From assembly GCA_003567315.1 (NCBI GenBank), contig PWZT01000050.1, positions 1-55,101 of the forward strand: a stretch of DNA of 55,101 nucleotides, read 5' to 3'. Made by a program: the position numbers and the translations under genes. This document shows positions 1 through 55,101 of the stretch, piece after piece. Numbering within the stretch: position 1 is the first letter of the stretch; every line of letters starts with the position of its first letter. Below the pieces are notes generated by a model, which saw only the letters and a list, made by a program, of their open reading frames with translations, did no database searches and was not told the DNA's origin. The stretch is from Paracoccaceae bacterium. Lineage in GTDB: Bacteria > Pseudomonadota > Alphaproteobacteria > Rhodobacterales > Rhodobacteraceae.

Positions 1-240
1 ACAGCCAATCGTCGGATGCCCGGCGAAAGGGATCTCCGCCTTGGGATAGAAGATACGCACCTTGGCCGTGTTCTCCGGATTGTCGGGCTGCATGACGAAG
101 ATCGTCTCGGAAAGGTTGAGTTCGCGCGCCAGTGTCTGCATCTGCGCAGTGCTCAGCCCATCCGCCTGCGGCACGATCGCAAGTGGGTTGCCCAGGAACG
201 GAGTGTCAGTGAAGACGTCATAGGTGATGAGGTCAAGCAT
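1..240 (-). CDS. PhzF-family isomerase (5' part only)
   Basis: Only the first 80 codons are present; the gene runs off the left edge. The ATG at 240 opens MLDLITYDVFTDTPFLGNP, a typical PhzF-family beginning. It is followed by an LSETIFV block with Glu45, the position of the catalytic acid in this family, and by PFAGHPTIG, another family signature. Family members are diaminopimelate-epimerase-like isomerases, some in phenazine synthesis and most of unknown substrate. It lies 86 nt downstream of the 662-residue unknown protein on the same strand, so it may share its transcript with that gene and the ATP-grasp ligase. A phenazine role is not implied. Family is confident, substrate unknown. Confidence 0.85.
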   Translation of the reverse strand, partial: MLDLITYDVFTDTPFLGNPLAIVPQADGLSTAQMQTLARELNLSETIFVMQPDNPENTAKVRIFYPKAEIPFAGHPTIGC

Positions 241-326
241 CAGCAGGGCCCTGCAAAGGGAGTAGTGGCACTGGCCATCGGAGCAACACTATCTTGCGGG
301 CCTGACGCAAGCAAGCTGCGTGGGGC

Positions 327-2315
327 TCACACTGCAACGCGGTCGCGCGCCCAGCTCTGGATGGCCATGTCGCGGATCGCCTCGATCTTCTCGTCATCAA
401 CGGGCACGGCCAGCGGTGTTTTCAGCCCGTCATCATGGAAGATATAGAGCCGCGAGGCGAATTGCGCGAAGGGCAGTGACCCTTCGCCCAGCCGCTCGCC
501 ATTGCCATGAGTCGAGACAACGATGCCCAAGCCCCAATCCTGCCCGCTGTCATTATTGGGGTTGAAGAAATAGACCCGCATCTCGCCCGACTGGTCGAGC
601 GCCACGCGGACGATGGTGATGGCATGCCAGCCCACGAACACCCCGTTGCTGTCCGTGACCGCAATCCCGGCCGGTTGCGGGTGGACCACGGGCTCATTGC
701 CGTTATGCAGCGGGTGATAGGCGAGGTGGAAATCGCGCAGGAAGCGATCATAGTCATGCAGCTTGCCCGTGGCGATATCGACTGCGATGTGAAACTCGCG
801 ACCGACCCACCAGCCATGCAGTTCCGGGTTGATCCAGCGATGCGGATCTTCGGGACGGCCTGCCACGCGGCGGCCCATCTCGGCATAGATCCGGTCCAGG
901 TGCGGGACCAGCAGGACAGAAACCGGGTCGGCATCGAGCGGCGTGTTCTGCGCAAGTCCAGCGGGTAGCAGGGCCGAGTCGAGCGCATCACCTTCGAAAT
1001 ACATGATGATGCGGTCATTCGCTGTGACCTGCGCAAGCAGCCAGAACAGGTAATCAGGGTCGTTGAGTGCCCAGATCGACAGCGCGCGGGCCGACTGACA
1101 GGTGGGGTTGTTGCCCTGACCAACCCCAAGCGGCAGGCCCAGCAAGCAGATCATTCCGGCCACGAGCCGCTCATGCGGGCTCACGCCTGCGCCGAAGGCT
1201 TGCGTCAGCGCCGCCTCGCACGCAGGCGACAGGCTGGTGCCCAGAAGCCGCCAGAGCGAGGGCGCGATGGGCGGGGAATACATGATCCCGCGCTCCAGCA
1301 TCAGCGAAAGGCCAAGCACGGCCTGACCTGTGCCCGGATGCACAGCGACCTCGATCAGGCGATGCACCAGCGGTTGATAACAGCGTAGCGCATCGAGCCC
1401 GGTGCTGCTGAGCCCCAGCGCATCGGGCAACAGATGCGCGTGCCCGCCATCGAGGATAAATCGCAGAAAGGCCGCGTGGTAATCCGACACCAGCCCCGTA
1501 TCGTGCATGGCGCGCGCCATGCCCGTTGCCTCGGCCTGCAATGCGCTCGAATCCGAGGCCGCCAGCCGAGCTTGATAGGCATCAAGGCCGGGGTCCTCTC
1601 GACATAGCTCGCTGGGGCCGAACAGCGCGCTGATAAGCCGGTCCGCGCCAGTGCGCGCATCCCGCACGCCGAGCCCCGAGCCTTCGCGCCCCATCGCAAT
1701 CGCGATCTGCAGGATCATGGATTTGACGTGATCCACCTGCAATGGTCGCTGGCGCAGGATGCGCCAGACCTCATCGACAAGCTGGGTGAGGATGCCCTCG
1801 GTCCCCACGGCCTCAAGCAAGCGCTGCAGCAGGGCATCCACTATCGGCGTCATCTCGGACGCCTGCAAACGCGCTGCCTCGGTCCCTGCACCGATGATCC
1901 GGTCAAGATTGAGCGCCAGCACCTGCGTCAGGAAATGATGCGCTGTCTCGCGCAACAGCCCCGGTGCAGCGTGCTCGTTCATCAGCACAGCACGGAAGCG
2001 CAAGAGGCTCAGGCACTCCAGCACCACGGTGCGGCTGTCGGTGGATTTCAGGGTGTTCCCGACCATGCCCGGAACAAGTCCTGCGGGGGTCGCCCAATCC
2101 GTGCCCGCAAAAATGCCCGCATCGTCCAGTTGTCCCGCGCGCATTTCCAATTCGGCCAGACCGCCGGGCTGTTTCATGACGCGCTTGGCCGCGTCCAAGA
2201 CGCGGCCCTGATAGCTCAGCTTGCCGGCGGCCGAGGCCTCCGCGAGTTGCGTCAGCATCCGGTCGAAATTGCGCGTCAGCGCGGGCAGCGGGTCGTGGTC
2301 AGACGTCATCGTCAT
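327..2315 (-). CDS. Unknown 662-aa protein, possible papain-like Cys-His-Asn domain
   Basis: I do not recognise the family. The first 350 residues look alpha-helical and Ala/Leu-rich. The C-terminal third is different: GQGNNPTCQS (Gln400, Cys406), GWHAITIV (His564) and VYFFNPNND (Asn585), with many Trp and Gly. The six-residue Gln-to-Cys spacing and the Cys, His, Asn order resemble papain-type cysteine peptidases; this is inference from pattern only. No signal peptide or membrane segment is evident, so it is probably cytoplasmic. The start is uncertain: ATG at 2315 or 2309 is plausible by content, and ATG at 2417 is also open and lies one codon after the stop of the upstream ATP-grasp gene. 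That spacing suggests coupled translation. Product certain as a gene, function not. Confidence 0.7.
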   Translation of the reverse strand: MTMTSDHDPLPALTRNFDRMLTQLAEASAAGKLSYQGRVLDAAKRVMKQPGGLAELEMRAGQLDDAGIFAGTDWATPAGLVPGMVGNTLKSTDSRTVVLECLSLLRFRAVLMNEHAAPGLLRETAHHFLTQVLALNLDRIIGAGTEAARLQASEMTPIVDALLQRLLEAVGTEGILTQLVDEVWRILRQRPLQVDHVKSMILQIAIAMGREGSGLGVRDARTGADRLISALFGPSELCREDPGLDAYQARLAASDSSALQAEATGMARAMHDTGLVSDYHAAFLRFILDGGHAHLLPDALGLSSTGLDALRCYQPLVHRLIEVAVHPGTGQAVLGLSLMLERGIMYSPPIAPSLWRLLGTSLSPACEAALTQAFGAGVSPHERLVAGMICLLGLPLGVGQGNNPTCQSARALSIWALNDPDYLFWLLAQVTANDRIIMYFEGDALDSALLPAGLAQNTPLDADPVSVLLVPHLDRIYAEMGRRVAGRPEDPHRWINPELHGWWVGREFHIAVDIATGKLHDYDRFLRDFHLAYHPLHNGNEPVVHPQPAGIAVTDSNGVFVGWHAITIVRVALDQSGEMRVYFFNPNNDSGQDWGLGIVVSTHGNGERLGEGSLPFAQFASRLYIFHDDGLKTPLAVPVDDEKIEAIRDMAIQSWARDRVAV

Positions 2316-2420
2316 CTTGGTAATGTGTCCCAACAGCGTCAGCCGAGTTGTCACCAGTGACCGTTGGAATTGCAAGCGCAGGCGCGGCAGATGCGAATGC
2401 ATCTGCCGCAAAACCATGCA

Positions 2421-3647
2421 TCAGACGTAGAAATCGAGTTCTTCCTGGGCTTTCAGCAAATCCCGCAGGCGGTGCGGGTCTTCACCGAAGAAATAGACCA
2501 GCCCCCAATGCGTGCCGAACGCGGTGCGCTTGGTCACCTTGGTTTCCATCGGCGGCGCGAGTTCGTGGAATTCGAAATACGGATCGTTTTCGGTTTCCTC
2601 GGGCAGGCTCAGTTCGCTCACAACGCGACGGCGCGGATAGACCCCGAAACAGCCAGCATGACCCATCGCATCCTTGACCGGGGTGGGGAAGAACGCGTCC
2701 AACTCTTCCTGCGTGGCCTTGGGATCAAACGCCAGCACCAGCGCCTGATAGGCGTTGAATCCATAGGCGCGCTCCATCAATTCGAACGCGTTGAAGCCCG
2801 GCGGGCGATACGCCACCTCGCCGAAATACATCGTGCCGTCATTGGTGACGAAGTATTCCGGGTGGATGAAGCCGAAGTCGATGTCGAACACCTCGATCAG
2901 CTTCTCGATCTCCTTGGTGATCTTCTCGCGGTATTTCTCCAGCTCCGGCGTGGCAGGCACGAAGACCGAATAGCCTAACGTCACATATTCAGAGATGTTC
3001 AGGAACTGGATCTTACGGTCCTTGATCCAGGCTTCCACGGCGAATTCCCAGCCATCGAGGTGCGATTCCAGCAGGGCAGGAAATTCCTCATCCGCGATCG
3101 CCGCGACATCGTCGGGCGAGCGAATGACGCGGTGCCCGAGGCAGCCCGCCTTGTCGAACGCCTTGAAATGGATCGGGTCGTTTGGGTCGCCATCGAGCTT
3201 CAGCAGAGTCTGGTTCACGCGCTTGAGGAATCGGATCACGTCGGACTGGTCCATCGCTTCCTCGAAGATGCCGACGCGAATACCGCCAAGCTGCGCACGC
3301 CGCTTCATCAGCGACTTGTCGCGGAACAGCATCGACTGGCCCAGCAGGCGCGGGTTGTCCATGAGCACCGCATTCACAGCGCCCGCCCATTCCACGGTTT
3401 CCTCGAATAGCGGGATGGCCACATCGACGCCCATCTCCTTCAGGGTCGAGGCCAATTCGAAAGAGCGGTCATTCAGACGCTCGAAATCCCAGCTCAGGAA
3501 GGGAATGTCGTGCTGTTGTGCGTAGTCTTCGGCCCATTTGGGCGCGACGATCAGGTAACGCCGGTCGAATTTCTCCAGCGCGTCGATGCATCTCAAACTC
3601 CATCCAAGAATGGCGACATAGCCTTTGTTCGGGTCTTTCGAGGTCAT
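2421..3647 (-). CDS. ATP-grasp superfamily ligase
   Basis: A 408-residue protein with an N-terminal pre-ATP-grasp Rossmann-like part (VAILGWSLRCIDAL), a middle ATP-binding part, and a C-terminal grasp segment with the Mg-binding pattern GFIHPEYFV, FGEVAYRPPG and FNAFELMERAYG. The closest general types are carboxylate-amine ligases that activate a carboxylate as acyl phosphate and join it to an amine, as in peptide ligases and PurK-like enzymes; the substrates cannot be read from the sequence. The start ATG at 3647 has a good GAAGGAGA site. It is the first gene of a minus-strand group with the unknown protein and PhzF-like gene, divergent from the Lrp/AsnC regulator. A cytoplasmic enzyme. Confidence 0.85.
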   Translation of the reverse strand: MTSKDPNKGYVAILGWSLRCIDALEKFDRRYLIVAPKWAEDYAQQHDIPFLSWDFERLNDRSFELASTLKEMGVDVAIPLFEETVEWAGAVNAVLMDNPRLLGQSMLFRDKSLMKRRAQLGGIRVGIFEEAMDQSDVIRFLKRVNQTLLKLDGDPNDPIHFKAFDKAGCLGHRVIRSPDDVAAIADEEFPALLESHLDGWEFAVEAWIKDRKIQFLNISEYVTLGYSVFVPATPELEKYREKITKEIEKLIEVFDIDFGFIHPEYFVTNDGTMYFGEVAYRPPGFNAFELMERAYGFNAYQALVLAFDPKATQEELDAFFPTPVKDAMGHAGCFGVYPRRRVVSELSLPEETENDPYFEFHELAPPMETKVTKRTAFGTHWGLVYFFGEDPHRLRDLLKAQEELDFYV

Positions 3648-4083
3648 CTTGTCTCCTTCTTTTTCAGGTCTATCCGACCGTTGGGGCCAGACTTCCTGCT
3701 TGTAAATTTTTCAACACATGGCTGTGTGTGAGCGAGGTCATATAAGGTTTATTGACTCATTTTGCAAATCGACCGGGCCTCAATACTTCCAAAACCGCTA
3801 CCCCTGCGCACCCGGGAAACAACGCTCTGCCGCTGCGCCAGCCCGGGGCATGTTGGCCATATGAAGCGTTGAATGACCCCGCCCGCAGCGCAGTGGAGAT
3901 CATTTCCGTGCGCACTCATTTCGACTGCGCCTGTCTGCGACTCGTTTCTGACGCTTGATCGTCTCAATTCGTCGTAAACATGCTTTGATATGAATGCGTG
4001 TCGGCCTATCCTGATGTAATGATAACGCACTTCGTCCTGTTCGGAGCGAGACGCGTATCGGTCATTGGGCGGCGCGGAAGACC
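3648..4083. promoter_or_regulatory. Divergent intergenic region
   Basis: About 436 bases separate the divergent ATP-grasp and Lrp/AsnC genes. I see no convincing coding frame in it. It is more AT-rich than its flanks around 3655-3775 and 3955-4025, as expected for two opposing promoters. Lrp/AsnC regulators often bind their own upstream region, so an operator is likely here, but I cannot point to one. Confidence 0.4.
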
Positions 4084-4584
4084 ATGCGAGACAGAAACAG
4101 ACTGGACCCGGCCGATATTCGTATCCTGAGCGCGGTTCAGCAGCATGGGCAGTTGAGCAAGGTCAAGCTCGCGGAAATCGTGAACCTTTCTCCGACGCCA
4201 TGCTGGGCGCGGCTGGCGCGGCTGCGCGAGCTGGGCTACATCAAGGGATATCATGCCGATATCGCGCTTGACCGCGTGATCGACACGACCCGCGTCATCG
4301 TGACGATCTCGCTCAAATCGCATCGCAAAGCCGATTTCGACAGGTTCGAGGCGCATATTCAATCCGTTGACGAGATCATCAACTGCGTCGCGACCGGCGG
4401 AGGGCTCGACTACGTGATGACGGTTGTTACCGACAGCTTGCCTGCGTTTCAGGATGTCATGGAGCAGCTACTTGCCGCCGATCTGGCGATTGACCGCTAC
4501 ACGACCTACATCGCGACGCGTCTGATCAAGGCGCAGCAGCCGAATCTCTCAAAACTGACAGCAAACCGAAAACAAAGGCCCTGA
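4084..4584 (+). CDS. Lrp/AsnC-family transcriptional regulator
   Basis: 166 residues with the usual two-domain plan: an N-terminal helix-turn-helix (LDPADIRILSAVQQHG then LAEIVNLSPTPCWARLARL) and a C-terminal RAM effector-binding domain, including the VATGGGLDYVMTVV strand-turn-strand. These proteins form octamers or similar rings and respond to amino acids or related small molecules. It precedes the DmdA/GcvT-like gene on the same strand by about 160 nt and is divergent from the ATP-grasp gene. Either neighbour could be its target. The SD is GGAAG just before the ATG. Family call is secure; ligand is not known. Confidence 0.93.
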   Translation: MRDRNRLDPADIRILSAVQQHGQLSKVKLAEIVNLSPTPCWARLARLRELGYIKGYHADIALDRVIDTTRVIVTISLKSHRKADFDRFEAHIQSVDEIINCVATGGGLDYVMTVVTDSLPAFQDVMEQLLAADLAIDRYTTYIATRLIKAQQPNLSKLTANRKQRP

Positions 4585-4742
4585 GGTCCAAACGGACTGA
4601 TTGTTTCGCAAATCGAGCCTGTACGTTCCATAAACCGCCCAGAATTTGGACCGCAATTCATGCATCCTTGCCCTATATTTGTGCACAGTTGGAATCGCGA
4701 GAGCCTCTGGAGGTCCGAGGCCGCAGCCAAAGGGGGTGAGAG

Positions 4743-5915
4743 ATGGACAATTTGCAAGACTTCGGGTTCGGAACCCAGATCCGTAAATCGCCCTATTTCG
4801 ACGCGACTGTGCGTTGGGGCGTGAAGGGCTTTTCGGTCTACAACCACATGTATATCCCCCGCGATTTCGGCGATCCGGAGCAGAATTTCTGGAACCTGAT
4901 CAATGACGCGATCCTCTGCGACGTAGCGGTCGAGCGTCAGGTCGAGATCACCGGGCCCGACGCCGCGCGTTTCACCCAGATGTTGACACCGCGCGATCTG
5001 TCGAAAATGGCAGTCGGGCAGTGCAAGTATGTTCTGATCACCAATGCCGAAGGCGGCATCCTGAATGATCCGATCCTGCTGAAGCTGGGCGAAAACCATT
5101 TCTGGCTGTCCCTGTCTGACAGCGACATCCTGCTCTGGGCGCAGGGTGTTGCAGTGCATTCGGGTATGCAGGTGAATATCTGCGAGCCGGATGTATCCCC
5201 GCTGCAGTTGCAAGGGCCGAAATCGGGCGAGATCATGTGCGCGCTCTTTGGCGATGAAATCCTCGATCTGCGCTATTTCTGGTTCCGCGAGATGGAGCTT
5301 GACGGCATTCCGCTGATCGTCTCGCGCACAGGTTGGTCGAGCGAACTGGGCTACGAGATCTACCTGCGCGATTCGGCCTATGGCAATGCGCTGTGGGAGC
5401 GGATCATGGCGGTTGGCCTGCCGATGGGGCTCAAGCCCGGTCACACCTCGACCATTCGCCGGATCGAGGGCGGGATGCTGTCCTACCACGCCGATGCCGA
5501 CATCAATACCAACCCGTTCGAGCTGGGCATGGATCGGCTGGTCAATCTGGACATGGAAGCCGAGTTCATCGGGAAATTCGCGCTCAAGCGCATCCGCGAC
5601 AATGGAGTCACCCGCAAGCAGGTCGGGCTGGTCATTGACGGTGATCCATTGCCAGGTCCGAACACGACCTTCTGGTCGCTCAGCCATGATGGCGCGCCGG
5701 TTGGCAAGGTGACATCGGCGGTCTACTCCCCGCGTCTGAAGAAGAATATCGCGCTGGCGATGGTTGCGGTAGAGGCGGCCGATCTCGGCACCGAGTTGCA
5801 GGTTGTGACCCATTCCGGGCAGGTTACCGCAACAGTCGTGGAACGCCCCTTCTTCGACCCGCGCAAAAGCATCGCTGCAACCTCCGCGCCGAAGCGCATG
5901 CATGCCAACGGATGA
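4743..5915 (+). CDS. DmdA/GcvT-like aminomethyltransferase-family protein
   Basis: 390 residues of the tetrahydrofolate-dependent GcvT/DmdA fold: an N-terminal folate-binding part with VERQVEITGPDAARF, MLTPRDLSKM and GGILNDPILLK, a middle LQGPKSGEIM block, and a C-terminal barrel with VGKVTSAVYSPRLKKNIALA. The MLTPRDLSKM, LNDP and SAVYSPRxKKNIA blocks resemble dimethylsulfoniopropionate demethylase (DmdA) more than glycine-cleavage GcvT. I cannot separate true DmdA from the many related demethylases without a tree. The start ATG at 4743 has GGGGTGAG upstream. It follows the Lrp/AsnC gene. The next genes downstream act on acyl-CoAs, as DMSP products would, but lie about 400 nt away. Confidence 0.8.
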   Translation: MDNLQDFGFGTQIRKSPYFDATVRWGVKGFSVYNHMYIPRDFGDPEQNFWNLINDAILCDVAVERQVEITGPDAARFTQMLTPRDLSKMAVGQCKYVLITNAEGGILNDPILLKLGENHFWLSLSDSDILLWAQGVAVHSGMQVNICEPDVSPLQLQGPKSGEIMCALFGDEILDLRYFWFREMELDGIPLIVSRTGWSSELGYEIYLRDSAYGNALWERIMAVGLPMGLKPGHTSTIRRIEGGMLSYHADADINTNPFELGMDRLVNLDMEAEFIGKFALKRIRDNGVTRKQVGLVIDGDPLPGPNTTFWSLSHDGAPVGKVTSAVYSPRLKKNIALAMVAVEAADLGTELQVVTHSGQVTATVVERPFFDPRKSIAATSAPKRMHANG

Positions 5916-6321
5916 CCAGCGTATAACTCGGCATCTCCATGTATGACCTTGCGGTCACGCTGCAAGCGCAGCGTATCGCATAGGCGGAGTGGAGGTGCCG
6001 GAACATGCAGTTTGTCAGCACGACTGATACCGAAGCCCGATCTTTCGTTGCCGTGAAACGGGGGGTAGCGCTCAGCAGATTTGCGTTTCCAGCTTGTGAA
6101 TCGCCCGCCCAGAGTCTCGAGGCGCTCGGGGTGAGGATCCGCGAGGGCTTGGCGCCGCGCGGGGCGAGTTCAACTCATCATGTCAGGATAACGGGCCTTG
6201 CAGGCGAAGATCAAATCTGACCCGGATAGACCACCGTGCGTAACCTTATTGCTTCATTCAACATATGCTGGCAGGTTCTGTAGCGAAGAGTATCAATCGA
6301 ACTAGCAGGAGCGACGCGCCC
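5916..6321. other. Intergenic region, no gene seen
   Basis: Roughly 400 bases between the DmdA/GcvT-like gene and the enoyl-CoA hydratase gene. The only open frames are short and lack a ribosome site or recognisable product. It probably holds the terminator of the upstream gene and the promoter of the downstream pair, but I see no clear hairpin with a T run. Confidence 0.4.
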
Positions 6322-7125
6322 ATGACGTCCCAATCCGAAATCTTGCTGCGTGACCTCTCAGATGACGGCATTCTGCGTCTGACCATGAATGATGTCGCAC
6401 GCCGCAACGCTTTGTCAGAGGCGATGATGTCGGAGCTTGGCAGCGCCATTGCCGCGGCGGGCGAGGACGCATCCGTGCGTGTGATCATTCTGGCCGCCAA
6501 TGGCCCGGCCTTCTGCGCGGGCCATGACCTCAAGGAACTGACCGCCGGGCGCAACGCGCCCGATCGAGGGCGGTCCTATTTCACCAAGATCATGGCGCAA
6601 TGCTCGGGTGTAATGCAGGGCATCGTGAACTGCCCCAAGCCAGTGATCGCCGAAGTGACCGGCATCGCGACGGCTGCGGGCTGTCAGTTGGTGGCAAGCT
6701 GTGATCTTGCGATTGCCGCCGACAGCGCGAAATTCAGCACGCCTGGCGTACATATCGGGCTTTTCTGCTCGACCCCAATGGTGGCGCTGTCGCGCAACAC
6801 GACCAACAAGCACGCCATGGAAATGCTGCTCACAGGCGATATGACACCCGCTGCGCGCGCGGCCGAGATCGGCCTTGTGAATTACGCCGTGTCGGAAAAT
6901 GAGTTGCCCGCAGCAACCATGGAGATGGCGCGCAAGATCGCGTCGAAATCCAGCATGACGCTCGCCACAGGCAAGAAGGCATTCTACCAGCAGCGCGAGA
7001 TGGCACTCGCCGATGCCTATGACTACGCGAGCCAAGTCATGGTCGACAACATGCTAGCCCATGACGCCGAAGAGGGCATCGGGGCCTTCATCGAAAAGCG
7101 CAAACCAAGCTGGCAGGACCGATAG
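6322..7125 (+). CDS. Enoyl-CoA hydratase/isomerase family protein
   Basis: 267 residues of the crotonase fold. FCAGHDLKEL forms the CoA-binding/oxyanion part and GIATAAGCQLVASCDLAIA the second oxyanion loop, followed by FSTPGVHIGLFCSTP and a C-terminal AHDAEEGIGAFIEKR helix. The sequence most resembles the ECHDC3-like subgroup, whose exact reaction is poorly defined; GCQL replaces the more usual GGGxEL. The ATG at 6322 is preferred over an earlier in-frame ATG because CAGGAG lies just upstream. It ends 2 nt before the acyl-CoA ligase start, so the two are almost certainly co-translated and act on the same acyl-CoA. Confidence 0.88.
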   Translation: MTSQSEILLRDLSDDGILRLTMNDVARRNALSEAMMSELGSAIAAAGEDASVRVIILAANGPAFCAGHDLKELTAGRNAPDRGRSYFTKIMAQCSGVMQGIVNCPKPVIAEVTGIATAAGCQLVASCDLAIAADSAKFSTPGVHIGLFCSTPMVALSRNTTNKHAMEMLLTGDMTPAARAAEIGLVNYAVSENELPAATMEMARKIASKSSMTLATGKKAFYQQREMALADAYDYASQVMVDNMLAHDAEEGIGAFIEKRKPSWQDR

Positions 7126-7127
7126 TC

Positions 7128-8762
7128 ATGACTGGCAATCCCTATAATGAGGGCCTTGACCGGTGCCCGGCCAATCACCAACCGCTCACGCCGCTGGGTT
7201 TTCTGGAGCGCGCGGCGAGCGTTTTTCCGGATCACACGGCCATAGTGCATGGGGCTTTGCGCCGCAGCTATGCCGAGTTCTATACCCGCGCGCGGCAGCT
7301 GGCCTCTGCGCTCGCAGGGCGCGGGATCGGGCGTGGGGACACTGTCTCGGTCATGCTGTCCAACACTCCGCCAATGCTGGAGGCCCATTATGGCGTGCCG
7401 ATGTGCGGCGCGGTGCTGCATTCGATCAACACGCGGCTCGATGCCGCGATCATTGCCTTCCAGCTCGATCACGCGATGGCCAGCATTGTGATCGTGGACC
7501 GTGAATTCGCTACCCTGATGACCGACGCGCTCGCGATGGCCAAGGCCAGCCCGCACGTCATTGTCTATGACGACCCGGAATATGACGGCCCCGGCAGTAT
7601 GGACGGGGCCGAGGAGTACGAGGCCTTCCTCGCTGCGGGCGATCCCGGTTACAAGTGGCTCATGCCCGAGGATGAATGGGACGCGATCTCGATCAACTAC
7701 ACATCGGGCACCACGGGGGATCCGAAAGGCGTGGTGTCGCATCACCGGGGCGCATATCTGCTCGCGCAGGGCAATGCGCTGACCACATCGATGGGCAAGC
7801 ACAGCGTCTATCTCTGGACGCTGCCGATGTTTCACTGCAATGGGTGGTGCTTCCCATGGACGCTCTCGGCTATCATCGGCACGCATGTCTGCCTGCGGCA
7901 GGTGCGCTCGGAGCCGATCTGGCGCTTGCTGGCCGATGAGGGGGTGACGCATCTATGCGGCGCGCCGATTGTCATGTCGCTGATCCAGAGCGCGCCGAAC
8001 AATGAAAAGCGCCCGCTCGACCGCCGCGTGCAGTTCTTCACCGCTGCGGCCCCGCCACCCGAAAGCCTGCTCGCGAGCATGGATGCCGCCGGATTCGATG
8101 TCACGCATCTGTACGGGCTGACCGAAACCTACGGGCCTGCCGTGGTCAATGAATGGCACCGCGACTGGTCCGATCTGCCCAGCGCAGAGCAGGCGCGGCT
8201 GAAGGCGCGGCAGGGAGTGCGTTACCTGCCGCTGGAGCAACTCGACGTGCTTGACCCCGAGACCATGCAGCCCGTGCCACGCGACGGGCAGACCATGGGC
8301 GAGGTGATGTTTCGCGGCAATGTCGTGATGAAGGGCTATTTCCGCAATGCAGACGCCACGCAGAAGGCGCTTGCAGATGGCTGGTTCCATTCCGGTGATC
8401 TGGGTGTGGTCTATCCCGATGGCTATATCCAGCTCAAGGACCGCTCCAAGGATGTCATCATATCCGGCGGCGAGAATATTTCCTCCATCGAGGTCGAGGA
8501 AGCGCTTTACCGCCATGCCGCCGTCGCAGTTGCGGCGGTGGTCGCGATGCCGCATGAGAAATGGGGCGAGACTCCATGTGCCTTTGTCGAACTGAATGCG
8601 GGCCATGAGGTCGATGAAGACATTTTGCGCAGCTGGTGCCGCGATCATCTCGCCCCCTACAAGGTGCCGCGCAAGATCGTGTTCGACACGATCCCCCGCA
8701 CCTCGACCGGGAAGATCCAGAAATTCGTCCTCCGGCAACGCGCTGAAAAGCTCAGCACCTGA
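7128..8762 (+). CDS. Acyl-CoA synthetase (AMP-forming)
   Basis: 544 residues of the ANL adenylating family. Visible motifs are the P-loop-like INYTSGTTGDPKGV, the A5-type YGLTETYGP, the hinge region KDRSKDVIISGGENI, and a C-terminal PRTSTGKIQK with the catalytic lysine. The reaction is carboxylate plus ATP plus CoA to acyl-CoA, AMP and PPi. The N-terminus NPYNEGLDRCPANHQPLTP is typical of the short/medium-chain group. Its preferred acid is unknown; in roseobacters some relatives activate methylthiopropionate, but this one does not look like the classical DmdB. The gene is coupled to the hydratase upstream. Confidence 0.9.
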   Translation: MTGNPYNEGLDRCPANHQPLTPLGFLERAASVFPDHTAIVHGALRRSYAEFYTRARQLASALAGRGIGRGDTVSVMLSNTPPMLEAHYGVPMCGAVLHSINTRLDAAIIAFQLDHAMASIVIVDREFATLMTDALAMAKASPHVIVYDDPEYDGPGSMDGAEEYEAFLAAGDPGYKWLMPEDEWDAISINYTSGTTGDPKGVVSHHRGAYLLAQGNALTTSMGKHSVYLWTLPMFHCNGWCFPWTLSAIIGTHVCLRQVRSEPIWRLLADEGVTHLCGAPIVMSLIQSAPNNEKRPLDRRVQFFTAAAPPPESLLASMDAAGFDVTHLYGLTETYGPAVVNEWHRDWSDLPSAEQARLKARQGVRYLPLEQLDVLDPETMQPVPRDGQTMGEVMFRGNVVMKGYFRNADATQKALADGWFHSGDLGVVYPDGYIQLKDRSKDVIISGGENISSIEVEEALYRHAAVAVAAVVAMPHEKWGETPCAFVELNAGHEVDEDILRSWCRDHLAPYKVPRKIVFDTIPRTSTGKIQKFVLRQRAEKLST

Positions 8763-8902
8763 GCCACAGGCGCCGGGCCATTCCCTCGTTGTCGGCGCGC
8801 AAAGCGCCCGTTGCTGCGGGATATCTGCAGGCCGGCAGTGCTTGTGCATCCGGGCAGAATCGGGCGATGTGAAGCAACCGACCCCTCACGCAGGAATCGC
8901 CT

Positions 8903-9685
8903 ATGCCCCTCACTGTCATGCGCTGCCTTGCCCTTGTAGCAATTGCATCATTGTTCACAGCCCCCGCATTGGCACAGCGCGATGCTCCGGTCATTGCCGC
9001 AGCATCCGATCTGCAATTTGCGATTGAGGAGATCGTGGCGGGGTTCGAGGCGGAGACTGGCATGCGCGTGCGGCTGTCATTGGGATCTACCGGAAATCTG
9101 GCCCGCCAGATCCGTGAGGGCGCGCCCTTCGAGATCTTCATGGCCGCCGATGAGCAATTCGTTCTCGACCTGCACAATGACGGGTTCACGCGCGACGCAG
9201 GCGATCTCTACGCTATTGGCCGTCTGGTCATCGTGGCGCCGCAGGACGAGACGCTTGTGCCGGATGCAGAGCTGAACCATCTTGCGGAGATGCTGGCAGC
9301 GGGCAAGATCACGCGCTTCGCCATCGCCAACCCCGAACACGCCCCCTATGGCATGCGCGCGCGCGAGGCGCTGATTGCGCGCGGGCTGTGGGAGGATCTG
9401 CAACCCTTCATGGTGCAGGGCGAAAATGTCAGTCAGGCCGCGCAATTCGCCCTCTCGGGCAATGCCGAAGGTGGGATCATCGCCCATTCGCTCGCCCTTG
9501 CCCCGCAGCTTGCGGACCGAGGCAGTTTCGAGTTGATCCCCGAAGACTGGCACAAACCATTGCGTCAGCGCATGGCTCTGCTGAATGGCGCGGGGCCAGT
9601 GGCGGAAGCCTTCTACGCCTACATGATGCAGCCTGCCGCGCGCGAGATCATGGCGCGCCATGGCTTCGTCCTGCCCGAGGGCTGA
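8903..9685 (+). CDS. modA: Molybdate ABC transporter, periplasmic binding protein
   Basis: 260 residues with a signal peptide ending near APALAQ, then VIAAASDLQFAIEEIV and LSLGSTGNLARQI, the phosphate-loop-like residues that bind molybdate in ModA. The later VSQAAQFALSGNAEGGIIAHSL region and the C-terminal MMQPAAREIMARHGFV also match ModA. It captures molybdate in the periplasm for ModBC. The stop is 3 nt from modB, so modABC is one operon. It sits immediately before sox genes that include the molybdoenzyme SoxC. An alternative start at 8918 would shorten the n-region of the signal peptide. No ModE site was recognised. Confidence 0.95.
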   Translation: MPLTVMRCLALVAIASLFTAPALAQRDAPVIAAASDLQFAIEEIVAGFEAETGMRVRLSLGSTGNLARQIREGAPFEIFMAADEQFVLDLHNDGFTRDAGDLYAIGRLVIVAPQDETLVPDAELNHLAEMLAAGKITRFAIANPEHAPYGMRAREALIARGLWEDLQPFMVQGENVSQAAQFALSGNAEGGIIAHSLALAPQLADRGSFELIPEDWHKPLRQRMALLNGAGPVAEAFYAYMMQPAAREIMARHGFVLPEG

Positions 9686-9688
9686 GGC

Positions 9689-10357
9689 ATGGACTGGACA
9701 GCGCTTGACCTCTCGCTCCGGCTGGCGGCCTGGACCGTCGCGATCCTGCTGCCGGTTTCGATCCTGCTAGGGCGTTTTCTGGCCATACGCGAGTTTCGTA
9801 GCAAGCCGCTGGTGGAGGCACTTGTGATGCTGCCACTGGTGCTGCCGCCCACAGTGCTGGGCTTCTACCTGCTGGTCACGCTCGGGCGCAATTCGCGGAT
9901 CGGGCAACTCTGGCAGGACCTGTTCGGCAGCCAGCTCGTGTTCAGCTTCACCGGGCTGGTGGTGGCCTCGGTGATCTTCAACCTGCCCTTCGCCGTGCTG
10001 CCGGCGCAACGCGGCTTTCAGGCCATCGCGTCCGAGGTGCGCGAGGCCGCTGCCTGTTGCGGGATGTCGCCCCTGCGCGCGCTCTGGAAGGTTGAATTGC
10101 CGCTGGCATGGCCCGGGGTGGTCACGGCGATGGTGCTGACCTTCGCGCATACGCTGGGCGAATTCGGCATCGTGTTGATGGTGGGCGGCTCCATCCCCGG
10201 CGAGACCAAGACCATCGCGATCGCGATCTACGACCGCGTGCAGGCGTTTGATACAGAGTCCGCTGCGATCATGTCTGCGGTGCTGGTAGCCATTTCGGTG
10301 AGCACAATCGCAGTGACCTTCGCGCTCTCGGCCCGTGTCGGCAAAAGGCTCTCGTAA
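9689..10357 (+). CDS. modB: Molybdate ABC transporter permease
   Basis: 222 residues with about five hydrophobic segments and the binding-protein-dependent transport signature EVREAAACCGMSPLRALWKVELP, given here in part as EAAACCGMSPLRALW, that contacts the ATPase. TLGEFGIVLMVGGSIPGET is a typical ModB stretch. It forms the inner-membrane channel for molybdate. Start ATG at 9689 is 3 nt after modA; its last base overlaps modC, whose ATG begins at 10357. Length is normal for the family. Confidence 0.95.
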   Translation: MDWTALDLSLRLAAWTVAILLPVSILLGRFLAIREFRSKPLVEALVMLPLVLPPTVLGFYLLVTLGRNSRIGQLWQDLFGSQLVFSFTGLVVASVIFNLPFAVLPAQRGFQAIASEVREAAACCGMSPLRALWKVELPLAWPGVVTAMVLTFAHTLGEFGIVLMVGGSIPGETKTIAIAIYDRVQAFDTESAAIMSAVLVAISVSTIAVTFALSARVGKRLS

Positions 10358-11454
10358 TGGCGCTGGAGGTGATGGCACAGGCCAGCGCGCCGATCCCGCT
10401 CGACGTGGCGTTCCGGGTGGAGCCGGGCGAGTTGCTGGCGTTGGTCGGGCATTCGGGTTCGGGCAAGACGACACTTTTGCGGACCATCGCAGGACTCTGG
10501 ACGCCGGAAACCGCGCGCGTCTCGGTGGGTGGCGCGGCATGGCTGGACACGGGCGCGCGGGTCAATCTGCCCCCACATCGCCGCCGGGTGGGGCTGGTGT
10601 TCCAGAACTATGCGCTGTTTCCCCACATGACCGCGGCGCAGAATGTGATGGCCGCCATGATGCGGCCCGATCCGGTCGAGGCTGAGCGCATTCTTGATCT
10701 GGTCAATCTGCAGGGTCTGGGCGCGCGCCGCCCGGCCCAACTGTCTGGGGGTCAGCAGCAGCGCGTGGCAGTGGCCCGCGCATTGGCCCGCCGCCCGGAG
10801 GCGCTCTTGCTGGATGAACCCTTTTCGGCGGTGGACCGGGCCACGCGCGACAGGCTGTATTCGGAAATCATCGCCTTGCGCGCGCATCTGGGGATGCCCG
10901 TCGTGCTGGTGACGCATGACGTGAACGAGGCGCAGATTCTCGCCGACCGGATGGTGGTGATTGCAGACGGGCGCATGCTGCGTGCGGGCACGACCGCCGA
11001 GGTCATGGCCGATGCGGATGCGCTGCGCGCCATGGGAATCCGCGAACTCGCGGCGATGCTGCCCGCAACTGTGGTCGCGCAACTGCCAGACGGGCTGACT
11101 CAACTGGAGGCCCCCACTGGCCCGCTATTCCTGCCCAATGTCGAAGCGTCGCCCGGCACTCGCGTCCGGATCCGCATCCTCGCACAAGAGGTTATTCTCG
11201 CGCGCAGCCGTCCCGAGGGGCTGTCGGCGCAGAATATCGTGGCTGGGACAGTCGCGCGAATCGCGCCGGGCCAAGGTCCGGGGGTGCTGGTGCATGTCGC
11301 GATTGGCGACCACGAGATCATCGCGCGCATCACCCGCCGCGCGGCGGATCAGCTTGCGCTGCGCCAAGGCGATCCGGTTCATGCCATCGTGAAATCCATG
11401 TCGGTCGCGCGCGATCACGTCGCCACTGTGCAGCCCGACCCAAAGGCCGGATAG
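10357..11454 (+). CDS. modC: Molybdate ABC transporter ATPase
   Basis: 365 residues. The ATPase domain has Walker A GHSGSGKTT, Q-loop VFQNYALFPHM, signature LSGGQQQRVAVARAL, Walker B ALLLDEP and the switch histidine in VTHDVNEA. Residues from about 290 form a TOBE-type molybdate/oligomer-binding domain (GTVARIAPGQGPGVLVHVAI). It powers ModAB. The gene overlaps modB by one base. It faces the minus-strand soxS-like gene, 26 nt away, with no strong terminator visible between. Confidence 0.95.
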   Translation: MALEVMAQASAPIPLDVAFRVEPGELLALVGHSGSGKTTLLRTIAGLWTPETARVSVGGAAWLDTGARVNLPPHRRRVGLVFQNYALFPHMTAAQNVMAAMMRPDPVEAERILDLVNLQGLGARRPAQLSGGQQQRVAVARALARRPEALLLDEPFSAVDRATRDRLYSEIIALRAHLGMPVVLVTHDVNEAQILADRMVVIADGRMLRAGTTAEVMADADALRAMGIRELAAMLPATVVAQLPDGLTQLEAPTGPLFLPNVEASPGTRVRIRILAQEVILARSRPEGLSAQNIVAGTVARIAPGQGPGVLVHVAIGDHEIIARITRRAADQLALRQGDPVHAIVKSMSVARDHVATVQPDPKAG

Positions 11455-11480
11455 CGAAACCTTTGCGCTGAGATTGTAGA

Positions 11481-11900
11481 TCAGGAAGCAGGCTTGTCGG
11501 CCCCGGCCTCGACCGCGCCCGTGATCATGCGATTGATATAGGGCCAGAAGAAATCATCACCCGGGTAGCCGGTCAGGCGGTCCACTTCCTGCCCATCCGC
11601 ATCCAGCAGGATGAAAGTCGGCGTCACATGCGCGCGCGACGCGAGCGTGACATCATCGGGCAAATCATGGCGCAGATCGTAATGCACCAGCGGCGCAATG
11701 CGCCCTTCCTCGGATTTCTCATAGATCGGCGCGACATCGCGCTTGAACACGACGCAATAGTAACACCCCGGACGCTCGACCATCAGCAGTCGCAGCCCCT
11801 CGGCGGAGGCGGCCCCTGGCAACGCCAGCGTCAGCGTGAACGCTAGAGCACTTGCCATGCGCAAGAGTGAAGTCAGGGATTGACGCGATCTCGTAAACAT
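11481..11900 (-). CDS. soxS: Periplasmic thioredoxin-like protein, SoxS type
   Basis: 139 residues: a signal peptide ending near GAASA, then a compact thioredoxin-like domain with redox motif GCYYC (Cys46, Cys49) and a cis-proline in THVTPTFIL-like position (AHVTPTFILLD). In Paracoccus sox clusters SoxS is a periplasmic thiol-disulfide protein that keeps the SoxY carrier cysteine active, and it is divergent from soxV. The same divergent arrangement with soxV is seen here. In Paracoccus soxR, the repressor gene, is a neighbour of soxS; here the place downstream of soxS is taken by modC, so soxR is not at this site. Confidence 0.8.
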   Translation of the reverse strand: MFTRSRQSLTSLLRMASALAFTLTLALPGAASAEGLRLLMVERPGCYYCVVFKRDVAPIYEKSEEGRIAPLVHYDLRHDLPDDVTLASRAHVTPTFILLDADGQEVDRLTGYPGDDFFWPYINRMITGAVEAGADKPAS

Positions 11901-11998
11901 ATGAACACTCTAATATGATGATTTGAAGAACTCAAGAGCGCAGTGTCAGCGTGGAGGAGGGCTCGGATCGGGCGAAATGCCGAACGCAGGGGGGAGGC
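11901..11998. promoter_or_regulatory. Divergent soxS-soxV promoter region
   Basis: A 98-base region between the divergent genes, AT-rich at 11888-11930. It contains the inverted pair CATAT / ATATG around 11898-11917, the sort of short palindrome that ArsR-type repressors such as SoxR bind. In Paracoccus SoxR does bind between soxS and soxV. The match to a specific operator is inference and the half-site is short. Confidence 0.35.
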
Positions 11999-12736
11999 AT
12001 GCTGGATATCAGCTTCGGTGGCGCAGCGATTGCGGGGCTGTTGTCCTTTCTCACGCCCTGCGTTTTGCCCATCGTACCTTTCTATCTGTGCTACCTTGCC
12101 GGGTTGTCGATGTCGGAATTGCGTGGTGAGCAGGTGATGCCCGATGGCGCACAGCGGCGGCTGGGGGTGTCTTCCATGGGGTTTGCGCTGGGCGTGACCT
12201 CGATCTTCATGCTGTTCGGGCTGGGGGCAACGGCGCTGGGGCAGGCGTTTCTGGAATGGCGGGAGGTGTTACAATGGGTTGCAGCGACGGTGCTGCTGGC
12301 CTTCGGGCTGCACTTTCTCGGCGTCCTGCGCATTGGCTTTCTGTATCGGCAGGCGCGGTTCGAAACCACGGCGCCGCCGAAATCCGTTGCCGGGGCCTAT
12401 GTGATGGGGCTGGCCTTCGGGTTTGGGTGGACCCCATGCATCGGGCCTGCGCTGGCGGCGATCCTTATGGTGGCGTCCGGCATGGGCGATCTGTGGCGGG
12501 GCACAGCGTTGCTGGCAGTTTACGGTGTGTTCATGACGCTGCCTTTCGTGCTGGCCGCGCTCTTCTCGCGGCCGTTCCTGAACTGGGTCGCGCGCAACCG
12601 CGCAAAGCTCGCTCATACCGAGAAAGTCATGGGCGTGATGCTGGTGATCTTTGCGATTCTCATCGGCACGAACACAGTCGAATACCTGGCGTTTGCAATG
12701 CTTGAATGGTTTCCATGGCTGGGGCGCCTGGGGTGA
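11999..12736 (+). CDS. soxV: CcdA/SoxV membrane thiol reductant transporter
   Basis: 245 residues, six hydrophobic segments. The two CcdA-type cysteine motifs are visible: LTPCVLPIVP in the first segment (Cys21) and GWTPCIGPALA in the fourth. SoxV moves reducing equivalents from cytoplasmic thioredoxin across the membrane to the periplasmic thioredoxin SoxS/SoxW, which reduces SoxY. The ATG at 11999 follows a strong GGGGGGAGG ribosome site; an earlier in-frame ATG would place charged residues before the membrane segment and is less likely. In Paracoccus soxW follows soxV; no soxW is present here. Confidence 0.88.
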   Translation: MLDISFGGAAIAGLLSFLTPCVLPIVPFYLCYLAGLSMSELRGEQVMPDGAQRRLGVSSMGFALGVTSIFMLFGLGATALGQAFLEWREVLQWVAATVLLAFGLHFLGVLRIGFLYRQARFETTAPPKSVAGAYVMGLAFGFGWTPCIGPALAAILMVASGMGDLWRGTALLAVYGVFMTLPFVLAALFSRPFLNWVARNRAKLAHTEKVMGVMLVIFAILIGTNTVEYLAFAMLEWFPWLGRLG

Positions 12737-13120
12737 CTGCGGACTGACCTCTCAGAGTTGTGTGAACAAAAACCCCCGAAAATTCAGAGCGATAAACAAA
12801 TTCAGAGAAAATAATATTGCATATCTTGAATTTTTATTTGCGACAACGGCATGCGATGGGCTACTGTCAAATTGTCGCATCTTGGAGGAGATGCCGTGCA
12901 GGTGGCTCAGCGTCGATGGCTGACCCCAACGCACTGAGAAGGCGGAGGAAATCAGTGATGTATCATCACGTGATGCGGGGGGAGTCTCGCAAATCATATG
13001 CCGATACAGCCGCGTCGCGTGGGCACGCATTCCCTGCTTTGACCCATCACGCAGGCGCGGCGGGCTTGCCCGCCAGCCGGCCCATGCCCGTCTTGCGGTT
13101 GCTGAAAAGGATAAGATGAC
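12737..13120. promoter_or_regulatory. soxV-soxY intergenic region with direct repeats
   Basis: About 384 bases where soxX, soxA or soxW often lie in other bacteria. No such gene or recognisable remnant is visible. The stretch 12765-12845 is sharply AT-rich and holds a direct repeat AAATTCAGAG at 12780-12789 and 12798-12807, 18 bases apart, with an inverted GAATTT at 12828-12833. A 7-bp hairpin GGCGGGC/GCCCGCC lies near 13055-13075. A promoter and operator for soxYZBCD is likely here. Confidence 0.45.
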
Positions 13121-13543
13121 ATGCTGACACGACGTTCCACACTTGCCCTTGGTCTTGGCGCGGCCGCGGTGACGCTGATCCCGCTGAAGGCCAGCGCCGG
13201 CCTGTCCGAAGTCGACAAGGCCATCGCGGATTTCACTGGCGGCGCCAGTTTTACCGATGAGGGCGTGACTGTGATCGCCCCGGAAATCGCCGAGAATGGC
13301 GAGAATGTCCCGGTCGAGGTCGATGCTCCCGGCGCCGTCGCGATTATGCTGCTCGCGCCCGGCAATCCGACCCCGCGCGTGATTGACGCACGTTTCGGGC
13401 CTGCATCCGGTGCAACGCGCCTGTCGAGTCGTGTACGTCTCGGCGAAACACAGGAAGTCACGGCCTTTGCAAAAATGTCTGATGGCAGCTTCAAGCGCGG
13501 CAAGACCGAAGTGCGCGTGACAATCGGCGGTTGCGGCGGCTGA
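13121..13543 (+). CDS. soxY: Sulfur-carrier protein SoxY
   Basis: 140 residues: twin-arginine type signal (TRRSTLALGLG), an immunoglobulin-like domain, and the diagnostic C-terminal GGCGG tail with Cys138 near the end. Sulfur intermediates are carried covalently on that cysteine in the periplasm. SoxZ is encoded 37 nt downstream and forms the SoxYZ heterodimer. The Tat signal is on SoxY because SoxZ has none and travels with it. Ribosome site AAAAGGA lies upstream of the ATG. Complete and apparently intact. Confidence 0.96.
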   Translation: MLTRRSTLALGLGAAAVTLIPLKASAGLSEVDKAIADFTGGASFTDEGVTVIAPEIAENGENVPVEVDAPGAVAIMLLAPGNPTPRVIDARFGPASGATRLSSRVRLGETQEVTAFAKMSDGSFKRGKTEVRVTIGGCGG

Positions 13544-13580
13544 TTGCCCGCCCGCGAGTCGCTTTGAGAGGAGAGAAGAT

Positions 13581-13907
13581 ATGTCCAATGTTCGAGCCCG
13601 TGTCCGGCTGCCCCGCTCTGCCCGTGCAGGCGATGTCGTGCAGGTGCGCACGCTGATCAATCACCCGATGGAAACCGGCAACCGTCGCGATGCCGATGGC
13701 AATGTGGTCCCGCGGCGCATCATCAACCGCTTCACCTGCGAATATGACGGCGAGGTGGTTCTGGATTGCGATCTGGGGATCTCGGTTGCGGCCAATCCGT
13801 TCATGGAATTCGACGTCAAGGTCGATAAATCGGCGGATTTCGTGTTCACATGGCACGATGATGATGGGTCGGTTTATACCGAGACACAGAGCTTCGAGGT
13901 CAGCTAA
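13581..13907 (+). CDS. soxZ: SoxY partner protein SoxZ
   Basis: 108 residues with the family block VRTLINHPMETGNRRDADG and C-terminal FTWHDDDGSVYTE. No signal peptide, as expected, since it is exported folded with SoxY. It completes the SoxYZ carrier that shuttles between SoxXA, SoxB and SoxCD. Strong GAGAGGAGAG ribosome site upstream. Length is normal. Confidence 0.96.
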   Translation: MSNVRARVRLPRSARAGDVVQVRTLINHPMETGNRRDADGNVVPRRIINRFTCEYDGEVVLDCDLGISVAANPFMEFDVKVDKSADFVFTWHDDDGSVYTETQSFEVS

Positions 13908-14038
13908 AGGCTGACTTCCGCCCATGCCGAGGCGGGGCAAGCAGCCCTATCCTGAAACATCAATAAATGCGGCGCGATTGTGTTCGTGCCAAAACAGCCC
14001 TGGCTGAACAGGGATCTCTGCCCGAGGGAGGGGACCAG

Positions 14039-15730
14039 ATGATTTCACGGCGCGCATTCCTGCAGGCGTCTTTGGCGGCCTCGGCGCTGTATGGGGCGTC
14101 CGGCGTCGGGAACTGGTCACGGCTGGCCGCGCAGCAGGCGCTGAGTGAGGATGACCTCCTGCGGTTTGATACATTCGGCAATGTTTCCCTGATCCATGTC
14201 ACGGATATTCACGCCCAGACCCGCCCGATCTGGTTCCGCGAGCCCGAATGGAATATCGGGGTGGGCGACGCTGCGGGCCGCCCCCCGCATGTAGTGGGCC
14301 GCGCGTTTCTCGAGATGTTCGACATCGCCCCCGGCTCGCCGGAAGCCTATGCGCTGACCTATACCGATTTCGAGGCGCTGGGGCAGGCGTACGGGCGCAT
14401 GGGCGGACTGGACCGCGTGGCGCGCGTGGTGAATGCGATCCGCGCCGACCGGCCCGATGCGATCCTGCTTGATGGCGGTGACACCTGGCATGGCTCGATG
14501 GTCAGCCATCTGACCAAGGGTCAGGACATGGTCAACATCATGAACAAGCTCGGCGTAGATGGGATGACGAGCCATTGGGAATGGACTTTCGGGCAGGACC
14601 GCGTGCATGAGATCGTGGATGCGCTGCCTTTCCCCTTCCTCGCGCAAAACATCTTCGAGCGCGACTGGGACGACCCGGAGTTTGACGACTACGCCATCTT
14701 CGAGCGCGGCGGCGCGCGGATTGCCGTGATCGGGCAGGCTTTCCCGTATCTGCCCGTCTCCAACCCCGGCTGGATGTTCCCCGATTACAGCTTCGGCATC
14801 CGTGAGCGGCGGATGCAGGAAATGGTCGATGAGGTGCGCGCGGATGGGGCCGATCTGGTGGTGGTGCTGTCGCATAATGGCGTCCCGACGGATCGGCATA
14901 TGGCGCAGCGTGTCTCGGGCATCGATGTGATCCTGACGGGCCACACGCATGACGCCATCCCGGAGCCGGTGATCGAGGGAGAGACCTTGCTCATCGCAAG
15001 TGGCAGCCACGGAAAATTCGTCACGCGGCTGGATCTGGATGTACGCGATGGGCGCATGATGGGTTTTCGGCACAAGCTGATCCCGGTCTTTGCCGATGTC
15101 ATCACCCCCGACCTCGACATGGCCGCGCTGATCGAGGCAGAGCGCGCGCCCTACAAGGATGATCTGGAAGAGGTGATCGGGCATACCGACTCGCTGCTCT
15201 ACCGGCGCGGCAATTTCAACGGCACATGGGATGATCTGATCGTGGAGGCGATCATGTCCGAGCGCGACACGGAAATCGCGCTCTCGCCCGGGGTGCGCTG
15301 GGGCGCGAGCCTGATGCCGGGCGATGCGATCACGCGCGAGGATATCCACGCTGTCACCACCATGACTTACGGCCAGTGCTACCGGATGGAGATGACGGGC
15401 GAGACGCTCAAGACCACGATGGAAGACGTGGCCGAGAACATCTTCAACCCCGACCCGTATTTTCAGGCCGGGGGCGACATGGTGCGCATGGGCGGCATGG
15501 GCTACCGCATCGATGTGTCGAAACCGCAGGGCAGCCGCATCTCCGACATGGTGCTGCTGGCGACAGGCGAGGCCATCGATCCCGACCGCAGCTACACGGT
15601 CGGCGGCTGGGGCAGCGTGAATCAAGGCGTCGAGGGGCCGCAGATCTGGGATGTGGTGGAAAGCCATATCCGCAAACTCGGGCGCGTCAGCCTCGAGCCG
15701 AACACATCGGTTCAGGTGACGGGCGCGTGA
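14039..15730 (+). CDS. soxB: SoxB thiosulfohydrolase
   Basis: 563 residues. A twin-arginine signal (SRRAFLQASL) precedes a metallophosphatase-type domain: VTDIHAQTRP, LLDGGDTWHGS, SHWEWTFG, VVLSHNGVPTDRH and ILTGHTHDAIPEP supply the di-manganese ligands. A 5'-nucleotidase-like C-terminal domain follows. SoxB releases sulfate from the SoxY-bound thiosulfonate. The ATG at 14039 is preferred because GAGGGAGGGG precedes it and the Tat motif starts there. It is 131 nt after soxZ and 49 nt before soxC. Confidence 0.96.
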   Translation: MISRRAFLQASLAASALYGASGVGNWSRLAAQQALSEDDLLRFDTFGNVSLIHVTDIHAQTRPIWFREPEWNIGVGDAAGRPPHVVGRAFLEMFDIAPGSPEAYALTYTDFEALGQAYGRMGGLDRVARVVNAIRADRPDAILLDGGDTWHGSMVSHLTKGQDMVNIMNKLGVDGMTSHWEWTFGQDRVHEIVDALPFPFLAQNIFERDWDDPEFDDYAIFERGGARIAVIGQAFPYLPVSNPGWMFPDYSFGIRERRMQEMVDEVRADGADLVVVLSHNGVPTDRHMAQRVSGIDVILTGHTHDAIPEPVIEGETLLIASGSHGKFVTRLDLDVRDGRMMGFRHKLIPVFADVITPDLDMAALIEAERAPYKDDLEEVIGHTDSLLYRRGNFNGTWDDLIVEAIMSERDTEIALSPGVRWGASLMPGDAITREDIHAVTTMTYGQCYRMEMTGETLKTTMEDVAENIFNPDPYFQAGGDMVRMGGMGYRIDVSKPQGSRISDMVLLATGEAIDPDRSYTVGGWGSVNQGVEGPQIWDVVESHIRKLGRVSLEPNTSVQVTGA

Positions 15731-15779
15731 AACAGCAATCGCAGGGCCAACCCTGCCCAGAGACAAAGGGACGAATGTC

Positions 15780-17057
15780 ATGACAGAGAGGCCAGAGGCA
15801 AAGGGCGGCACATCGCGCCGCGCTTTCCTGCGCACCGCAGGGCTTGCTGCCGGGGGCGCAGTTGTGGGGGCGGGGGCCGCGCGGGCCGTCACGCCCGACC
15901 CGCTGATCACCGAGGTCCAGCCCTGGGCGATGTTTCTGGGCGAAGGGGTCGATGCGACGCCTTACGGCATGCCGATCCATTTCGAGGACCATGTCGTGCG
16001 CCGCAATGTGGAATGGCTGACGGCCGATCCGGTCGCCTCGATCAACTTCACCCCGATCCATGCGCTGGATGGCACCATCACGCCCCAAGGCTGCGCGTTC
16101 GAGCGTCACCATTCCGGTGCGATCGAGTTGAGTAAGGAAGATTACCGGCTGATGATCACCGGACTGGTGGAAAAGCCGCTGGTCTTCACCTTCGGCGATC
16201 TGATGCGGATGCCGCGCATCACCCGCACGGCCTTTTGCGAATGCGCGGCCAATAGCGGCATGGAATGGGGCGGCGCGCAGCTCAATGCAGTGCAGTTCAC
16301 CCATGGCATGATCCACAACATGGAATACACGGGCGTCAGCTTGCGCACGCTGCTCAATGAGGCAGGCGTGAAGCCTGAAGGGACTTGGATATATGTCGAG
16401 GGCGCGGATGCCTCCTCCAACGGCCGCTCGATCCCGATGGAAAAGGCGCTGGATGACTGCATGATCGCCTTCACGGCGAATGGCGAGGCGCTGCGCATGG
16501 AGCATGGCTATCCGGTCCGTCTGGTCGTGCCGGGCTGGGAGGGCAATCTCTGGGTCAAATGGCTGCGCCGCATCGGCGTGCATGACGGCCCGATGGAGAG
16601 CCGCGAGGAAACCAGCAAATACACAGACCTCATGCCCGACGGGCGCGCGCGCAAATGGACCTGGGCGATGCACGCGAAATCGGTCATCACCGCGCCATCG
16701 CCGCAGATGCCGATTGGCCACGGGCCGGGGCCGATGGTGATTTCGGGCCTCGCCTGGTCGGGCCTGGGCAAGATCGCGCGCGTGGACGTCTCGCTCGATG
16801 GCGGGGCCAATTGGCAGACCGCAAGGCTGGCAGGCGAGCCCGGCGACAAGGCGCTGACCCGCTTCTATGTCGATCATCAATGGAATGGCGAGCCGATGTA
16901 TCTGCAATCGCGGGCGATTGACGAGACCGGCTATGTCCAGCCCACCAAGGACCAGCTGCGCGAGTTCCGGGGTGTGAACTCGATCTATCACAACAACGGC
17001 ATCCAGACCTGGTATGTCAATGAGCACGGAGAGGCCGAAAATGTCGAGATTGGGTAA
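15780..17057 (+). CDS. soxC: SoxC sulfane dehydrogenase, molybdenum subunit
   Basis: 425 residues of the sulfite-oxidase fold. A Tat signal (SRRAFLRTAGL) is followed by a molybdopterin domain with RTAFCECAANSG, which carries the molybdenum-ligand cysteine, and by VPGWEGNLWVKWLRRI and a C-terminal dimerisation domain (VDVSLDGGANWQTARL). With SoxD it oxidises the outer sulfur on SoxY by six electrons. The 3' end overlaps the soxD start by 17 nt. Needs molybdate, supplied by the nearby modABC. Confidence 0.96.
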   Translation: MTERPEAKGGTSRRAFLRTAGLAAGGAVVGAGAARAVTPDPLITEVQPWAMFLGEGVDATPYGMPIHFEDHVVRRNVEWLTADPVASINFTPIHALDGTITPQGCAFERHHSGAIELSKEDYRLMITGLVEKPLVFTFGDLMRMPRITRTAFCECAANSGMEWGGAQLNAVQFTHGMIHNMEYTGVSLRTLLNEAGVKPEGTWIYVEGADASSNGRSIPMEKALDDCMIAFTANGEALRMEHGYPVRLVVPGWEGNLWVKWLRRIGVHDGPMESREETSKYTDLMPDGRARKWTWAMHAKSVITAPSPQMPIGHGPGPMVISGLAWSGLGKIARVDVSLDGGANWQTARLAGEPGDKALTRFYVDHQWNGEPMYLQSRAIDETGYVQPTKDQLREFRGVNSIYHNNGIQTWYVNEHGEAENVEIG

Positions 17058-18060
17058 ATTCTGCACCAGCACGGCGCTTGTCGGCATGCTGGCGGTGTCT
17101 CCGGCCCTCGCGGACCCGCTGGCCGAGGCGCTGGGGCTGGGTCGCGCGGCGCTGCCTGAAGAGATTGCGGCTTGGGATGTGGCCGTCATGCCTGACGGGC
17201 GCGGGCTGCCCGAGGGGAGCGGCGACGTCTGGGATGGCGAGGATCTCTGGATCGACCATTGTGCCGCCTGCCATGGCGATTTCGCCGAGGGCGCCGGGGT
17301 CTGGCCGCCCATCGTGGGCGGCGCGGGCTCACTGACAGACGTGCGCCCGCTCAAGACCGTCGAATCCTACTGGCCTTATCTCTCTACAGTCTGGGACTAT
17401 GTGAACCGCTCGATGCCCTTCGGCGCCGCCCAGACGCTCGAGACCGATGAGGTCTATGCCATCACTGCCTATATCCTCTTCTCGGCGGGGCTGGTGGATG
17501 ATGATTTCGAGCTCAATCAGGACAATTTCACTGAAATTCGCCTTCCCAATGAGGACGGCTTCTATATCGATGACCGCGAGGAGGTAGAGTTCCCGGTCTT
17601 CACGCAGGAACCCTGCATGAGCGATTGCCGCGACGAGGTGACGATTGTCGCCCGCGCAACCGATCTTGGCGTGACGCCGGAGTTCCCCGTCATCCGCAAC
17701 CTCTATTCCGACATGCTCTCGCGTGAAGATGAGGTGGAGGAGAGCCAGGAAGATGCCGCTGCCGAGCCCGGGACCGGGCCGGAGGGTGTCGAGTTCGCAT
17801 CGCTCTCGCCAGAGATGCTCGCGGCAGGGGAAAGCGCGTGGCGGCAATGCCGGTCCTGCCATCAGATCGGCGATGGGGCGCGCAATGCCGCCGGGCCGCA
17901 GCTGAATGATATCGTCAATGCAACAGCAGCGCATGTGGATGGCTTCCGCTATTCTCCGGCCTTTGAGGAGGCGCGCGACGATGGTCTGGTCTGGGACGCG
18001 GAAACGCTCGATGCGTTTCTGGAAAACCCTGCCGGGCTTATCCCGCGCAACCGCATGTAG
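17041..18060 (+). CDS. soxD: SoxD diheme cytochrome, truncated by in-frame TAG
   Basis: 339 residues to a TAG at 18058. It has a signal peptide ending at SPALA, a first heme site CAACH, a linker with CMSDCRDE, and a second heme site CRSCH. The second domain ends NRM, probably including the axial Met, and then meets the TAG. The same frame continues for 22 more codons to TGA at 18127, reading FRGVRDPEERAALIAYLKSH, which is exactly the last helix of a class I cytochrome c. So the frame is intact except for one amber codon. It may be a nonsense mutation, a sequencing error, or a readthrough site. Start ATG at 17041 overlaps soxC. SoxD passes SoxC electrons to other cytochromes. Confidence 0.9.
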   Translation: MSRLGKFCTSTALVGMLAVSPALADPLAEALGLGRAALPEEIAAWDVAVMPDGRGLPEGSGDVWDGEDLWIDHCAACHGDFAEGAGVWPPIVGGAGSLTDVRPLKTVESYWPYLSTVWDYVNRSMPFGAAQTLETDEVYAITAYILFSAGLVDDDFELNQDNFTEIRLPNEDGFYIDDREEVEFPVFTQEPCMSDCRDEVTIVARATDLGVTPEFPVIRNLYSDMLSREDEVEESQEDAAAEPGTGPEGVEFASLSPEMLAAGESAWRQCRSCHQIGDGARNAAGPQLNDIVNATAAHVDGFRYSPAFEEARDDGLVWDAETLDAFLENPAGLIPRNRM

Positions 18061-18132
18061 TTCCGTGGGGTACGTGATCCCGAGGAACGCGCGGCATTGA
18101 TCGCTTATCTGAAATCGCATACGAATTGAGGA

Positions 18133-18852
18133 ATGATGACTATCAAGCACCTCTTTCATGCATGTGTGCTGGCCGGTGTTCCCGGGGTGGCACTGACGCA
18201 GGCCATACCCTTGGGCGATCCGGAACATGGCGCGGAACTCTACCAATATGAATGCGCAGCCTGTCACCAGATCGGCGAGGGGGCCGAGCACCGCATCGGC
18301 CCGCACCTGAACCGCATCTTTGATCGTCGCGCAGGCAGTCAGGAGTTCGACGGCTATTCCGAGGCCCTTGCCCGGCAGGGCCGCGACGGGCTGCGCTGGG
18401 ATTTCCTGCGGCTTGATGCCTATATCGCCAATCCGCGCTCGCTGGTTTCGGGCACCAACATGGCCTATCCGGGTCTCGAGGATGCCGAGGAGCGCGCTGA
18501 TCTGATCGCCTTCATCCGTGCCTACTCGGACCGGCCGCAGGACATCCCCGAAGCTGCGCCCACAGCCTTCGCACCCGAGGTGCAGCTTCCTGCAGAGGTG
18601 CTGGAGATCGAGGGCGATGCTGAATACGGTGAATTCTTGAGCGCGTCCTGCACCACCTGCCATCAGCGCAGTGGCGATCATGCGGGGATCCCGGGCATCA
18701 TTGGCTGGCCGGAAGAGGATTTCGTGGTCGCCATGCATGCCTACAAGCAGGAATTACGCCCGCATCAGGTAATGCAGTCGGTCGCGCAACGCCTTGATGA
18801 TGAAGAAATCGCAGCGCTGGCTGCCTATTTCGGGGGGTTGCGACGCGAATAG
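18133..18852 (+). CDS. soxE: Diheme cytochrome c, SoxE-like
   Basis: 239 residues: signal peptide, first heme site CAACHQIG followed by a class I domain with Met in SGTNMAYPG, and a second site CTTCHQR in a C-terminal FccA-like domain (FVVAMHAYKQELRPHQVMQ). This is the layout of SoxE and of the small subunit of flavocytochrome c sulfide dehydrogenase. It would accept electrons from the SoxF flavoprotein encoded 205 nt downstream. Two adjacent ATGs (18133 and 18136) are equally possible starts. It begins just after the end of the extended soxD frame. Confidence 0.88.
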   Translation: MMTIKHLFHACVLAGVPGVALTQAIPLGDPEHGAELYQYECAACHQIGEGAEHRIGPHLNRIFDRRAGSQEFDGYSEALARQGRDGLRWDFLRLDAYIANPRSLVSGTNMAYPGLEDAEERADLIAFIRAYSDRPQDIPEAAPTAFAPEVQLPAEVLEIEGDAEYGEFLSASCTTCHQRSGDHAGIPGIIGWPEEDFVVAMHAYKQELRPHQVMQSVAQRLDDEEIAALAAYFGGLRRE

Positions 18853-18960
18853 GGAAAAGCTCTGTCGATGCGCCGGGCCGTCTGGGATAGCGCATTGATA
18901 TGACACTCTGATCTGGGATGCCGTTTCATGTCAGTTGCGCCATGTGGAACAGCATCATCG

Positions 18961-18996
18961 GTCCAGCAGCTTGCAAGCCTTGCACCTGTGCTGGAC
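18961..18996. repeat. Inverted repeat upstream of soxF
   Basis: GTCCAGCA at 18961-18968 pairs with TGCTGGAC at 18989-18996 across a 20-base spacer, inside the 205-base soxE-soxF gap. No T run follows, so it is not a simple terminator. It may be an RNA stem or an operator. Confidence 0.35.
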
Positions 18997-19057
18997 AACT
19001 GGGAGGAAGCGCGCGACGAGAGCCTCAGCGACAGGCACCAAAGGGAGAGAAGCCACT

Positions 19058-20320
19058 ATGAGACTAAACAGACGCAGATTTCTCGGCACGGCCACCGCTG
19101 CAACAGCGGCCTTGTCGGCCCCCGCCGTGTTGGGCAACGCGCGCCCGCGCGTGGTCGTGATCGGCGGTGGCTCGGGCGGCGGCACGGCCGCGCGCTACCT
19201 CGCCAGCGACAGCAACGGTGCGCTCGATGTGACGCTGATCGAACCATCGCGGATGTATTACACCTGCTATTTCTCGAACCTCTATCTCGGAGGCTTCTGG
19301 GAGTTCGAGGATCTGGGCCATGACTATGGCAACATGGCGATGCGCGGCGTGAACATCATCCATGACTGGGCGATGGCTGTGGACCGTGATGCGCAGACAG
19401 TCTCGCTGGGCGGTGGCGGCGCTGTGTCCTATGACCGGCTTGTCGTGTCGCCGGGGATCGATTTCGTGGATGGTGCCGTGCCCGGCTGGGATGTGAGCCA
19501 GCAGAGCAAGATGCCCCATGCCTACAAGTCCGGTACGCAGGCGCAGTTGCTGAAAGCACAGGTGGAGAACATGCGCGAGGGCGGCACCTATGCGATGGTC
19601 GCGCCGCCGAACCCCTATCGCTGCCCGCCCGGACCCTATGAGCGCATTTCGATGGTCGCGCATATCCTGTCGGAGCGAAACCCGACGGCGAAGATTCTGA
19701 TCGTGGATCCCAAGGCGAATTTCTCGAAGCAGGGTCTCTTCGAGGAAGGCTGGAACCGGCACTACCCTGGCATGATCGAACGTATCGGCCCTGATTTCGG
19801 CGGCGACAATGTCGAAGTGCGCCCCGATGACATGGAAGTGGTTATCGATGGCATGGTCGAAAGCGTCGATGTCTGCAACGTCATCCCCGCGCAGAAAGCG
19901 GGCAAGATCGCTGAGCTGGCCGGACTGACCAATGATGCAGGCTGGGCGCCGGTCAAGCCCGAAGACATGCGCTCGCGGATGGATGACAATGTCTTCGTCC
20001 TCGGCGATGCCAGCCAGCAGGGTGCGATGCCGAAATCGGGCTATTCGGCCAATAGCCAGGCCAAGGTGGTTGCCAATGTCATTCGCGGCGAATTGACCGA
20101 CAGCCGCATCTTCCCGGCGCGCTACGCGAACGCTTGCTGGTCGCTGATCGCAACCAATGACGGCGTGAAGGTCGGCGCGAGTTATGAGCCCGGCGAGGAC
20201 GAGATTGAGTCAGTGTCGAGCTTCATCAGCCAGACGGGCGAGGATGCCGAACTGCGCCGCCAGACTTTTGAGGAAAGCATCGGCTGGTATAACGGTATCG
20301 TGGACGACATCTTCGGGTGA
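19058..20320 (+). CDS. soxF: SoxF flavoprotein (FccB-like sulfide dehydrogenase)
   Basis: 420 residues. A Tat signal (NRRRFLGTATA) precedes a Rossmann FAD site VVVIGGGSGGGTAARYL. Cys70 in MYYTCYFSNLYLGG matches the cysteine that binds FAD covalently in FccB. Cys189 in NPYRCPPGP and Cys360 in YANACWSLI match the redox-active pair. The C-terminus has FVLGDASQQGAMPKSGYSAN. It oxidises sulfide (or thiols bound to Sox proteins) in the periplasm and passes electrons to the SoxE-like cytochrome. The ATG at 19058 is chosen for the Tat motif and the AAGGGAGAG site upstream. A strong terminator follows. Confidence 0.93.
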   Translation: MRLNRRRFLGTATAATAALSAPAVLGNARPRVVVIGGGSGGGTAARYLASDSNGALDVTLIEPSRMYYTCYFSNLYLGGFWEFEDLGHDYGNMAMRGVNIIHDWAMAVDRDAQTVSLGGGGAVSYDRLVVSPGIDFVDGAVPGWDVSQQSKMPHAYKSGTQAQLLKAQVENMREGGTYAMVAPPNPYRCPPGPYERISMVAHILSERNPTAKILIVDPKANFSKQGLFEEGWNRHYPGMIERIGPDFGGDNVEVRPDDMEVVIDGMVESVDVCNVIPAQKAGKIAELAGLTNDAGWAPVKPEDMRSRMDDNVFVLGDASQQGAMPKSGYSANSQAKVVANVIRGELTDSRIFPARYANACWSLIATNDGVKVGASYEPGEDEIESVSSFISQTGEDAELRRQTFEESIGWYNGIVDDIFG

Positions 20321-20342
20321 GTGCTCTGATATCGTGCAAAAT

Positions 20343-20376
20343 GGACAGGCCGCTCTGCGGCCTGTCCTTTCCTTTT
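20343..20376 (+). terminator. Rho-independent terminator after soxF
   Basis: GGACAGGCCGC (20343-20353) pairs perfectly with GCGGCCTGTCC (20357-20367) over a TCT loop, followed by TTTCCTTTT. It ends the sox transcription unit. Confidence 0.93.
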
Positions 20377-20527
20377 GGACCGCGCCGACCGTGCTGCCCG
20401 ATACAGACTTCTTCTGTCTCAAGCAGCGGCCTGCGAAACTCGGCGCGCCTTGCCTCCTGCGCAGGCGCGAAAACTTGTAGCCTCGCCTCCAACGCCATAC
20501 ACGTAGATGCGCAAGGAGCGATGATCT

Positions 20528-22317
20528 ATGACCAGTTTCACGACACGCCCCGAAATCATGGGCAGTTTCGGCGTGGTGTCTTCCACACATTGGATCGCCT
20601 CAAGCGTGGGTATGGCGATACTGGAGCGCGGTGGCAACGCGTTTGATGCGGCTGTCGCGGCGGGGCTGGTGCTGCAAGTCGTGGAGCCGCATCTGAACGG
20701 GCCGGGCGGCGAGTTGCCTGCGATCCTGTGGCAGGCCGAAGCGCGGCGCGCTGATGTCCTTTGCGCGCAGGGCCCCGCGCCTGCCGGGGCAACGATCGCG
20801 CATTACCGCGCGCAGGGCTTGCGCCATGTCCCGGGTGATGGACTGCTGGCCACGGTGATCCCGGGCGCATGGGATGGCTGGATGCTGATGCTGCGCGATT
20901 ATGGGCGTCTGCCGCTCCGCGACGTTCTCGAGCCTGCGATCCATTACGCCAGCGCGGGCCATCCCTGCCTGTCGCGCGTTGCGGACACGATCGGGGGGCT
21001 CGCTGCGTTCTTCCGCGAGACTTGGCCGAGTTCCCATGAGACATGGGTGCCGCGCGGGAATGTACCTGTTGCAGGCCAATTGCTGCGCAACCCAGACCTT
21101 GCGCATACCTATACCCGCATCCTGTCAGAGGCAGAATGCCACAAGACCCGCGATGCGCAGATCGACGCTGCGCGTGATGCCTTCTATCGTGGCTTTGTTG
21201 CCGAAGAGATTGGAGCCTGGCTCGCCCGCAGTGAATTGCCCGACAGCAATGGCCGAAACCAGCGCGCTGTGCTGACCGCCGAAGATCTCGCGGGCTATCG
21301 GGCCACCATCGAACCCCCAGTGTGGGACGAATTCGGCGACTGGCGTATCGCGAAATGCGGGGCCTGGGGACCCAGGGGCCCGTCCTATTGCAGTCGCTGG
21401 CATTGTTGCGCGGGATGGATTTGCACAGTCTGGACCCGCTTGGTGCGGACTTCATCCATCTGGTAACGGAGGCTATGAAACTGGCATATGCCGACCGCGA
21501 AATCTACCTTGCCGACCCAGCATTCACCGATGTCCCGCTGCAAATGCTCTTCTCGGAAGACTATGCCCGGACGCGTCGAAAGCTCATCGGTGCGGAGGCC
21601 AACCTCGATCTGAACGCTGGCATTCTGCCGGGGTATGAGGCGCAGCACAGCGCCATGATGAACGCATTGTCGCGGCTGAGCAGTACTGATGGTGCCGTCT
21701 ATGAGCCCACCATGGCCCATCTCGCGCGCAAACGCGGCGACACGGTTCATCTCGATGTCATAGATGCCGAAGGCAATATGGTTTCGGCCACACCATCTGG
21801 TGGCTGGCTGCAAAGCTCACCCACGATTCCGGGGCTGGGTTTTTGCCTCAACACCCGCGCGCAGATGTTCTGGCTCGAAGAGGGCCTGCCCGGATCGCTT
21901 GCGCCGGGCAAACGCCCGCGCACGACGCTTTCGCCCAGCCTTGCGCTCAATGGCGACGGGCGTCGCATGGTGTTTGGAACGCCGGGCGGCGACCAACAGG
22001 ATCAGTGGCAGTTGCTTTTCTTCCTCTACACGGCCTGTTTCGGAATGGGGTTGCAGGAGGCGCTCGATGCGCCGCTATTTCACAGCACGCATTTCCCGGC
22101 GAGCTTCTATCCGCGATCGTGCAGCCCGGGCCAGATCATGGTCGAGGAAAGCTATGGCCCGACTGTCATCGCCGAGCTGCGCGCGCGCGGCCATGATGTG
22201 CAGACATCGCCGCCGATGAGCATCGGGCGGCTGACCGCAGCAACGCGCGACGGCGCCGGGATGTTGCGCGCGGGTGCGTCGCCGCGTTTGATGCAAGCCT
22301 ATGCTGTCGGACGATAG
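20528..22317 (+). pseudogene. Gamma-glutamyltransferase family gene with a frameshift
   Basis: Two overlapping frames together encode one protein. The first (from ATG 20528, AAGGAG site) runs from STHWIASSVGMAILERGGNAFDA through GYRATIEPPVWDEFGDWRIAKCGAW; the motif WIASSVGMAILERGGNAFDA is given for orientation. The second continues TQGPVLLQSLALLRG, then GDTVHLDVIDAEGNMVSATPS, where Thr at 21742-21744 is the autoprocessing nucleophile. The switch lies in the GGGG at 21366-21369: one missing base would restore AW-G-TQGPV. The protein lacks a signal peptide, as in YwrD-type cytoplasmic members. Either inactivated or a sequencing error. It is adjacent to, and convergent with, the peptide ABC transporter. 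Confidence 0.85.
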
Positions 22318-22371
22318 CAACCGCGCCCGGCGCAGCAGGGTGGGTGGGTGGGCTGCGCCGGGCGCGGTTGC
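22317..22371. terminator. 20-bp perfect hairpin with G-tract loop (bidirectional terminator?)
   Basis: GCAACCGCGCCCGGCGCAGC (22317-22336) is the exact reverse complement of 22352-22371. The 15-base loop is AGGGTGGGTGGGTGG, which with the next G gives four GGG runs separated by single T. It lies between the converging gamma-glutamyltransferase and ABC transporter genes and overlaps the last base of the former's stop codon. There is no clear T run, so termination is inferred from position and stem strength. Confidence 0.7.
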
Positions 22372-22374
22372 ACC

Positions 22375-24660
22375 TTATTCGGGATAGAGAACGCAGGCGA
22401 CCTCGTGCCCTTCGGCGATCTTGCGCCGCCGCGGCGAGGAGTGCGGCGCGAATTTCAAGACCAGTGCGCCTCTATCTTCGGAAATCTCCGCCGCCTCGGC
22501 CAGCGAGGCCGGGCGCGCGGCCATCACCTCGGCCAGTTGCGCCCGCGCCGCCGCCACGCCCTTGGGCGCCGGGATGCGCAGGTCCAGCCCGTCGCGCTCG
22601 GGCTCCCCAAGCGCATCGCGCGGCTTCTCCAGCAAATCCCATTCCGCCAGCGCTGCAATCACGTCGCGCCCTTCCCAGCCGCAATGCACTGTCGCCAGCG
22701 GGCAGCGGTTGTGGAAGCGGCAGCCATTGGGCAGGTCCACCGCCGAGGGGATCTCGCCCGCCGATTCCAGCGGCGGTTTCTCAACGCTGGGGTCGGGCTC
22801 GGGCGAGGCATCGAGCAGCAGTTGCGTATAGGGGTGCTTGCGCTCGGCGATGACCTTTTCCGTGGGGCCGACCTCGACAATCTCGCCCAGATACATGATC
22901 GCCGTGCGGTCGGCGACATAGCGGATCGTCGGCAGGTCATGGCTGACATAGACGAAGGAAATCCCCATCTCGTCGCGGAAATGGCGCATCAGGTTCAGCA
23001 CACCCGCGCGGATCGAAACATCGAGCATCGAGACCGGCTCATCCGCCACGATGAAGCGCGGCTCGAGCACGATGGCGCGCGCGATGGCGACGCGCTGGCG
23101 CTGCCCGCCCGACAGCTCATGCGGGAAGCGTTCCATATAGGTCGCCGCCGGTTTCAGCCCCGCGCGTTCCAGCGCCTGCACGACGCGGGCGCGCTTGTCC
23201 TTGCCACGGGCAAGGCCGTGGATGGTCAGCGGCTCGCCCACGATATCCTGAATGGTGAAGCGCGGGTTGAGAGTCTGATAGGGGTCCTGGAACATCATCT
23301 GCGCGCGACGCCGGAATGCCTTCAGCTCACCCTTCTTCAGATGCGCGATGTCTGCGCCCTCGGACAGGATGCGCCCGTCGGTGGGCTCCTGCAGCCGCAC
23401 CAGCATCTCGCCCGTGGTGGTCTTGCCCGAGCCCGACTCGCCAGCGAGCCCCAGAATTTCGCCCGCCTGAAGGTCCAGATCGATCCCGTCCACTGCGTGC
23501 ACCTTGGCGTCCGAGCGCCCGAAGAATCCGCCGGCGATGGGGAAATGCTTGACTAAGCCCTCGACCTTAAGCACCTCGTCGCTTTCTTTGCGCGTGCGCA
23601 GCGGGGTGGTCACGAGTTCTTCGTTCAAGCGTCTCCCGACCTCAATCCAGGCGTCGTTCGTGGCGGCCACGCGGCGGAACTCTTCCACCTTGTCGGGGTA
23701 GTGGCAGGCGGCGAAGCGGCCGTCGCCCACCGGATGCTGCGCGGGTTCATCGGCGCGGCAGCGGTCGGTGGCAAAAGGGCAGCGTTCGGCGAAGCGGCAG
23801 CCCGCAGGCGGGTTCAGCAGGTTGGGCGGCGTGCCGGGGATGGAAATCAGCTCGCGCTGCGCGCCCTCCAGCGTGGGGAAGGCATTGGTCAGGCCCATGG
23901 TGTAGGGGTGGAAGGGCGCCCCAAAAACCTGGCGCACCGGACCCGTCTCCATGATCTTGCCGCCATACATCACCGCCACCCGGTCGCAGGTCTGCACCAC
24001 GACCGAGATATCATGCGTGATGAACATCAGCGCCATGCCGCGTTCGCGCCGCAGCCGGGCGAGGCGCGAGAGGATCTGCGCCTGCGTCACCACATCGAGC
24101 GCGGTCGTCGGCTCATCCGCGATCAGAAGCTGCGGCTGCAGCGCCATCGCCATGGCGATCACCGCGCGCTGCTTCATGCCGCCCGACATCTCGTGCGGAT
24201 AGGCGCGCAGGCGCGACGGATCGAGGCCCACGGCGCGGAACAGATCCTCGGCCTGCGCCCAGCCCTCGGCCTTGTCGATCTGGATATGCGCCTGCATCGC
24301 CTCGAGGATCTGGTCGCCAACGCGATAAACCGGGTCGAGCGCGTTCATGGCGGCCTGGCTGATCCAGGCGATCTCTTTCCAGCGCACGCGGCGCATGGCC
24401 TCGCCGGTCAGCGGCACCAGATCGCGCCCCGAGAAGTCGATGGCCCCGCGCGGGATTTCGCCATTGGGCGGCAAGAGCTTCAGCATCGCTTTGGCGGCGG
24501 TGGTCTTGCCGCAGCCGCTCTCGCCTACCAGCCCCAGCGCCTCGCCCGGGGCGATGGTGAAATCGATCCCGTCCACGGCCTGCACCGGCCCTGCGCCGGT
24601 GCGGTAATGGATTGCCAGATCGCGCACATCCAGCAGTGTCTGCGTTGCCATATCCTTCAT
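22375..24660 (-). CDS. Oligopeptide ABC transporter, fused double ATPase
   Basis: 761 residues holding two complete ATPase domains that are separate proteins (DppD and DppF) in many systems. Domain 1 has GESGCGKTT, MSGGMKQRAVIAMA and LLIADEPTTALD, and ends with the oligopeptide-type cysteine pattern CRFAERCPFATDRC. Domain 2 has GESGSGKTT, LSGGQRQRVAIARA, FIVADEPVSMLD and CRFHNRCPLATVHC. It drives import through the two permeases upstream. The ATG at 24660 overlaps the permease stop as ATGA. Similar fusions exist (GsiA, YejF types). Last gene of the operon; the 20-bp hairpin follows its stop. Confidence 0.93.
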   Translation of the reverse strand: MKDMATQTLLDVRDLAIHYRTGAGPVQAVDGIDFTIAPGEALGLVGESGCGKTTAAKAMLKLLPPNGEIPRGAIDFSGRDLVPLTGEAMRRVRWKEIAWISQAAMNALDPVYRVGDQILEAMQAHIQIDKAEGWAQAEDLFRAVGLDPSRLRAYPHEMSGGMKQRAVIAMAMALQPQLLIADEPTTALDVVTQAQILSRLARLRRERGMALMFITHDISVVVQTCDRVAVMYGGKIMETGPVRQVFGAPFHPYTMGLTNAFPTLEGAQRELISIPGTPPNLLNPPAGCRFAERCPFATDRCRADEPAQHPVGDGRFAACHYPDKVEEFRRVAATNDAWIEVGRRLNEELVTTPLRTRKESDEVLKVEGLVKHFPIAGGFFGRSDAKVHAVDGIDLDLQAGEILGLAGESGSGKTTTGEMLVRLQEPTDGRILSEGADIAHLKKGELKAFRRRAQMMFQDPYQTLNPRFTIQDIVGEPLTIHGLARGKDKRARVVQALERAGLKPAATYMERFPHELSGGQRQRVAIARAIVLEPRFIVADEPVSMLDVSIRAGVLNLMRHFRDEMGISFVYVSHDLPTIRYVADRTAIMYLGEIVEVGPTEKVIAERKHPYTQLLLDASPEPDPSVEKPPLESAGEIPSAVDLPNGCRFHNRCPLATVHCGWEGRDVIAALAEWDLLEKPRDALGEPERDGLDLRIPAPKGVAAARAQLAEVMAARPASLAEAAEISEDRGALVLKFAPHSSPRRRKIAEGHEVACVLYPE

Positions 24661-26378
24661 TGCCGTGCCCTCAGCCGTGGGTTGGCGACCACTTCCAGCG
24701 ACCGCGAGATGAAGAAGACCGACAGCACCGTGGTCATGATCAGAATCCCCGGCGGCAGGTTCCACCACCAGGCCGTCCGCCATGCGCCCGAGAGCCGCGC
24801 GTCATGCAGGATACCACCCCAAGAGATTGCCTGCGGCGGGCCGAGGCCCAGGAAGGACAGCGTCGCCTCGGCGATGATGCTGACACCGACGATGATGGCG
24901 AGTTCCAGAAACACCAGCGGCAGGACGTTGGGGAAGATATGCAGATACATGATCCGCAGGTCCGAGGCGCCGGCCACCCGCGCGGCCTTCACAAACGGCC
25001 GTTCGCGCAAGGACAGCACCTGTGATCGGATCAGCCGCGCCACGGTGCGCCACGTCAGCAGCGAGACCGCCAGAATGACGATGGTCAGCGAGGGCTGGAA
25101 CAGCAGCACGAGGATCAGCGCGAAGGGCTCGAACGGGATGCCATACATCACATCCACTGTGCGCATCAGCACGGTTTCCGTTCGCCCCCGGTAGTAGCCC
25201 GCGATGAGGCCGACATTGGTGCCGATCAGCACCACCAGTGTCGCCCCCAGAAAGCCCACCAGCAGCGCGATCTGGCTGCCATGCACGTTCTGGCTGAAAA
25301 GATCCCGCCCCAGATGGTCGGTGCCGAACCAATGCTCGCGCGAGGGAGGCAAAAGGCGGCTGACGAACCGGTCGGAGCCCAGGGCCAGCATCTCGTCGCC
25401 CACCACCAGCAGCGCGCGCAGATGGCGCTCGCTCTGGGTTGGGACGATCTGCCAGGCGGTGCCGTCCCACTCCATGATCAGCCCGTTGCGTCCGGCGGCG
25501 ATGGCCTGCCCGTCATCGCCGATCCAGCCCGCGCGCATGGCCCGCGTATCGGGGGCGTCGTCGGCACTCCAGCCGCCATCGGCATCCTCGCGGCGCAAGA
25601 GCGTGCCGCGCTCGCCCACCACCAACGCCGCGCCGCCGTCGCTGATGTGGATGTGGTTGAGGTCGCGCGACGAGCCCAGCCGCTCCAGCGTGGCGCTGCC
25701 ATCGTCGGGGTCATAGCGGATCGCCAACCCGCGCTCGCCGACGATCAGCGCGGTACCGCCCACATCCAGCGCGACCGACTGCAGCGGGAAGCCACGCCCC
25801 ACGGGGCTGTCGATCTCCGTGAACGCGCCCGTATCCGCGTCGAAAAGCCAGATTTCCTCGCCCGTGCCGACCATCAGCGCGCTGGCCTCGTCCAGCCAGA
25901 CCACGCCGCGCAGATGCGCCTCTTCCGGCGCCTCCACTGGCAACCACGCGCCGCCCTCGCGCAGCAGGATCACGCCATCCTCGCCCACGGTCAGCACGCG
26001 CCCCTCGGGCGTGAGCGCAACCGCGTGCAGATCGGCCTCGGTCGGCAGGTCGAGCGCCTCCCAGTCGCCTGCCCCCTCGCGCGCCCAGCCCATGCCGCCG
26101 CGTCCGACGATGATCGACTCACCCCCGTGATGGGCCGCGTCATTCAGCGCCAGCGGGCCCAGGCTTTCGCGCAATTCCCACCCCTCGGCCCCGCGTTGCA
26201 GGACCGACCCATCCTCGATCTCGTTGATATGGCGTGGATCATGGGTAGAGAGCAGCGGCGCAAACAGCGCCATGGCGATGATAACACCCAGAACGCACAG
26301 GCCGATCACGGCCAGCCGGTCCTGCATCATGATGCGCAAGGGGCCGGTCGCGGCGCGGAGGAAGGGCGGTAGCGTCAT
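24657..26378 (-). CDS. Peptide ABC permease (DppC type) with inserted seven-repeat domain
   Basis: 573 residues, about twice the usual 280-300. Residues 21-48 are the first membrane segment and the usual FGTDHLGRDLFSQ block of DppC proteins appears at 351; from there on it is a normal permease (EAA-type AARVAGASDLRIMYLHIFPN). Between them, about residues 55-342 form a non-membrane domain with a repeated VGERG-type turn at 91, 131, 170, 213, 254, 295 and 332, spaced about 41 residues. That pattern suggests a seven-bladed beta-propeller of the YCF48/BNR-like kind. By topology it would face the periplasm. Start overlaps dppB-like stop as ATGA. Confidence 0.92.
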   Translation of the reverse strand: MTLPPFLRAATGPLRIMMQDRLAVIGLCVLGVIIAMALFAPLLSTHDPRHINEIEDGSVLQRGAEGWELRESLGPLALNDAAHHGGESIIVGRGGMGWAREGAGDWEALDLPTEADLHAVALTPEGRVLTVGEDGVILLREGGAWLPVEAPEEAHLRGVVWLDEASALMVGTGEEIWLFDADTGAFTEIDSPVGRGFPLQSVALDVGGTALIVGERGLAIRYDPDDGSATLERLGSSRDLNHIHISDGGAALVVGERGTLLRREDADGGWSADDAPDTRAMRAGWIGDDGQAIAAGRNGLIMEWDGTAWQIVPTQSERHLRALLVVGDEMLALGSDRFVSRLLPPSREHWFGTDHLGRDLFSQNVHGSQIALLVGFLGATLVVLIGTNVGLIAGYYRGRTETVLMRTVDVMYGIPFEPFALILVLLFQPSLTIVILAVSLLTWRTVARLIRSQVLSLRERPFVKAARVAGASDLRIMYLHIFPNVLPLVFLELAIIVGVSIIAEATLSFLGLGPPQAISWGGILHDARLSGAWRTAWWWNLPPGILIMTTVLSVFFISRSLEVVANPRLRARQ

Positions 26379-27352
26379 TGGAAAGTCACCCTTGGGTCAA
26401 GCGTGGTGTAAAGGATATCGACCAGCAGATTCAGCGTGATCACGAAAGCCGCCATGATCAGGAAGGACGCCTGCGCCAGCGGGAAATCCGACGTACGCAC
26501 CGCGTTCAGGATCTCGCGCCCCAGCCCGGGCCAGGAGAACACCACCTCGACCACCACCTGCCCGCCGGCCGCAAGCCCGATGGTCACGGCCAACTGGGTC
26601 ACCACCGGCAAAAGCGCATTGCGCGCGGCGTGCTTGTAGAGGATGTCGCGCTCTTGCAGGCCCTTGGCGCGGGCCATCTCGATGAAATCCTCGCCATAGA
26701 CCTCGAGCATGGTGTTGCGCATGATCAGCAAGGGCGAGCCGAGGTAGTAGAGCGCCACGATGAGCACTGGCAGCGCCGCGTGCCACAGGAAATCCAGCGT
26801 CAGGATCTTGTCCCACCAGCCATCCGCATCATAGGGCAGGGTGCGCATGCCGCTGGTCGGCATGATCGACAGGCCGACGCCGAAGATCAGGATCGCGATC
26901 ATGCCTGTCCAGAACATCGGCGCCGAGCGGAACATCAGCCCGATGAAGATCCCCGTGGTATCCGCCCGCGACCCGCGCCGCCAGGAGAGCCACGCGCCCA
27001 GCGGCACCCCTATCACATAGGCCAGCACGATCGCGGCCAGCATCAGGATCATGGTGTTGGCCAGCCGCTCCCAGACGATATCGGCCACCGGCGCGCGATA
27101 GCTGAAGGAGGTGCCGAATTCGCCCTGCACGGCATTGCCGAGGAACAGCACGTATTGGCGCCAGAGCGGCTCTTCCAGCCCGAACTGGGCGCGAATGGCG
27201 GCGCGCTGCTCGGCGTTCAGCCCTTCGGTGACCAGCGCCGCTGTAGGGTCCGGAAGGCCCATGCGGAACAGGAAGAACAGGATGGTGGCAATGATCCACA
27301 GCGAAAAGATCGCCTGCAATACGCGCTTGAAGAGATAGCCTCGTCGCGACAT
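26375..27352 (-). CDS. Peptide ABC permease (DppB type)
   Basis: 325 residues, normal length, with about six membrane segments. The DppB/OppB landmarks are LFRMGLPDPTAALV near the N-terminus, FGTSFSYRAPV before the second segment, the EAA loop MARAKGLQERDILYKHAARN, and the end LVDILYTTLDPRV. It pairs with the propeller-bearing permease to form the channel. ATG at 27352 is chosen over a GTG at 27358 because GGCGAG is then well spaced. A minus-strand terminator-like hairpin lies between this gene and the binding-protein gene upstream. Confidence 0.94.
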   Translation of the reverse strand: MSRRGYLFKRVLQAIFSLWIIATILFFLFRMGLPDPTAALVTEGLNAEQRAAIRAQFGLEEPLWRQYVLFLGNAVQGEFGTSFSYRAPVADIVWERLANTMILMLAAIVLAYVIGVPLGAWLSWRRGSRADTTGIFIGLMFRSAPMFWTGMIAILIFGVGLSIMPTSGMRTLPYDADGWWDKILTLDFLWHAALPVLIVALYYLGSPLLIMRNTMLEVYGEDFIEMARAKGLQERDILYKHAARNALLPVVTQLAVTIGLAAGGQVVVEVVFSWPGLGREILNAVRTSDFPLAQASFLIMAAFVITLNLLVDILYTTLDPRVTFQ

Positions 27353-27429
27353 TCTCACCTCGCCATCAAGTCAGAACTGCGCCCGTCGAGGCAGCGCGTC
27401 GCCCTGTCTTCATCTTGCCAGTAATACTT

Positions 27430-27468
27430 AAAAAAGGCGCCCGCCGCAGCAGTGCTGCGACGGGCGCG
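27430..27468 (-). terminator. Intra-operon terminator/attenuator after the binding-protein gene
   Basis: On the minus strand GCGCCCGTCGCAGCA pairs with TGCTGCGGCGGGCGC, followed by TTTTTT. It sits 14 nt past the binding-protein stop and before the permease genes. Partial termination here would give more binding protein than membrane parts, a common arrangement for ABC importers. Confidence 0.85.
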
Positions 27469-27481
27469 GGATCAATGAAGC

Positions 27482-29080
27482 TCAGCGTTGCAGCCGACCG
27501 TCCGCGTCCCAACTGTAGCCTGCGGCCTCAAGCTCGGCGCGGGCCGCCTCCATGTCGAACTCGAAGCGTTCGATGAAGGGCGCGTGCCAGAAGGCGTTGA
27601 CCGGCGCGATGATGGAAGTGCCTACCTCGCCACGGCCATCCAGCAGCACATTCACCATTCGCTCACGATCCATTGCCATGGTCAGCGCACGGCGCACGGC
27701 CACGTCATCGAAGGGTTCGCGGCGCGTGTTGAAGGTCATGTGATAGTAGCCGAAATCCGGCACCGAGACGACTGTCAGATCGTCATTATCCTCGGCCAGC
27801 GGGATCTGCCCCGGCTCCAGCCGCCATGCGGTCATGTCGATCTGGCCGGTTTGCAGGGCAGTGAACACCCCCTCGGCATCGGCGTAGATCACGAACTCCA
27901 CGGCATCGACATTGATCTCATCTGCGTGGAAGTGGTCTTCGAAGGTGGTGATCGACATGAACTCGCCGCGATCATAGCGATCAAACACGAATGGCCCCGA
28001 GCCGACAGTCGGGATTTCGCTTGGGGTCAGTTCGCCGGGGTTCTCGATCCCTTCCCACAGATGCTGCGGCAGGATCGGAATCTGGCTCAGCGTGATCGTG
28101 GCAAAGGGTGCCGACGGTTCGCGCAGGTTGAAGCGCAGGCTCAGATCGCCAGTCTGCTCGACTGAGTCGATGGCCGCCAGATAGCTGTCGAAATAACTGT
28201 AGTCGCTGTTCATGTAGTACTCGAAGGTGAATACCACATCTTCTGCGGTCAGCGGTTCGCCATCATGAAAGGTCATGCCCTCGCGCAACGTCACCTCGAT
28301 GGTCACGTCATCCACCGGCGTCACGTCGGACGCGGCCCACGGCACAGGCTCGACATCGGGCGACAGACGCACCAGGCGGTCATAGTAGAGCCGCATCCAT
28401 TTCCAGCCCCAAACGCTCGTCGAGGCCAGCGGGTTGATATTGTCGGGCTCCTGCGGTCCGCCGATGCGCAGAGTGGCGCGGTCGGTCAGCGGCTCGGCTT
28501 CCATCGGCACCCATTCGGAATAAAGCGCCTCGCCCGCCATCGCGTTCATGTTGGTGAAGGTCGTGCTGTTATAGGCCACCACCTCGTCGCGATTGAAGAG
28601 AACGACCACGGGCGCATCGGGGACATAAAGCTCCTGCATCTCGTGGACGATGGCCTGCCGCGCGTCGATATCGAACTCGGCCCCCTGGGCGTCATAGAGT
28701 TCATCATACTCCGGGTTGGAATAGCCACCCGGGTTGTTTGCGCCAAGATCGGCCTGACGGCTGTCGAGCGTGCCCAGGAAGAACTGCGGGTCCAGCCGGT
28801 CCACGCGGCCCGACCAGCCGAGGATCGTGGCGTCGAAATCCTGCTCGGAATAGAAGCGGTCCAGCAGGGTGCTGAACTCCAGCGGCCGGACCGAGACCTC
28901 CATACCCAACTCGCGCCAGGCATCAGCGATGATGAACGCGCCTTCATAGCGGATCGGGTCATAGGATTCGGTCGTCGTGAATATCTCGACCGGGGCAACA
29001 TGCTCTTGCGCGTTTGTGGGCGCGAGCGCACCCAGCAAGGCCAGAGCCGATGTTCCCGCATACATGATTGTTCGTTTCAC
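27482..29080 (-). CDS. SBP_bac_5-type peptide-binding protein, circularly permuted
   Basis: 532 residues from a GTG at 29080 (GGGGAGA site), with a signal peptide ending near PTNA. The family blocks are all present but in swapped order. Residues 30-193 match what is normally the C-terminal part (FTTTESYDPIRYEGAFIIAD, ILGWSGRVDRLDP, GGYSNPEYDELYD). Residues 202-532 match what is normally the N-terminal and middle part (IGGPQEPDNINPLAS, LREGMTFHDGEPLTAEDVVF, PTVGSGPFVFDRY, VRRALTMAMDRERMV), and the protein stops at AAGYSWDADGRLQR, where normal members run on into the first segment. So the chain is cut and rejoined relative to DppA. It supplies substrate to the permeases. Confidence 0.92.
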   Translation of the reverse strand: MKRTIMYAGTSALALLGALAPTNAQEHVAPVEIFTTTESYDPIRYEGAFIIADAWRELGMEVSVRPLEFSTLLDRFYSEQDFDATILGWSGRVDRLDPQFFLGTLDSRQADLGANNPGGYSNPEYDELYDAQGAEFDIDARQAIVHEMQELYVPDAPVVVLFNRDEVVAYNSTTFTNMNAMAGEALYSEWVPMEAEPLTDRATLRIGGPQEPDNINPLASTSVWGWKWMRLYYDRLVRLSPDVEPVPWAASDVTPVDDVTIEVTLREGMTFHDGEPLTAEDVVFTFEYYMNSDYSYFDSYLAAIDSVEQTGDLSLRFNLREPSAPFATITLSQIPILPQHLWEGIENPGELTPSEIPTVGSGPFVFDRYDRGEFMSITTFEDHFHADEINVDAVEFVIYADAEGVFTALQTGQIDMTAWRLEPGQIPLAEDNDDLTVVSVPDFGYYHMTFNTRREPFDDVAVRRALTMAMDRERMVNVLLDGRGEVGTSIIAPVNAFWHAPFIERFEFDMEAARAELEAAGYSWDADGRLQR

Positions 29081-29439
29081 AAGCGTCTCCCCGTTTTTTT
29101 CTGTCACACAGCATCGCAAGCCCACGCTACATAGCGAGAATGTTATTACGCATGTTCACGAATCTCAACCCATGCCCTGGCCGCGTCAGCAAACTGCACA
29201 TGGTTTCCGACGAGTTGATCCTACGTCATGTCGAAGCGCTGCTTTTGCAGGCACTCACAAAGAAAGGTTTTGAGGCTATCGCCTCGACGTCTTATGCAAA
29301 CGAAGTAAAGAGGAAACGCCATGCGATCTGCTGCGCTTCTCGTGAAAAAGTCGCGCTACAGATCTCCTGAATTATCCCCACGGATAATCCTGTTGCGACT
29401 TCGGTGCGCCGGGCTCTGCGCTGACAGCACCGCTTCAGC
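29081..29439. other. Intergenic region, promoter of the ABC operon
   Basis: About 360 bases between the binding-protein gene and the end of the RND gene, both on the minus strand. No convincing gene; a short plus-strand frame ending near 29370 has no recognisable product. An inverted repeat ATTATCC/GGATAAT lies at 29371-29388 but lacks a T run. The promoter of the ABC operon should be within 29081-29250. Confidence 0.4.
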
Positions 29440-32400
29440 TCAAATAGCCGCCGCACCGCCCTTGTCATCGCGCGCGAAATCGACTTCGGCATCAGGCTTC
29501 GCCCGCACCGGGTCCGCGATCAGCGTGTAGACAGCGGGCACGACGAACAAGGTAAAGATCGTGCCGATGAAAAGCCCCGAGAAGATCACGATCCCCATGG
29601 ATTGCCGCGCGGCAGCCCCGGCGCCGCTGGAGATGATGAGAGGCACCACTGCAAGGGCAAGCGACACGGCGGTCATAAGGATCGGGCGCAGGCGCTGGCG
29701 GGCGGAGCGTAGCATTGCGTCCTGAATGCCGAGCCCCTGATCGCGGGCCTGATTGGCGAATTCCACCAGCAGAATCCCGTGTTTCGCGATGATCCCGATC
29801 AGCGCGATCAGCCCGACTTGCGTGTAGATGTTCAGCGTGGCGAGCCCGAGATTGAGCGGCAGCAGCGCACCGAACATGGTCAGCGGCACGGCGACGAGGA
29901 TGATCAGCGGGTCGCGGAAACTCTCGTAATTCGCGGCAAGCACCAGATAGATCACGGCGAGCGCAGCCGCGAAGGCTATCAGCACGGTCGCGCCCTCGCT
30001 TACCTCCAGCCGCGACTGATCCGCGTAGTCGATGAAGAAATCACCTGGCATGGTGCGCTCTGCGATCTCGGTGATCGTCTCAATTCCCGCGCCAGTGGTG
30101 GTGCCGGGAATGGGCAGCGCCTGGATGGTGGCCGAGTTGAGCTGGTCGAACTGCTCGATGGCCGAGGGCGCGGCTTCGGTGCGCGTCTCCAGCAGCGCCG
30201 AGAGTGGCAGCATCTGGCCGTTCATCGAGCGGATGAAGAACTCGCCCAGCCGCTCGGGCGTGTCGCGGAACTCGGGCGCGACCTGCGCGATCACGTCATA
30301 GCTGCGCCCGTCGCGGTCGAACTGGCCGACCGGGCCATCGCCCACCAGCAGCGAAAGCGTATCGCCCACTTCGCGCGCGGAGACATTCAGCGCCGCCGCC
30401 CGCTCGCGGTCGATGCTGACGCGGGTTTGCGGCGTGTCGAAATCGAGCGAGTTGCTGACCACGATGAATTGCCCCGTAGCCTCGGCCTCGGCGGTGATGT
30501 CCTCGGCCACCTGATAGATGTCGGCCACATCGGCGGTGGACCGGATGACGATGGAAATCGGCAGCCCGCCGCCCGCGCCCGGCAGGGTCGGGGGCGCGAA
30601 GACCTGCGCCTGAAGCCCGTCCACGCTGGCCAGCCGCCCGGTGATCTCGGCCTGAATATCGGACTGCGCGCGGTCGCGCTCCCCCCACTCATCCAGCGCC
30701 CAGACGGAAAACCCGCTATTCGTCGCCCCACCGAACCCGATGATGTAGAATTGCGAGTCCACGCCCTCGATGCCCCGCGTCGCCTCGGAGGCTTGCTCGG
30801 CGTAGCGCGCGGTGTGCGCGCTTGTGGCATAGCTGGGCGCGTTCAGAATGGCGAAAAGCCCGCCCTGATCTTCTTCCGGGGCAAGTTCGCTGGGGGTGTT
30901 GAGGAACATGAAAACCGACAGCCCGGTCAGCACCACGACCACCAGCCCGGTCACCGGACGATAGGCGAGCGAGCGTTCCAGAAGCCGCGCATAGCCGTTC
31001 GACAGCCGTGTGAGGTTACGGTCGGCGAAGCGCTGAAGCCAGCTGGATTTTTCGGCGGTCAGCAGCCGGGCCGCCAGCATCGGCGTGATCGTCAGCGCCA
31101 CCACGGTCGAAATGATCACCGCGCCCGCCAGAGTCAGCGCAAACTCGGTGAACAACTGCCCGACCAGCCCGCCGGTAAAGGCGATGGGCGCGAGCACGGC
31201 GACCAGCGCGAGCGAGGTGGCGATCAGCGCCACCCAGATCTCGCGCATCCCCAGAATGGCCGCGCCCATGGGCTTCATGCCTTCGTCTATGTTGCGCTGG
31301 ACGTTTTCGACCACGACAATGGCATCGTCCACCACCAGACCGATGGCCAGCACCATGGCCAGCAGTGTCAGCAGGTTGATCGAGAACCCCGCCATCCACA
31401 TGAAGAAACAGATCCCCACCAGCGACAGCGGGATGGTGATGACCGGCATGATGACCGAGCGCGGCGCACCCAGAAACAGCAGGATGACCAGCACCACCAC
31501 GACCACGGCCTGCAGGATGGTGATGAACACTTCCTGAATCGAGGCGGCGATGGCATCGGTCGCGTCATAGCTGACCTCCACACTCATGCCTTCGGGCAGG
31601 GAGGCTTCGATTTCGGGCAGCGCGTCGTTCACGGCCTGTGAAGTCGTCAGCGGGTTGGCACCGGGCGCAGGATAAATCCCGACAAACAAGCCTTCTTCGC
31701 CATCGACCGACACGATTGTATCGAAGCTCGCCGCATCCAGCTCCACCTCGGCGACATCGCTAAGGCGCACCACCTGATCGCCGTCCATCCGCAACGGCAG
31801 GTCGGCGACTTCCTCGGGGGTTTGCAGTGTGGATTCGAGCAGGATGGACGAGCGCACATCAGAGGTCTCCAGCGTGCCCGGCGCAGAGAGGAAGTTGGAG
31901 GCATTGATCGCCTGCGCCATCTCATTGGCGGTCACCCCCCGGCTCGCCAGCCGGATCGGGTCGATCCAGATGCGCATGGCGAACCGCGCCGCGCCCAGGA
32001 TTTCCGCCTCGCCCACGCCGTCGATGGTGGACATGACCGGCTCGATCACTTGCTCCAGATATTCTGTGAGCTGCGTCGCGCTCATCTGCGGGTTCTGAAA
32101 GACCAGAAACATCGTGGCGAATTCCTGCCCGGTGCCAGTGGTCACTTGCGGATCATTCGCATCCTCGGGCAGATCGTTGCGCACTTCCTGCACCAGCGCC
32201 AGAACCTCTGTCAGCGCGTCATCCGGGTCCGAGCCCAGCACCATGTTCACGCTCACGACACTGCGCGACGGCAGGCTCTCGGACGTGACGTAATCGACAT
32301 TGTCAGCCGTGGCGACGGCTGAGGCGATGGGGTTGGAAACAAATCCCTGCATCAACTCCGCGCTGGCGCCGGGATAAGTGGTGGTGACAGTAACGACTGT

Positions 32401-32526
32401 CTCATCCACCTCCGGAAACTCGCGGATCTGCAGATTGGCGAGACCAGCGATCCCCAGAAGCATGATCAGCGCGCCAAGGACGGTCGAGAGGACAGGGCGG
32501 CGTGTGAAGATTTCAGGAAGGTTCAT
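29440..32526 (-). CDS. RND-family efflux pump, inner-membrane transporter
   Basis: 1028 residues, the full length of AcrB/MexB-type pumps. The N-terminus is MNLPEIFTRRPVLSTVLGAL, with a PGASAELM-like block (TYPGASAELM) and the proton-relay pair in GLVVDDAIVVVENVQRN of the fourth membrane segment. Two large periplasmic loops and the C-terminal TMTAVSLALAVVPL-type repeat (MTAVSLALAVVPLI) are present. It exports drugs, lipophilic compounds or similar. It is translationally coupled to the adaptor (TAATG overlap). No outer-membrane channel gene is adjacent, so a shared TolC-like protein is implied. Substrate unknown. Confidence 0.95.
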   Translation of the reverse strand: MNLPEIFTRRPVLSTVLGALIMLLGIAGLANLQIREFPEVDETVVTVTTTYPGASAELMQGFVSNPIASAVATADNVDYVTSESLPSRSVVSVNMVLGSDPDDALTEVLALVQEVRNDLPEDANDPQVTTGTGQEFATMFLVFQNPQMSATQLTEYLEQVIEPVMSTIDGVGEAEILGAARFAMRIWIDPIRLASRGVTANEMAQAINASNFLSAPGTLETSDVRSSILLESTLQTPEEVADLPLRMDGDQVVRLSDVAEVELDAASFDTIVSVDGEEGLFVGIYPAPGANPLTTSQAVNDALPEIEASLPEGMSVEVSYDATDAIAASIQEVFITILQAVVVVVLVILLFLGAPRSVIMPVITIPLSLVGICFFMWMAGFSINLLTLLAMVLAIGLVVDDAIVVVENVQRNIDEGMKPMGAAILGMREIWVALIATSLALVAVLAPIAFTGGLVGQLFTEFALTLAGAVIISTVVALTITPMLAARLLTAEKSSWLQRFADRNLTRLSNGYARLLERSLAYRPVTGLVVVVLTGLSVFMFLNTPSELAPEEDQGGLFAILNAPSYATSAHTARYAEQASEATRGIEGVDSQFYIIGFGGATNSGFSVWALDEWGERDRAQSDIQAEITGRLASVDGLQAQVFAPPTLPGAGGGLPISIVIRSTADVADIYQVAEDITAEAEATGQFIVVSNSLDFDTPQTRVSIDRERAAALNVSAREVGDTLSLLVGDGPVGQFDRDGRSYDVIAQVAPEFRDTPERLGEFFIRSMNGQMLPLSALLETRTEAAPSAIEQFDQLNSATIQALPIPGTTTGAGIETITEIAERTMPGDFFIDYADQSRLEVSEGATVLIAFAAALAVIYLVLAANYESFRDPLIILVAVPLTMFGALLPLNLGLATLNIYTQVGLIALIGIIAKHGILLVEFANQARDQGLGIQDAMLRSARQRLRPILMTAVSLALAVVPLIISSGAGAAARQSMGIVIFSGLFIGTIFTLFVVPAVYTLIADPVRAKPDAEVDFARDDKGGAAAI

Positions 32527-33656
32527 TACAGGCTGGCCTCCGCCTCTGCGGCCTCGCGCGCTTCATCTTCGTCCATCGTGACAGGGGCGCGGTTCGACAG
32601 CCGGTTCTGGCCCGCGACCACCACGCGGTCGCCCGGTTCCAGCCCGTCATGGATGCGGATGCGCCCATTGTCGCGTTCGCCGGTTTCGACGAAGACCTGC
32701 CGCACTTCCAACTCGTGATCGGCCGCATCATCCTCGGACTCGCGGACCGCATAGACGTAATCTCCGAAGAGCGAGGCGATCACCGCTGTTTCCGGCACGG
32801 CGATCACGTCGGTCTCTTCATCCAGCAATACGCGCAAGCGGACAAACTGGCCTCGGCGCAACATGCCCTCGGGCGCGTCGATCACGGCGCGCACGGCCAC
32901 CAGCCGCGTCTCGGGGTCAGTGCGCGGCTCGATTGCAGTGATGCGCGCCTGCACGGGTGTGTCCGGGGTCGGGTTCAGCCCTGTGTCAATCAATTCTACC
33001 GTCTGACCGGCCTCTACCCGCGCCACCTGCTGCTCGGTGAGGTTGAAATCTACGCGCATCGCGTCAGTGCGCTGCAGGCTCGCGACTTCCATGCCCGGAT
33101 TGGCAAACTGGCCCGGCTCGACATTGGGGATCCCGATCTCGCCATCGAACGGCGCGCGCAACTCGGTGCGCCGGATCGTGGCTTCCAACCGTTCCACCTG
33201 TGCGAGCGCGGCTTCCAGTGTGGCCTCGGCTTCCTCGACGGTCGCTTCGGCAGTGGTGCCAGTTTCTCCCAGTGCGCGGCGACGCTCCAGCGTCTGTTCG
33301 GCAAGGCGCGCCTCGGCCTCGGCGGCGCGGAGGTCCGCACGCTCCATGTCGCTGTCGACGCGCACCAGCAAATCCCCCTCGGAGACATGCTGGTTCCCTT
33401 CGAAAGTGACATCCAGAATGCGCCCTTCGGCCTCGAGCACCAGTATCACGCCGCGCTCGGCAGAAATGGTACCGAAAGCACTCAGCGCGGGCTGCCATGG
33501 CCCCGCCTCGACCTCCTCGGCATCGACAGGCTGCGCATCCGCGCCGCCTTCGGCAAATATCTGCTCGATCATCTGGTCGCGGAACAGGTTGAACCCCACG
33601 ATCCCGCCGCCGAGAAGCAGTAACAGCACAGCTGCGATCGAGAAGCGCAGTAACAT
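32526..33656 (-). CDS. RND efflux periplasmic adaptor (membrane fusion protein)
   Basis: 376 residues from the ATG at 33656: one N-terminal membrane anchor (LLRFSIAAVLLLLLGGGIVG), a biotinyl-lipoyl-like half (VLVLEAEGRILDVTF-type strand, ISAERGVILVLEAEGRI), an Ala/Glu-rich helical hairpin (ERADLRAAEAEARLAEQ), the second lipoyl half (RAPFDGEIGIPNVEPGQF) and a beta-barrel region. It links the inner-membrane pump to an outer-membrane channel. In-frame starts farther upstream (33707, 33737) lack a ribosome site. First gene of the pump operon. Confidence 0.93.
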   Translation of the reverse strand: MLLRFSIAAVLLLLLGGGIVGFNLFRDQMIEQIFAEGGADAQPVDAEEVEAGPWQPALSAFGTISAERGVILVLEAEGRILDVTFEGNQHVSEGDLLVRVDSDMERADLRAAEAEARLAEQTLERRRALGETGTTAEATVEEAEATLEAALAQVERLEATIRRTELRAPFDGEIGIPNVEPGQFANPGMEVASLQRTDAMRVDFNLTEQQVARVEAGQTVELIDTGLNPTPDTPVQARITAIEPRTDPETRLVAVRAVIDAPEGMLRRGQFVRLRVLLDEETDVIAVPETAVIASLFGDYVYAVRESEDDAADHELEVRQVFVETGERDNGRIRIHDGLEPGDRVVVAGQNRLSNRAPVTMDEDEAREAAEAEASL

Positions 33657-34074
33657 CGGAAATATCGCCTTTCGCGTTTTGCGCAAGTTATCCACTGGAG
33701 CTAGCATTTGACATGCGGCAGGCGGCCTTGGTGTCAAGCTTCATGCAGCGCCGGGGATATTGGCCGGGACGGGGTCTGAGCCGCTAATGCGCTGATTTCA
33801 AATAATAGAGTCGCGCCAGGCAGCATTCTGGGCTGGGGTTTTTCGGTGTGAGACTTTGTTCTCCAAGTGCCGTGCTGGACTGCAAGCGGATAGTTCGGCT
33901 GTATGAAGCGCGGGAGTAGCTGTTTCGCGTGGCTATCGAATAAACGAGCGCCGCCTGCCAAGAAAAACGCAGTTGAGTAGCAGCAACAGCGCATGTTAAC
34001 TGCTAGACGCAACGCAGTTGAACGAAACTGAACTGCTTTAACCCCGTTCCGCAACAAGCCAGAAATGTGAAGCG
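33657..34074. other. Intergenic region, divergent, no gene seen
   Basis: About 420 bases between the divergent adaptor gene and the small membrane protein gene. No frame looks real. The decamer ACGCAGTTGA occurs twice, near 33967 and 34013, about 46 bases apart, in an AT-richer stretch just upstream of the plus-strand gene. That could be a regulator site but the copies are few. Confidence 0.35.
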
Positions 34075-34344
34075 ATGACCCCACCGGATTCCAATCTAGA
34101 CAAACAGAAAAAGCGCCATCGCGGCCCGTTATGGGGCATCGCGGCAGTGCTGATCCTCGTGGCCCTCCTGTTTTTCGGCTACCTGACCTACATCACCGGG
34201 GCTGATCCCGAAGAGCCGCCAGTCGAGGAAGAGGTGCTTCCTGATGAAGATGGCATCCCTGCCGAAGGCGCACCTGCGACGCCGCTGGAGGATGAGGATA
34301 GCGCGCCGCAGGTGATCGAAGAGGACACAGAGCCGGACGACTGA
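34075..34344 (+). CDS. Small single-span membrane protein with acidic tail
   Basis: 89 residues. A basic N-terminus (KQKKRHRG) precedes one membrane segment (residues about 20-40) and a tail made largely of Glu, Asp, Pro and Ala. By the positive-inside rule the acidic tail is periplasmic. No family recognised. Support for a real gene comes from codon pattern, the charge layout and a clear terminator 40 nt downstream. It stands alone between the efflux operon and the oxidase genes. Confidence 0.65.
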   Translation: MTPPDSNLDKQKKRHRGPLWGIAAVLILVALLFFGYLTYITGADPEEPPVEEEVLPDEDGIPAEGAPATPLEDEDSAPQVIEEDTEPDD

Positions 34345-34384
34345 CACGCCTGAACTTCCGTATCAGCGTAATAGCATCACGATC

Positions 34385-34414
34385 AGGGCCCCGGTATTTC
34401 CGGGGCCTTCCTTA
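34385..34414. terminator. Hairpin terminator between converging genes
   Basis: GGCCCCGG (34387-34394) pairs with CCGGGGCC (34400-34407) over TATTT, followed by TTCCTTAT. It ends the plus-strand small gene and may also serve the converging oxidase operon. Confidence 0.8.
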
Positions 34415-34440
34415 TGTGGACTTTCTATACTGGCAGTGGC

Positions 34441-34758
34441 TCAGCAGCTTGTGGCCAGCGCCACGGGCAGAAGGGTGAACAGCGTCGCGCCAACCCCCAT
34501 CAACGCCCCTGCGCGCGGCAGCCAGTGGCGCAGTCCCGCCTCGGCGCTGACGCGCGGCATTCGCAAGAGCAAGATTAACCCCGCCGCCAGCGTTGCCAGC
34601 CATCCGGCCCAGAGCGCGGCGGCGTGCTGATCGACCCCGCCCGCCAAAGCTACCTCCGGCCAGCCGCGCGCGCATCCGGTTCCGTGCAGCGCATAGACCA
34701 GCGAAAACCCTGTCGCCCATATGCCCAACCCCAGAAGCGCGCGCGCGAGCCACATCAT
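34441..34758 (-). CDS. Small integral membrane protein of the oxidase operon
   Basis: 105 residues with three hydrophobic segments and a conserved-looking YALHGTGCARGWPE loop. Family not recognised. The ATG at 34758 overlaps the stop of the subunit I-III gene (ACATGATG), so it is translated with the oxidase and probably assists assembly or forms a small accessory subunit; that is inference from context. Confidence 0.75.
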   Translation of the reverse strand: MMWLARALLGLGIWATGFSLVYALHGTGCARGWPEVALAGGVDQHAAALWAGWLATLAAGLILLLRMPRVSAEAGLRHWLPRAGALMGVGATLFTLLPVALATSC

Positions 34759-37328
34759 GTGCTCATCCCTAGGCCCACTGCGAGCACGGCCGCGATTGGG
34801 GCAGTGACCGCGGCATAATCCTGCCACAGCCGCCATGTGGGCAGAACGCCACCATGCGCAGGGGTGATCTCGCCGCGCCGGGTCTGGTCCAGCGCGAACC
34901 CGCCCAGCCCTGCGGCGATGAAAGCGTGCAGTGCCACATAACCCGCCAGCACCCCGCGCAGCGCATCGCGTGCGTGTTGCGTCGGATCATCCATATGCCC
35001 CGCCGCCAGCCAGGCCAGCGCACCCAGCGCCACTGCATTGGCCAGAAGCCCCAGCCCTGCCGCGACCAGTCCAGCCGACCCGCGACGTTGGCCTGCCTCT
35101 GCCCAACGCACGGCCAGCGCGCCCGATAGGGGCATGAGCGCGGCCAGCACCACTCCGGGCAGCGCCGCGCGACCCGCCGCCTGCACCTCGGGGCCTGGCC
35201 AGCCCGGCGCCACCACGGCCAGAAACCCCACGCCAAATACCAGCGAGGCAAAGAGCGTTCCATTCGCCACAAGCAGGCAGACCGAGCCCGACCAGCCTAG
35301 CGTCCGCCGCCGCAGCCCCTGTTCGGGTAATTGCCACCCGGGCGCCACCGGGATCGGCGCCTCGTCGACCGGGCGCACCATGCCGCGCCCCCAGAGCCAG
35401 ACAAGCGCCGCGACGCCCGCGAGCGGCAGCAGTGTCAGCGGGTAGAGCCCCGCCAGCATCAGCAGCACAAAGGCCCCGATGGTAGCCGACACCGCCAGCG
35501 GCAATGCCGTGTTGCCCGGCAGGATCGCCACATGATCCGGCCTTGCCCCGGCAAGCGAGGTCACCAGAAACTCGCGCCGCCGGCGCGGGGCGCCCGGCAA
35601 GAGCCCCTCGCCGCGCGCCAGCGGCAGGGTCACATCGCGCGCCTCCTTATCCAAATGACGCGGCGCGGGTATTGAGGCGAAGGTATAGGCCGGCGCGGGC
35701 AGCGGCATTGCCCAATCAAGCGTCGGGGCGCGCCACGGGTCGCGGCGTTGCTTTTGCCCCATGAATGCCTGCAACGCCATGTCCAGCACGAAGAGACCGA
35801 AGCCGATGGTCATGACAAAGCCGAAGATCGACGATGTGAGATTCAGCCAGACCCATTCGGGATTTTCGGTATAGACATCGATCCGGCGCGGCATCCCCAG
35901 AAGCCCTGTCAGGTGCATGATGAAGAAGGTGCCGTGAAAGCCGATCAGGATCACCCAGAACGCGGCCTCGCCCAGCCCCCGCACGCGTTCGCGTCCGGTG
36001 ATCTGCGGCATCCACCACGCCGCCGCCGCCAGCATCGGAAAGACAAAACCGCCGATCAGCACGTAATGCAGATGCGCGGTGACAAAGGCCGTGTCATGCG
36101 CCTGCCAGTTGAAGGGCACCACCGCCAGCATCACGCCGGTCAGCCCGCCCATGACGAAGGTCAGGAAGAAACCCAGGATGTAATACATGGGCAGTTTCAG
36201 CTCGGGGCGCCCCTGCCACATGGTGCCGATCCAGGCGAAGACCTGCACCACAGTCGGTACGGCCACCGCGAGGGAGGCGGCCGAGAAGAAGGCCAACGCC
36301 ATATGCGGGATGCCCACCGTGAACATGTGGTGCACCCATAGCCCGAAGGACAGGAACACCAGCGCGAGGATCGAGGCCACGATTGCGCCGTAACCGACAA
36401 TCTGCGTGCGGCACAGCACCGGGATCAGGGTTGAGAGCACCCCGGCGGCGGGCAGGAAGATGATATAGACCTCCGGGTGCCCGAACAGCCAGAACAGGTG
36501 CTGCCACAAGAGCGGATCACCCCCGCGCGCCACATCGAAGAACGGCCAGCCGAAGGCACGCTCGATCTCCAGGAGCACCGAGGCGAGGATCAGCGGTGGA
36601 AAGCCCACCAGCATCATCACGCTGGTGCCAAGGATATACCACGCGAAAAGCGGCATCTCTGTGAGCTTCATCCCCGGCGCGCGCTGGCGCAGGATGGTCA
36701 CCGTGATCTCGACGGCTGCGGCCAGCGCCGAGATCTCCACGAAGGTCACGCCCAGCAGCCAGACATCGGCGTTGATGCCGGGCGAATGTGCGGCGCTCGA
36801 CAGTGGCGTATACATGAACCAGCCGTCGCGCGGGGCCACCCCGAACAGCAGCGCCGTCAGCATGATCAGCCCGCCGAACAAATAGCACCAGTAGCCCAGC
36901 GCCGTCAGCCGCGGGAAGGCCATGTCGCGCGTGCCCAGAAGCTTCGGCAGCAGGTAGATCGACAGCCCCTCCAGCATGGGAATGGCGAACAAAAACATCA
37001 TGATGCTGCCATGCATCGTGAAGATCTGGTTGTAGAGTTCGGTGTCCAGAAACGCGCCGTCATGGGTGGCCAGTTGCGCCCGGATCAGCATCGACAGCAC
37101 GCCGCCGATCAGGAAGAACACCAGCGCCGTGCCCATGAACCGCAGCCCCAGCGTGGTGTGATTGACCGCCGTCACCTGCCCCCACCAGCCGCTGTCATTG
37201 GCCCAGGCCTTCGTGAGTTCGCGATGCAGCCCCAGTGCCCGCTGCGGCGGGTTCGCAGCGATCGTGAGGGGTTCGTCCTGCGCGTCCTCGCGCGTGCCGG
37301 TCAGGCCTTGTGCGGTGCTGTCAGTCAT
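34755..37328 (-). CDS. Cytochrome c oxidase subunit I fused to a subunit III-like domain
   Basis: 857 residues. The first 560 or so are heme-copper oxidase subunit I: TMHGSIMMFLF (low-spin heme histidine), LFGHPEVYIIFLP (copper-B histidine and cross-linked Tyr), WVHHMFTVG (two copper-B histidines) and TAHLHYVLIGG (heme a3 and a histidines). The last 220 or so carry several further membrane segments in the place of subunit III, but this part is divergent. It reduces oxygen in the inner membrane and pumps protons. HPEVY with Tyr places it in the A-type family. The ATG at 37328 overlaps the coxB stop. Confidence 0.93.
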   Translation of the reverse strand: MTDSTAQGLTGTREDAQDEPLTIAANPPQRALGLHRELTKAWANDSGWWGQVTAVNHTTLGLRFMGTALVFFLIGGVLSMLIRAQLATHDGAFLDTELYNQIFTMHGSIMMFLFAIPMLEGLSIYLLPKLLGTRDMAFPRLTALGYWCYLFGGLIMLTALLFGVAPRDGWFMYTPLSSAAHSPGINADVWLLGVTFVEISALAAAVEITVTILRQRAPGMKLTEMPLFAWYILGTSVMMLVGFPPLILASVLLEIERAFGWPFFDVARGGDPLLWQHLFWLFGHPEVYIIFLPAAGVLSTLIPVLCRTQIVGYGAIVASILALVFLSFGLWVHHMFTVGIPHMALAFFSAASLAVAVPTVVQVFAWIGTMWQGRPELKLPMYYILGFFLTFVMGGLTGVMLAVVPFNWQAHDTAFVTAHLHYVLIGGFVFPMLAAAAWWMPQITGRERVRGLGEAAFWVILIGFHGTFFIMHLTGLLGMPRRIDVYTENPEWVWLNLTSSIFGFVMTIGFGLFVLDMALQAFMGQKQRRDPWRAPTLDWAMPLPAPAYTFASIPAPRHLDKEARDVTLPLARGEGLLPGAPRRRREFLVTSLAGARPDHVAILPGNTALPLAVSATIGAFVLLMLAGLYPLTLLPLAGVAALVWLWGRGMVRPVDEAPIPVAPGWQLPEQGLRRRTLGWSGSVCLLVANGTLFASLVFGVGFLAVVAPGWPGPEVQAAGRAALPGVVLAALMPLSGALAVRWAEAGQRRGSAGLVAAGLGLLANAVALGALAWLAAGHMDDPTQHARDALRGVLAGYVALHAFIAAGLGGFALDQTRRGEITPAHGGVLPTWRLWQDYAAVTAPIAAVLAVGLGMST

Positions 37329-38016
37329 CCTCGGCCTCTCCGTTATCGGCGGTGGCGCGCAACGCGTCTTCCCAGTCGTCGGGGTCAACCACCTCGACCT
37401 CGAAGCGCATCACGGCATGGCCCAGCCCACAGAACTCGGCGCATTGACCCACGAGAACCCCTGGCGCATCGGCCTGCAACCGCAAACGGTTCGTACGCCC
37501 CGGGATCGCGTCCATCTTGCCGCCAAGCTGCGGCACCCAGAAGGAATGGATCACGTCCTCGGAGGTGATGACAAGGTCCACGGGCTCGCCAGCAGGCAGG
37601 ATCAGGCGGTCGCGGGTCATTACCGGGCCGTCGGATCCGGGTGCAGTGAATTCCCAATACCACTGCACTGCATGCACTTCGATCTTCAGCGCACCATCAT
37701 CACGCGGCAGCACCCGCTCGCCAACCCAAAGCCCTGCGGCCAGCATCACCCCCAGCACTGGCAGCGACAGCCCCAGCCCCAGACCATGTGTCCAGCGTCG
37801 TGCCGCGACCTTGCGCGGCGGGCCGAAGGCCATTGCCAGCAACACCAGCACCAACAGCGTCAGCACGGCCGCACCGCCCAGCATCGCCCACCAGAGCCAA
37901 GCTATATCGCGCGCGACTGGTCCGGCCGGAGACAGCGTGGACAGCGGCGAGTCGCAGCCCGCCACGGCAACGGGCAGCGTCAGCACAAGCAGACGATGCG
38001 ACGCAAGACGCTTGAC
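37321..38016 (-). CDS. coxB: Cytochrome c oxidase subunit II, lipoprotein; start codon unclear
   Basis: 231 residues if read from codon GTC at 38014-38016. From there VKRLASHRLLVLTLPVAVAGC is an ideal lipoprotein signal with the lipid-bearing Cys21 (only VAVAGC shown as the lipobox). Two membrane helices and a copper-A domain follow: VIHSFWVPQ, QCAEFCGLGHAVM give both cysteines, both histidines and Met. There is no C-terminal cytochrome c domain, so this is not caa3-like. No ATG, GTG or TTG exists at the expected start; the nearest in-frame GTG is at 37986 and would leave only ten residues before the Cys. Product secure, start not. Confidence 0.88.
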   Translation of the reverse strand, partial: VKRLASHRLLVLTLPVAVAGCDSPLSTLSPAGPVARDIAWLWWAMLGGAAVLTLLVLVLLAMAFGPPRKVAARRWTHGLGLGLSLPVLGVMLAAGLWVGERVLPRDDGALKIEVHAVQWYWEFTAPGSDGPVMTRDRLILPAGEPVDLVITSEDVIHSFWVPQLGGKMDAIPGRTNRLRLQADAPGVLVGQCAEFCGLGHAVMRFEVEVVDPDDWEDALRATADNGEAEDD

Positions 38017-38058
38017 CGCAGCCCCGTAAGCCCGAGATGATGAGGAAAGGAGACGCTC

Positions 38059-38583
38059 ATGAGCACCAGCGAAGACACCCCCGACCTGACCGACCCGATC
38101 GAGGAAAACCGCGCGCTGCAGGAGACAGAAAGCCGCGTCGCCATTCATGGCCATCCCCTGCATGCAATGCTGGTGGCCTTCCCGGTGGCGCTGACCATGT
38201 GTGTCCTCGGCGCGGACCTGCTCTATTGGTGGACGGGCGATCCCTTCTGGCCCGTGGCGGCCGCCTGGGCCTGTTTCGGCGCCCTGCTGATGGGGGTGAT
38301 CGCCGGGATCACTGGCACAATCGAATTGCTGATCGTGCCCGGTATCCGCAACCGCTCGGCAAGCTGGACGCATTTCGTCCTCGCGGTGATGCTCCTGTCC
38401 ATCCTCGGCGCCAACTGGCTCTTGCGCGTCGGTCAACCCGAGGAGGCCGTACTGCCGCTGGGGCTGTTGCTCTCGGTGCTCGCGGCGGCGATGACGGGGC
38501 TGACAGGGTGGCATGGCGGAAAACTCGTCTTCGATTATCAAATCGGCACCAAATCGGATGGTAGCTCCCGCCCGCGCGGCTGA
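38059..38583 (+). CDS. DUF2231 membrane protein
   Basis: 174 residues, four hydrophobic segments, with the DUF2231 hallmark IHGHPLHAMLVAFPVAL near the start. Function unknown; members often sit beside respiratory or copper genes. Strong AAAGGAG site before the ATG at 38059. It is divergent from coxB and its last 46 bases overlap, on the opposite strand, the end of the CopD-like gene. Confidence 0.88.
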   Translation: MSTSEDTPDLTDPIEENRALQETESRVAIHGHPLHAMLVAFPVALTMCVLGADLLYWWTGDPFWPVAAAWACFGALLMGVIAGITGTIELLIVPGIRNRSASWTHFVLAVMLLSILGANWLLRVGQPEEAVLPLGLLLSVLAAAMTGLTGWHGGKLVFDYQIGTKSDGSSRPRG

Positions 38584-39044
38584 AGCAGCCAGTCGGGAAA
38601 TTGCTGGGCGAGCGGCGCGAGATCAGGTTTCGCGAGCACCAGCCAGAGCGTCAACGCCATGAAGGTCAGCGCACCTATCAGCGCGGGCATCGGCGGGGGG
38701 ATACGATACCGTCCCGCCCCTTCGCCGGTGAGGCTGATGAGATGGCCAAGCCATGCGTGAATCAGCACCATTCCGACCACTGTCAGCAGCTTGGCCAGCA
38801 TCCACGGGTCGCGCAAACCCTCCAGCACGAAAAGCAACGACCCTGCGGTGATCGTCACCACTGCCGCCGGGGTGATAACCACTGTGTAGGCGCGATGGGT
38901 GAGCAGTCGGAACTCGGCGAAGCCCGCTTGCGTATGGACCTTTGAAGCGCGCCCATAGATCTGCATGACCACGGGCAGCGCCACCAATCCGGCGCACCAG
39001 ATCGCAAGGGTGGCGAGATGAACGGCCTTGATCAGTGCGATCAC
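38538..39044 (-). CDS. CopD/HemJ-like membrane protein
   Basis: 168 residues, four membrane segments, starting IALIKAVHLATLAIWCAGL with a histidine in the first helix and LIHAWLGHLI in the third. This is the pattern of the CopD/HemJ family of four-helix heme-binding membrane proteins. A role in copper handling or heme insertion for the oxidase is inferred from context. Start is GTG at 39044, overlapping the ctaG stop as GTGA. The tail overlaps the DUF2231 gene on the other strand. Confidence 0.75.
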   Translation of the reverse strand: MIALIKAVHLATLAIWCAGLVALPVVMQIYGRASKVHTQAGFAEFRLLTHRAYTVVITPAAVVTITAGSLLFVLEGLRDPWMLAKLLTVVGMVLIHAWLGHLISLTGEGAGRYRIPPPMPALIGALTFMALTLWLVLAKPDLAPLAQQFPDWLLQPRGRELPSDLVPI

Positions 39045-39814
39045 GTCCGGTCACCCTGACGCTCGCCATGCTCCGCCTCAGCCCAGGCCGCGCGCAGCAT
39101 CCATGCAGCGGCAAACGCCACCGGCACCATGCCCGGCACCCACATCACCAGCCCTGCGAGTTGCTGGTCCGACAGCGCAGTCAGCCCAAAGCGTTCGGCC
39201 AAAGCGAGATGCTCGGGGTAGAGCACGCGCGGCGAAAATGTCAGGATCGCGCCGATCAGCCCCATCTGCCCGGCCAATGCCCCGAGTTGCAGACTTGCGC
39301 CCAGACGCGAGGCTACGCCGCGTGCATCATGCAGAAGCGCACTCCAGAACGCCCATGCGGGCAGGATAAGCGCCAATTGAAGCGCCCAGTAGACCGAAGC
39401 ATGGTCCCATGCCAGCGCATAGATCACGGGCACATGCCATAGCCAGAGCGCCGCCGAGAGCGCCAGAAAGCCCATGCCCGCGCCTATGCGCCGCAGCGGA
39501 AAGGCCAGCGCCAGTGCCGGGGCAAGGGCGAAGATCAACAGCAGGTGATGCACGCCGCGCGCTGCAAAAAGTGCGACCGTCAGCGCGCAGAGCGGCGACA
39601 GGAAGGCTACGACAGAGACCGCAGAGGCGACCCCGAAAGCCCGCACCCGGCGCGGATCGCCAATCATGCGCAGCCGCCATGTCCCGACCACTCCCGCAAG
39701 CGCCAGCACCGCGAGCAGCGCAGGGTCCAGATTCCATGTACCGAGCAGTGTTTCGGGCAGCGGTGCGGGACCGCAATACGGGTCTGCGCGCAGGGATGGG
39801 TCGACCAGTGACAT
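39041..39814 (-). CDS. ctaG: Cytochrome c oxidase assembly protein CtaG (caa3 type)
   Basis: 257 residues, about seven membrane helices, with the family motifs ARGVHHLLLIFALAPALALA and LWLWHVPVIYALAWDH (shortened: HHLLLIFALAP, WHVPVIYALAWDH). Members of this family are needed for copper-A/copper-B oxidase assembly in Bacillus. The ATG at 39814 is chosen because sequence before it is not membrane-like. It is coupled to the CopD-like gene and lies 1 kb from the oxidase genes, which supports the role. Confidence 0.85.
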   Translation of the reverse strand: MSLVDPSLRADPYCGPAPLPETLLGTWNLDPALLAVLALAGVVGTWRLRMIGDPRRVRAFGVASAVSVVAFLSPLCALTVALFAARGVHHLLLIFALAPALALAFPLRRIGAGMGFLALSAALWLWHVPVIYALAWDHASVYWALQLALILPAWAFWSALLHDARGVASRLGASLQLGALAGQMGLIGAILTFSPRVLYPEHLALAERFGLTALSDQQLAGLVMWVPGMVPVAFAAAWMLRAAWAEAEHGERQGDRT

Positions 39815-39937
39815 TGCGGGAATGCTATTGCTGACACCCCACCTTGGCAAGTGCAGCGCCTGAGTTTTGTGGGCGGTCCCGGCTCTCCGTCTCCTCGGCA
39901 CTGGCAAAGCGCGGTGGCCCCCGCTATGTCCTGAGGG

Positions 39938-41302
39938 ATGAAGGATCGCAATTTGCCCGCGCCTGCACCGCTCGACCGTCCGCCCTTGGTCAAGTTGCAT
40001 GCAACACTGCTGATTGCACTTGGCGCAGCAGCGCTGGCATTGCCCTATGTCGTCTTGATGTGGGGCGAGCGTCCAGCTTCCATCGGTTTCGCGTGGGATT
40101 TCTCGGTCGGGCTGGGCTTCGGGGCGATGGCGCTGGTGGTCGTGCAATTCGCGCTTACCGGGCGGTTACGCTGGCTGACGCATCCATTCGGGGCTGATAT
40201 TGTCTATCTGTTTCACCGCTATCTGAGCTGGGTGGCGCTGATCCTGATGCTGGCGCATTTCGCGATCTTCTACATCTGGCACCAGCCCGCGCTGGGTGTG
40301 CTCAACCCGCTGGAGGCTGACTGGGAACTCACCGCCGGACGCGTGGCGCTCGGCAGTTTCGCGGCGCTCGTGCTGACCTCGCAATTCCGCAAGCCCCTGC
40401 GCTTGCCCTATGAATACTGGCGCGCCTTGCATCTGGCGCTTGCGATCATCGGGCTCGTGGCGGCGATTGCGCATATTCTGGGTGTCGGTCGTTTCACGGA
40501 TGATCCGGCCAAGCGCGCGCTTTGGCTGGGGGTGACTGTCGGCTGGGTGCTGCTACTGGTCTGGACCCGGCTTTGCGTGCCGTGGTGGCAGTCGCGCAAT
40601 CCGTGGCGGGTGGTCGCCAATCGCGACGAGGGCGGCGGTGTGCACACGCTGGAGCTTGCCCCCGAAGGCCGGCCGCTGAAGCACTGGAAGCCCGGGCAGT
40701 TCGCATGGCTCGCGATCGGGCGCTCGCCATTCTCGCTCAAGGAGCATCCCTTCACGATCTCCACGGCGCCCGACAAGGGGCCGACGCTCGCCTTCTCGAT
40801 CAAGCCGATGGGCGACGACACCGAACGGCTGGTACAAACCCACCCCGGCGCGCGCGCCTATGTGCACGGCCCGTACGGCGCGTTCTCGGTGGACCGGTCG
40901 CCACAGGCGGACGGCTTTGTGATGATCGCGGGCGGGGTGGGGATCACACCGATCCTGTCCAATCTGCACGCTTTGCAGGCGCGCGCCGATCCGCGCCCGG
41001 TGGTGGTGTTCTTCGCCAACAAGAGCGAGGATGACATTGCCTTCCGTGACGAGCTTGAAGGGATGCGTGACACGCTGAATCTCACGCTGGTGCATGTGCT
41101 CGAAGACCCGCCGGACGGGTGGCAAGCCGAAAGCGGCTTCATAGACCGCGCCCTTCTCGAACGCCACCTGCCGCAAGACAGCCGCGACTGGCCCCATATG
41201 CTGTGCGGGCCACCTCCGATGGTTGAAGCCGCAAGTGGCGCCTTGCAGGCTCTCGGGGTTCCCGCGCGGCATATCGACAGCGAAATATTCGATCTGGTAT
41301 GA
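39938..41302 (+). CDS. Ferric-reductase-like transmembrane flavoprotein
   Basis: 454 residues. The N-terminal 210 have six membrane segments with paired histidines (FHRYLSWVALILMLAHF and WRALHLALAIIGLVAAIAH, shortened) that would bind two hemes. The C-terminal half is a ferredoxin-reductase module: FAD site KEHPFTISTAP, GPYGAF, NAD site IAGGVGITPILSNL and a final MLCGPPPMV. It passes electrons from NAD(P)H across the membrane; the acceptor (iron, oxygen or other) is not known. Start ATG at 39938 has TGAGGGATG upstream. Followed 7 nt later by a 28-residue hydrophobic reading frame. Confidence 0.9.
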   Translation: MKDRNLPAPAPLDRPPLVKLHATLLIALGAAALALPYVVLMWGERPASIGFAWDFSVGLGFGAMALVVVQFALTGRLRWLTHPFGADIVYLFHRYLSWVALILMLAHFAIFYIWHQPALGVLNPLEADWELTAGRVALGSFAALVLTSQFRKPLRLPYEYWRALHLALAIIGLVAAIAHILGVGRFTDDPAKRALWLGVTVGWVLLLVWTRLCVPWWQSRNPWRVVANRDEGGGVHTLELAPEGRPLKHWKPGQFAWLAIGRSPFSLKEHPFTISTAPDKGPTLAFSIKPMGDDTERLVQTHPGARAYVHGPYGAFSVDRSPQADGFVMIAGGVGITPILSNLHALQARADPRPVVVFFANKSEDDIAFRDELEGMRDTLNLTLVHVLEDPPDGWQAESGFIDRALLERHLPQDSRDWPHMLCGPPPMVEAASGALQALGVPARHIDSEIFDLV

Positions 41303-41309
41303 AAAACTG

Positions 41310-41396
41310 ATGACGCGACCGCTTCTCGCATTCCTTCTGACGCTCGCCGCAACAGCCTTCGTGGTCTCCCTCGCGCTCTGGATGGCGCTGTCTTAG
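41310..41396 (+). CDS. Tiny 28-residue hydrophobic protein
   Basis: ATG at 41310 opens MTRPLLAFLLTLAATAFVV and ends at TAG after LALWMALS. It is a single membrane-spanning stretch with one Arg at the start, 7 nt after the ferric-reductase stop. Such a mini-protein could be an accessory subunit of that enzyme. No ribosome site stands out beyond coupling to the upstream gene; support is its position and composition only. Confidence 0.45.
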   Translation: MTRPLLAFLLTLAATAFVVSLALWMALS

Positions 41397-41611
41397 AGAA
41401 AAAGGCTCCTGCGCGTACCCCGATCGCAACTGCAGTCGGGCATCGTCGCAATCCGGCGCCCTTCAGAGCTTCCTGCAGCCGACCGGCTCTGACGACAAAA
41501 TTTGCGATTTCTCGCGCAATCTTGCGGCGTCGCGTCGCAAATGATGATTTTGGCCTTTCATTTTTGCGGTACAGGCATCAGCTATACGCCAAACCGCAGA
41601 GGAAATGTGTC

Positions 41612-42013
41612 ATGAGCCTGACCGAGACGAAATTCGAAGATGATCGCCCGCTCTCACCGGCTATCCTGCGCGGCGTGCAGTGCAAATGTCCGGCTTGCGG
41701 CGAAGGCCCGATGCTGGAGCGTTTCCTGAAGGTGCGCGACAATTGCCCCTCCTGCGGCGAGGATCTGAGCCACCAGCGCGCCGATGATGGCCCGGCCTAT
41801 CTGACCATGCTGGTCACGCTCAAGGTCGTGACACCGCTGATGGTTGCGGCGATGTTCGCATGGGACTGGCACCCTGCGGTGTTGTTCGGTGTCTTCTCGT
41901 TCATGCTTGTCGCGCTGTCGCTGTTTCTTTTGCCTCGGTTCAAGGGCCTGATCGTTGCGGTCCAATGGTCGCGCCGCATGCATGGCTTCGAAGACGCGAA
42001 TGACCGCCGCTGA
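41612..42013 (+). CDS. DUF983 membrane protein with two CxxC motifs
   Basis: 133 residues. A zinc-ribbon-like N-terminus has CKCPACGEG and CPSCGEDL, followed by two membrane helices and an RFKGLIVAVQW end. DUF983 proteins are common near cox genes and Nudix genes in alphaproteobacteria; their job is unknown. The ATG at 41612 has AGAGGAAA upstream. Its last 14 bases overlap the Nudix gene. Confidence 0.9.
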   Translation: MSLTETKFEDDRPLSPAILRGVQCKCPACGEGPMLERFLKVRDNCPSCGEDLSHQRADDGPAYLTMLVTLKVVTPLMVAAMFAWDWHPAVLFGVFSFMLVALSLFLLPRFKGLIVAVQWSRRMHGFEDANDRR

Positions 42014-42671
42014 CAAGACCGCCATCCGCGACGCTGCCACGATCCTGCTTGTGCGCGGGAAGGGGGCAGATGCGCAGGTCTTGATGGGCCAGCGCGGCAA
42101 GAGTGCGGCCTTCATGCCGGAAAAATTCGTCTTTCCCGGCGGCGCGCTTGATCCGGAAGATGCGTCGATCCCGCTCGCGACCCCATTGCCCGAAGCGTGC
42201 GTGACACGTCTTGCGCGCGATCACGCATCCCCGCAGGCGCTGGCGGCGGCTGCGATTCGTGAGTTATGGGAAGAGACCGGGCTTGCGCTGGGCCTGCCGG
42301 GCGAATGGCCCGATGCGCCGCCTGACTGGCAGGGCTTCGCCGCGCGCGGGCTGGTGCCCGATGCGGGCAGCTTGCGCTATATCTTTCGCGCCATCACGCC
42401 CCCCGGGCGCCCGCGCCGGTTTGATGCGCGCTTCTTTCTGGCCGATGCTGACGCGGTGTCGGGCGATCTCGATGATTTCTCGCAAGCCTGCGAGGAGTTG
42501 AGCCATCTGCAATGGGTGCCATTGCGCGACGCACGGCGGCTGAACCTGCCCTTCATCACCGAAGTGGTGCTGGCCGAGGCGCAGGCGCATATCGAGGGCG
42601 AGGAGATGGCCGACTCGGTGCCATTCTTCGACAACTCGACCGACATCTCGACCTTCCGGCGCATCGCCTGA
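42000..42671 (+). CDS. Nudix hydrolase family protein
   Basis: 223 residues. FVFPGGALDPED and AAAIRELWEETGLALG are the two halves of a Nudix box, separated by a roughly 35-residue insertion as in the NUDT19/CoA-pyrophosphatase-like subgroup. It would cleave a nucleoside-diphosphate-linked compound using Mg. The ATG at 42000 lies inside the DUF983 end; an ATG at 41982 is also in frame. The DUF983-Nudix pair is likely one transcript. Confidence 0.85.
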   Translation: MTAADKTAIRDAATILLVRGKGADAQVLMGQRGKSAAFMPEKFVFPGGALDPEDASIPLATPLPEACVTRLARDHASPQALAAAAIRELWEETGLALGLPGEWPDAPPDWQGFAARGLVPDAGSLRYIFRAITPPGRPRRFDARFFLADADAVSGDLDDFSQACEELSHLQWVPLRDARRLNLPFITEVVLAEAQAHIEGEEMADSVPFFDNSTDISTFRRIA

Positions 42672-42799
42672 CCCCCGACCGATCTGGCGCTACCTGCATC
42701 TTCGCTCTGGACATATCTGTCCTCTTTCTGCTCTGTTAGCGGTTAACAAATTCCGCTGCCGCGCGCCGGTGCGCAATGACACATGGGAGGAAATCGCGC

Positions 42800-45616
42800 A
42801 TGAACCAGCCAGCGCCAGACCTGTCGCCCAAGGTTTCGGACGAAATCCGGAAGACAACTTGCTACATGTGCGCCTGCCGCTGCGGGATCAATGTGCATAT
42901 GAAGGGTGGCCAGGTCGCCTATATCGAGGGCAATCGCGATCACCCCGTCAATCGCGGTGTGCTTTGCGCGAAGGGCTCGGCAGGGATCATGCAGCATCTC
43001 TCGCCTGCACGCCTGCGCGCACCGCTCAAGCGTGTGGGGCCGCGCGGCTCGGGCGAGTTCGAGGAAATTTCATGGGACGAAGCACTACGGATTGCGACTG
43101 ACTGGCTCGGGCCGCTGCGCGAAAAGGCGCCCGAAAAGCTCGCCTTCTTCACCGGGCGCGACCAGTCGCAGAGCTTCACAGGTTGGTGGGCGCAGGCTTT
43201 CGGCACGCCCAATTGGGCTGCGCATGGCGGCTTCTGCTCGGTCAATATGGCGGCAGCTGGCATCTATACGATGGGCGGCGCGTTTTGGGAGTTCGGCCAG
43301 CCCGATTGGGAGCGCACAAAGCTTTTCCTGCTCTTTGGCGTGGCCGAGGACCACGACAGTAACCCGATCAAGATGGGTCTGGGGCGGCTCAAGGAGCGCG
43401 GCGCGCGGGTGATCGGGGTGAACCCGATCCGTTCGGGCTATAACGCGGTCGCGGATGACTGGGTCGGCATCACGCCGGGCACGGACGGGCTGTTCATCCT
43501 GTCGCTGGTGCATGAGTTGCTGCGCGCGGGTAAGATCGACCTCGGCTATCTGATCCGCTACACCAATGCGCCCTATCTGGTGAATGCGCAAGAGGGGCCA
43601 GAAAAGGGCCTCTTCCTGCGTGATGCGGATGGCAAACCCATGGTGCGCGACCGCCGAACCGGGCAGGCGGTGGCATGGGACGCGCCGGATATTGCCCCCG
43701 ATCTGGCGAATGGGGTCGAGATCGACGGCGTCACGCATCTGCCGGTCTTCCGCCATCTGGCCGACCGCTACCTTTCTGAGGAATATGCCCCCGACAACGT
43801 TGCTGACCGCTGCGGCGTGCCTGCCGCCCGCATCCGCGCGATTGCCGCCGAAATCGCGCGCGTCGCCTTCGAGGAGGAAATCACTCTCGACCAGCCCTGG
43901 ACCGATTTCCGCGGCGTCAAGCATGACAAGATGGTGGGCCGCCCGGTCGCGATGCATGCCATGCGCGGAGTGTCGGCCCATTCCAACGGCTTCCAGACCT
44001 GCCGCGCGCTGCATATGCTGCAAATCCTCATCGGCAGCATCGAGACCCCTGGCGGCTTCCGCTTCAAGCCGCCCTATCCCAAACCGCCCGAAGCCCATCC
44101 CCGCCCGCATGCGAAACATGCCCCCGGCCAGCCGCTCGACGGCCCGCATCTGGGCTATCCGCTGGGCCCCGAACACCTTCTGATCGAGGAGGATGGAGCG
44201 CCCAAGCGCATCGACAAGGCGTTTTCATGGGAGGCACCGCTCTCGGCGCATGGGATGATGCATATGGTCATCTCCAACGCCCATGCCGGCGATCCCTATG
44301 AGATCGACACGCTGTTTCTCTACATGGCGAATATGGCATGGAACTCGTCGATGAACACCTCCAAGGTCATGGAGATGCTGACCGACACGACCGAGGATGG
44401 CAGCTATCGCATCCCGCGCATCATCTATTCCGACGCCTACAGCTCCGAGATGGTGGCCTTCGCCGATCTGGTGCTCCCCGATACCACCTATCTCGAACGC
44501 CATGACTGCATCTCGCTTCTGGACCGCCCCATCTGCGAGGCCGAGGCGCTGGCGGATTCGATCCGCTGGCCTGTCGTCGCGCCCGACCGCGACGTGCGCC
44601 CGTTCCAGTCGGTGCTGCTCGATCTGGGCGCGCGGCTGAAATTGCCGGGCATGGTGAAGGACGACGGCACGCCCAAATTCAGCGATTACGCCGATTACAT
44701 CACCCATCACGAGCGCCGCCCGGGTGTTGGCCCGCTCGCCGGGTTCCGGGGTAATGGCGACGGCAAGGGACGCGGCGCGCCCAATCCCGACCAGATCGCG
44801 CGCTACATCGAGAATGGCGGCTTCTGGATCGACCATATCCCGGAAGAGGCGCAATTCTACAAGCCGTGGAACGCGGCTTATCAGGATTGGGCCGTGGCGC
44901 GCGGGCTCTATGACAGCCCGCAGCCCTATCTCTTCAACCTCTGGTCCGAGACATTGCGCAAGTTCCAGCTTGCCGCCGAAGGCCATGGTGATCGCCAGCC
45001 GCCCGAGTATCTGCGCGCGCGGCTGATCGAGACCATGGACCCGCTGCCGATCTGGTATCCGACCTTCACCGACGCGGAAACCGACCCGGCGGAGTATCCG
45101 CTCCACGCGCTCACCCAGCGGCCTATGGCGCATTACCATAGCTGGGGCAGCCAGAATGCGTGGCTACGCCAGATCCATGGCCATACGCCGCTCTATGTCT
45201 CGGGCGATATCTGGGCCGAGCATGGCTTCGCCGAGGGCGACTGGGCCACGCTCACCTCGCCGCATGGGCGCATCACCCTGCCTGTGGTGCGCATGGATGC
45301 GCTCAATGCCTGCACGGTCTGGACATGGAACGCCATCGCCAAGCGCCGTGGCGCCTGGGCGCTCGACAAGCGCGCGCCGGAGGCCGAGAAATCGAGCCTG
45401 CTCAACCACCTGATCCATGAGTTGCTGCCCACAAAAGGCGACGGGTTGCGCTGGGCCAATTCCGATCCGATCACAGGGCAGGCCGCATGGTATGATCTGC
45501 GCGTGAAGATCGAGAAAGCGCCCGCGGGCCAAAGCGTGAGCCATCCCGCGCATCCGCCACAAGCCTCGCCTGTTCCCAAAGCCCCGCAGGACATGGCCCT
45601 GAAAGCAAGGGTCTGA
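42800..45616 (+). CDS. soeA: Sulfite dehydrogenase SoeA, molybdopterin subunit
   Basis: 938 residues of the DMSO-reductase superfamily. The N-terminal [4Fe-4S] site is Cys21-x2-Cys24-x3-Cys28-x27-Cys56. GGFCSVNMAAAG supplies the likely molybdenum-ligand cysteine. There is no Tat signal, so it is cytoplasmic, which is the defining feature of SoeABC against periplasmic SorAB. Reaction: sulfite to sulfate with electrons to quinone through SoeB and SoeC. GGAGGAAA precedes the ATG at 42800. Followed by soeB and soeC. The general alternative is a polysulfide/thiosulfate reductase of the same family; the neighbouring sox genes favour Soe. Confidence 0.88.
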   Translation: MNQPAPDLSPKVSDEIRKTTCYMCACRCGINVHMKGGQVAYIEGNRDHPVNRGVLCAKGSAGIMQHLSPARLRAPLKRVGPRGSGEFEEISWDEALRIATDWLGPLREKAPEKLAFFTGRDQSQSFTGWWAQAFGTPNWAAHGGFCSVNMAAAGIYTMGGAFWEFGQPDWERTKLFLLFGVAEDHDSNPIKMGLGRLKERGARVIGVNPIRSGYNAVADDWVGITPGTDGLFILSLVHELLRAGKIDLGYLIRYTNAPYLVNAQEGPEKGLFLRDADGKPMVRDRRTGQAVAWDAPDIAPDLANGVEIDGVTHLPVFRHLADRYLSEEYAPDNVADRCGVPAARIRAIAAEIARVAFEEEITLDQPWTDFRGVKHDKMVGRPVAMHAMRGVSAHSNGFQTCRALHMLQILIGSIETPGGFRFKPPYPKPPEAHPRPHAKHAPGQPLDGPHLGYPLGPEHLLIEEDGAPKRIDKAFSWEAPLSAHGMMHMVISNAHAGDPYEIDTLFLYMANMAWNSSMNTSKVMEMLTDTTEDGSYRIPRIIYSDAYSSEMVAFADLVLPDTTYLERHDCISLLDRPICEAEALADSIRWPVVAPDRDVRPFQSVLLDLGARLKLPGMVKDDGTPKFSDYADYITHHERRPGVGPLAGFRGNGDGKGRGAPNPDQIARYIENGGFWIDHIPEEAQFYKPWNAAYQDWAVARGLYDSPQPYLFNLWSETLRKFQLAAEGHGDRQPPEYLRARLIETMDPLPIWYPTFTDAETDPAEYPLHALTQRPMAHYHSWGSQNAWLRQIHGHTPLYVSGDIWAEHGFAEGDWATLTSPHGRITLPVVRMDALNACTVWTWNAIAKRRGAWALDKRAPEAEKSSLLNHLIHELLPTKGDGLRWANSDPITGQAAWYDLRVKIEKAPAGQSVSHPAHPPQASPVPKAPQDMALKARV

Positions 45617-45627
45617 GTAACATGCTG

Positions 45628-45650
45628 TTTCATCTTGCCAAAAATACTCA
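45628..45650. repeat. Short intergenic repeat, copy 2
   Basis: TTTCATCTTGCCAAAAATAC in the soeA-soeB gap. A near copy (TTCATCTTGCCAGTAATACT) lies at 27409-27428, beside the terminator in the ABC operon. From memory, similar strings are common between genes in Rhodobacteraceae; I cannot check this here. Confidence 0.5.
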
Positions 45651-45695
45651 AATACTAAGCTCACGGCCTCACATGCCGCTGAAAGGAGGCCAGCC

Positions 45696-46448
45696 ATGAC
45701 CTCGCTTCCCGAAAAGACGCAGAAGAAACTCGGGCTTGTCATCGATCTTGACACTTGCGTGGGCTGTCATGCCTGCGTGATCTCCTGCAAGGGCTGGAAT
45801 ACCGAGAATTACGGCGCGCCGCTGGCCGATCTCGATGCGTATGGCGAGAGCCCCGAAGGCACCTTCCTCAACCGCGTGCACAGTTTCGAGGTTGTGCGCG
45901 AGGAGGCAACGCCGATGGTGGTGCATTTCCCGAAATCCTGTCTGCATTGCGACGATGCGCCTTGCGTCACGGTCTGCCCGACGGGGGCGAGCTACAAGCG
46001 CGTCGAGGACGGGATCGTACTGGTCAATGAGAGCGATTGCATCGGCTGCGGGCTTTGCGCCTGGGCCTGCCCTTACGGCGCGCGCGAGATGGATGGCGCC
46101 GAGAAGGTGATGAAGAAATGCACGCTCTGCGTGGACCGCATCTACAATGAGAACCTTCCCGAAGAGGATCGTGAACCCGCCTGCGTGCGCACCTGCCCGG
46201 CGGGGGCGCGGCATTTCGGGGATCTCTCCGACCCCGATAGCGACGTGTCGCAACTCGTCGCCGAACGCGGCGGGATCGATCTGATGCCCGAGCAGGGCAC
46301 GAAACCAGTGAACAAATACCTGCCGCCGCGCCCCCGCGATGCGCTGGAGGTGCCCGATCTCAAACCCCTCAGCGCCCCGAAAACCCCGAAGACCGAACAG
46401 GCCAAGGGCTTTGTCGGTTGGCTCGACCGCGCCTTGGAGAAGCTCTGA
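45696..46448 (+). CDS. soeB: Sulfite dehydrogenase SoeB, iron-sulfur subunit
   Basis: 250 residues with four cysteine clusters for four [4Fe-4S] centres: CVGCHACVISCK, CLHCDDAPCVTVCPTGA, CIGCGLCAWACPYGA, and CTLCVDRIYN with CVRTCPAGA. This is the DmsB/PsrB/SoeB layout. It wires SoeA to the membrane subunit in the cytoplasm. AAAGGAGG site before the ATG. One nt separates its stop from soeC. Confidence 0.93.
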   Translation: MTSLPEKTQKKLGLVIDLDTCVGCHACVISCKGWNTENYGAPLADLDAYGESPEGTFLNRVHSFEVVREEATPMVVHFPKSCLHCDDAPCVTVCPTGASYKRVEDGIVLVNESDCIGCGLCAWACPYGAREMDGAEKVMKKCTLCVDRIYNENLPEEDREPACVRTCPAGARHFGDLSDPDSDVSQLVAERGGIDLMPEQGTKPVNKYLPPRPRDALEVPDLKPLSAPKTPKTEQAKGFVGWLDRALEKL

Positions 46449-46449
46449 C

Positions 46450-47325
46450 ATGCATCCCGCCCCCTCCCTGATCCTCTTCACGGTGCTTTCGGGCACAGGT
46501 TTCGGTCTGCTGGTCTGGCTGGGCCTTGGGCTGCGCGCGCCGACCGGGCTCGCGGCGTTCATCCTTTTTGGGCTCGGCTATGGGCTCGCCGGGGCCGGGC
46601 TGATCGCCGCGGCCTTCCATCTCGGCCACCCCGAACGCGCGCTCAAGGCCTTCACCCAATGGCGCTCAAGCTGGCTCTCGCGTGAAGCAGTGCTGGCGGC
46701 CGCGACCCTCGCAGTGATGGCGCCGCATGCCGCGGGTTCGGTCTTCGCTGCAACGCCGCTCCCGTTCTTCGGTTGGCTGGGCGCACTGCTGGCACTTGTC
46801 ACGATCTTCGCGACATCGATGATCTATGTCCAGATCAAGGCCGTGCCGCGCTGGCATCATTGGTCCACGCCGCCGGTCTTTTTGCTCGCGGGTTTGGCGG
46901 GCGGGGCGGCACTTGCCGGGCAGGCGATTCTCGCGCTTTGGCTGATGCTCGCGCTGGCCATCGCTATGGTCGTGCATTGGATGGCCGGGGACGGGCAATT
47001 CGCGCAAGCTGGCAGCACGGCGGGCACGGCAACCGGGCTTGGCGATCTGGGAACTGTGCGGCTGCTCGAGCCGCCGCATTCGGGCCAGAACTATCTGCTG
47101 CGCGAGATGGTGCATGAGGTCGGGCGCAAGCATGCCTACAAATTGCGGCTCATCGCGCTCGGGGCGGGCGCTGTGCTGCCTGCGCTGCTCCTGCTGCTGT
47201 TTCCAGTGGGCTACCTCGTGATCGCTCTGGCGCTCATTGCCCATATTTTCGGCATGCTGGCCCAGCGTTGGCTGTTCTTTGCCGAAGCCGAGCATGTCGT
47301 GGGCCTCTATTACGGCAAGCGATGA
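46450..47325 (+). CDS. soeC: Sulfite dehydrogenase SoeC, membrane anchor
   Basis: 291 residues with eight hydrophobic segments and DmsC-type features: HPAPSLILFTVLSGTGFGLL at the start, AAAFHLGHPERALKAF and SSWLSREAVLAA, then a terminal HVVGLYYGKR (each shortened). It anchors SoeAB on the cytoplasmic face and hands electrons to quinone. DmsC-type anchors bind quinone without heme in most cases. Directly follows soeB. Ends the soe operon. Confidence 0.92.
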   Translation: MHPAPSLILFTVLSGTGFGLLVWLGLGLRAPTGLAAFILFGLGYGLAGAGLIAAAFHLGHPERALKAFTQWRSSWLSREAVLAAATLAVMAPHAAGSVFAATPLPFFGWLGALLALVTIFATSMIYVQIKAVPRWHHWSTPPVFLLAGLAGGAALAGQAILALWLMLALAIAMVVHWMAGDGQFAQAGSTAGTATGLGDLGTVRLLEPPHSGQNYLLREMVHEVGRKHAYKLRLIALGAGAVLPALLLLLFPVGYLVIALALIAHIFGMLAQRWLFFAEAEHVVGLYYGKR

Positions 47326-47386
47326 CAGATCCCAGCATAGATGCTATGCGCTCACGCATTGCGATTTCTATGTTGGAGTATCGATC

Positions 47387-47824
47387 ATGAATCTTTTGAA
47401 ATCACTTGCCAGCACTGTCCTGTCGGGCAAGGGTAACAAGGCGCAGCTTGCGACGGCTGTCATGCAGAACCCCAGGTTGATGAAAGCGGCCATGGGGCTT
47501 CTGGACAAGGACAGCCCGGTGGGTGGTTTGCCCGGGCTGGTCGCGAATTTTCAAAGCGCGGGCCTGGGCGATACAGTTGCAAGCTGGCTCGGCTCCGGTG
47601 AAAACAAGCCCGTTTCCGGGGGCGATATTCAAAAAGCGCTTGGCGGCAGCACGCTCGACAGTCTCGCCGCACAAGCCAAGATGACACCATCGGATGCGTC
47701 GGATGTGCTGGCAGATGCTCTGCCCGCCATGATCGACAAGGTCACGCCGAAGGGCAATGTCGAGTCGCTGGATATGGGACAGCTTCAGTCCATGCTGGGC
47801 GGATTTCTCAACGGCAAGCTCTGA
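47387..47824 (+). CDS. YidB/DUF937-family protein
   Basis: 145 residues, no signal peptide. GGLPGLVANFQSAGLGDTV, SWLGSGENKPVSG and the C-terminal DVLADALPAMIDKVTPKG match the YidB family of small conserved proteins, whose function is unknown (first motif shortened: FQSAGLGDTVASWLG). ATG at 47387 with TTGGAG upstream. It lies between soe genes and a minus-strand housekeeping group with only 3 nt to the converging Trm112-like gene. Confidence 0.88.
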   Translation: MNLLKSLASTVLSGKGNKAQLATAVMQNPRLMKAAMGLLDKDSPVGGLPGLVANFQSAGLGDTVASWLGSGENKPVSGGDIQKALGGSTLDSLAAQAKMTPSDASDVLADALPAMIDKVTPKGNVESLDMGQLQSMLGGFLNGKL

Positions 47825-47827
47825 CGC

Positions 47828-48031
47828 TCAATCGTCGATATCGCGTGCCTCATCGACCAGCATGATCGGGATGCCATTGCGGATCGGGAAGGCCAGATGC
47901 GCAGCCTTTGAAATCAGCTCCTGCCGCGCAGCGTCATAGCTCAACCGCCCATTGGTGACTGGGCAGACCAGCGCCTCCAGCATATGCCGGTCGGTCAGCC
48001 GTTCTTGATCGGGCCGGTCATCAGGGTTCAT
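47828..48031 (-). CDS. Trm112-like small protein
   Basis: 67 residues. [16 protein letters not shown] and [13 protein letters not shown] are the hallmarks of the bacterial Trm112/UPF0434 family, small proteins related to methyltransferase activators. Only one cysteine of the zinc site remains, as in many bacterial members. ATG overlaps the LON-domain gene stop (ATGA), so it is the last gene of that operon. Confidence 0.9.
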
Positions 48032-48669
48032 TGCAGCGTCTCGTCATCGCCACCATGCAGGCTGAACTCCATCAGCGTCATTAGCGTTTCGCGCCGCGTC
48101 TGAAGCGAGGGGGCCTCGAGCAATGCCTGCTTGTCGTCAGGCTCGAACGGGCAGAGCATGGCGAGCGAGTTGATGAGCAACTCGTCATCGGCTTCGGAAA
48201 GGCTGTCCCAATCCGTTGAAAGCTGGTGATGCGTGAAGAATCGTTTGAGCAGGGCGAAGAAGGGCTCACGCTTAAGCCCGGGGTCACGTTCCTCATCGCC
48301 CTGGTCGCGTGAGAAGTCGGACCAGTCCACTTCGGTCCGGCGATAGGGGGTGAAACCCTGCACTTCTTCGCGCACGCGAAACCGCGAGATACCCGATAGC
48401 GTGATCAGATAGCGCCCGTCCTCAGTCTCGGAAAATGCGGTCAGGCGCCCGGCACAGCCGATGATGTGAAGCGGGCGCTCCTCGCTGCCCGGCACCTCGC
48501 GCGACTGGATCATTCCGATCAGGCGATGCGGGGTCTTCATGCAATCCTCGATCATCGTCAGATATCGTGGCTCGAAGATATGCAAGGGCAGCCGCGATCG
48601 CGGCAGCAACAGCGCGCCGGGGAGCGGAAAAATCGGGATGACAGCGGGCAAATCCTTGAGGCGCGACAT
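48028..48669 (-). CDS. LON substrate-binding domain protein
   Basis: 213 residues, with [26 protein letters not shown] (opening PLPGALLLP and LHIFEPRY) typical of stand-alone LON N-terminal domains, and no ATPase or protease part. Its cellular role is not established. It follows the thioredoxin gene by 27 nt and overlaps the Trm112-like gene by 4 nt; this order is common in Rhodobacteraceae. Confidence 0.92.
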
Positions 48670-48696
48670 GATGAGTGAGCTAGTCCGAATGCGGGC

Positions 48697-49614
48697 TCAG
48701 GCAAATATCATCGAGCTCAGTTTGCGCCGCGATTTGGCAACCAGCGGATCGCTTGGTTTGAGCGCGTCGAAGATCGTGAAAAGCTGCTTCTTGGCCGCTT
48801 CATCATTCCACTCGCGATCGTGCCGGAACAGCTCGAGCAATTCCTCGATCGCTTCTTCGACATTGCCATTCGCATACAGCGCCTGCGCAAGATCGAAGCG
48901 CGCCTGATGATTGGCAGGATCAGCCGCGAGGGCGGCCCGCAATTCATCGACCGGTCCTGCCGATTCCGCCTGACGGGCGAGCGCGAGCTTGGCGCGCGCG
49001 GCATCGTATTCCGGGGTCTTGGCGATTTCTTCCGACGCATTCGCAAGCAGCGCCTCGGCCTGATCGAGCGAGCCTGCCGCAACCTGCGCGCGCACCAGCC
49101 CGCCAAAGGCCCGGGCATTGGTCTCTTCCTGTCCCAACACTGCGGCGAACACCTGCGCCGCGTCGCTCACTGCGCCCTGGTCCAGCATCGCCTCGGCCTC
49201 GTCGAGCGCGGCGCCGAGACCGTCATCGCCTGCCATCCCTGCAAGCTTTGCCACGAAGTCCTTGAGCGCCGAGGGCGGCTGCGCGCCCTGAAACCCGTCA
49301 ACAGGCTGGCCCTGAAAGAAGGCGTACACGGTGGGGATGGACTGAACCCGCAACTGTCCGGCGACCGCCTGATTCTCGTCCACATTGATCTTGACCATGC
49401 GCACCTTGCCATTGGCGGCGCGCACTTCGGCCTCGAGCGCCGGGCCGAGTGTCTTGCAAGGCCCGCACCACGGCGCCCAGAAATCCACGATCACAGGCAC
49501 TTCCTGGCTGGCCTCGATGACCTGTGCCATGAAGTTCTGGTCTGACCCGTCGATGATCAAATCGCCCTGTTGCTGCGCCGCGCCGTTCGCGCTCTGCTTT
49601 CCCAATTCCAGCAT
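48697..49614 (-). CDS. Thioredoxin-TPR protein, CnoX/YbbN type
   Basis: 305 residues: an N-terminal thioredoxin domain with VDFWAPWCGPCKTLGP and cis-Pro in VQSIPTVYAF, then a helical tetratricopeptide-like half (AEAMLDQGAV, ARFDLAQALYANGNVEEAIEEL). The layout equals CnoX, a holdase that protects proteins from oxidation and delivers them to chaperones; here WCGPCK is complete, unlike E. coli YbbN, so it may also reduce disulfides. The ATG at 49614 is chosen for the normal family N-terminus. Cytoplasmic. Confidence 0.9.
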   Translation of the reverse strand: MLELGKQSANGAAQQQGDLIIDGSDQNFMAQVIEASQEVPVIVDFWAPWCGPCKTLGPALEAEVRAANGKVRMVKINVDENQAVAGQLRVQSIPTVYAFFQGQPVDGFQGAQPPSALKDFVAKLAGMAGDDGLGAALDEAEAMLDQGAVSDAAQVFAAVLGQEETNARAFGGLVRAQVAAGSLDQAEALLANASEEIAKTPEYDAARAKLALARQAESAGPVDELRAALAADPANHQARFDLAQALYANGNVEEAIEELLELFRHDREWNDEAAKKQLFTIFDALKPSDPLVAKSRRKLSSMIFA

Positions 49615-49676
49615 GATTGCCCCCTGAATATGGCTTTGAGCGCAATATGGGCTACCGGCTTGCAAAGGAAAAGGGG

Positions 49677-50465
49677 TCAGAGGTCAAAGCTTGCAAAGAC
49701 AGGCGCATGATCGGAGGGCTGCTCCCAGCCGCGCGCTTCGCGCAGGATGCGGGAGCCATGTCCGGCCTGCGCGATGTCGGCGCTGGCCCAGATGTGATCG
49801 AGCCTGCGGCCCCTGTCGGACGCGTCCCAGTCGCGCGCGCGGTAGGACCACCACGAGTAAAGCTGGCCCTCCGGGATGTCCTGCCGGGTTATGTCGATCC
49901 AACCACCGGCCTCCTGCGCATCGGTCAGATGCGCGACTTCGATGGGTGTGTGCGAGACGACCTTGAGAAGCTGCTTGTGCGACCAGACATCATCCTCGCG
50001 CGGGGCGATGTTCAGGTCGCCCACAAGGATGGACTTCTCAGGGCGCGCATCGCGGAAATGATCGCGCAACTCGGTCAGCGTGTCGAGCTTGTGGCCGAAT
50101 TTGTCGTTCACCTCGCGGTCAGGAACATCGCCGCCCGCCGGGATGTAGCAATTATGGATGGTGAGGCCGTTCTCCAGTCGCCCGGCCACATGCCGCGCAT
50201 CACCACGCCCGCACCAGTCGATATGACCGGCATCCTCCAGCGGCAACCGCGAAAGGATCGCCACACCATTATACCCCTTCTGCCCTCGCGCGACCCAATG
50301 CCCGTATCCGGCCGCAGCGAAGAGGTCGAAAGGGATCTTCTCGACCGGGCTCTTGCATTCCTGCAGGCACAGGATGTCGGGCCCTTCCTCGCGCAGAAGC
50401 CGCAGCACGAGCGCCGCGCGCAGGCGAACCGAATTGATGTTCCAGGTGGCAAGAGTGAGGGGCAT
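49677..50465 (-). CDS. xthA: Exodeoxyribonuclease III
   Basis: 262 residues of the exonuclease III family: LATWNINSVRLR, CLQECK (Mg-binding Glu), GYNGVAILSR, VGDLNIAPREDD (catalytic Asp, Asn), RRLDHIWAS and WEQPSDHAPV (catalytic His). It cuts at abasic sites and removes 3'-blocks in DNA repair. Upstream of and on the same strand as the CnoX-like gene. Length normal and all catalytic blocks present. Confidence 0.95.
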   Translation of the reverse strand: MPLTLATWNINSVRLRAALVLRLLREEGPDILCLQECKSPVEKIPFDLFAAAGYGHWVARGQKGYNGVAILSRLPLEDAGHIDWCGRGDARHVAGRLENGLTIHNCYIPAGGDVPDREVNDKFGHKLDTLTELRDHFRDARPEKSILVGDLNIAPREDDVWSHKQLLKVVSHTPIEVAHLTDAQEAGGWIDITRQDIPEGQLYSWWSYRARDWDASDRGRRLDHIWASADIAQAGHGSRILREARGWEQPSDHAPVFASFDL

Positions 50466-50531
50466 TAGGCGGCTCCGGTTCTGTTGGAGCCTCTAGATGC
50501 ACGCATGCGCAGGCCGCGACAAGGCGCGCCG

Positions 50532-50562
50532 AGAAAAAAGAGGCCCGGAAAAAATCCGGGCC
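50532..50562 (-). terminator. Terminator of the response regulator gene
   Basis: GGCCCGG and CCGGGCC (50542-50562) form a 7-bp stem over ATTTTTT on the minus strand, followed by TCTTTTTTCTC. It lies 120 nt past the regulator stop. Confidence 0.85.
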
Positions 50563-50681
50563 AAGGTCCAACAGGGAGGAAGCTGTATCTTGCCTCGATA
50601 CAGAGAGAGTCGTGCCATCAAGAAGAACAATCGCACGATAAGTGTACCATTATATTTCTTTCTGGCAACAATAAGGCGAGA

Positions 50682-51368
50682 TCATGACGCAAGTCTGTAC
50701 CCGCCGGAATCTGTAACCAGGATCGAGACATTCGATGGGTCCGGCTCGATTTTCTGGCGCAGGCGGTAGATATGCGTCTCGAGCGTGTGCGTCGTCACCC
50801 CGGCATTGTAGCCCCAGACTTCGTGCAAAAGCACATCGCGCGGCACCACGCCTTCGGGGGCGCGATAGAGGAATTTCAGGATGTTGGTTTCCTTCTCGGT
50901 CAGGCGGATCTTGCGATCATTCTCATCCACCAGCATTTTCTGCGCAGGTTTGAACAGATAGGGGCCAAGCTGGAAAACGGCGTTTTCCGACTGCTCGTGC
51001 TGGCGCAGCTGGGCGCGCAGCCGGGCCAGCAGGATCGGCAGCTTGAAGGGCTTGGTGATGTAGTCATTCGCGCCCGAATCGAGCCCGAGAATGGTATCGG
51101 CATCCGAATCGTGCCCTGTCAGCATGATGACGGGCGATTTGAACCCGGCCTTGCGCATCCGCTTGCACAGCTCGCGGCCATCCGTGTCGGGCAGGCCGAC
51201 ATCGAGGATCGCCATATCGAACTGGCCCGCGCGAATCTGTTCCATCGCCTCTGCACCATTTGCGGCCTCGAAGACGTCGAATTCATCGGTTGTCACCAGC
51301 TGCTCGGAAAGCGCCTCGCGCAGATCGTCGTCATCATCGACCAGCAGGATCTTGTTGAGTTTTGCCAT
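50682..51368 (-). CDS. OmpR/PhoB-family response regulator
   Basis: 228 residues. The receiver domain has LLVDDDDDLREAL, phospho-acceptor Asp56 in AILDVGLPD, the Thr/Ser switch in VIMLTGHD and the Lys in ITKPFKLP. The winged-helix DNA-binding domain follows (IRLTEKETNILKFL, RDVLLHEVWGYN, ETHIYRLRQKI). No sensor kinase is next to it, so its partner and targets are not known. ATG at 51368 is preceded by GAGGTGATGAG. Divergent from ribA. Confidence 0.94.
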   Translation of the reverse strand: MAKLNKILLVDDDDDLREALSEQLVTTDEFDVFEAANGAEAMEQIRAGQFDMAILDVGLPDTDGRELCKRMRKAGFKSPVIMLTGHDSDADTILGLDSGANDYITKPFKLPILLARLRAQLRQHEQSENAVFQLGPYLFKPAQKMLVDENDRKIRLTEKETNILKFLYRAPEGVVPRDVLLHEVWGYNAGVTTHTLETHIYRLRQKIEPDPSNVSILVTDSGGYRLAS

Positions 51369-51532
51369 CTCATCACCTCTCAGTGTTCTGTGATACCGAG
51401 ATGAGGGTCGCGTGAGTGGCAGACAAGAATTGCAACAATGCTCTCACGCGGTCGTGTCGAAATGCGCTGAAATGTTTCAATTCCTTCAAAACAGGGCTAC
51501 ATCCGGGGCAGTTTTGCAATAGGTGCTACCCC

Positions 51533-52621
51533 ATGTCGCTTGGCCTGACCCTTGTCGAGAAGATCAATCGCGCGCGAGCGGATCTGCGTCTGGGCGTGCC
51601 GGTGCTGCTGACCAGTTCCGAGGGCAAGGCGCTGGTGGTTGCCGCCGAAGTGCTGATACCAGCACGGCTGGCCGATCTGCGCGGGCTTGGGCCGGGGTTG
51701 GTGCTGGCGCTGACGCGGCATCGGGCCGACACGCTGAAGGCGCGCGCCTATGACGGGGATCTGGCGCGCGTGATTGTGCCGCAGGAGATGGGTTGTGACT
51801 GGCTGCGCGCCCTGGCCGACCCGGCCGATGATCTGCGCCACCCGATGAAGGGCCCGATCATGACCGAGCGCGATGGCGCGGTTGGCCTGCACCGGGCTGC
51901 GCTTGCGCTTGCGAAATCTGCGCAGCTTCTGCCCGCTGTGCTGGTGCAGCCGCTGGCCTCGGCTGAGGCGCTGGGTGCTCTGGGATTGACCGAACTGGAT
52001 GGCGAAGCGCTTCTCGATCTGTTGCAGCGTGAGGCTGCGCTGTCGCCAGTGGTCAGCGCGCGGCTGCCGATGGCCGCGTCGCGGGCCGGGCGTGTGCATG
52101 TCTTCCGCCCGGCTGATGGTGGCGTCGAGCATTACGCGATCGAGATCGGCCAGCCCGACCGCGCAGCGCCGGTACTGGCGCGACTGCATTCAGCCTGTTT
52201 CACGGGTGATGTGCTGGGCTCGCTGAAATGCGATTGCGGGCCGCAGTTGCAGGCCGCGCTCGCGCAGATGGGCGCAGAGGGGGCAGGGGGGCTGCTCTAT
52301 CTCAATCAGGAAGGGCGTGGGATCGGGCTTGCCAACAAGATGCGCGCCTATTCGCTGCAGGATCAAGGCTTTGATACGGTCGAGGCCAATCACCGGCTGG
52401 GGTTTGAGGATGATGAGCGCGATTTTCGAATCGGGGCGGGGTTGCTGCGCAAGATGGGGTTCGGAAAAGTGCGGCTTCTGACGAACAACCCGCGCAAGGT
52501 CGAGATGCTGAATGCACATGGGCTGGAGGTGGTCGAGCGCGTGCCGCTGCATGTGGGGGCGACTGCCGAGAACCGTGCCTATATGGCCACCAAGGTCGCG
52601 AAATCGGGGCATTTGCTGTGA
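51533..52621 (+). CDS. ribA: GTP cyclohydrolase II (RibA), long form
   Basis: 362 residues. The C-terminal half is GTP cyclohydrolase II: zinc site ACFTGDVLGSLKCDC, the YLNQEGRGIGL catalytic loop, and RLLTNNPRKVEML. The N-terminal 150 residues are the extra domain seen in alphaproteobacterial RibA. They are not a working DHBP synthase. It opens the riboflavin pathway, relevant here to the many flavoproteins. The ATG at 51533 is preferred because upstream residues do not resemble the family. No FMN riboswitch was recognised upstream. Confidence 0.93.
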   Translation: MSLGLTLVEKINRARADLRLGVPVLLTSSEGKALVVAAEVLIPARLADLRGLGPGLVLALTRHRADTLKARAYDGDLARVIVPQEMGCDWLRALADPADDLRHPMKGPIMTERDGAVGLHRAALALAKSAQLLPAVLVQPLASAEALGALGLTELDGEALLDLLQREAALSPVVSARLPMAASRAGRVHVFRPADGGVEHYAIEIGQPDRAAPVLARLHSACFTGDVLGSLKCDCGPQLQAALAQMGAEGAGGLLYLNQEGRGIGLANKMRAYSLQDQGFDTVEANHRLGFEDDERDFRIGAGLLRKMGFGKVRLLTNNPRKVEMLNAHGLEVVERVPLHVGATAENRAYMATKVAKSGHLL

Positions 52622-52637
52622 GCGATGGAAAGCGAAA

Positions 52638-52689
52638 AGCGCCCGCGCGCCGCACCCACCCACCCGCCCTTGCACGCCGCGCGGGCGCT
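52638..52689. repeat. 12-bp hairpin with C-tract loop (G-quadruplex motif on minus strand)
   Basis: AGCGCCCGCGCG (52638-52649) pairs exactly with 52678-52689. The 28-base loop includes CCCACCCACCCGCCC, that is GGGCGGGTGGGTGGG on the minus strand. It follows the ribA stop and has the same design as the hairpin at 22317-22371. No T run; role unknown. Confidence 0.7.
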
Positions 52690-52710
52690 GCTCTTGCCTG
52701 CGGCAAGAGC
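52690..52710. repeat. Second perfect hairpin after ribA
   Basis: GCTCTTGCC and GGCAAGAGC (9 bp) over TGC, directly abutting the preceding G-tract hairpin and ending 14 nt before the L,D-transpeptidase-like start. It may be part of a compound terminator or affect translation of that gene. Confidence 0.6.
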
Positions 52711-52724
52711 CTGGGGGGCTGCGC

Positions 52725-53234
52725 ATGACGCGGTTCGACATGGTCTTGACGCGGCAAGGGCTGCGGTTCAGGGGGCGGCTTTATCCGTGCAGCATCGGGC
52801 GTAACGGAGTTACGCGCGACAAGCGCGAGGGCGATGGGGCGACCCCGGTGGGTGTGCATCGGCTGGTGGGCATGCTGCATCGCCCCGACCGGATGGCGCG
52901 CCCCTGCGATTGGGCTCTGCCCATTGGCTTGCGCGATCTGTGGTCGGATGATCCGCGCGATCAGGACTATAATCTGATGGTGCGCGCGCCGTATCCGCAT
53001 GGCCATGAGCGGCTGCGCCGAGCCGATCCGCTCTACGATCTGATCATCATTACGGACTGGAACTGGCCGCGCGCCGAGCGGGGGCGGGGCTCTGCCATAT
53101 TCATCCATGCCTGGCGCAAGCCGGGATACCCGACCGCTGGCTGCATCGCGCTCGACCCGGGCGATTTGCGCCGGATCGCGCCGCTGATCCGCTATGAGAC
53201 GCGGTTGATCGTACCCGCTTCGCTGGCAGCGTAG
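52725..53234 (+). CDS. L,D-transpeptidase-like (YkuD) family protein
   Basis: 169 residues with the catalytic block IFIHAWRKPGYPTAGCIAL, giving the His and Cys of the YkuD fold. No signal peptide is seen at the ATG chosen (52725), which is odd for an enzyme of the cell wall; cytoplasmic or unconventional export, or an earlier start, are possible. The short form without signal is common in Rhodobacteraceae as an uncharacterised L,D-transpeptidase-family protein. Follows ribA by about 100 nt and converges on the YggS gene. Confidence 0.85.
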   Translation: MTRFDMVLTRQGLRFRGRLYPCSIGRNGVTRDKREGDGATPVGVHRLVGMLHRPDRMARPCDWALPIGLRDLWSDDPRDQDYNLMVRAPYPHGHERLRRADPLYDLIIITDWNWPRAERGRGSAIFIHAWRKPGYPTAGCIALDPGDLRRIAPLIRYETRLIVPASLAA

Positions 53235-53246
53235 CTGTCGGGGCCG

Positions 53247-53894
53247 CTATTTGCGCGCGCCGAAAATCGCGGAGCCCACGCGCACATGGGTCGCGCCATG
53301 GGCAATCGCGATCTCGAAATCCCCGGACATCCCCATCGACAGCGCCCGCAGCCCATTACGCGCGCCGATTTCGGCGAGTTGTCTGAAATGCGGCGCCGGA
53401 TCATCTTCGAGTGGCGGGATGCACATCACCCCGATCACGGGCAGGTCCAGCGCGCGCGCGTCCGCGATGAAGGCATCCGCGTCTTGCGGCAGCACACCGG
53501 CTTTCTGCGGCTCGGCGCCCGTGTTGACCTGCACGAACAGCTCGGGACATTGCCCCAGCTCCTGCGCGAGCTGTGCAAATCTGCGGGCAAGTTTGGGGCG
53601 GTCGAGCGAATGGATGGTCTGGAAAAGCTCCATAGCCTGCCTCGTCTTGTTGGTCTGGAGCGGGCCGAGCAGGTGCAGATCCAGCGGGCCAAAACGCGCG
53701 ACCCAGTCGGGCCATTTGCCTGCGGCTTCCTGCACGCGGTTCTCGCCGAAGATGCGATGGCCCGCCTCCAGCACAGGCAGCACACGCGCCTCGGGCTGTT
53801 CTTTCGATACGGCAATCAGGGACACTGACCCCGCCGCGCGACCAACCTCTTTTTCGGCCGCGCTGATGCGGGCGCGTATGTCTGACAGTGACAT
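53247..53894 (-). CDS. YggS/PLPBP-family pyridoxal phosphate protein
   Basis: 215 residues. SLIAVSKEQPEARV carries the PLP lysine (Lys31), and FGENRVQEAAGKW, LHLLGPLQTNK, VNTGAEPQKAG and LSMGMSGDFEIAIAHGAT are all diagnostic for the YggS family. These proteins have no known reaction and keep vitamin B6 and amino-acid pools balanced. Complete and normal in length. Same strand as the small secreted proteins upstream. Confidence 0.95.
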   Translation of the reverse strand: MSLSDIRARISAAEKEVGRAAGSVSLIAVSKEQPEARVLPVLEAGHRIFGENRVQEAAGKWPDWVARFGPLDLHLLGPLQTNKTRQAMELFQTIHSLDRPKLARRFAQLAQELGQCPELFVQVNTGAEPQKAGVLPQDADAFIADARALDLPVIGVMCIPPLEDDPAPHFRQLAEIGARNGLRALSMGMSGDFEIAIAHGATHVRVGSAIFGARK

Positions 53895-53899
53895 GCGGG

Positions 53900-54181
53900 T
53901 CAGTCTCCGATGAACACAGTGGGCGATCGGGGGCGTCCAGTGCCCCTGTCGAGCTTGAAATTGGCGCCAAAAGAGGTTCCGCCATCGGTCTCGCCGCGAA
54001 ACTCGAACTGGATTCGGGCGCGGAAGGTCATCCGCAGGCCGCTCTCGCGCTGCGTGGTCCAGTCGGGCTGACGTTCCCAGACAAGGCCCATCCGCGCGTC
54101 AACGGATACGCTGGGGCCGAGTTGCTGTGCCGAGGCTGGCATGGCGAGCGCAAGGCTCAGGAAGACAGCGCGCAAGATCAT
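53900..54181 (-). CDS. Small secreted protein resembling a porin N-terminus
   Basis: 93 residues from the ATG at 54181: signal peptide ending PASAQ, then SVSVDARMGLVWERQPDW, RMTFRARIQFEF and GETDGGTSFGANF, which match the first strands of Rhodobacteraceae porins from my knowledge of that family. It stops where a porin would go on, so it is either a two- or four-strand fragment, a decayed porin copy or a distinct small outer-membrane protein. It is 5 nt after the 47-residue lipoprotein stop, so probably co-translated. Confidence 0.7.
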   Translation of the reverse strand: MILRAVFLSLALAMPASAQQLGPSVSVDARMGLVWERQPDWTTQRESGLRMTFRARIQFEFRGETDGGTSFGANFKLDRGTGRPRSPTVFIGD

Positions 54182-54186
54182 GGCTT

Positions 54187-54330
54187 TCACCTGCTCAGTC
54201 GGCGGACATCTTCGCCCGCGCCGACAAACACCCCTCCAACGCCATCCAGCGCGGCCGAGGTGGTTTCGCAGGCGCCAAGGAGCAGTCCCGCGAAAATCAA
54301 TGTAACCGAGAGAGATGCTTTCTGCGCCAT
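54187..54330 (-). CDS. Small lipoprotein, 47 residues, entericidin-like
   Basis: ATG at 54330 opens MAQKASLSVTLIFAGLLLGAC, shown here as its lipobox LLGAC, followed by ETTSAALDGVGGVFVGAGED and a basic VRRLSR end. The mature peptide would be about 27 residues. The pattern (tiny lipoprotein with Gly/Ala-rich repeats and charged tail) is like entericidin-type peptides. It is directly upstream of the porin-like small gene. A real gene is likely from the clear lipobox and spacing. Confidence 0.7.
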   Translation of the reverse strand: MAQKASLSVTLIFAGLLLGACETTSAALDGVGGVFVGAGEDVRRLSR

Positions 54331-54401
54331 GGTCTGCTGTCCAATATCTCACGATGTCAGATTAGCTGAGAAGCCGAGGTCTTGTGAAGGGCCGGCGCAG
54401 T

Positions 54402-54433
54402 AAAACAAAAAAGAGCGGGCAGTGCCCGCTCTT
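54402..54433 (-). terminator. Terminator of the porin gene
   Basis: On the minus strand AAGAGCGGGC pairs perfectly with GCCCGCTCTT over ACT, followed by TTTTTGTTTTA. It lies 23 nt past the porin stop. Confidence 0.95.
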
Positions 54434-54456
54434 CCGAGTCGTTTGATCGGTGAGGA

Positions 54457-55101
54457 TCAGAACGAGAAGGACAGACCCATGTCTGCAACTGTCTGGCTGC
54501 TCACACCGGCTGCATTGAAGCTGGTGCGACGCACGCCGCCTTCAAATGCTGCACCACCACCCAGATCGTAGCTTGCGCCAAGACCGTAATGCGTGTCGCG
54601 GAAGAAGTCACGACGGACGAAAGCGGACACAGTCGTTGCGTCAAAGGTGCCGCTTGCCGAGAGGCCCAGTTGGTTTCTGGACACAACGATATCTCTCAGG
54701 TCGCTGTCCACACGACCGGCAGTTGCGCGGATCGAAACGCCTTCAAAATTGGCTTCACCAGCAATGGCCAGGTGGCCGCCGCTGAAATTGCCAACGCTCA
54801 GGTACTCATAGCCGCCGCCGAAAGCAAAGCCATCGAGTTCATAACGCGCACCGATACCGTACATATCGACGTTATCGCCGAACGGAGTTGTTGCAGTCTG
54901 GCCAACCGCTGCGTAGAAATCAAGGCCGTCGATGCTGTACGAGTAGAGAGCGTTCGTGCTGCCCGTGTTACCCAGACCACCGTTGAAGTTCCGGTGGATG
55001 AAGGTGTTCTCGTTCAGGAAGCCGAGACCGGTCAGGCCAACGCCATGAAGGTCGCCAACAGCGGCCTGGACGGCACCTTGGGTGTCACCCATGGTCAGAC
55101 G
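54457..55101 (-). CDS. Porin, C-terminal part
   Basis: At least 214 residues; the gene begins beyond the right edge (the frame is open to the last base). Alternating strands such as SYSIDGLDFYAAVGQT, FAFGGGYEYLSVG and GLGASYDLGGGAAFEGGV lead to the final MGLSFSF with the C-terminal Phe recognised by the BAM machinery. This is the general porin of Rhodobacteraceae, an outer-membrane barrel for small solutes. The strong terminator fits high expression. Confidence 0.92.
   Translation of the reverse strand, partial: RLTMGDTQGAVQAAVGDLHGVGLTGLGFLNENTFIHRNFNGGLGNTGSTNALYSYSIDGLDFYAAVGQTATTPFGDNVDMYGIGARYELDGFAFGGGYEYLSVGNFSGGHLAIAGEANFEGVSIRATAGRVDSDLRDIVVSRNQLGLSASGTFDATTVSAFVRRDFFRDTHYGLGASYDLGGGAAFEGGVRRTSFNAAGVSSQTVADMGLSFSF

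Follow-up and report, generated by a model that had tools for sequence, protein, structure and literature searches.

A conserved Opp/Dpp-class importer with a predicted beta-propeller inside its DppC-type permease

The binding protein of a Dpp-type ABC importer docks on the channel, where substrate release and sealing are helped by a short scoop loop on the periplasmic side (PMC12136057). As described in the sections of PMC12136057 that concern E. coli DppABCDF, the binding protein there caps DppB/DppC and the TM1-TM2 region of DppC is periplasmic. Docking on a membrane protein is also known for YCF48, which, according to the portions of PMC10403576 that treat it, docks on D1 through an arginine patch (residues R196 and R215/219/220) and binds the D1 tail as well.

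We report the analysis of a stretch of 55,101 nucleotides from a Paracoccaceae bacterium (the window), which encodes a conserved importer of the Opp/Dpp class with a predicted propeller in its DppC subunit, a design that is shared by some fifty bacterial genomes (Table 1). The permease frame is open over its whole length of 573 amino acids, so that the reading frame is kept across the repeats of the insert. A Pfam search of this ORF finds OppC_N at residues 15-51 (38.6 bits, cut-off 23.9) and BPD_transp_1 at residues 389-570 (76.3 bits, cut-off 26.4), with no further family at E <= 1, and no named NCBIfam equivalog reaches its cut-off, the best being Opp4C (246.7 against 350). The gene neighbours in the window, a DppB-type permease, a family 5 substrate-binding protein (SBP) and oligo_HPY ATPases, are those of the OppC/DppC family; the usual member of that family, however, has about 300 residues and a short TM1-TM2 loop, and because the present protein carries an insert of some 290 residues we regard it as a variant of the type. 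An earlier note on this DNA had described such a permease, interrupted after its first helix and with intact flanking blocks, and this is borne out by Pfam, by hydropathy (windows starting at residues 16-29 mark the first helix) and by the alignment of both flanks with E. coli DppC. The insert follows helix 1, in the TM1-TM2 region, which puts it on the periplasmic side as the note had proposed; a cytoplasmic location was ruled out by hydropathy and the topology given for E. coli DppC (PMC12136057).

Table 1. Features of the importer locus, in positions of the window
Feature	Coordinates	Strand	Evidence and remarks
DppC-type permease subunit (OppC/DppC family), 573 aa, propeller inserted	24657..26378	-	ORF, Pfam, near-full-length relatives
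Transmembrane helix 1, about residues 20-43, ahead of insert	26250..26321	-	Hydropathy, OppC_N
Predicted seven-bladed beta-propeller insert, residues 52-341, periplasmic	25356..26225	-	AF2, Foldseek, PSII_BNR in 21/37 members
N-terminal strands, residues 57-70, completing blade 7 (ring closure)	26169..26210	-	AF2 strands 58-62 and 67-70
Blade 1, residues 78-110	26049..26147	-	DSSP of AF2 model; outer strand of 2 residues
Blade 2, residues 117-148	25935..26030	-	DSSP of AF2 model
Blade 3, residues 156-188	25815..25913	-	DSSP of AF2 model
Blade 4, residues 199-231	25686..25784	-	AF2/DSSP; invariant R195 before blade, R216 in B-C turn
Blade 5, residues 240-273	25560..25661	-	AF2/DSSP, outer strand of 2 residues; invariant R238 before blade, R257 in B-C turn
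Blade 6, residues 281-311	25446..25538	-	AF2/DSSP; invariant R279 before blade, R297 in B-C turn
Blade 7 inner strands, residues 322-334	25377..25415	-	AF2/DSSP; invariant R318 and H319 before blade
Permease core, residues 345-573, uninterrupted	24660..25346	-	BPD_transp_1, alignment with E. coli DppC
DppB-type permease subunit of 327 aa; its gene comes before that of DppC in the operon	26375..27358	-	ORF, Pfam, relatives
Family 5 SBP, circularly permuted, C-terminal part first; aligned from 29080	27482..29125	-	PF00496, doubled-DppA test
Fused DppD-DppF-type ATPase, ORF of 802 aa	22375..24783	-	ORF, Pfam; probable start 24660 beside permease stop, judged by eye
Gamma-glutamyltransferase, convergent, split over two ORFs	20528..22317	+	ORF list, neighbour scan

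Repeat turns occur in the insert at residues 91, 131, 170, 213, 254, 295 and 332, with spacings of 40, 39, 43, 41, 41 and 37, and read in order VGRGG, VGEDG, VGTGE, VGERG, VGERG, AGRNG and ALGSD; the seven positions and the spacing of about 41 first reported therefore stand, but the assignment of every turn to the VGERG type does not, some of them being degenerate. The best off-diagonal self-alignment of the insert scores 180 against a maximum of 59 in 60 shuffles (mean 39.7, s.d. 6.5), which rules out a chance repeat; the permease core scores 32, and 41 is the top ungapped lag when averaged over 37 aligned sequences. Structure prediction with AlphaFold returned the closed propeller that had been anticipated, a seven-bladed ring with pLDDT mostly above 90 whose first matches among solved structures are propellers. 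In this model the N-terminal strands close the ring, residues 57-70 having been assigned to blade 7 from the strand order, and while an extent of some 290 residues holds, the propeller spans about residues 52-341 and includes this outer half of blade 7, which had been overlooked. The model is poor in its membrane part (pLDDT 36-77 per block of ten residues, mostly below 60), so the orientation of the propeller is not predicted, and its linkers of about ten residues are compatible with several orientations.

A Foldseek search with the insert model gives YCF48 as the first match, followed by other propellers including designed seven-bladed ones. Superposition on YCF48 is loose, with rmsd of 7.0-9.1, and the scores of WD40 propellers are nearly as good, G-beta and WDR5 falling within about one order of magnitude. 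By profile, 21 of the 37 members match PSII_BNR (PF14870) with E <= 0.01, the lowest value being 2.7e-11, and the insert of the window itself lies under the gathering score at 17.8 against 27 bits; the WD40 model PF00400 matches 4 of the 37, and other propeller models up to 8. The best single PDB sequence match is the WD40 protein 5yzv (3.6e-08), with YCF48 (5ojp) behind it at 1.1e-06. The kinship of the propeller may be with YCF48 or with WD40 proteins, the former not being favoured decisively.

The suggested survey of long DppC homologues yielded 54 loci, 50 of which cover nearly the whole protein at 61-93% identity and have the inserted form; of the seed peptides of the search four lie in the insert and two in the core, so that such forms are favoured and losses would be under-counted. 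Carriers include Rhodobacterales, Phyllobacteriaceae, Halomonadaceae, Natronospirillum, Trueperaceae and others. Although the window comes from a draft genome of 102 contigs, a chimeric assembly, or a fusion of the permease with an unrelated repeat gene, is vanishingly improbable: it is ruled out by the same architecture in the 50 loci, which include named strains as well as two complete replicons, a Halomonas chromosome (L045) and a Nitratireductor plasmid, and by the single copy of the insert in all 12 carrier genomes tested. In the family of Halomonas socia the propeller form occurs in at least 10 of 201 genomes, and in the window's own family in at least 2 of 198; these are lower bounds, scoring having been limited to a few leading candidates in each genome (4 to 11). 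The 39 aligned inserted rows form one clade, and a single change accounts for them (support 97/96, 94% of bootstrap trees). The tree is midpoint-rooted, and the paralogs and two sister rows were flagged in it for long branches. Alignment A1 holds 38 of the 50 loci (L019, L021, L023, L024, L026, L029, L043, L047, L048, L054, L064 and L065 were left out), A3 holds 28 of 46 SBP loci and A4 36 of 50 loci. Most simply, a YCF48-like propeller would have been spliced once, in frame, into the periplasmic TM1-TM2 loop and kept since. Beyond the window's own genome, weaker insert matches (E <= 1e-5, best 9.8e-17) occur in at least 19 of 289 genomes of the class, and also in G064 and G017; five of the six such loci examined hold repeat proteins, YCF48-like or WD40-like, that are separate from any permease. 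The sixth, L086, has an open frame of 324 amino acids.

Purifying selection acts on the insert, with dN/dS of 0.07-0.35 in nine pairs, and all 39 rows, drawn from several phyla, keep the seven arginines of blades 4-7. Both findings argue against a neutral passenger domain, tolerated in the loop and without a role; the dN of the insert, which in the nine pairs exceeds that of the core by a factor of about five to twelve, would suit such a passenger, which we hold to be very improbable. With 52 D/E, 22 R and no K the insert is acidic overall, and its 7 invariant arginines all lie in the top-face loops of blades 4-7. With glycines left out, the excess of invariant residues on the top face, 12 of 68 against 1 of 35, is borderline (Fisher p 0.056). 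In all these loop counts the outer strands of blades 1 and 5, two residues long in the model, were widened by hand. The patch residues of YCF48 named above sit in the same two loop types, an equivalence drawn from loop type and spacing and not from superposed coordinates; their positions were read from the printed stretch of YCF48, the 5ojp chain having E at these four places.

Both linkers leave from the B-C side of blade 7, the face with the seven invariant arginines, and this face is thus most likely turned to the membrane, in the direction of DppB/DppC and of the site where the binding protein docks. The propeller could then be a built-in docking clamp or collar over the periplasmic entrance, whose basic face would grip the docked binding protein (or DppB) by its carboxylates, so that the binding protein is held over the entrance and the cavity sealed, with released substrate entering the channel. 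Such a docking clamp is, on our analysis, the best explanation of the propeller, though we would give it slightly less than an even chance; an arginine-faced clamp over the entrance, whether for the binding protein or for an anionic substrate, is the most likely general picture. The architecture, the predicted fold, the conservation, the grouping of the inserted forms on the tree, the loops that hold the arginines and the permuted partner are what the analysis shows; orientation to the membrane and clamp function are what we infer from them, as is any contact of the insert with the binding protein or peptide, for which the arginine cluster on the linker side is indirect support. Once core distance is allowed for, a correlation between insert and SBP distances persists (partial r 0.57 and 0.63, 27 loci). 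It is suggestive and not decisive, as shared ancestry can also give it, and the two SBP parts correlate more with each other (0.78). It is conceivable, if rather doubtful, that the system forms a separate class of peptide importer in which the propeller is active in the transport cycle, receiving the rearranged SBP or its cargo through the arginine face and gating delivery; among the open-licence papers listed by the searches none describes a propeller with such a role in an ABC importer, or one inside an ABC permease.

The invariant cluster around blades 4-7 might instead bind the transported peptide, if acidic or anionic, as a second capture site feeding the channel or the binding protein, in keeping with the binding of the D1 tail by YCF48 (PMC10403576). 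Only the gamma-glutamyltransferase gene recurs among 10 neighbours scanned; of the 37 loci with room for it, 11 have this gene next to the importer, a hint of gamma-glutamyl or other anionic substrates, yet they do so in Rhodobacterales alone (11 of 16, against 0 of 21 others, divided by hand from the locus titles), and we judge substrate capture unlikely. Alternatively, the propeller may serve the assembly or stability of the DppB-DppC pair or of the permuted SBP, perhaps in a salty, alkaline periplasm, with no part in the transport cycle. YCF48, which it resembles, helps photosystem II assembly, the insert is acidic, and the carriers include the halophile genera Halomonas and Natronospirillum; most members of the two families counted above, however, lack the propeller, and this role appears to us distinctly unlikely.

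The SBP beside the permease is a circularly permuted family 5 variant, with the canonical order of its parts swapped: PF00496 positions 287-361 lie at 28763-28999 and positions 1-286 at 27491-28351. The latter piece scores 232.2 bits (SBP_bac_5, cut-off 32.4) and the former 30.8 bits (E 2.4e-7), below the cut-off taken alone. Doubled E. coli DppA aligned with the permuted SBP as one block through the junction, and only DppA did so; with doubled L089, L092 and L093 the blocks stay apart, yet in swapped order, and doubled L090 and L094 gave no match, the frame used probably being wrong. The SBP model has a mean pLDDT of 75.8, and family 5 SBPs appear at query TM 0.33-0.48 among its best 50 matches; values this low are what a fold search bound to chain order would give, and are not proof alone. 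The SBP is found in 46 of the 50 relative loci (three clipped by a contig end), the other four having less than 1.1 kb before the permease, and DppB in 44 loci at 69% or above. None of the open-licence papers that the searches listed describes a permuted family 5 SBP.

In the sister systems of Rhodobacterales (L103-L108) the permuted SBP is collinear with that of the window, at 31-33% identity (6 of 6), and is accompanied by DppB and by a DppC that is related to ours at 47-49% over the core (5 of 5), but this DppC has 287-324 residues without the insert and the ATPases are in separate genes (5 of 5). Since these systems combine a permuted SBP with an ordinary permease, the permutation probably preceded the propeller, which is not required by an SBP of that type, and they provide a natural before-and-after comparison. 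The inserted form places a docking-type domain of 290 residues inside a channel subunit, beside a rearranged binding protein; were the clamp correct, it would give a handle on SBP docking and cargo hand-over, and would extend the YCF48-like use of an arginine patch to a membrane protein outside photosynthesis.

With YCF48 the insert shares a seven-bladed fold (by prediction for the insert), weak sequence similarity in 21 of 37 members and an arginine cluster in the D-A and B-C loops, but YCF48 is a separate protein and the insert an internal domain of a permease. TpMglB-2 of Treponema pallidum, as presented in the part of PMC4990184 that describes it, is another ABC binding protein with a natural circular permutation, though a glucose-binding one of SBP cluster B where ours is of family 5. 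In common with E. coli DppABCDF, as far as covered in PMC12136057, the present system has a permease pair, a family 5 binding protein and ATPase halves with four-cysteine iron-sulfur motifs, and its permease core aligns to the end of E. coli DppC. It differs in some 290 extra periplasmic residues in DppC, in its fused ATPases and in its permuted binding protein, cut between DppA residues 368 and 384, near R383, opposite which E38 falls if the alignment is extended one residue past the aligned block.

The inserted permease retains both of its Pfam domains, each over cut-off in the 573-residue ORF (OppC_N at residues 15-51 and BPD_transp_1 at 389-570), and alignment to E. coli DppC places the interruption past TM1, with the GTDxxGRD block beyond it unbroken, bearing out the break after the first membrane helix and the intact flanking permease described in the earlier note. 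The loop bearing the insert is assigned to the periplasmic side, as had been proposed there, because residues 1-21 contain three lysines or arginines and residues 43-60 one, and because the TM1-TM2 loop of E. coli DppC is periplasmic (PMC12136057). Further permease matches in the window's own genome all start at residue 340 at least, and this ORF is therefore the sole inserted copy of that genome.

Self-alignment of the insert scored 180, against a mean of 39.7 (sd 6.5) for 60 shuffles. An AlphaFold2 model built with 39 sequences predicts seven blades with a regular strand pattern, at pLDDT mostly >90 across residues 61-330 and 79-81 in the end blocks; the membrane part of the model is poor (pLDDT by block 36-77, mostly <60). 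Read in strand order, blades 1-6 carry strands A to D, though in blades 1 and 5 the outer strand is just two residues long. Blade 7 takes its inner strands from the C-terminal end (322-334) and its outer ones from the N-terminal end (58-62 and 67-70), so that both ends of the insert would close the ring. A closed ring propeller, as predicted by the model, is well supported and agrees with the seven-repeat propeller that the earlier note had suggested checking by structure prediction. Its nearest family, YCF48 or WD40, is less well supported. The top Foldseek matches are YCF48 entries (2xbg, E 1.2e-10; 5ojr; 8am5), superposed loosely at rmsd 7.0-9.1, and WD40 propellers rank close behind; among the best 50 matches the designed seven-bladed v22WRAP-T has the top target-normalised TM (0.79, rmsd 3.3). 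PSII_BNR is matched by 21 of 37 members at E <= 0.01, the window's copy weakly, and a PDB sequence search with the insert profile ranks a WD40 protein above YCF48.

Relatives were sought by a scan of species genomes, which returned 54 loci: 50 matching almost the entire protein (L016-L065), three with the core only and one contig-end fragment. Among the carriers are Rhodobacterales, Aliihoeflea, Mesorhizobium and Aquamicrobium; further carriers are Halomonas and kin, Natronospirillum, Saccharospirillum, Trueperaceae MAGs, and one MAG each labelled Alcaligenaceae, Anaerolineales and CSSED10-310. The copy of the last (L058) sits within the Trueperaceae copies on the permease-core tree, and this MAG may be mis-binned. 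The inserted permease also sits on a complete plasmid of Nitratireductor, where its sole annotation is "ABC transporter permease subunit". The inserted permease is rare in genome samples, with strong matches in 2 of 198 genomes of its own family (4 at E <= 1e-5) and the inserted form in at least 10 of 201 of the Halomonas socia family; outside the own genome, no inserted form was found among the candidates scored in the phylum sample (n=299) and no strong match in the class sample (n=289). The insert-bearing permease is single-copy in 12/12 carrier genomes tested.

On the permease-core tree, which is midpoint-rooted and carries a long-branch warning, the 39 inserted rows are explained by one change (support 97/96) and are adjoined by five sister permeases without the insert. 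Compared with the core, the insert changes more quickly, yet it is under purifying selection (dN/dS 0.07-0.35 versus 0.02-0.05, nine pairs).

The SBP of the window shows a circular permutation, with PF00496 positions 287-361 preceding positions 1-286, an order common to 29/29 aligned SBP rows. Aligned with E. coli DppA, the SBP profile falls into two blocks whose order is swapped, and with a doubled DppA into a single continuous block, profile 39-522 on DppA 384 round to 368; three of the own genome's canonical SBPs likewise yield swapped blocks, but these are not joined by doubling. No collinear match to a solved family 5 SBP occurs in the best 60 of 109, where the best stretches begin at profile position 191 at least. 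The permutation cut falls close to DppA R383, a ligand-carboxylate residue (PMC12136057). Ordinary dipeptide binding at this point is doubtful, because the near-invariant E38 of the permuted rows would face R383 if the alignment were extended one residue past the block.

Divergent SBPs matching the full permuted profile were found in at least 6 of 244 order genomes besides the own genome, and under a stricter limit, among the candidates scored, in none but the own genome of 299 phylum genomes. Since the adjoining permease is of ordinary length in all five of the six loci that include it, the permutation is probably older than the propeller. These divergent Rhodobacterales systems (L103-L108) have a permuted SBP, an ordinary DppC and separate ATPases; they are possibly the ancestral form.

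The order SBP, DppB, DppC-propeller, fused ATPase recurs in gene calls at relative loci, the SBP being present in 46 of 50 (three truncated by the contig end); in the other four the contig leaves <1.1 kb ahead of the permease. In the fused ATPase, a gap of 96 residues separates the third and fourth cysteines of the second iron-sulfur motif (701 and 797); the corresponding gap in E. coli DppF is 17 (PMC12136057). Relatives hold intact gamma-glutamyltransferase copies, and the gene lies beside the importer in two layouts, convergent or downstream. The Sox-like ORFs include, by eye, SoxB-like, SoxC-like, cytochrome c and flavocytochrome-like proteins.

Features of the operon and its surroundings
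Feature	Coordinates	Strand	Basis
Sox (sulfur-oxidation) cluster-like ORFs	13967-20320	+	named by eye from translations
Gamma-glutamyltransferase gene, broken into two overlapping ORFs	20528-22317	+	
DppD-DppF fusion	22375-24660	-	
Inserted DppC-type permease, 573 residues	24657-26378	-	ORF translation
Family 5 SBP, parts in swapped order	27482-29125	-	PF00496 match order
RND efflux pump-like ORF, 1028 aa, upstream of operon	29440-32526	-	named by eye

Seven of the insert's 22 arginines are invariant in 39/39 rows, R195, R238, R279 and R318 lying ahead of the innermost strand in blades 4-7 and R216, R257 and R297 each occupying the B-C turn of its blade (4-6). As propellers are usually described, these two loop types form the top face. 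Invariant positions occupy 17/79 of top loops versus 2/55 of bottom loops (p 0.0045) or, minus glycine, 12/68 versus 1/35 (p 0.056), and both linkers exit the ring at the blade 7 B-C end, the arginine side. We infer the propeller's orientation, partner and role: in the simplest reading it would serve as a clamp, with its arginine side facing the membrane as well as the docked SBP. Alternatively, it might capture substrate directly, or be an assembly or stability module.

The component parts are already known; for their combination, no description was found in the open-licence papers searched. The D1-binding arginine patch of YCF48 consists of R180, R196, R215, R219, R220 and R237 (PMC10403576). 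In the YCF48 sequence a B-C-type turn arginine is followed by the next at +19 and then by two more at +4 and +5 from it, immediately ahead of the next innermost strand; this spacing is that of 196, 215, 219 and 220, at all four of which the 5ojp chain has E. Since these positions fall in a B-C turn and a loop preceding an innermost strand, the patches of YCF48 and of the insert, equated by loop type and spacing, would share the same loop types.
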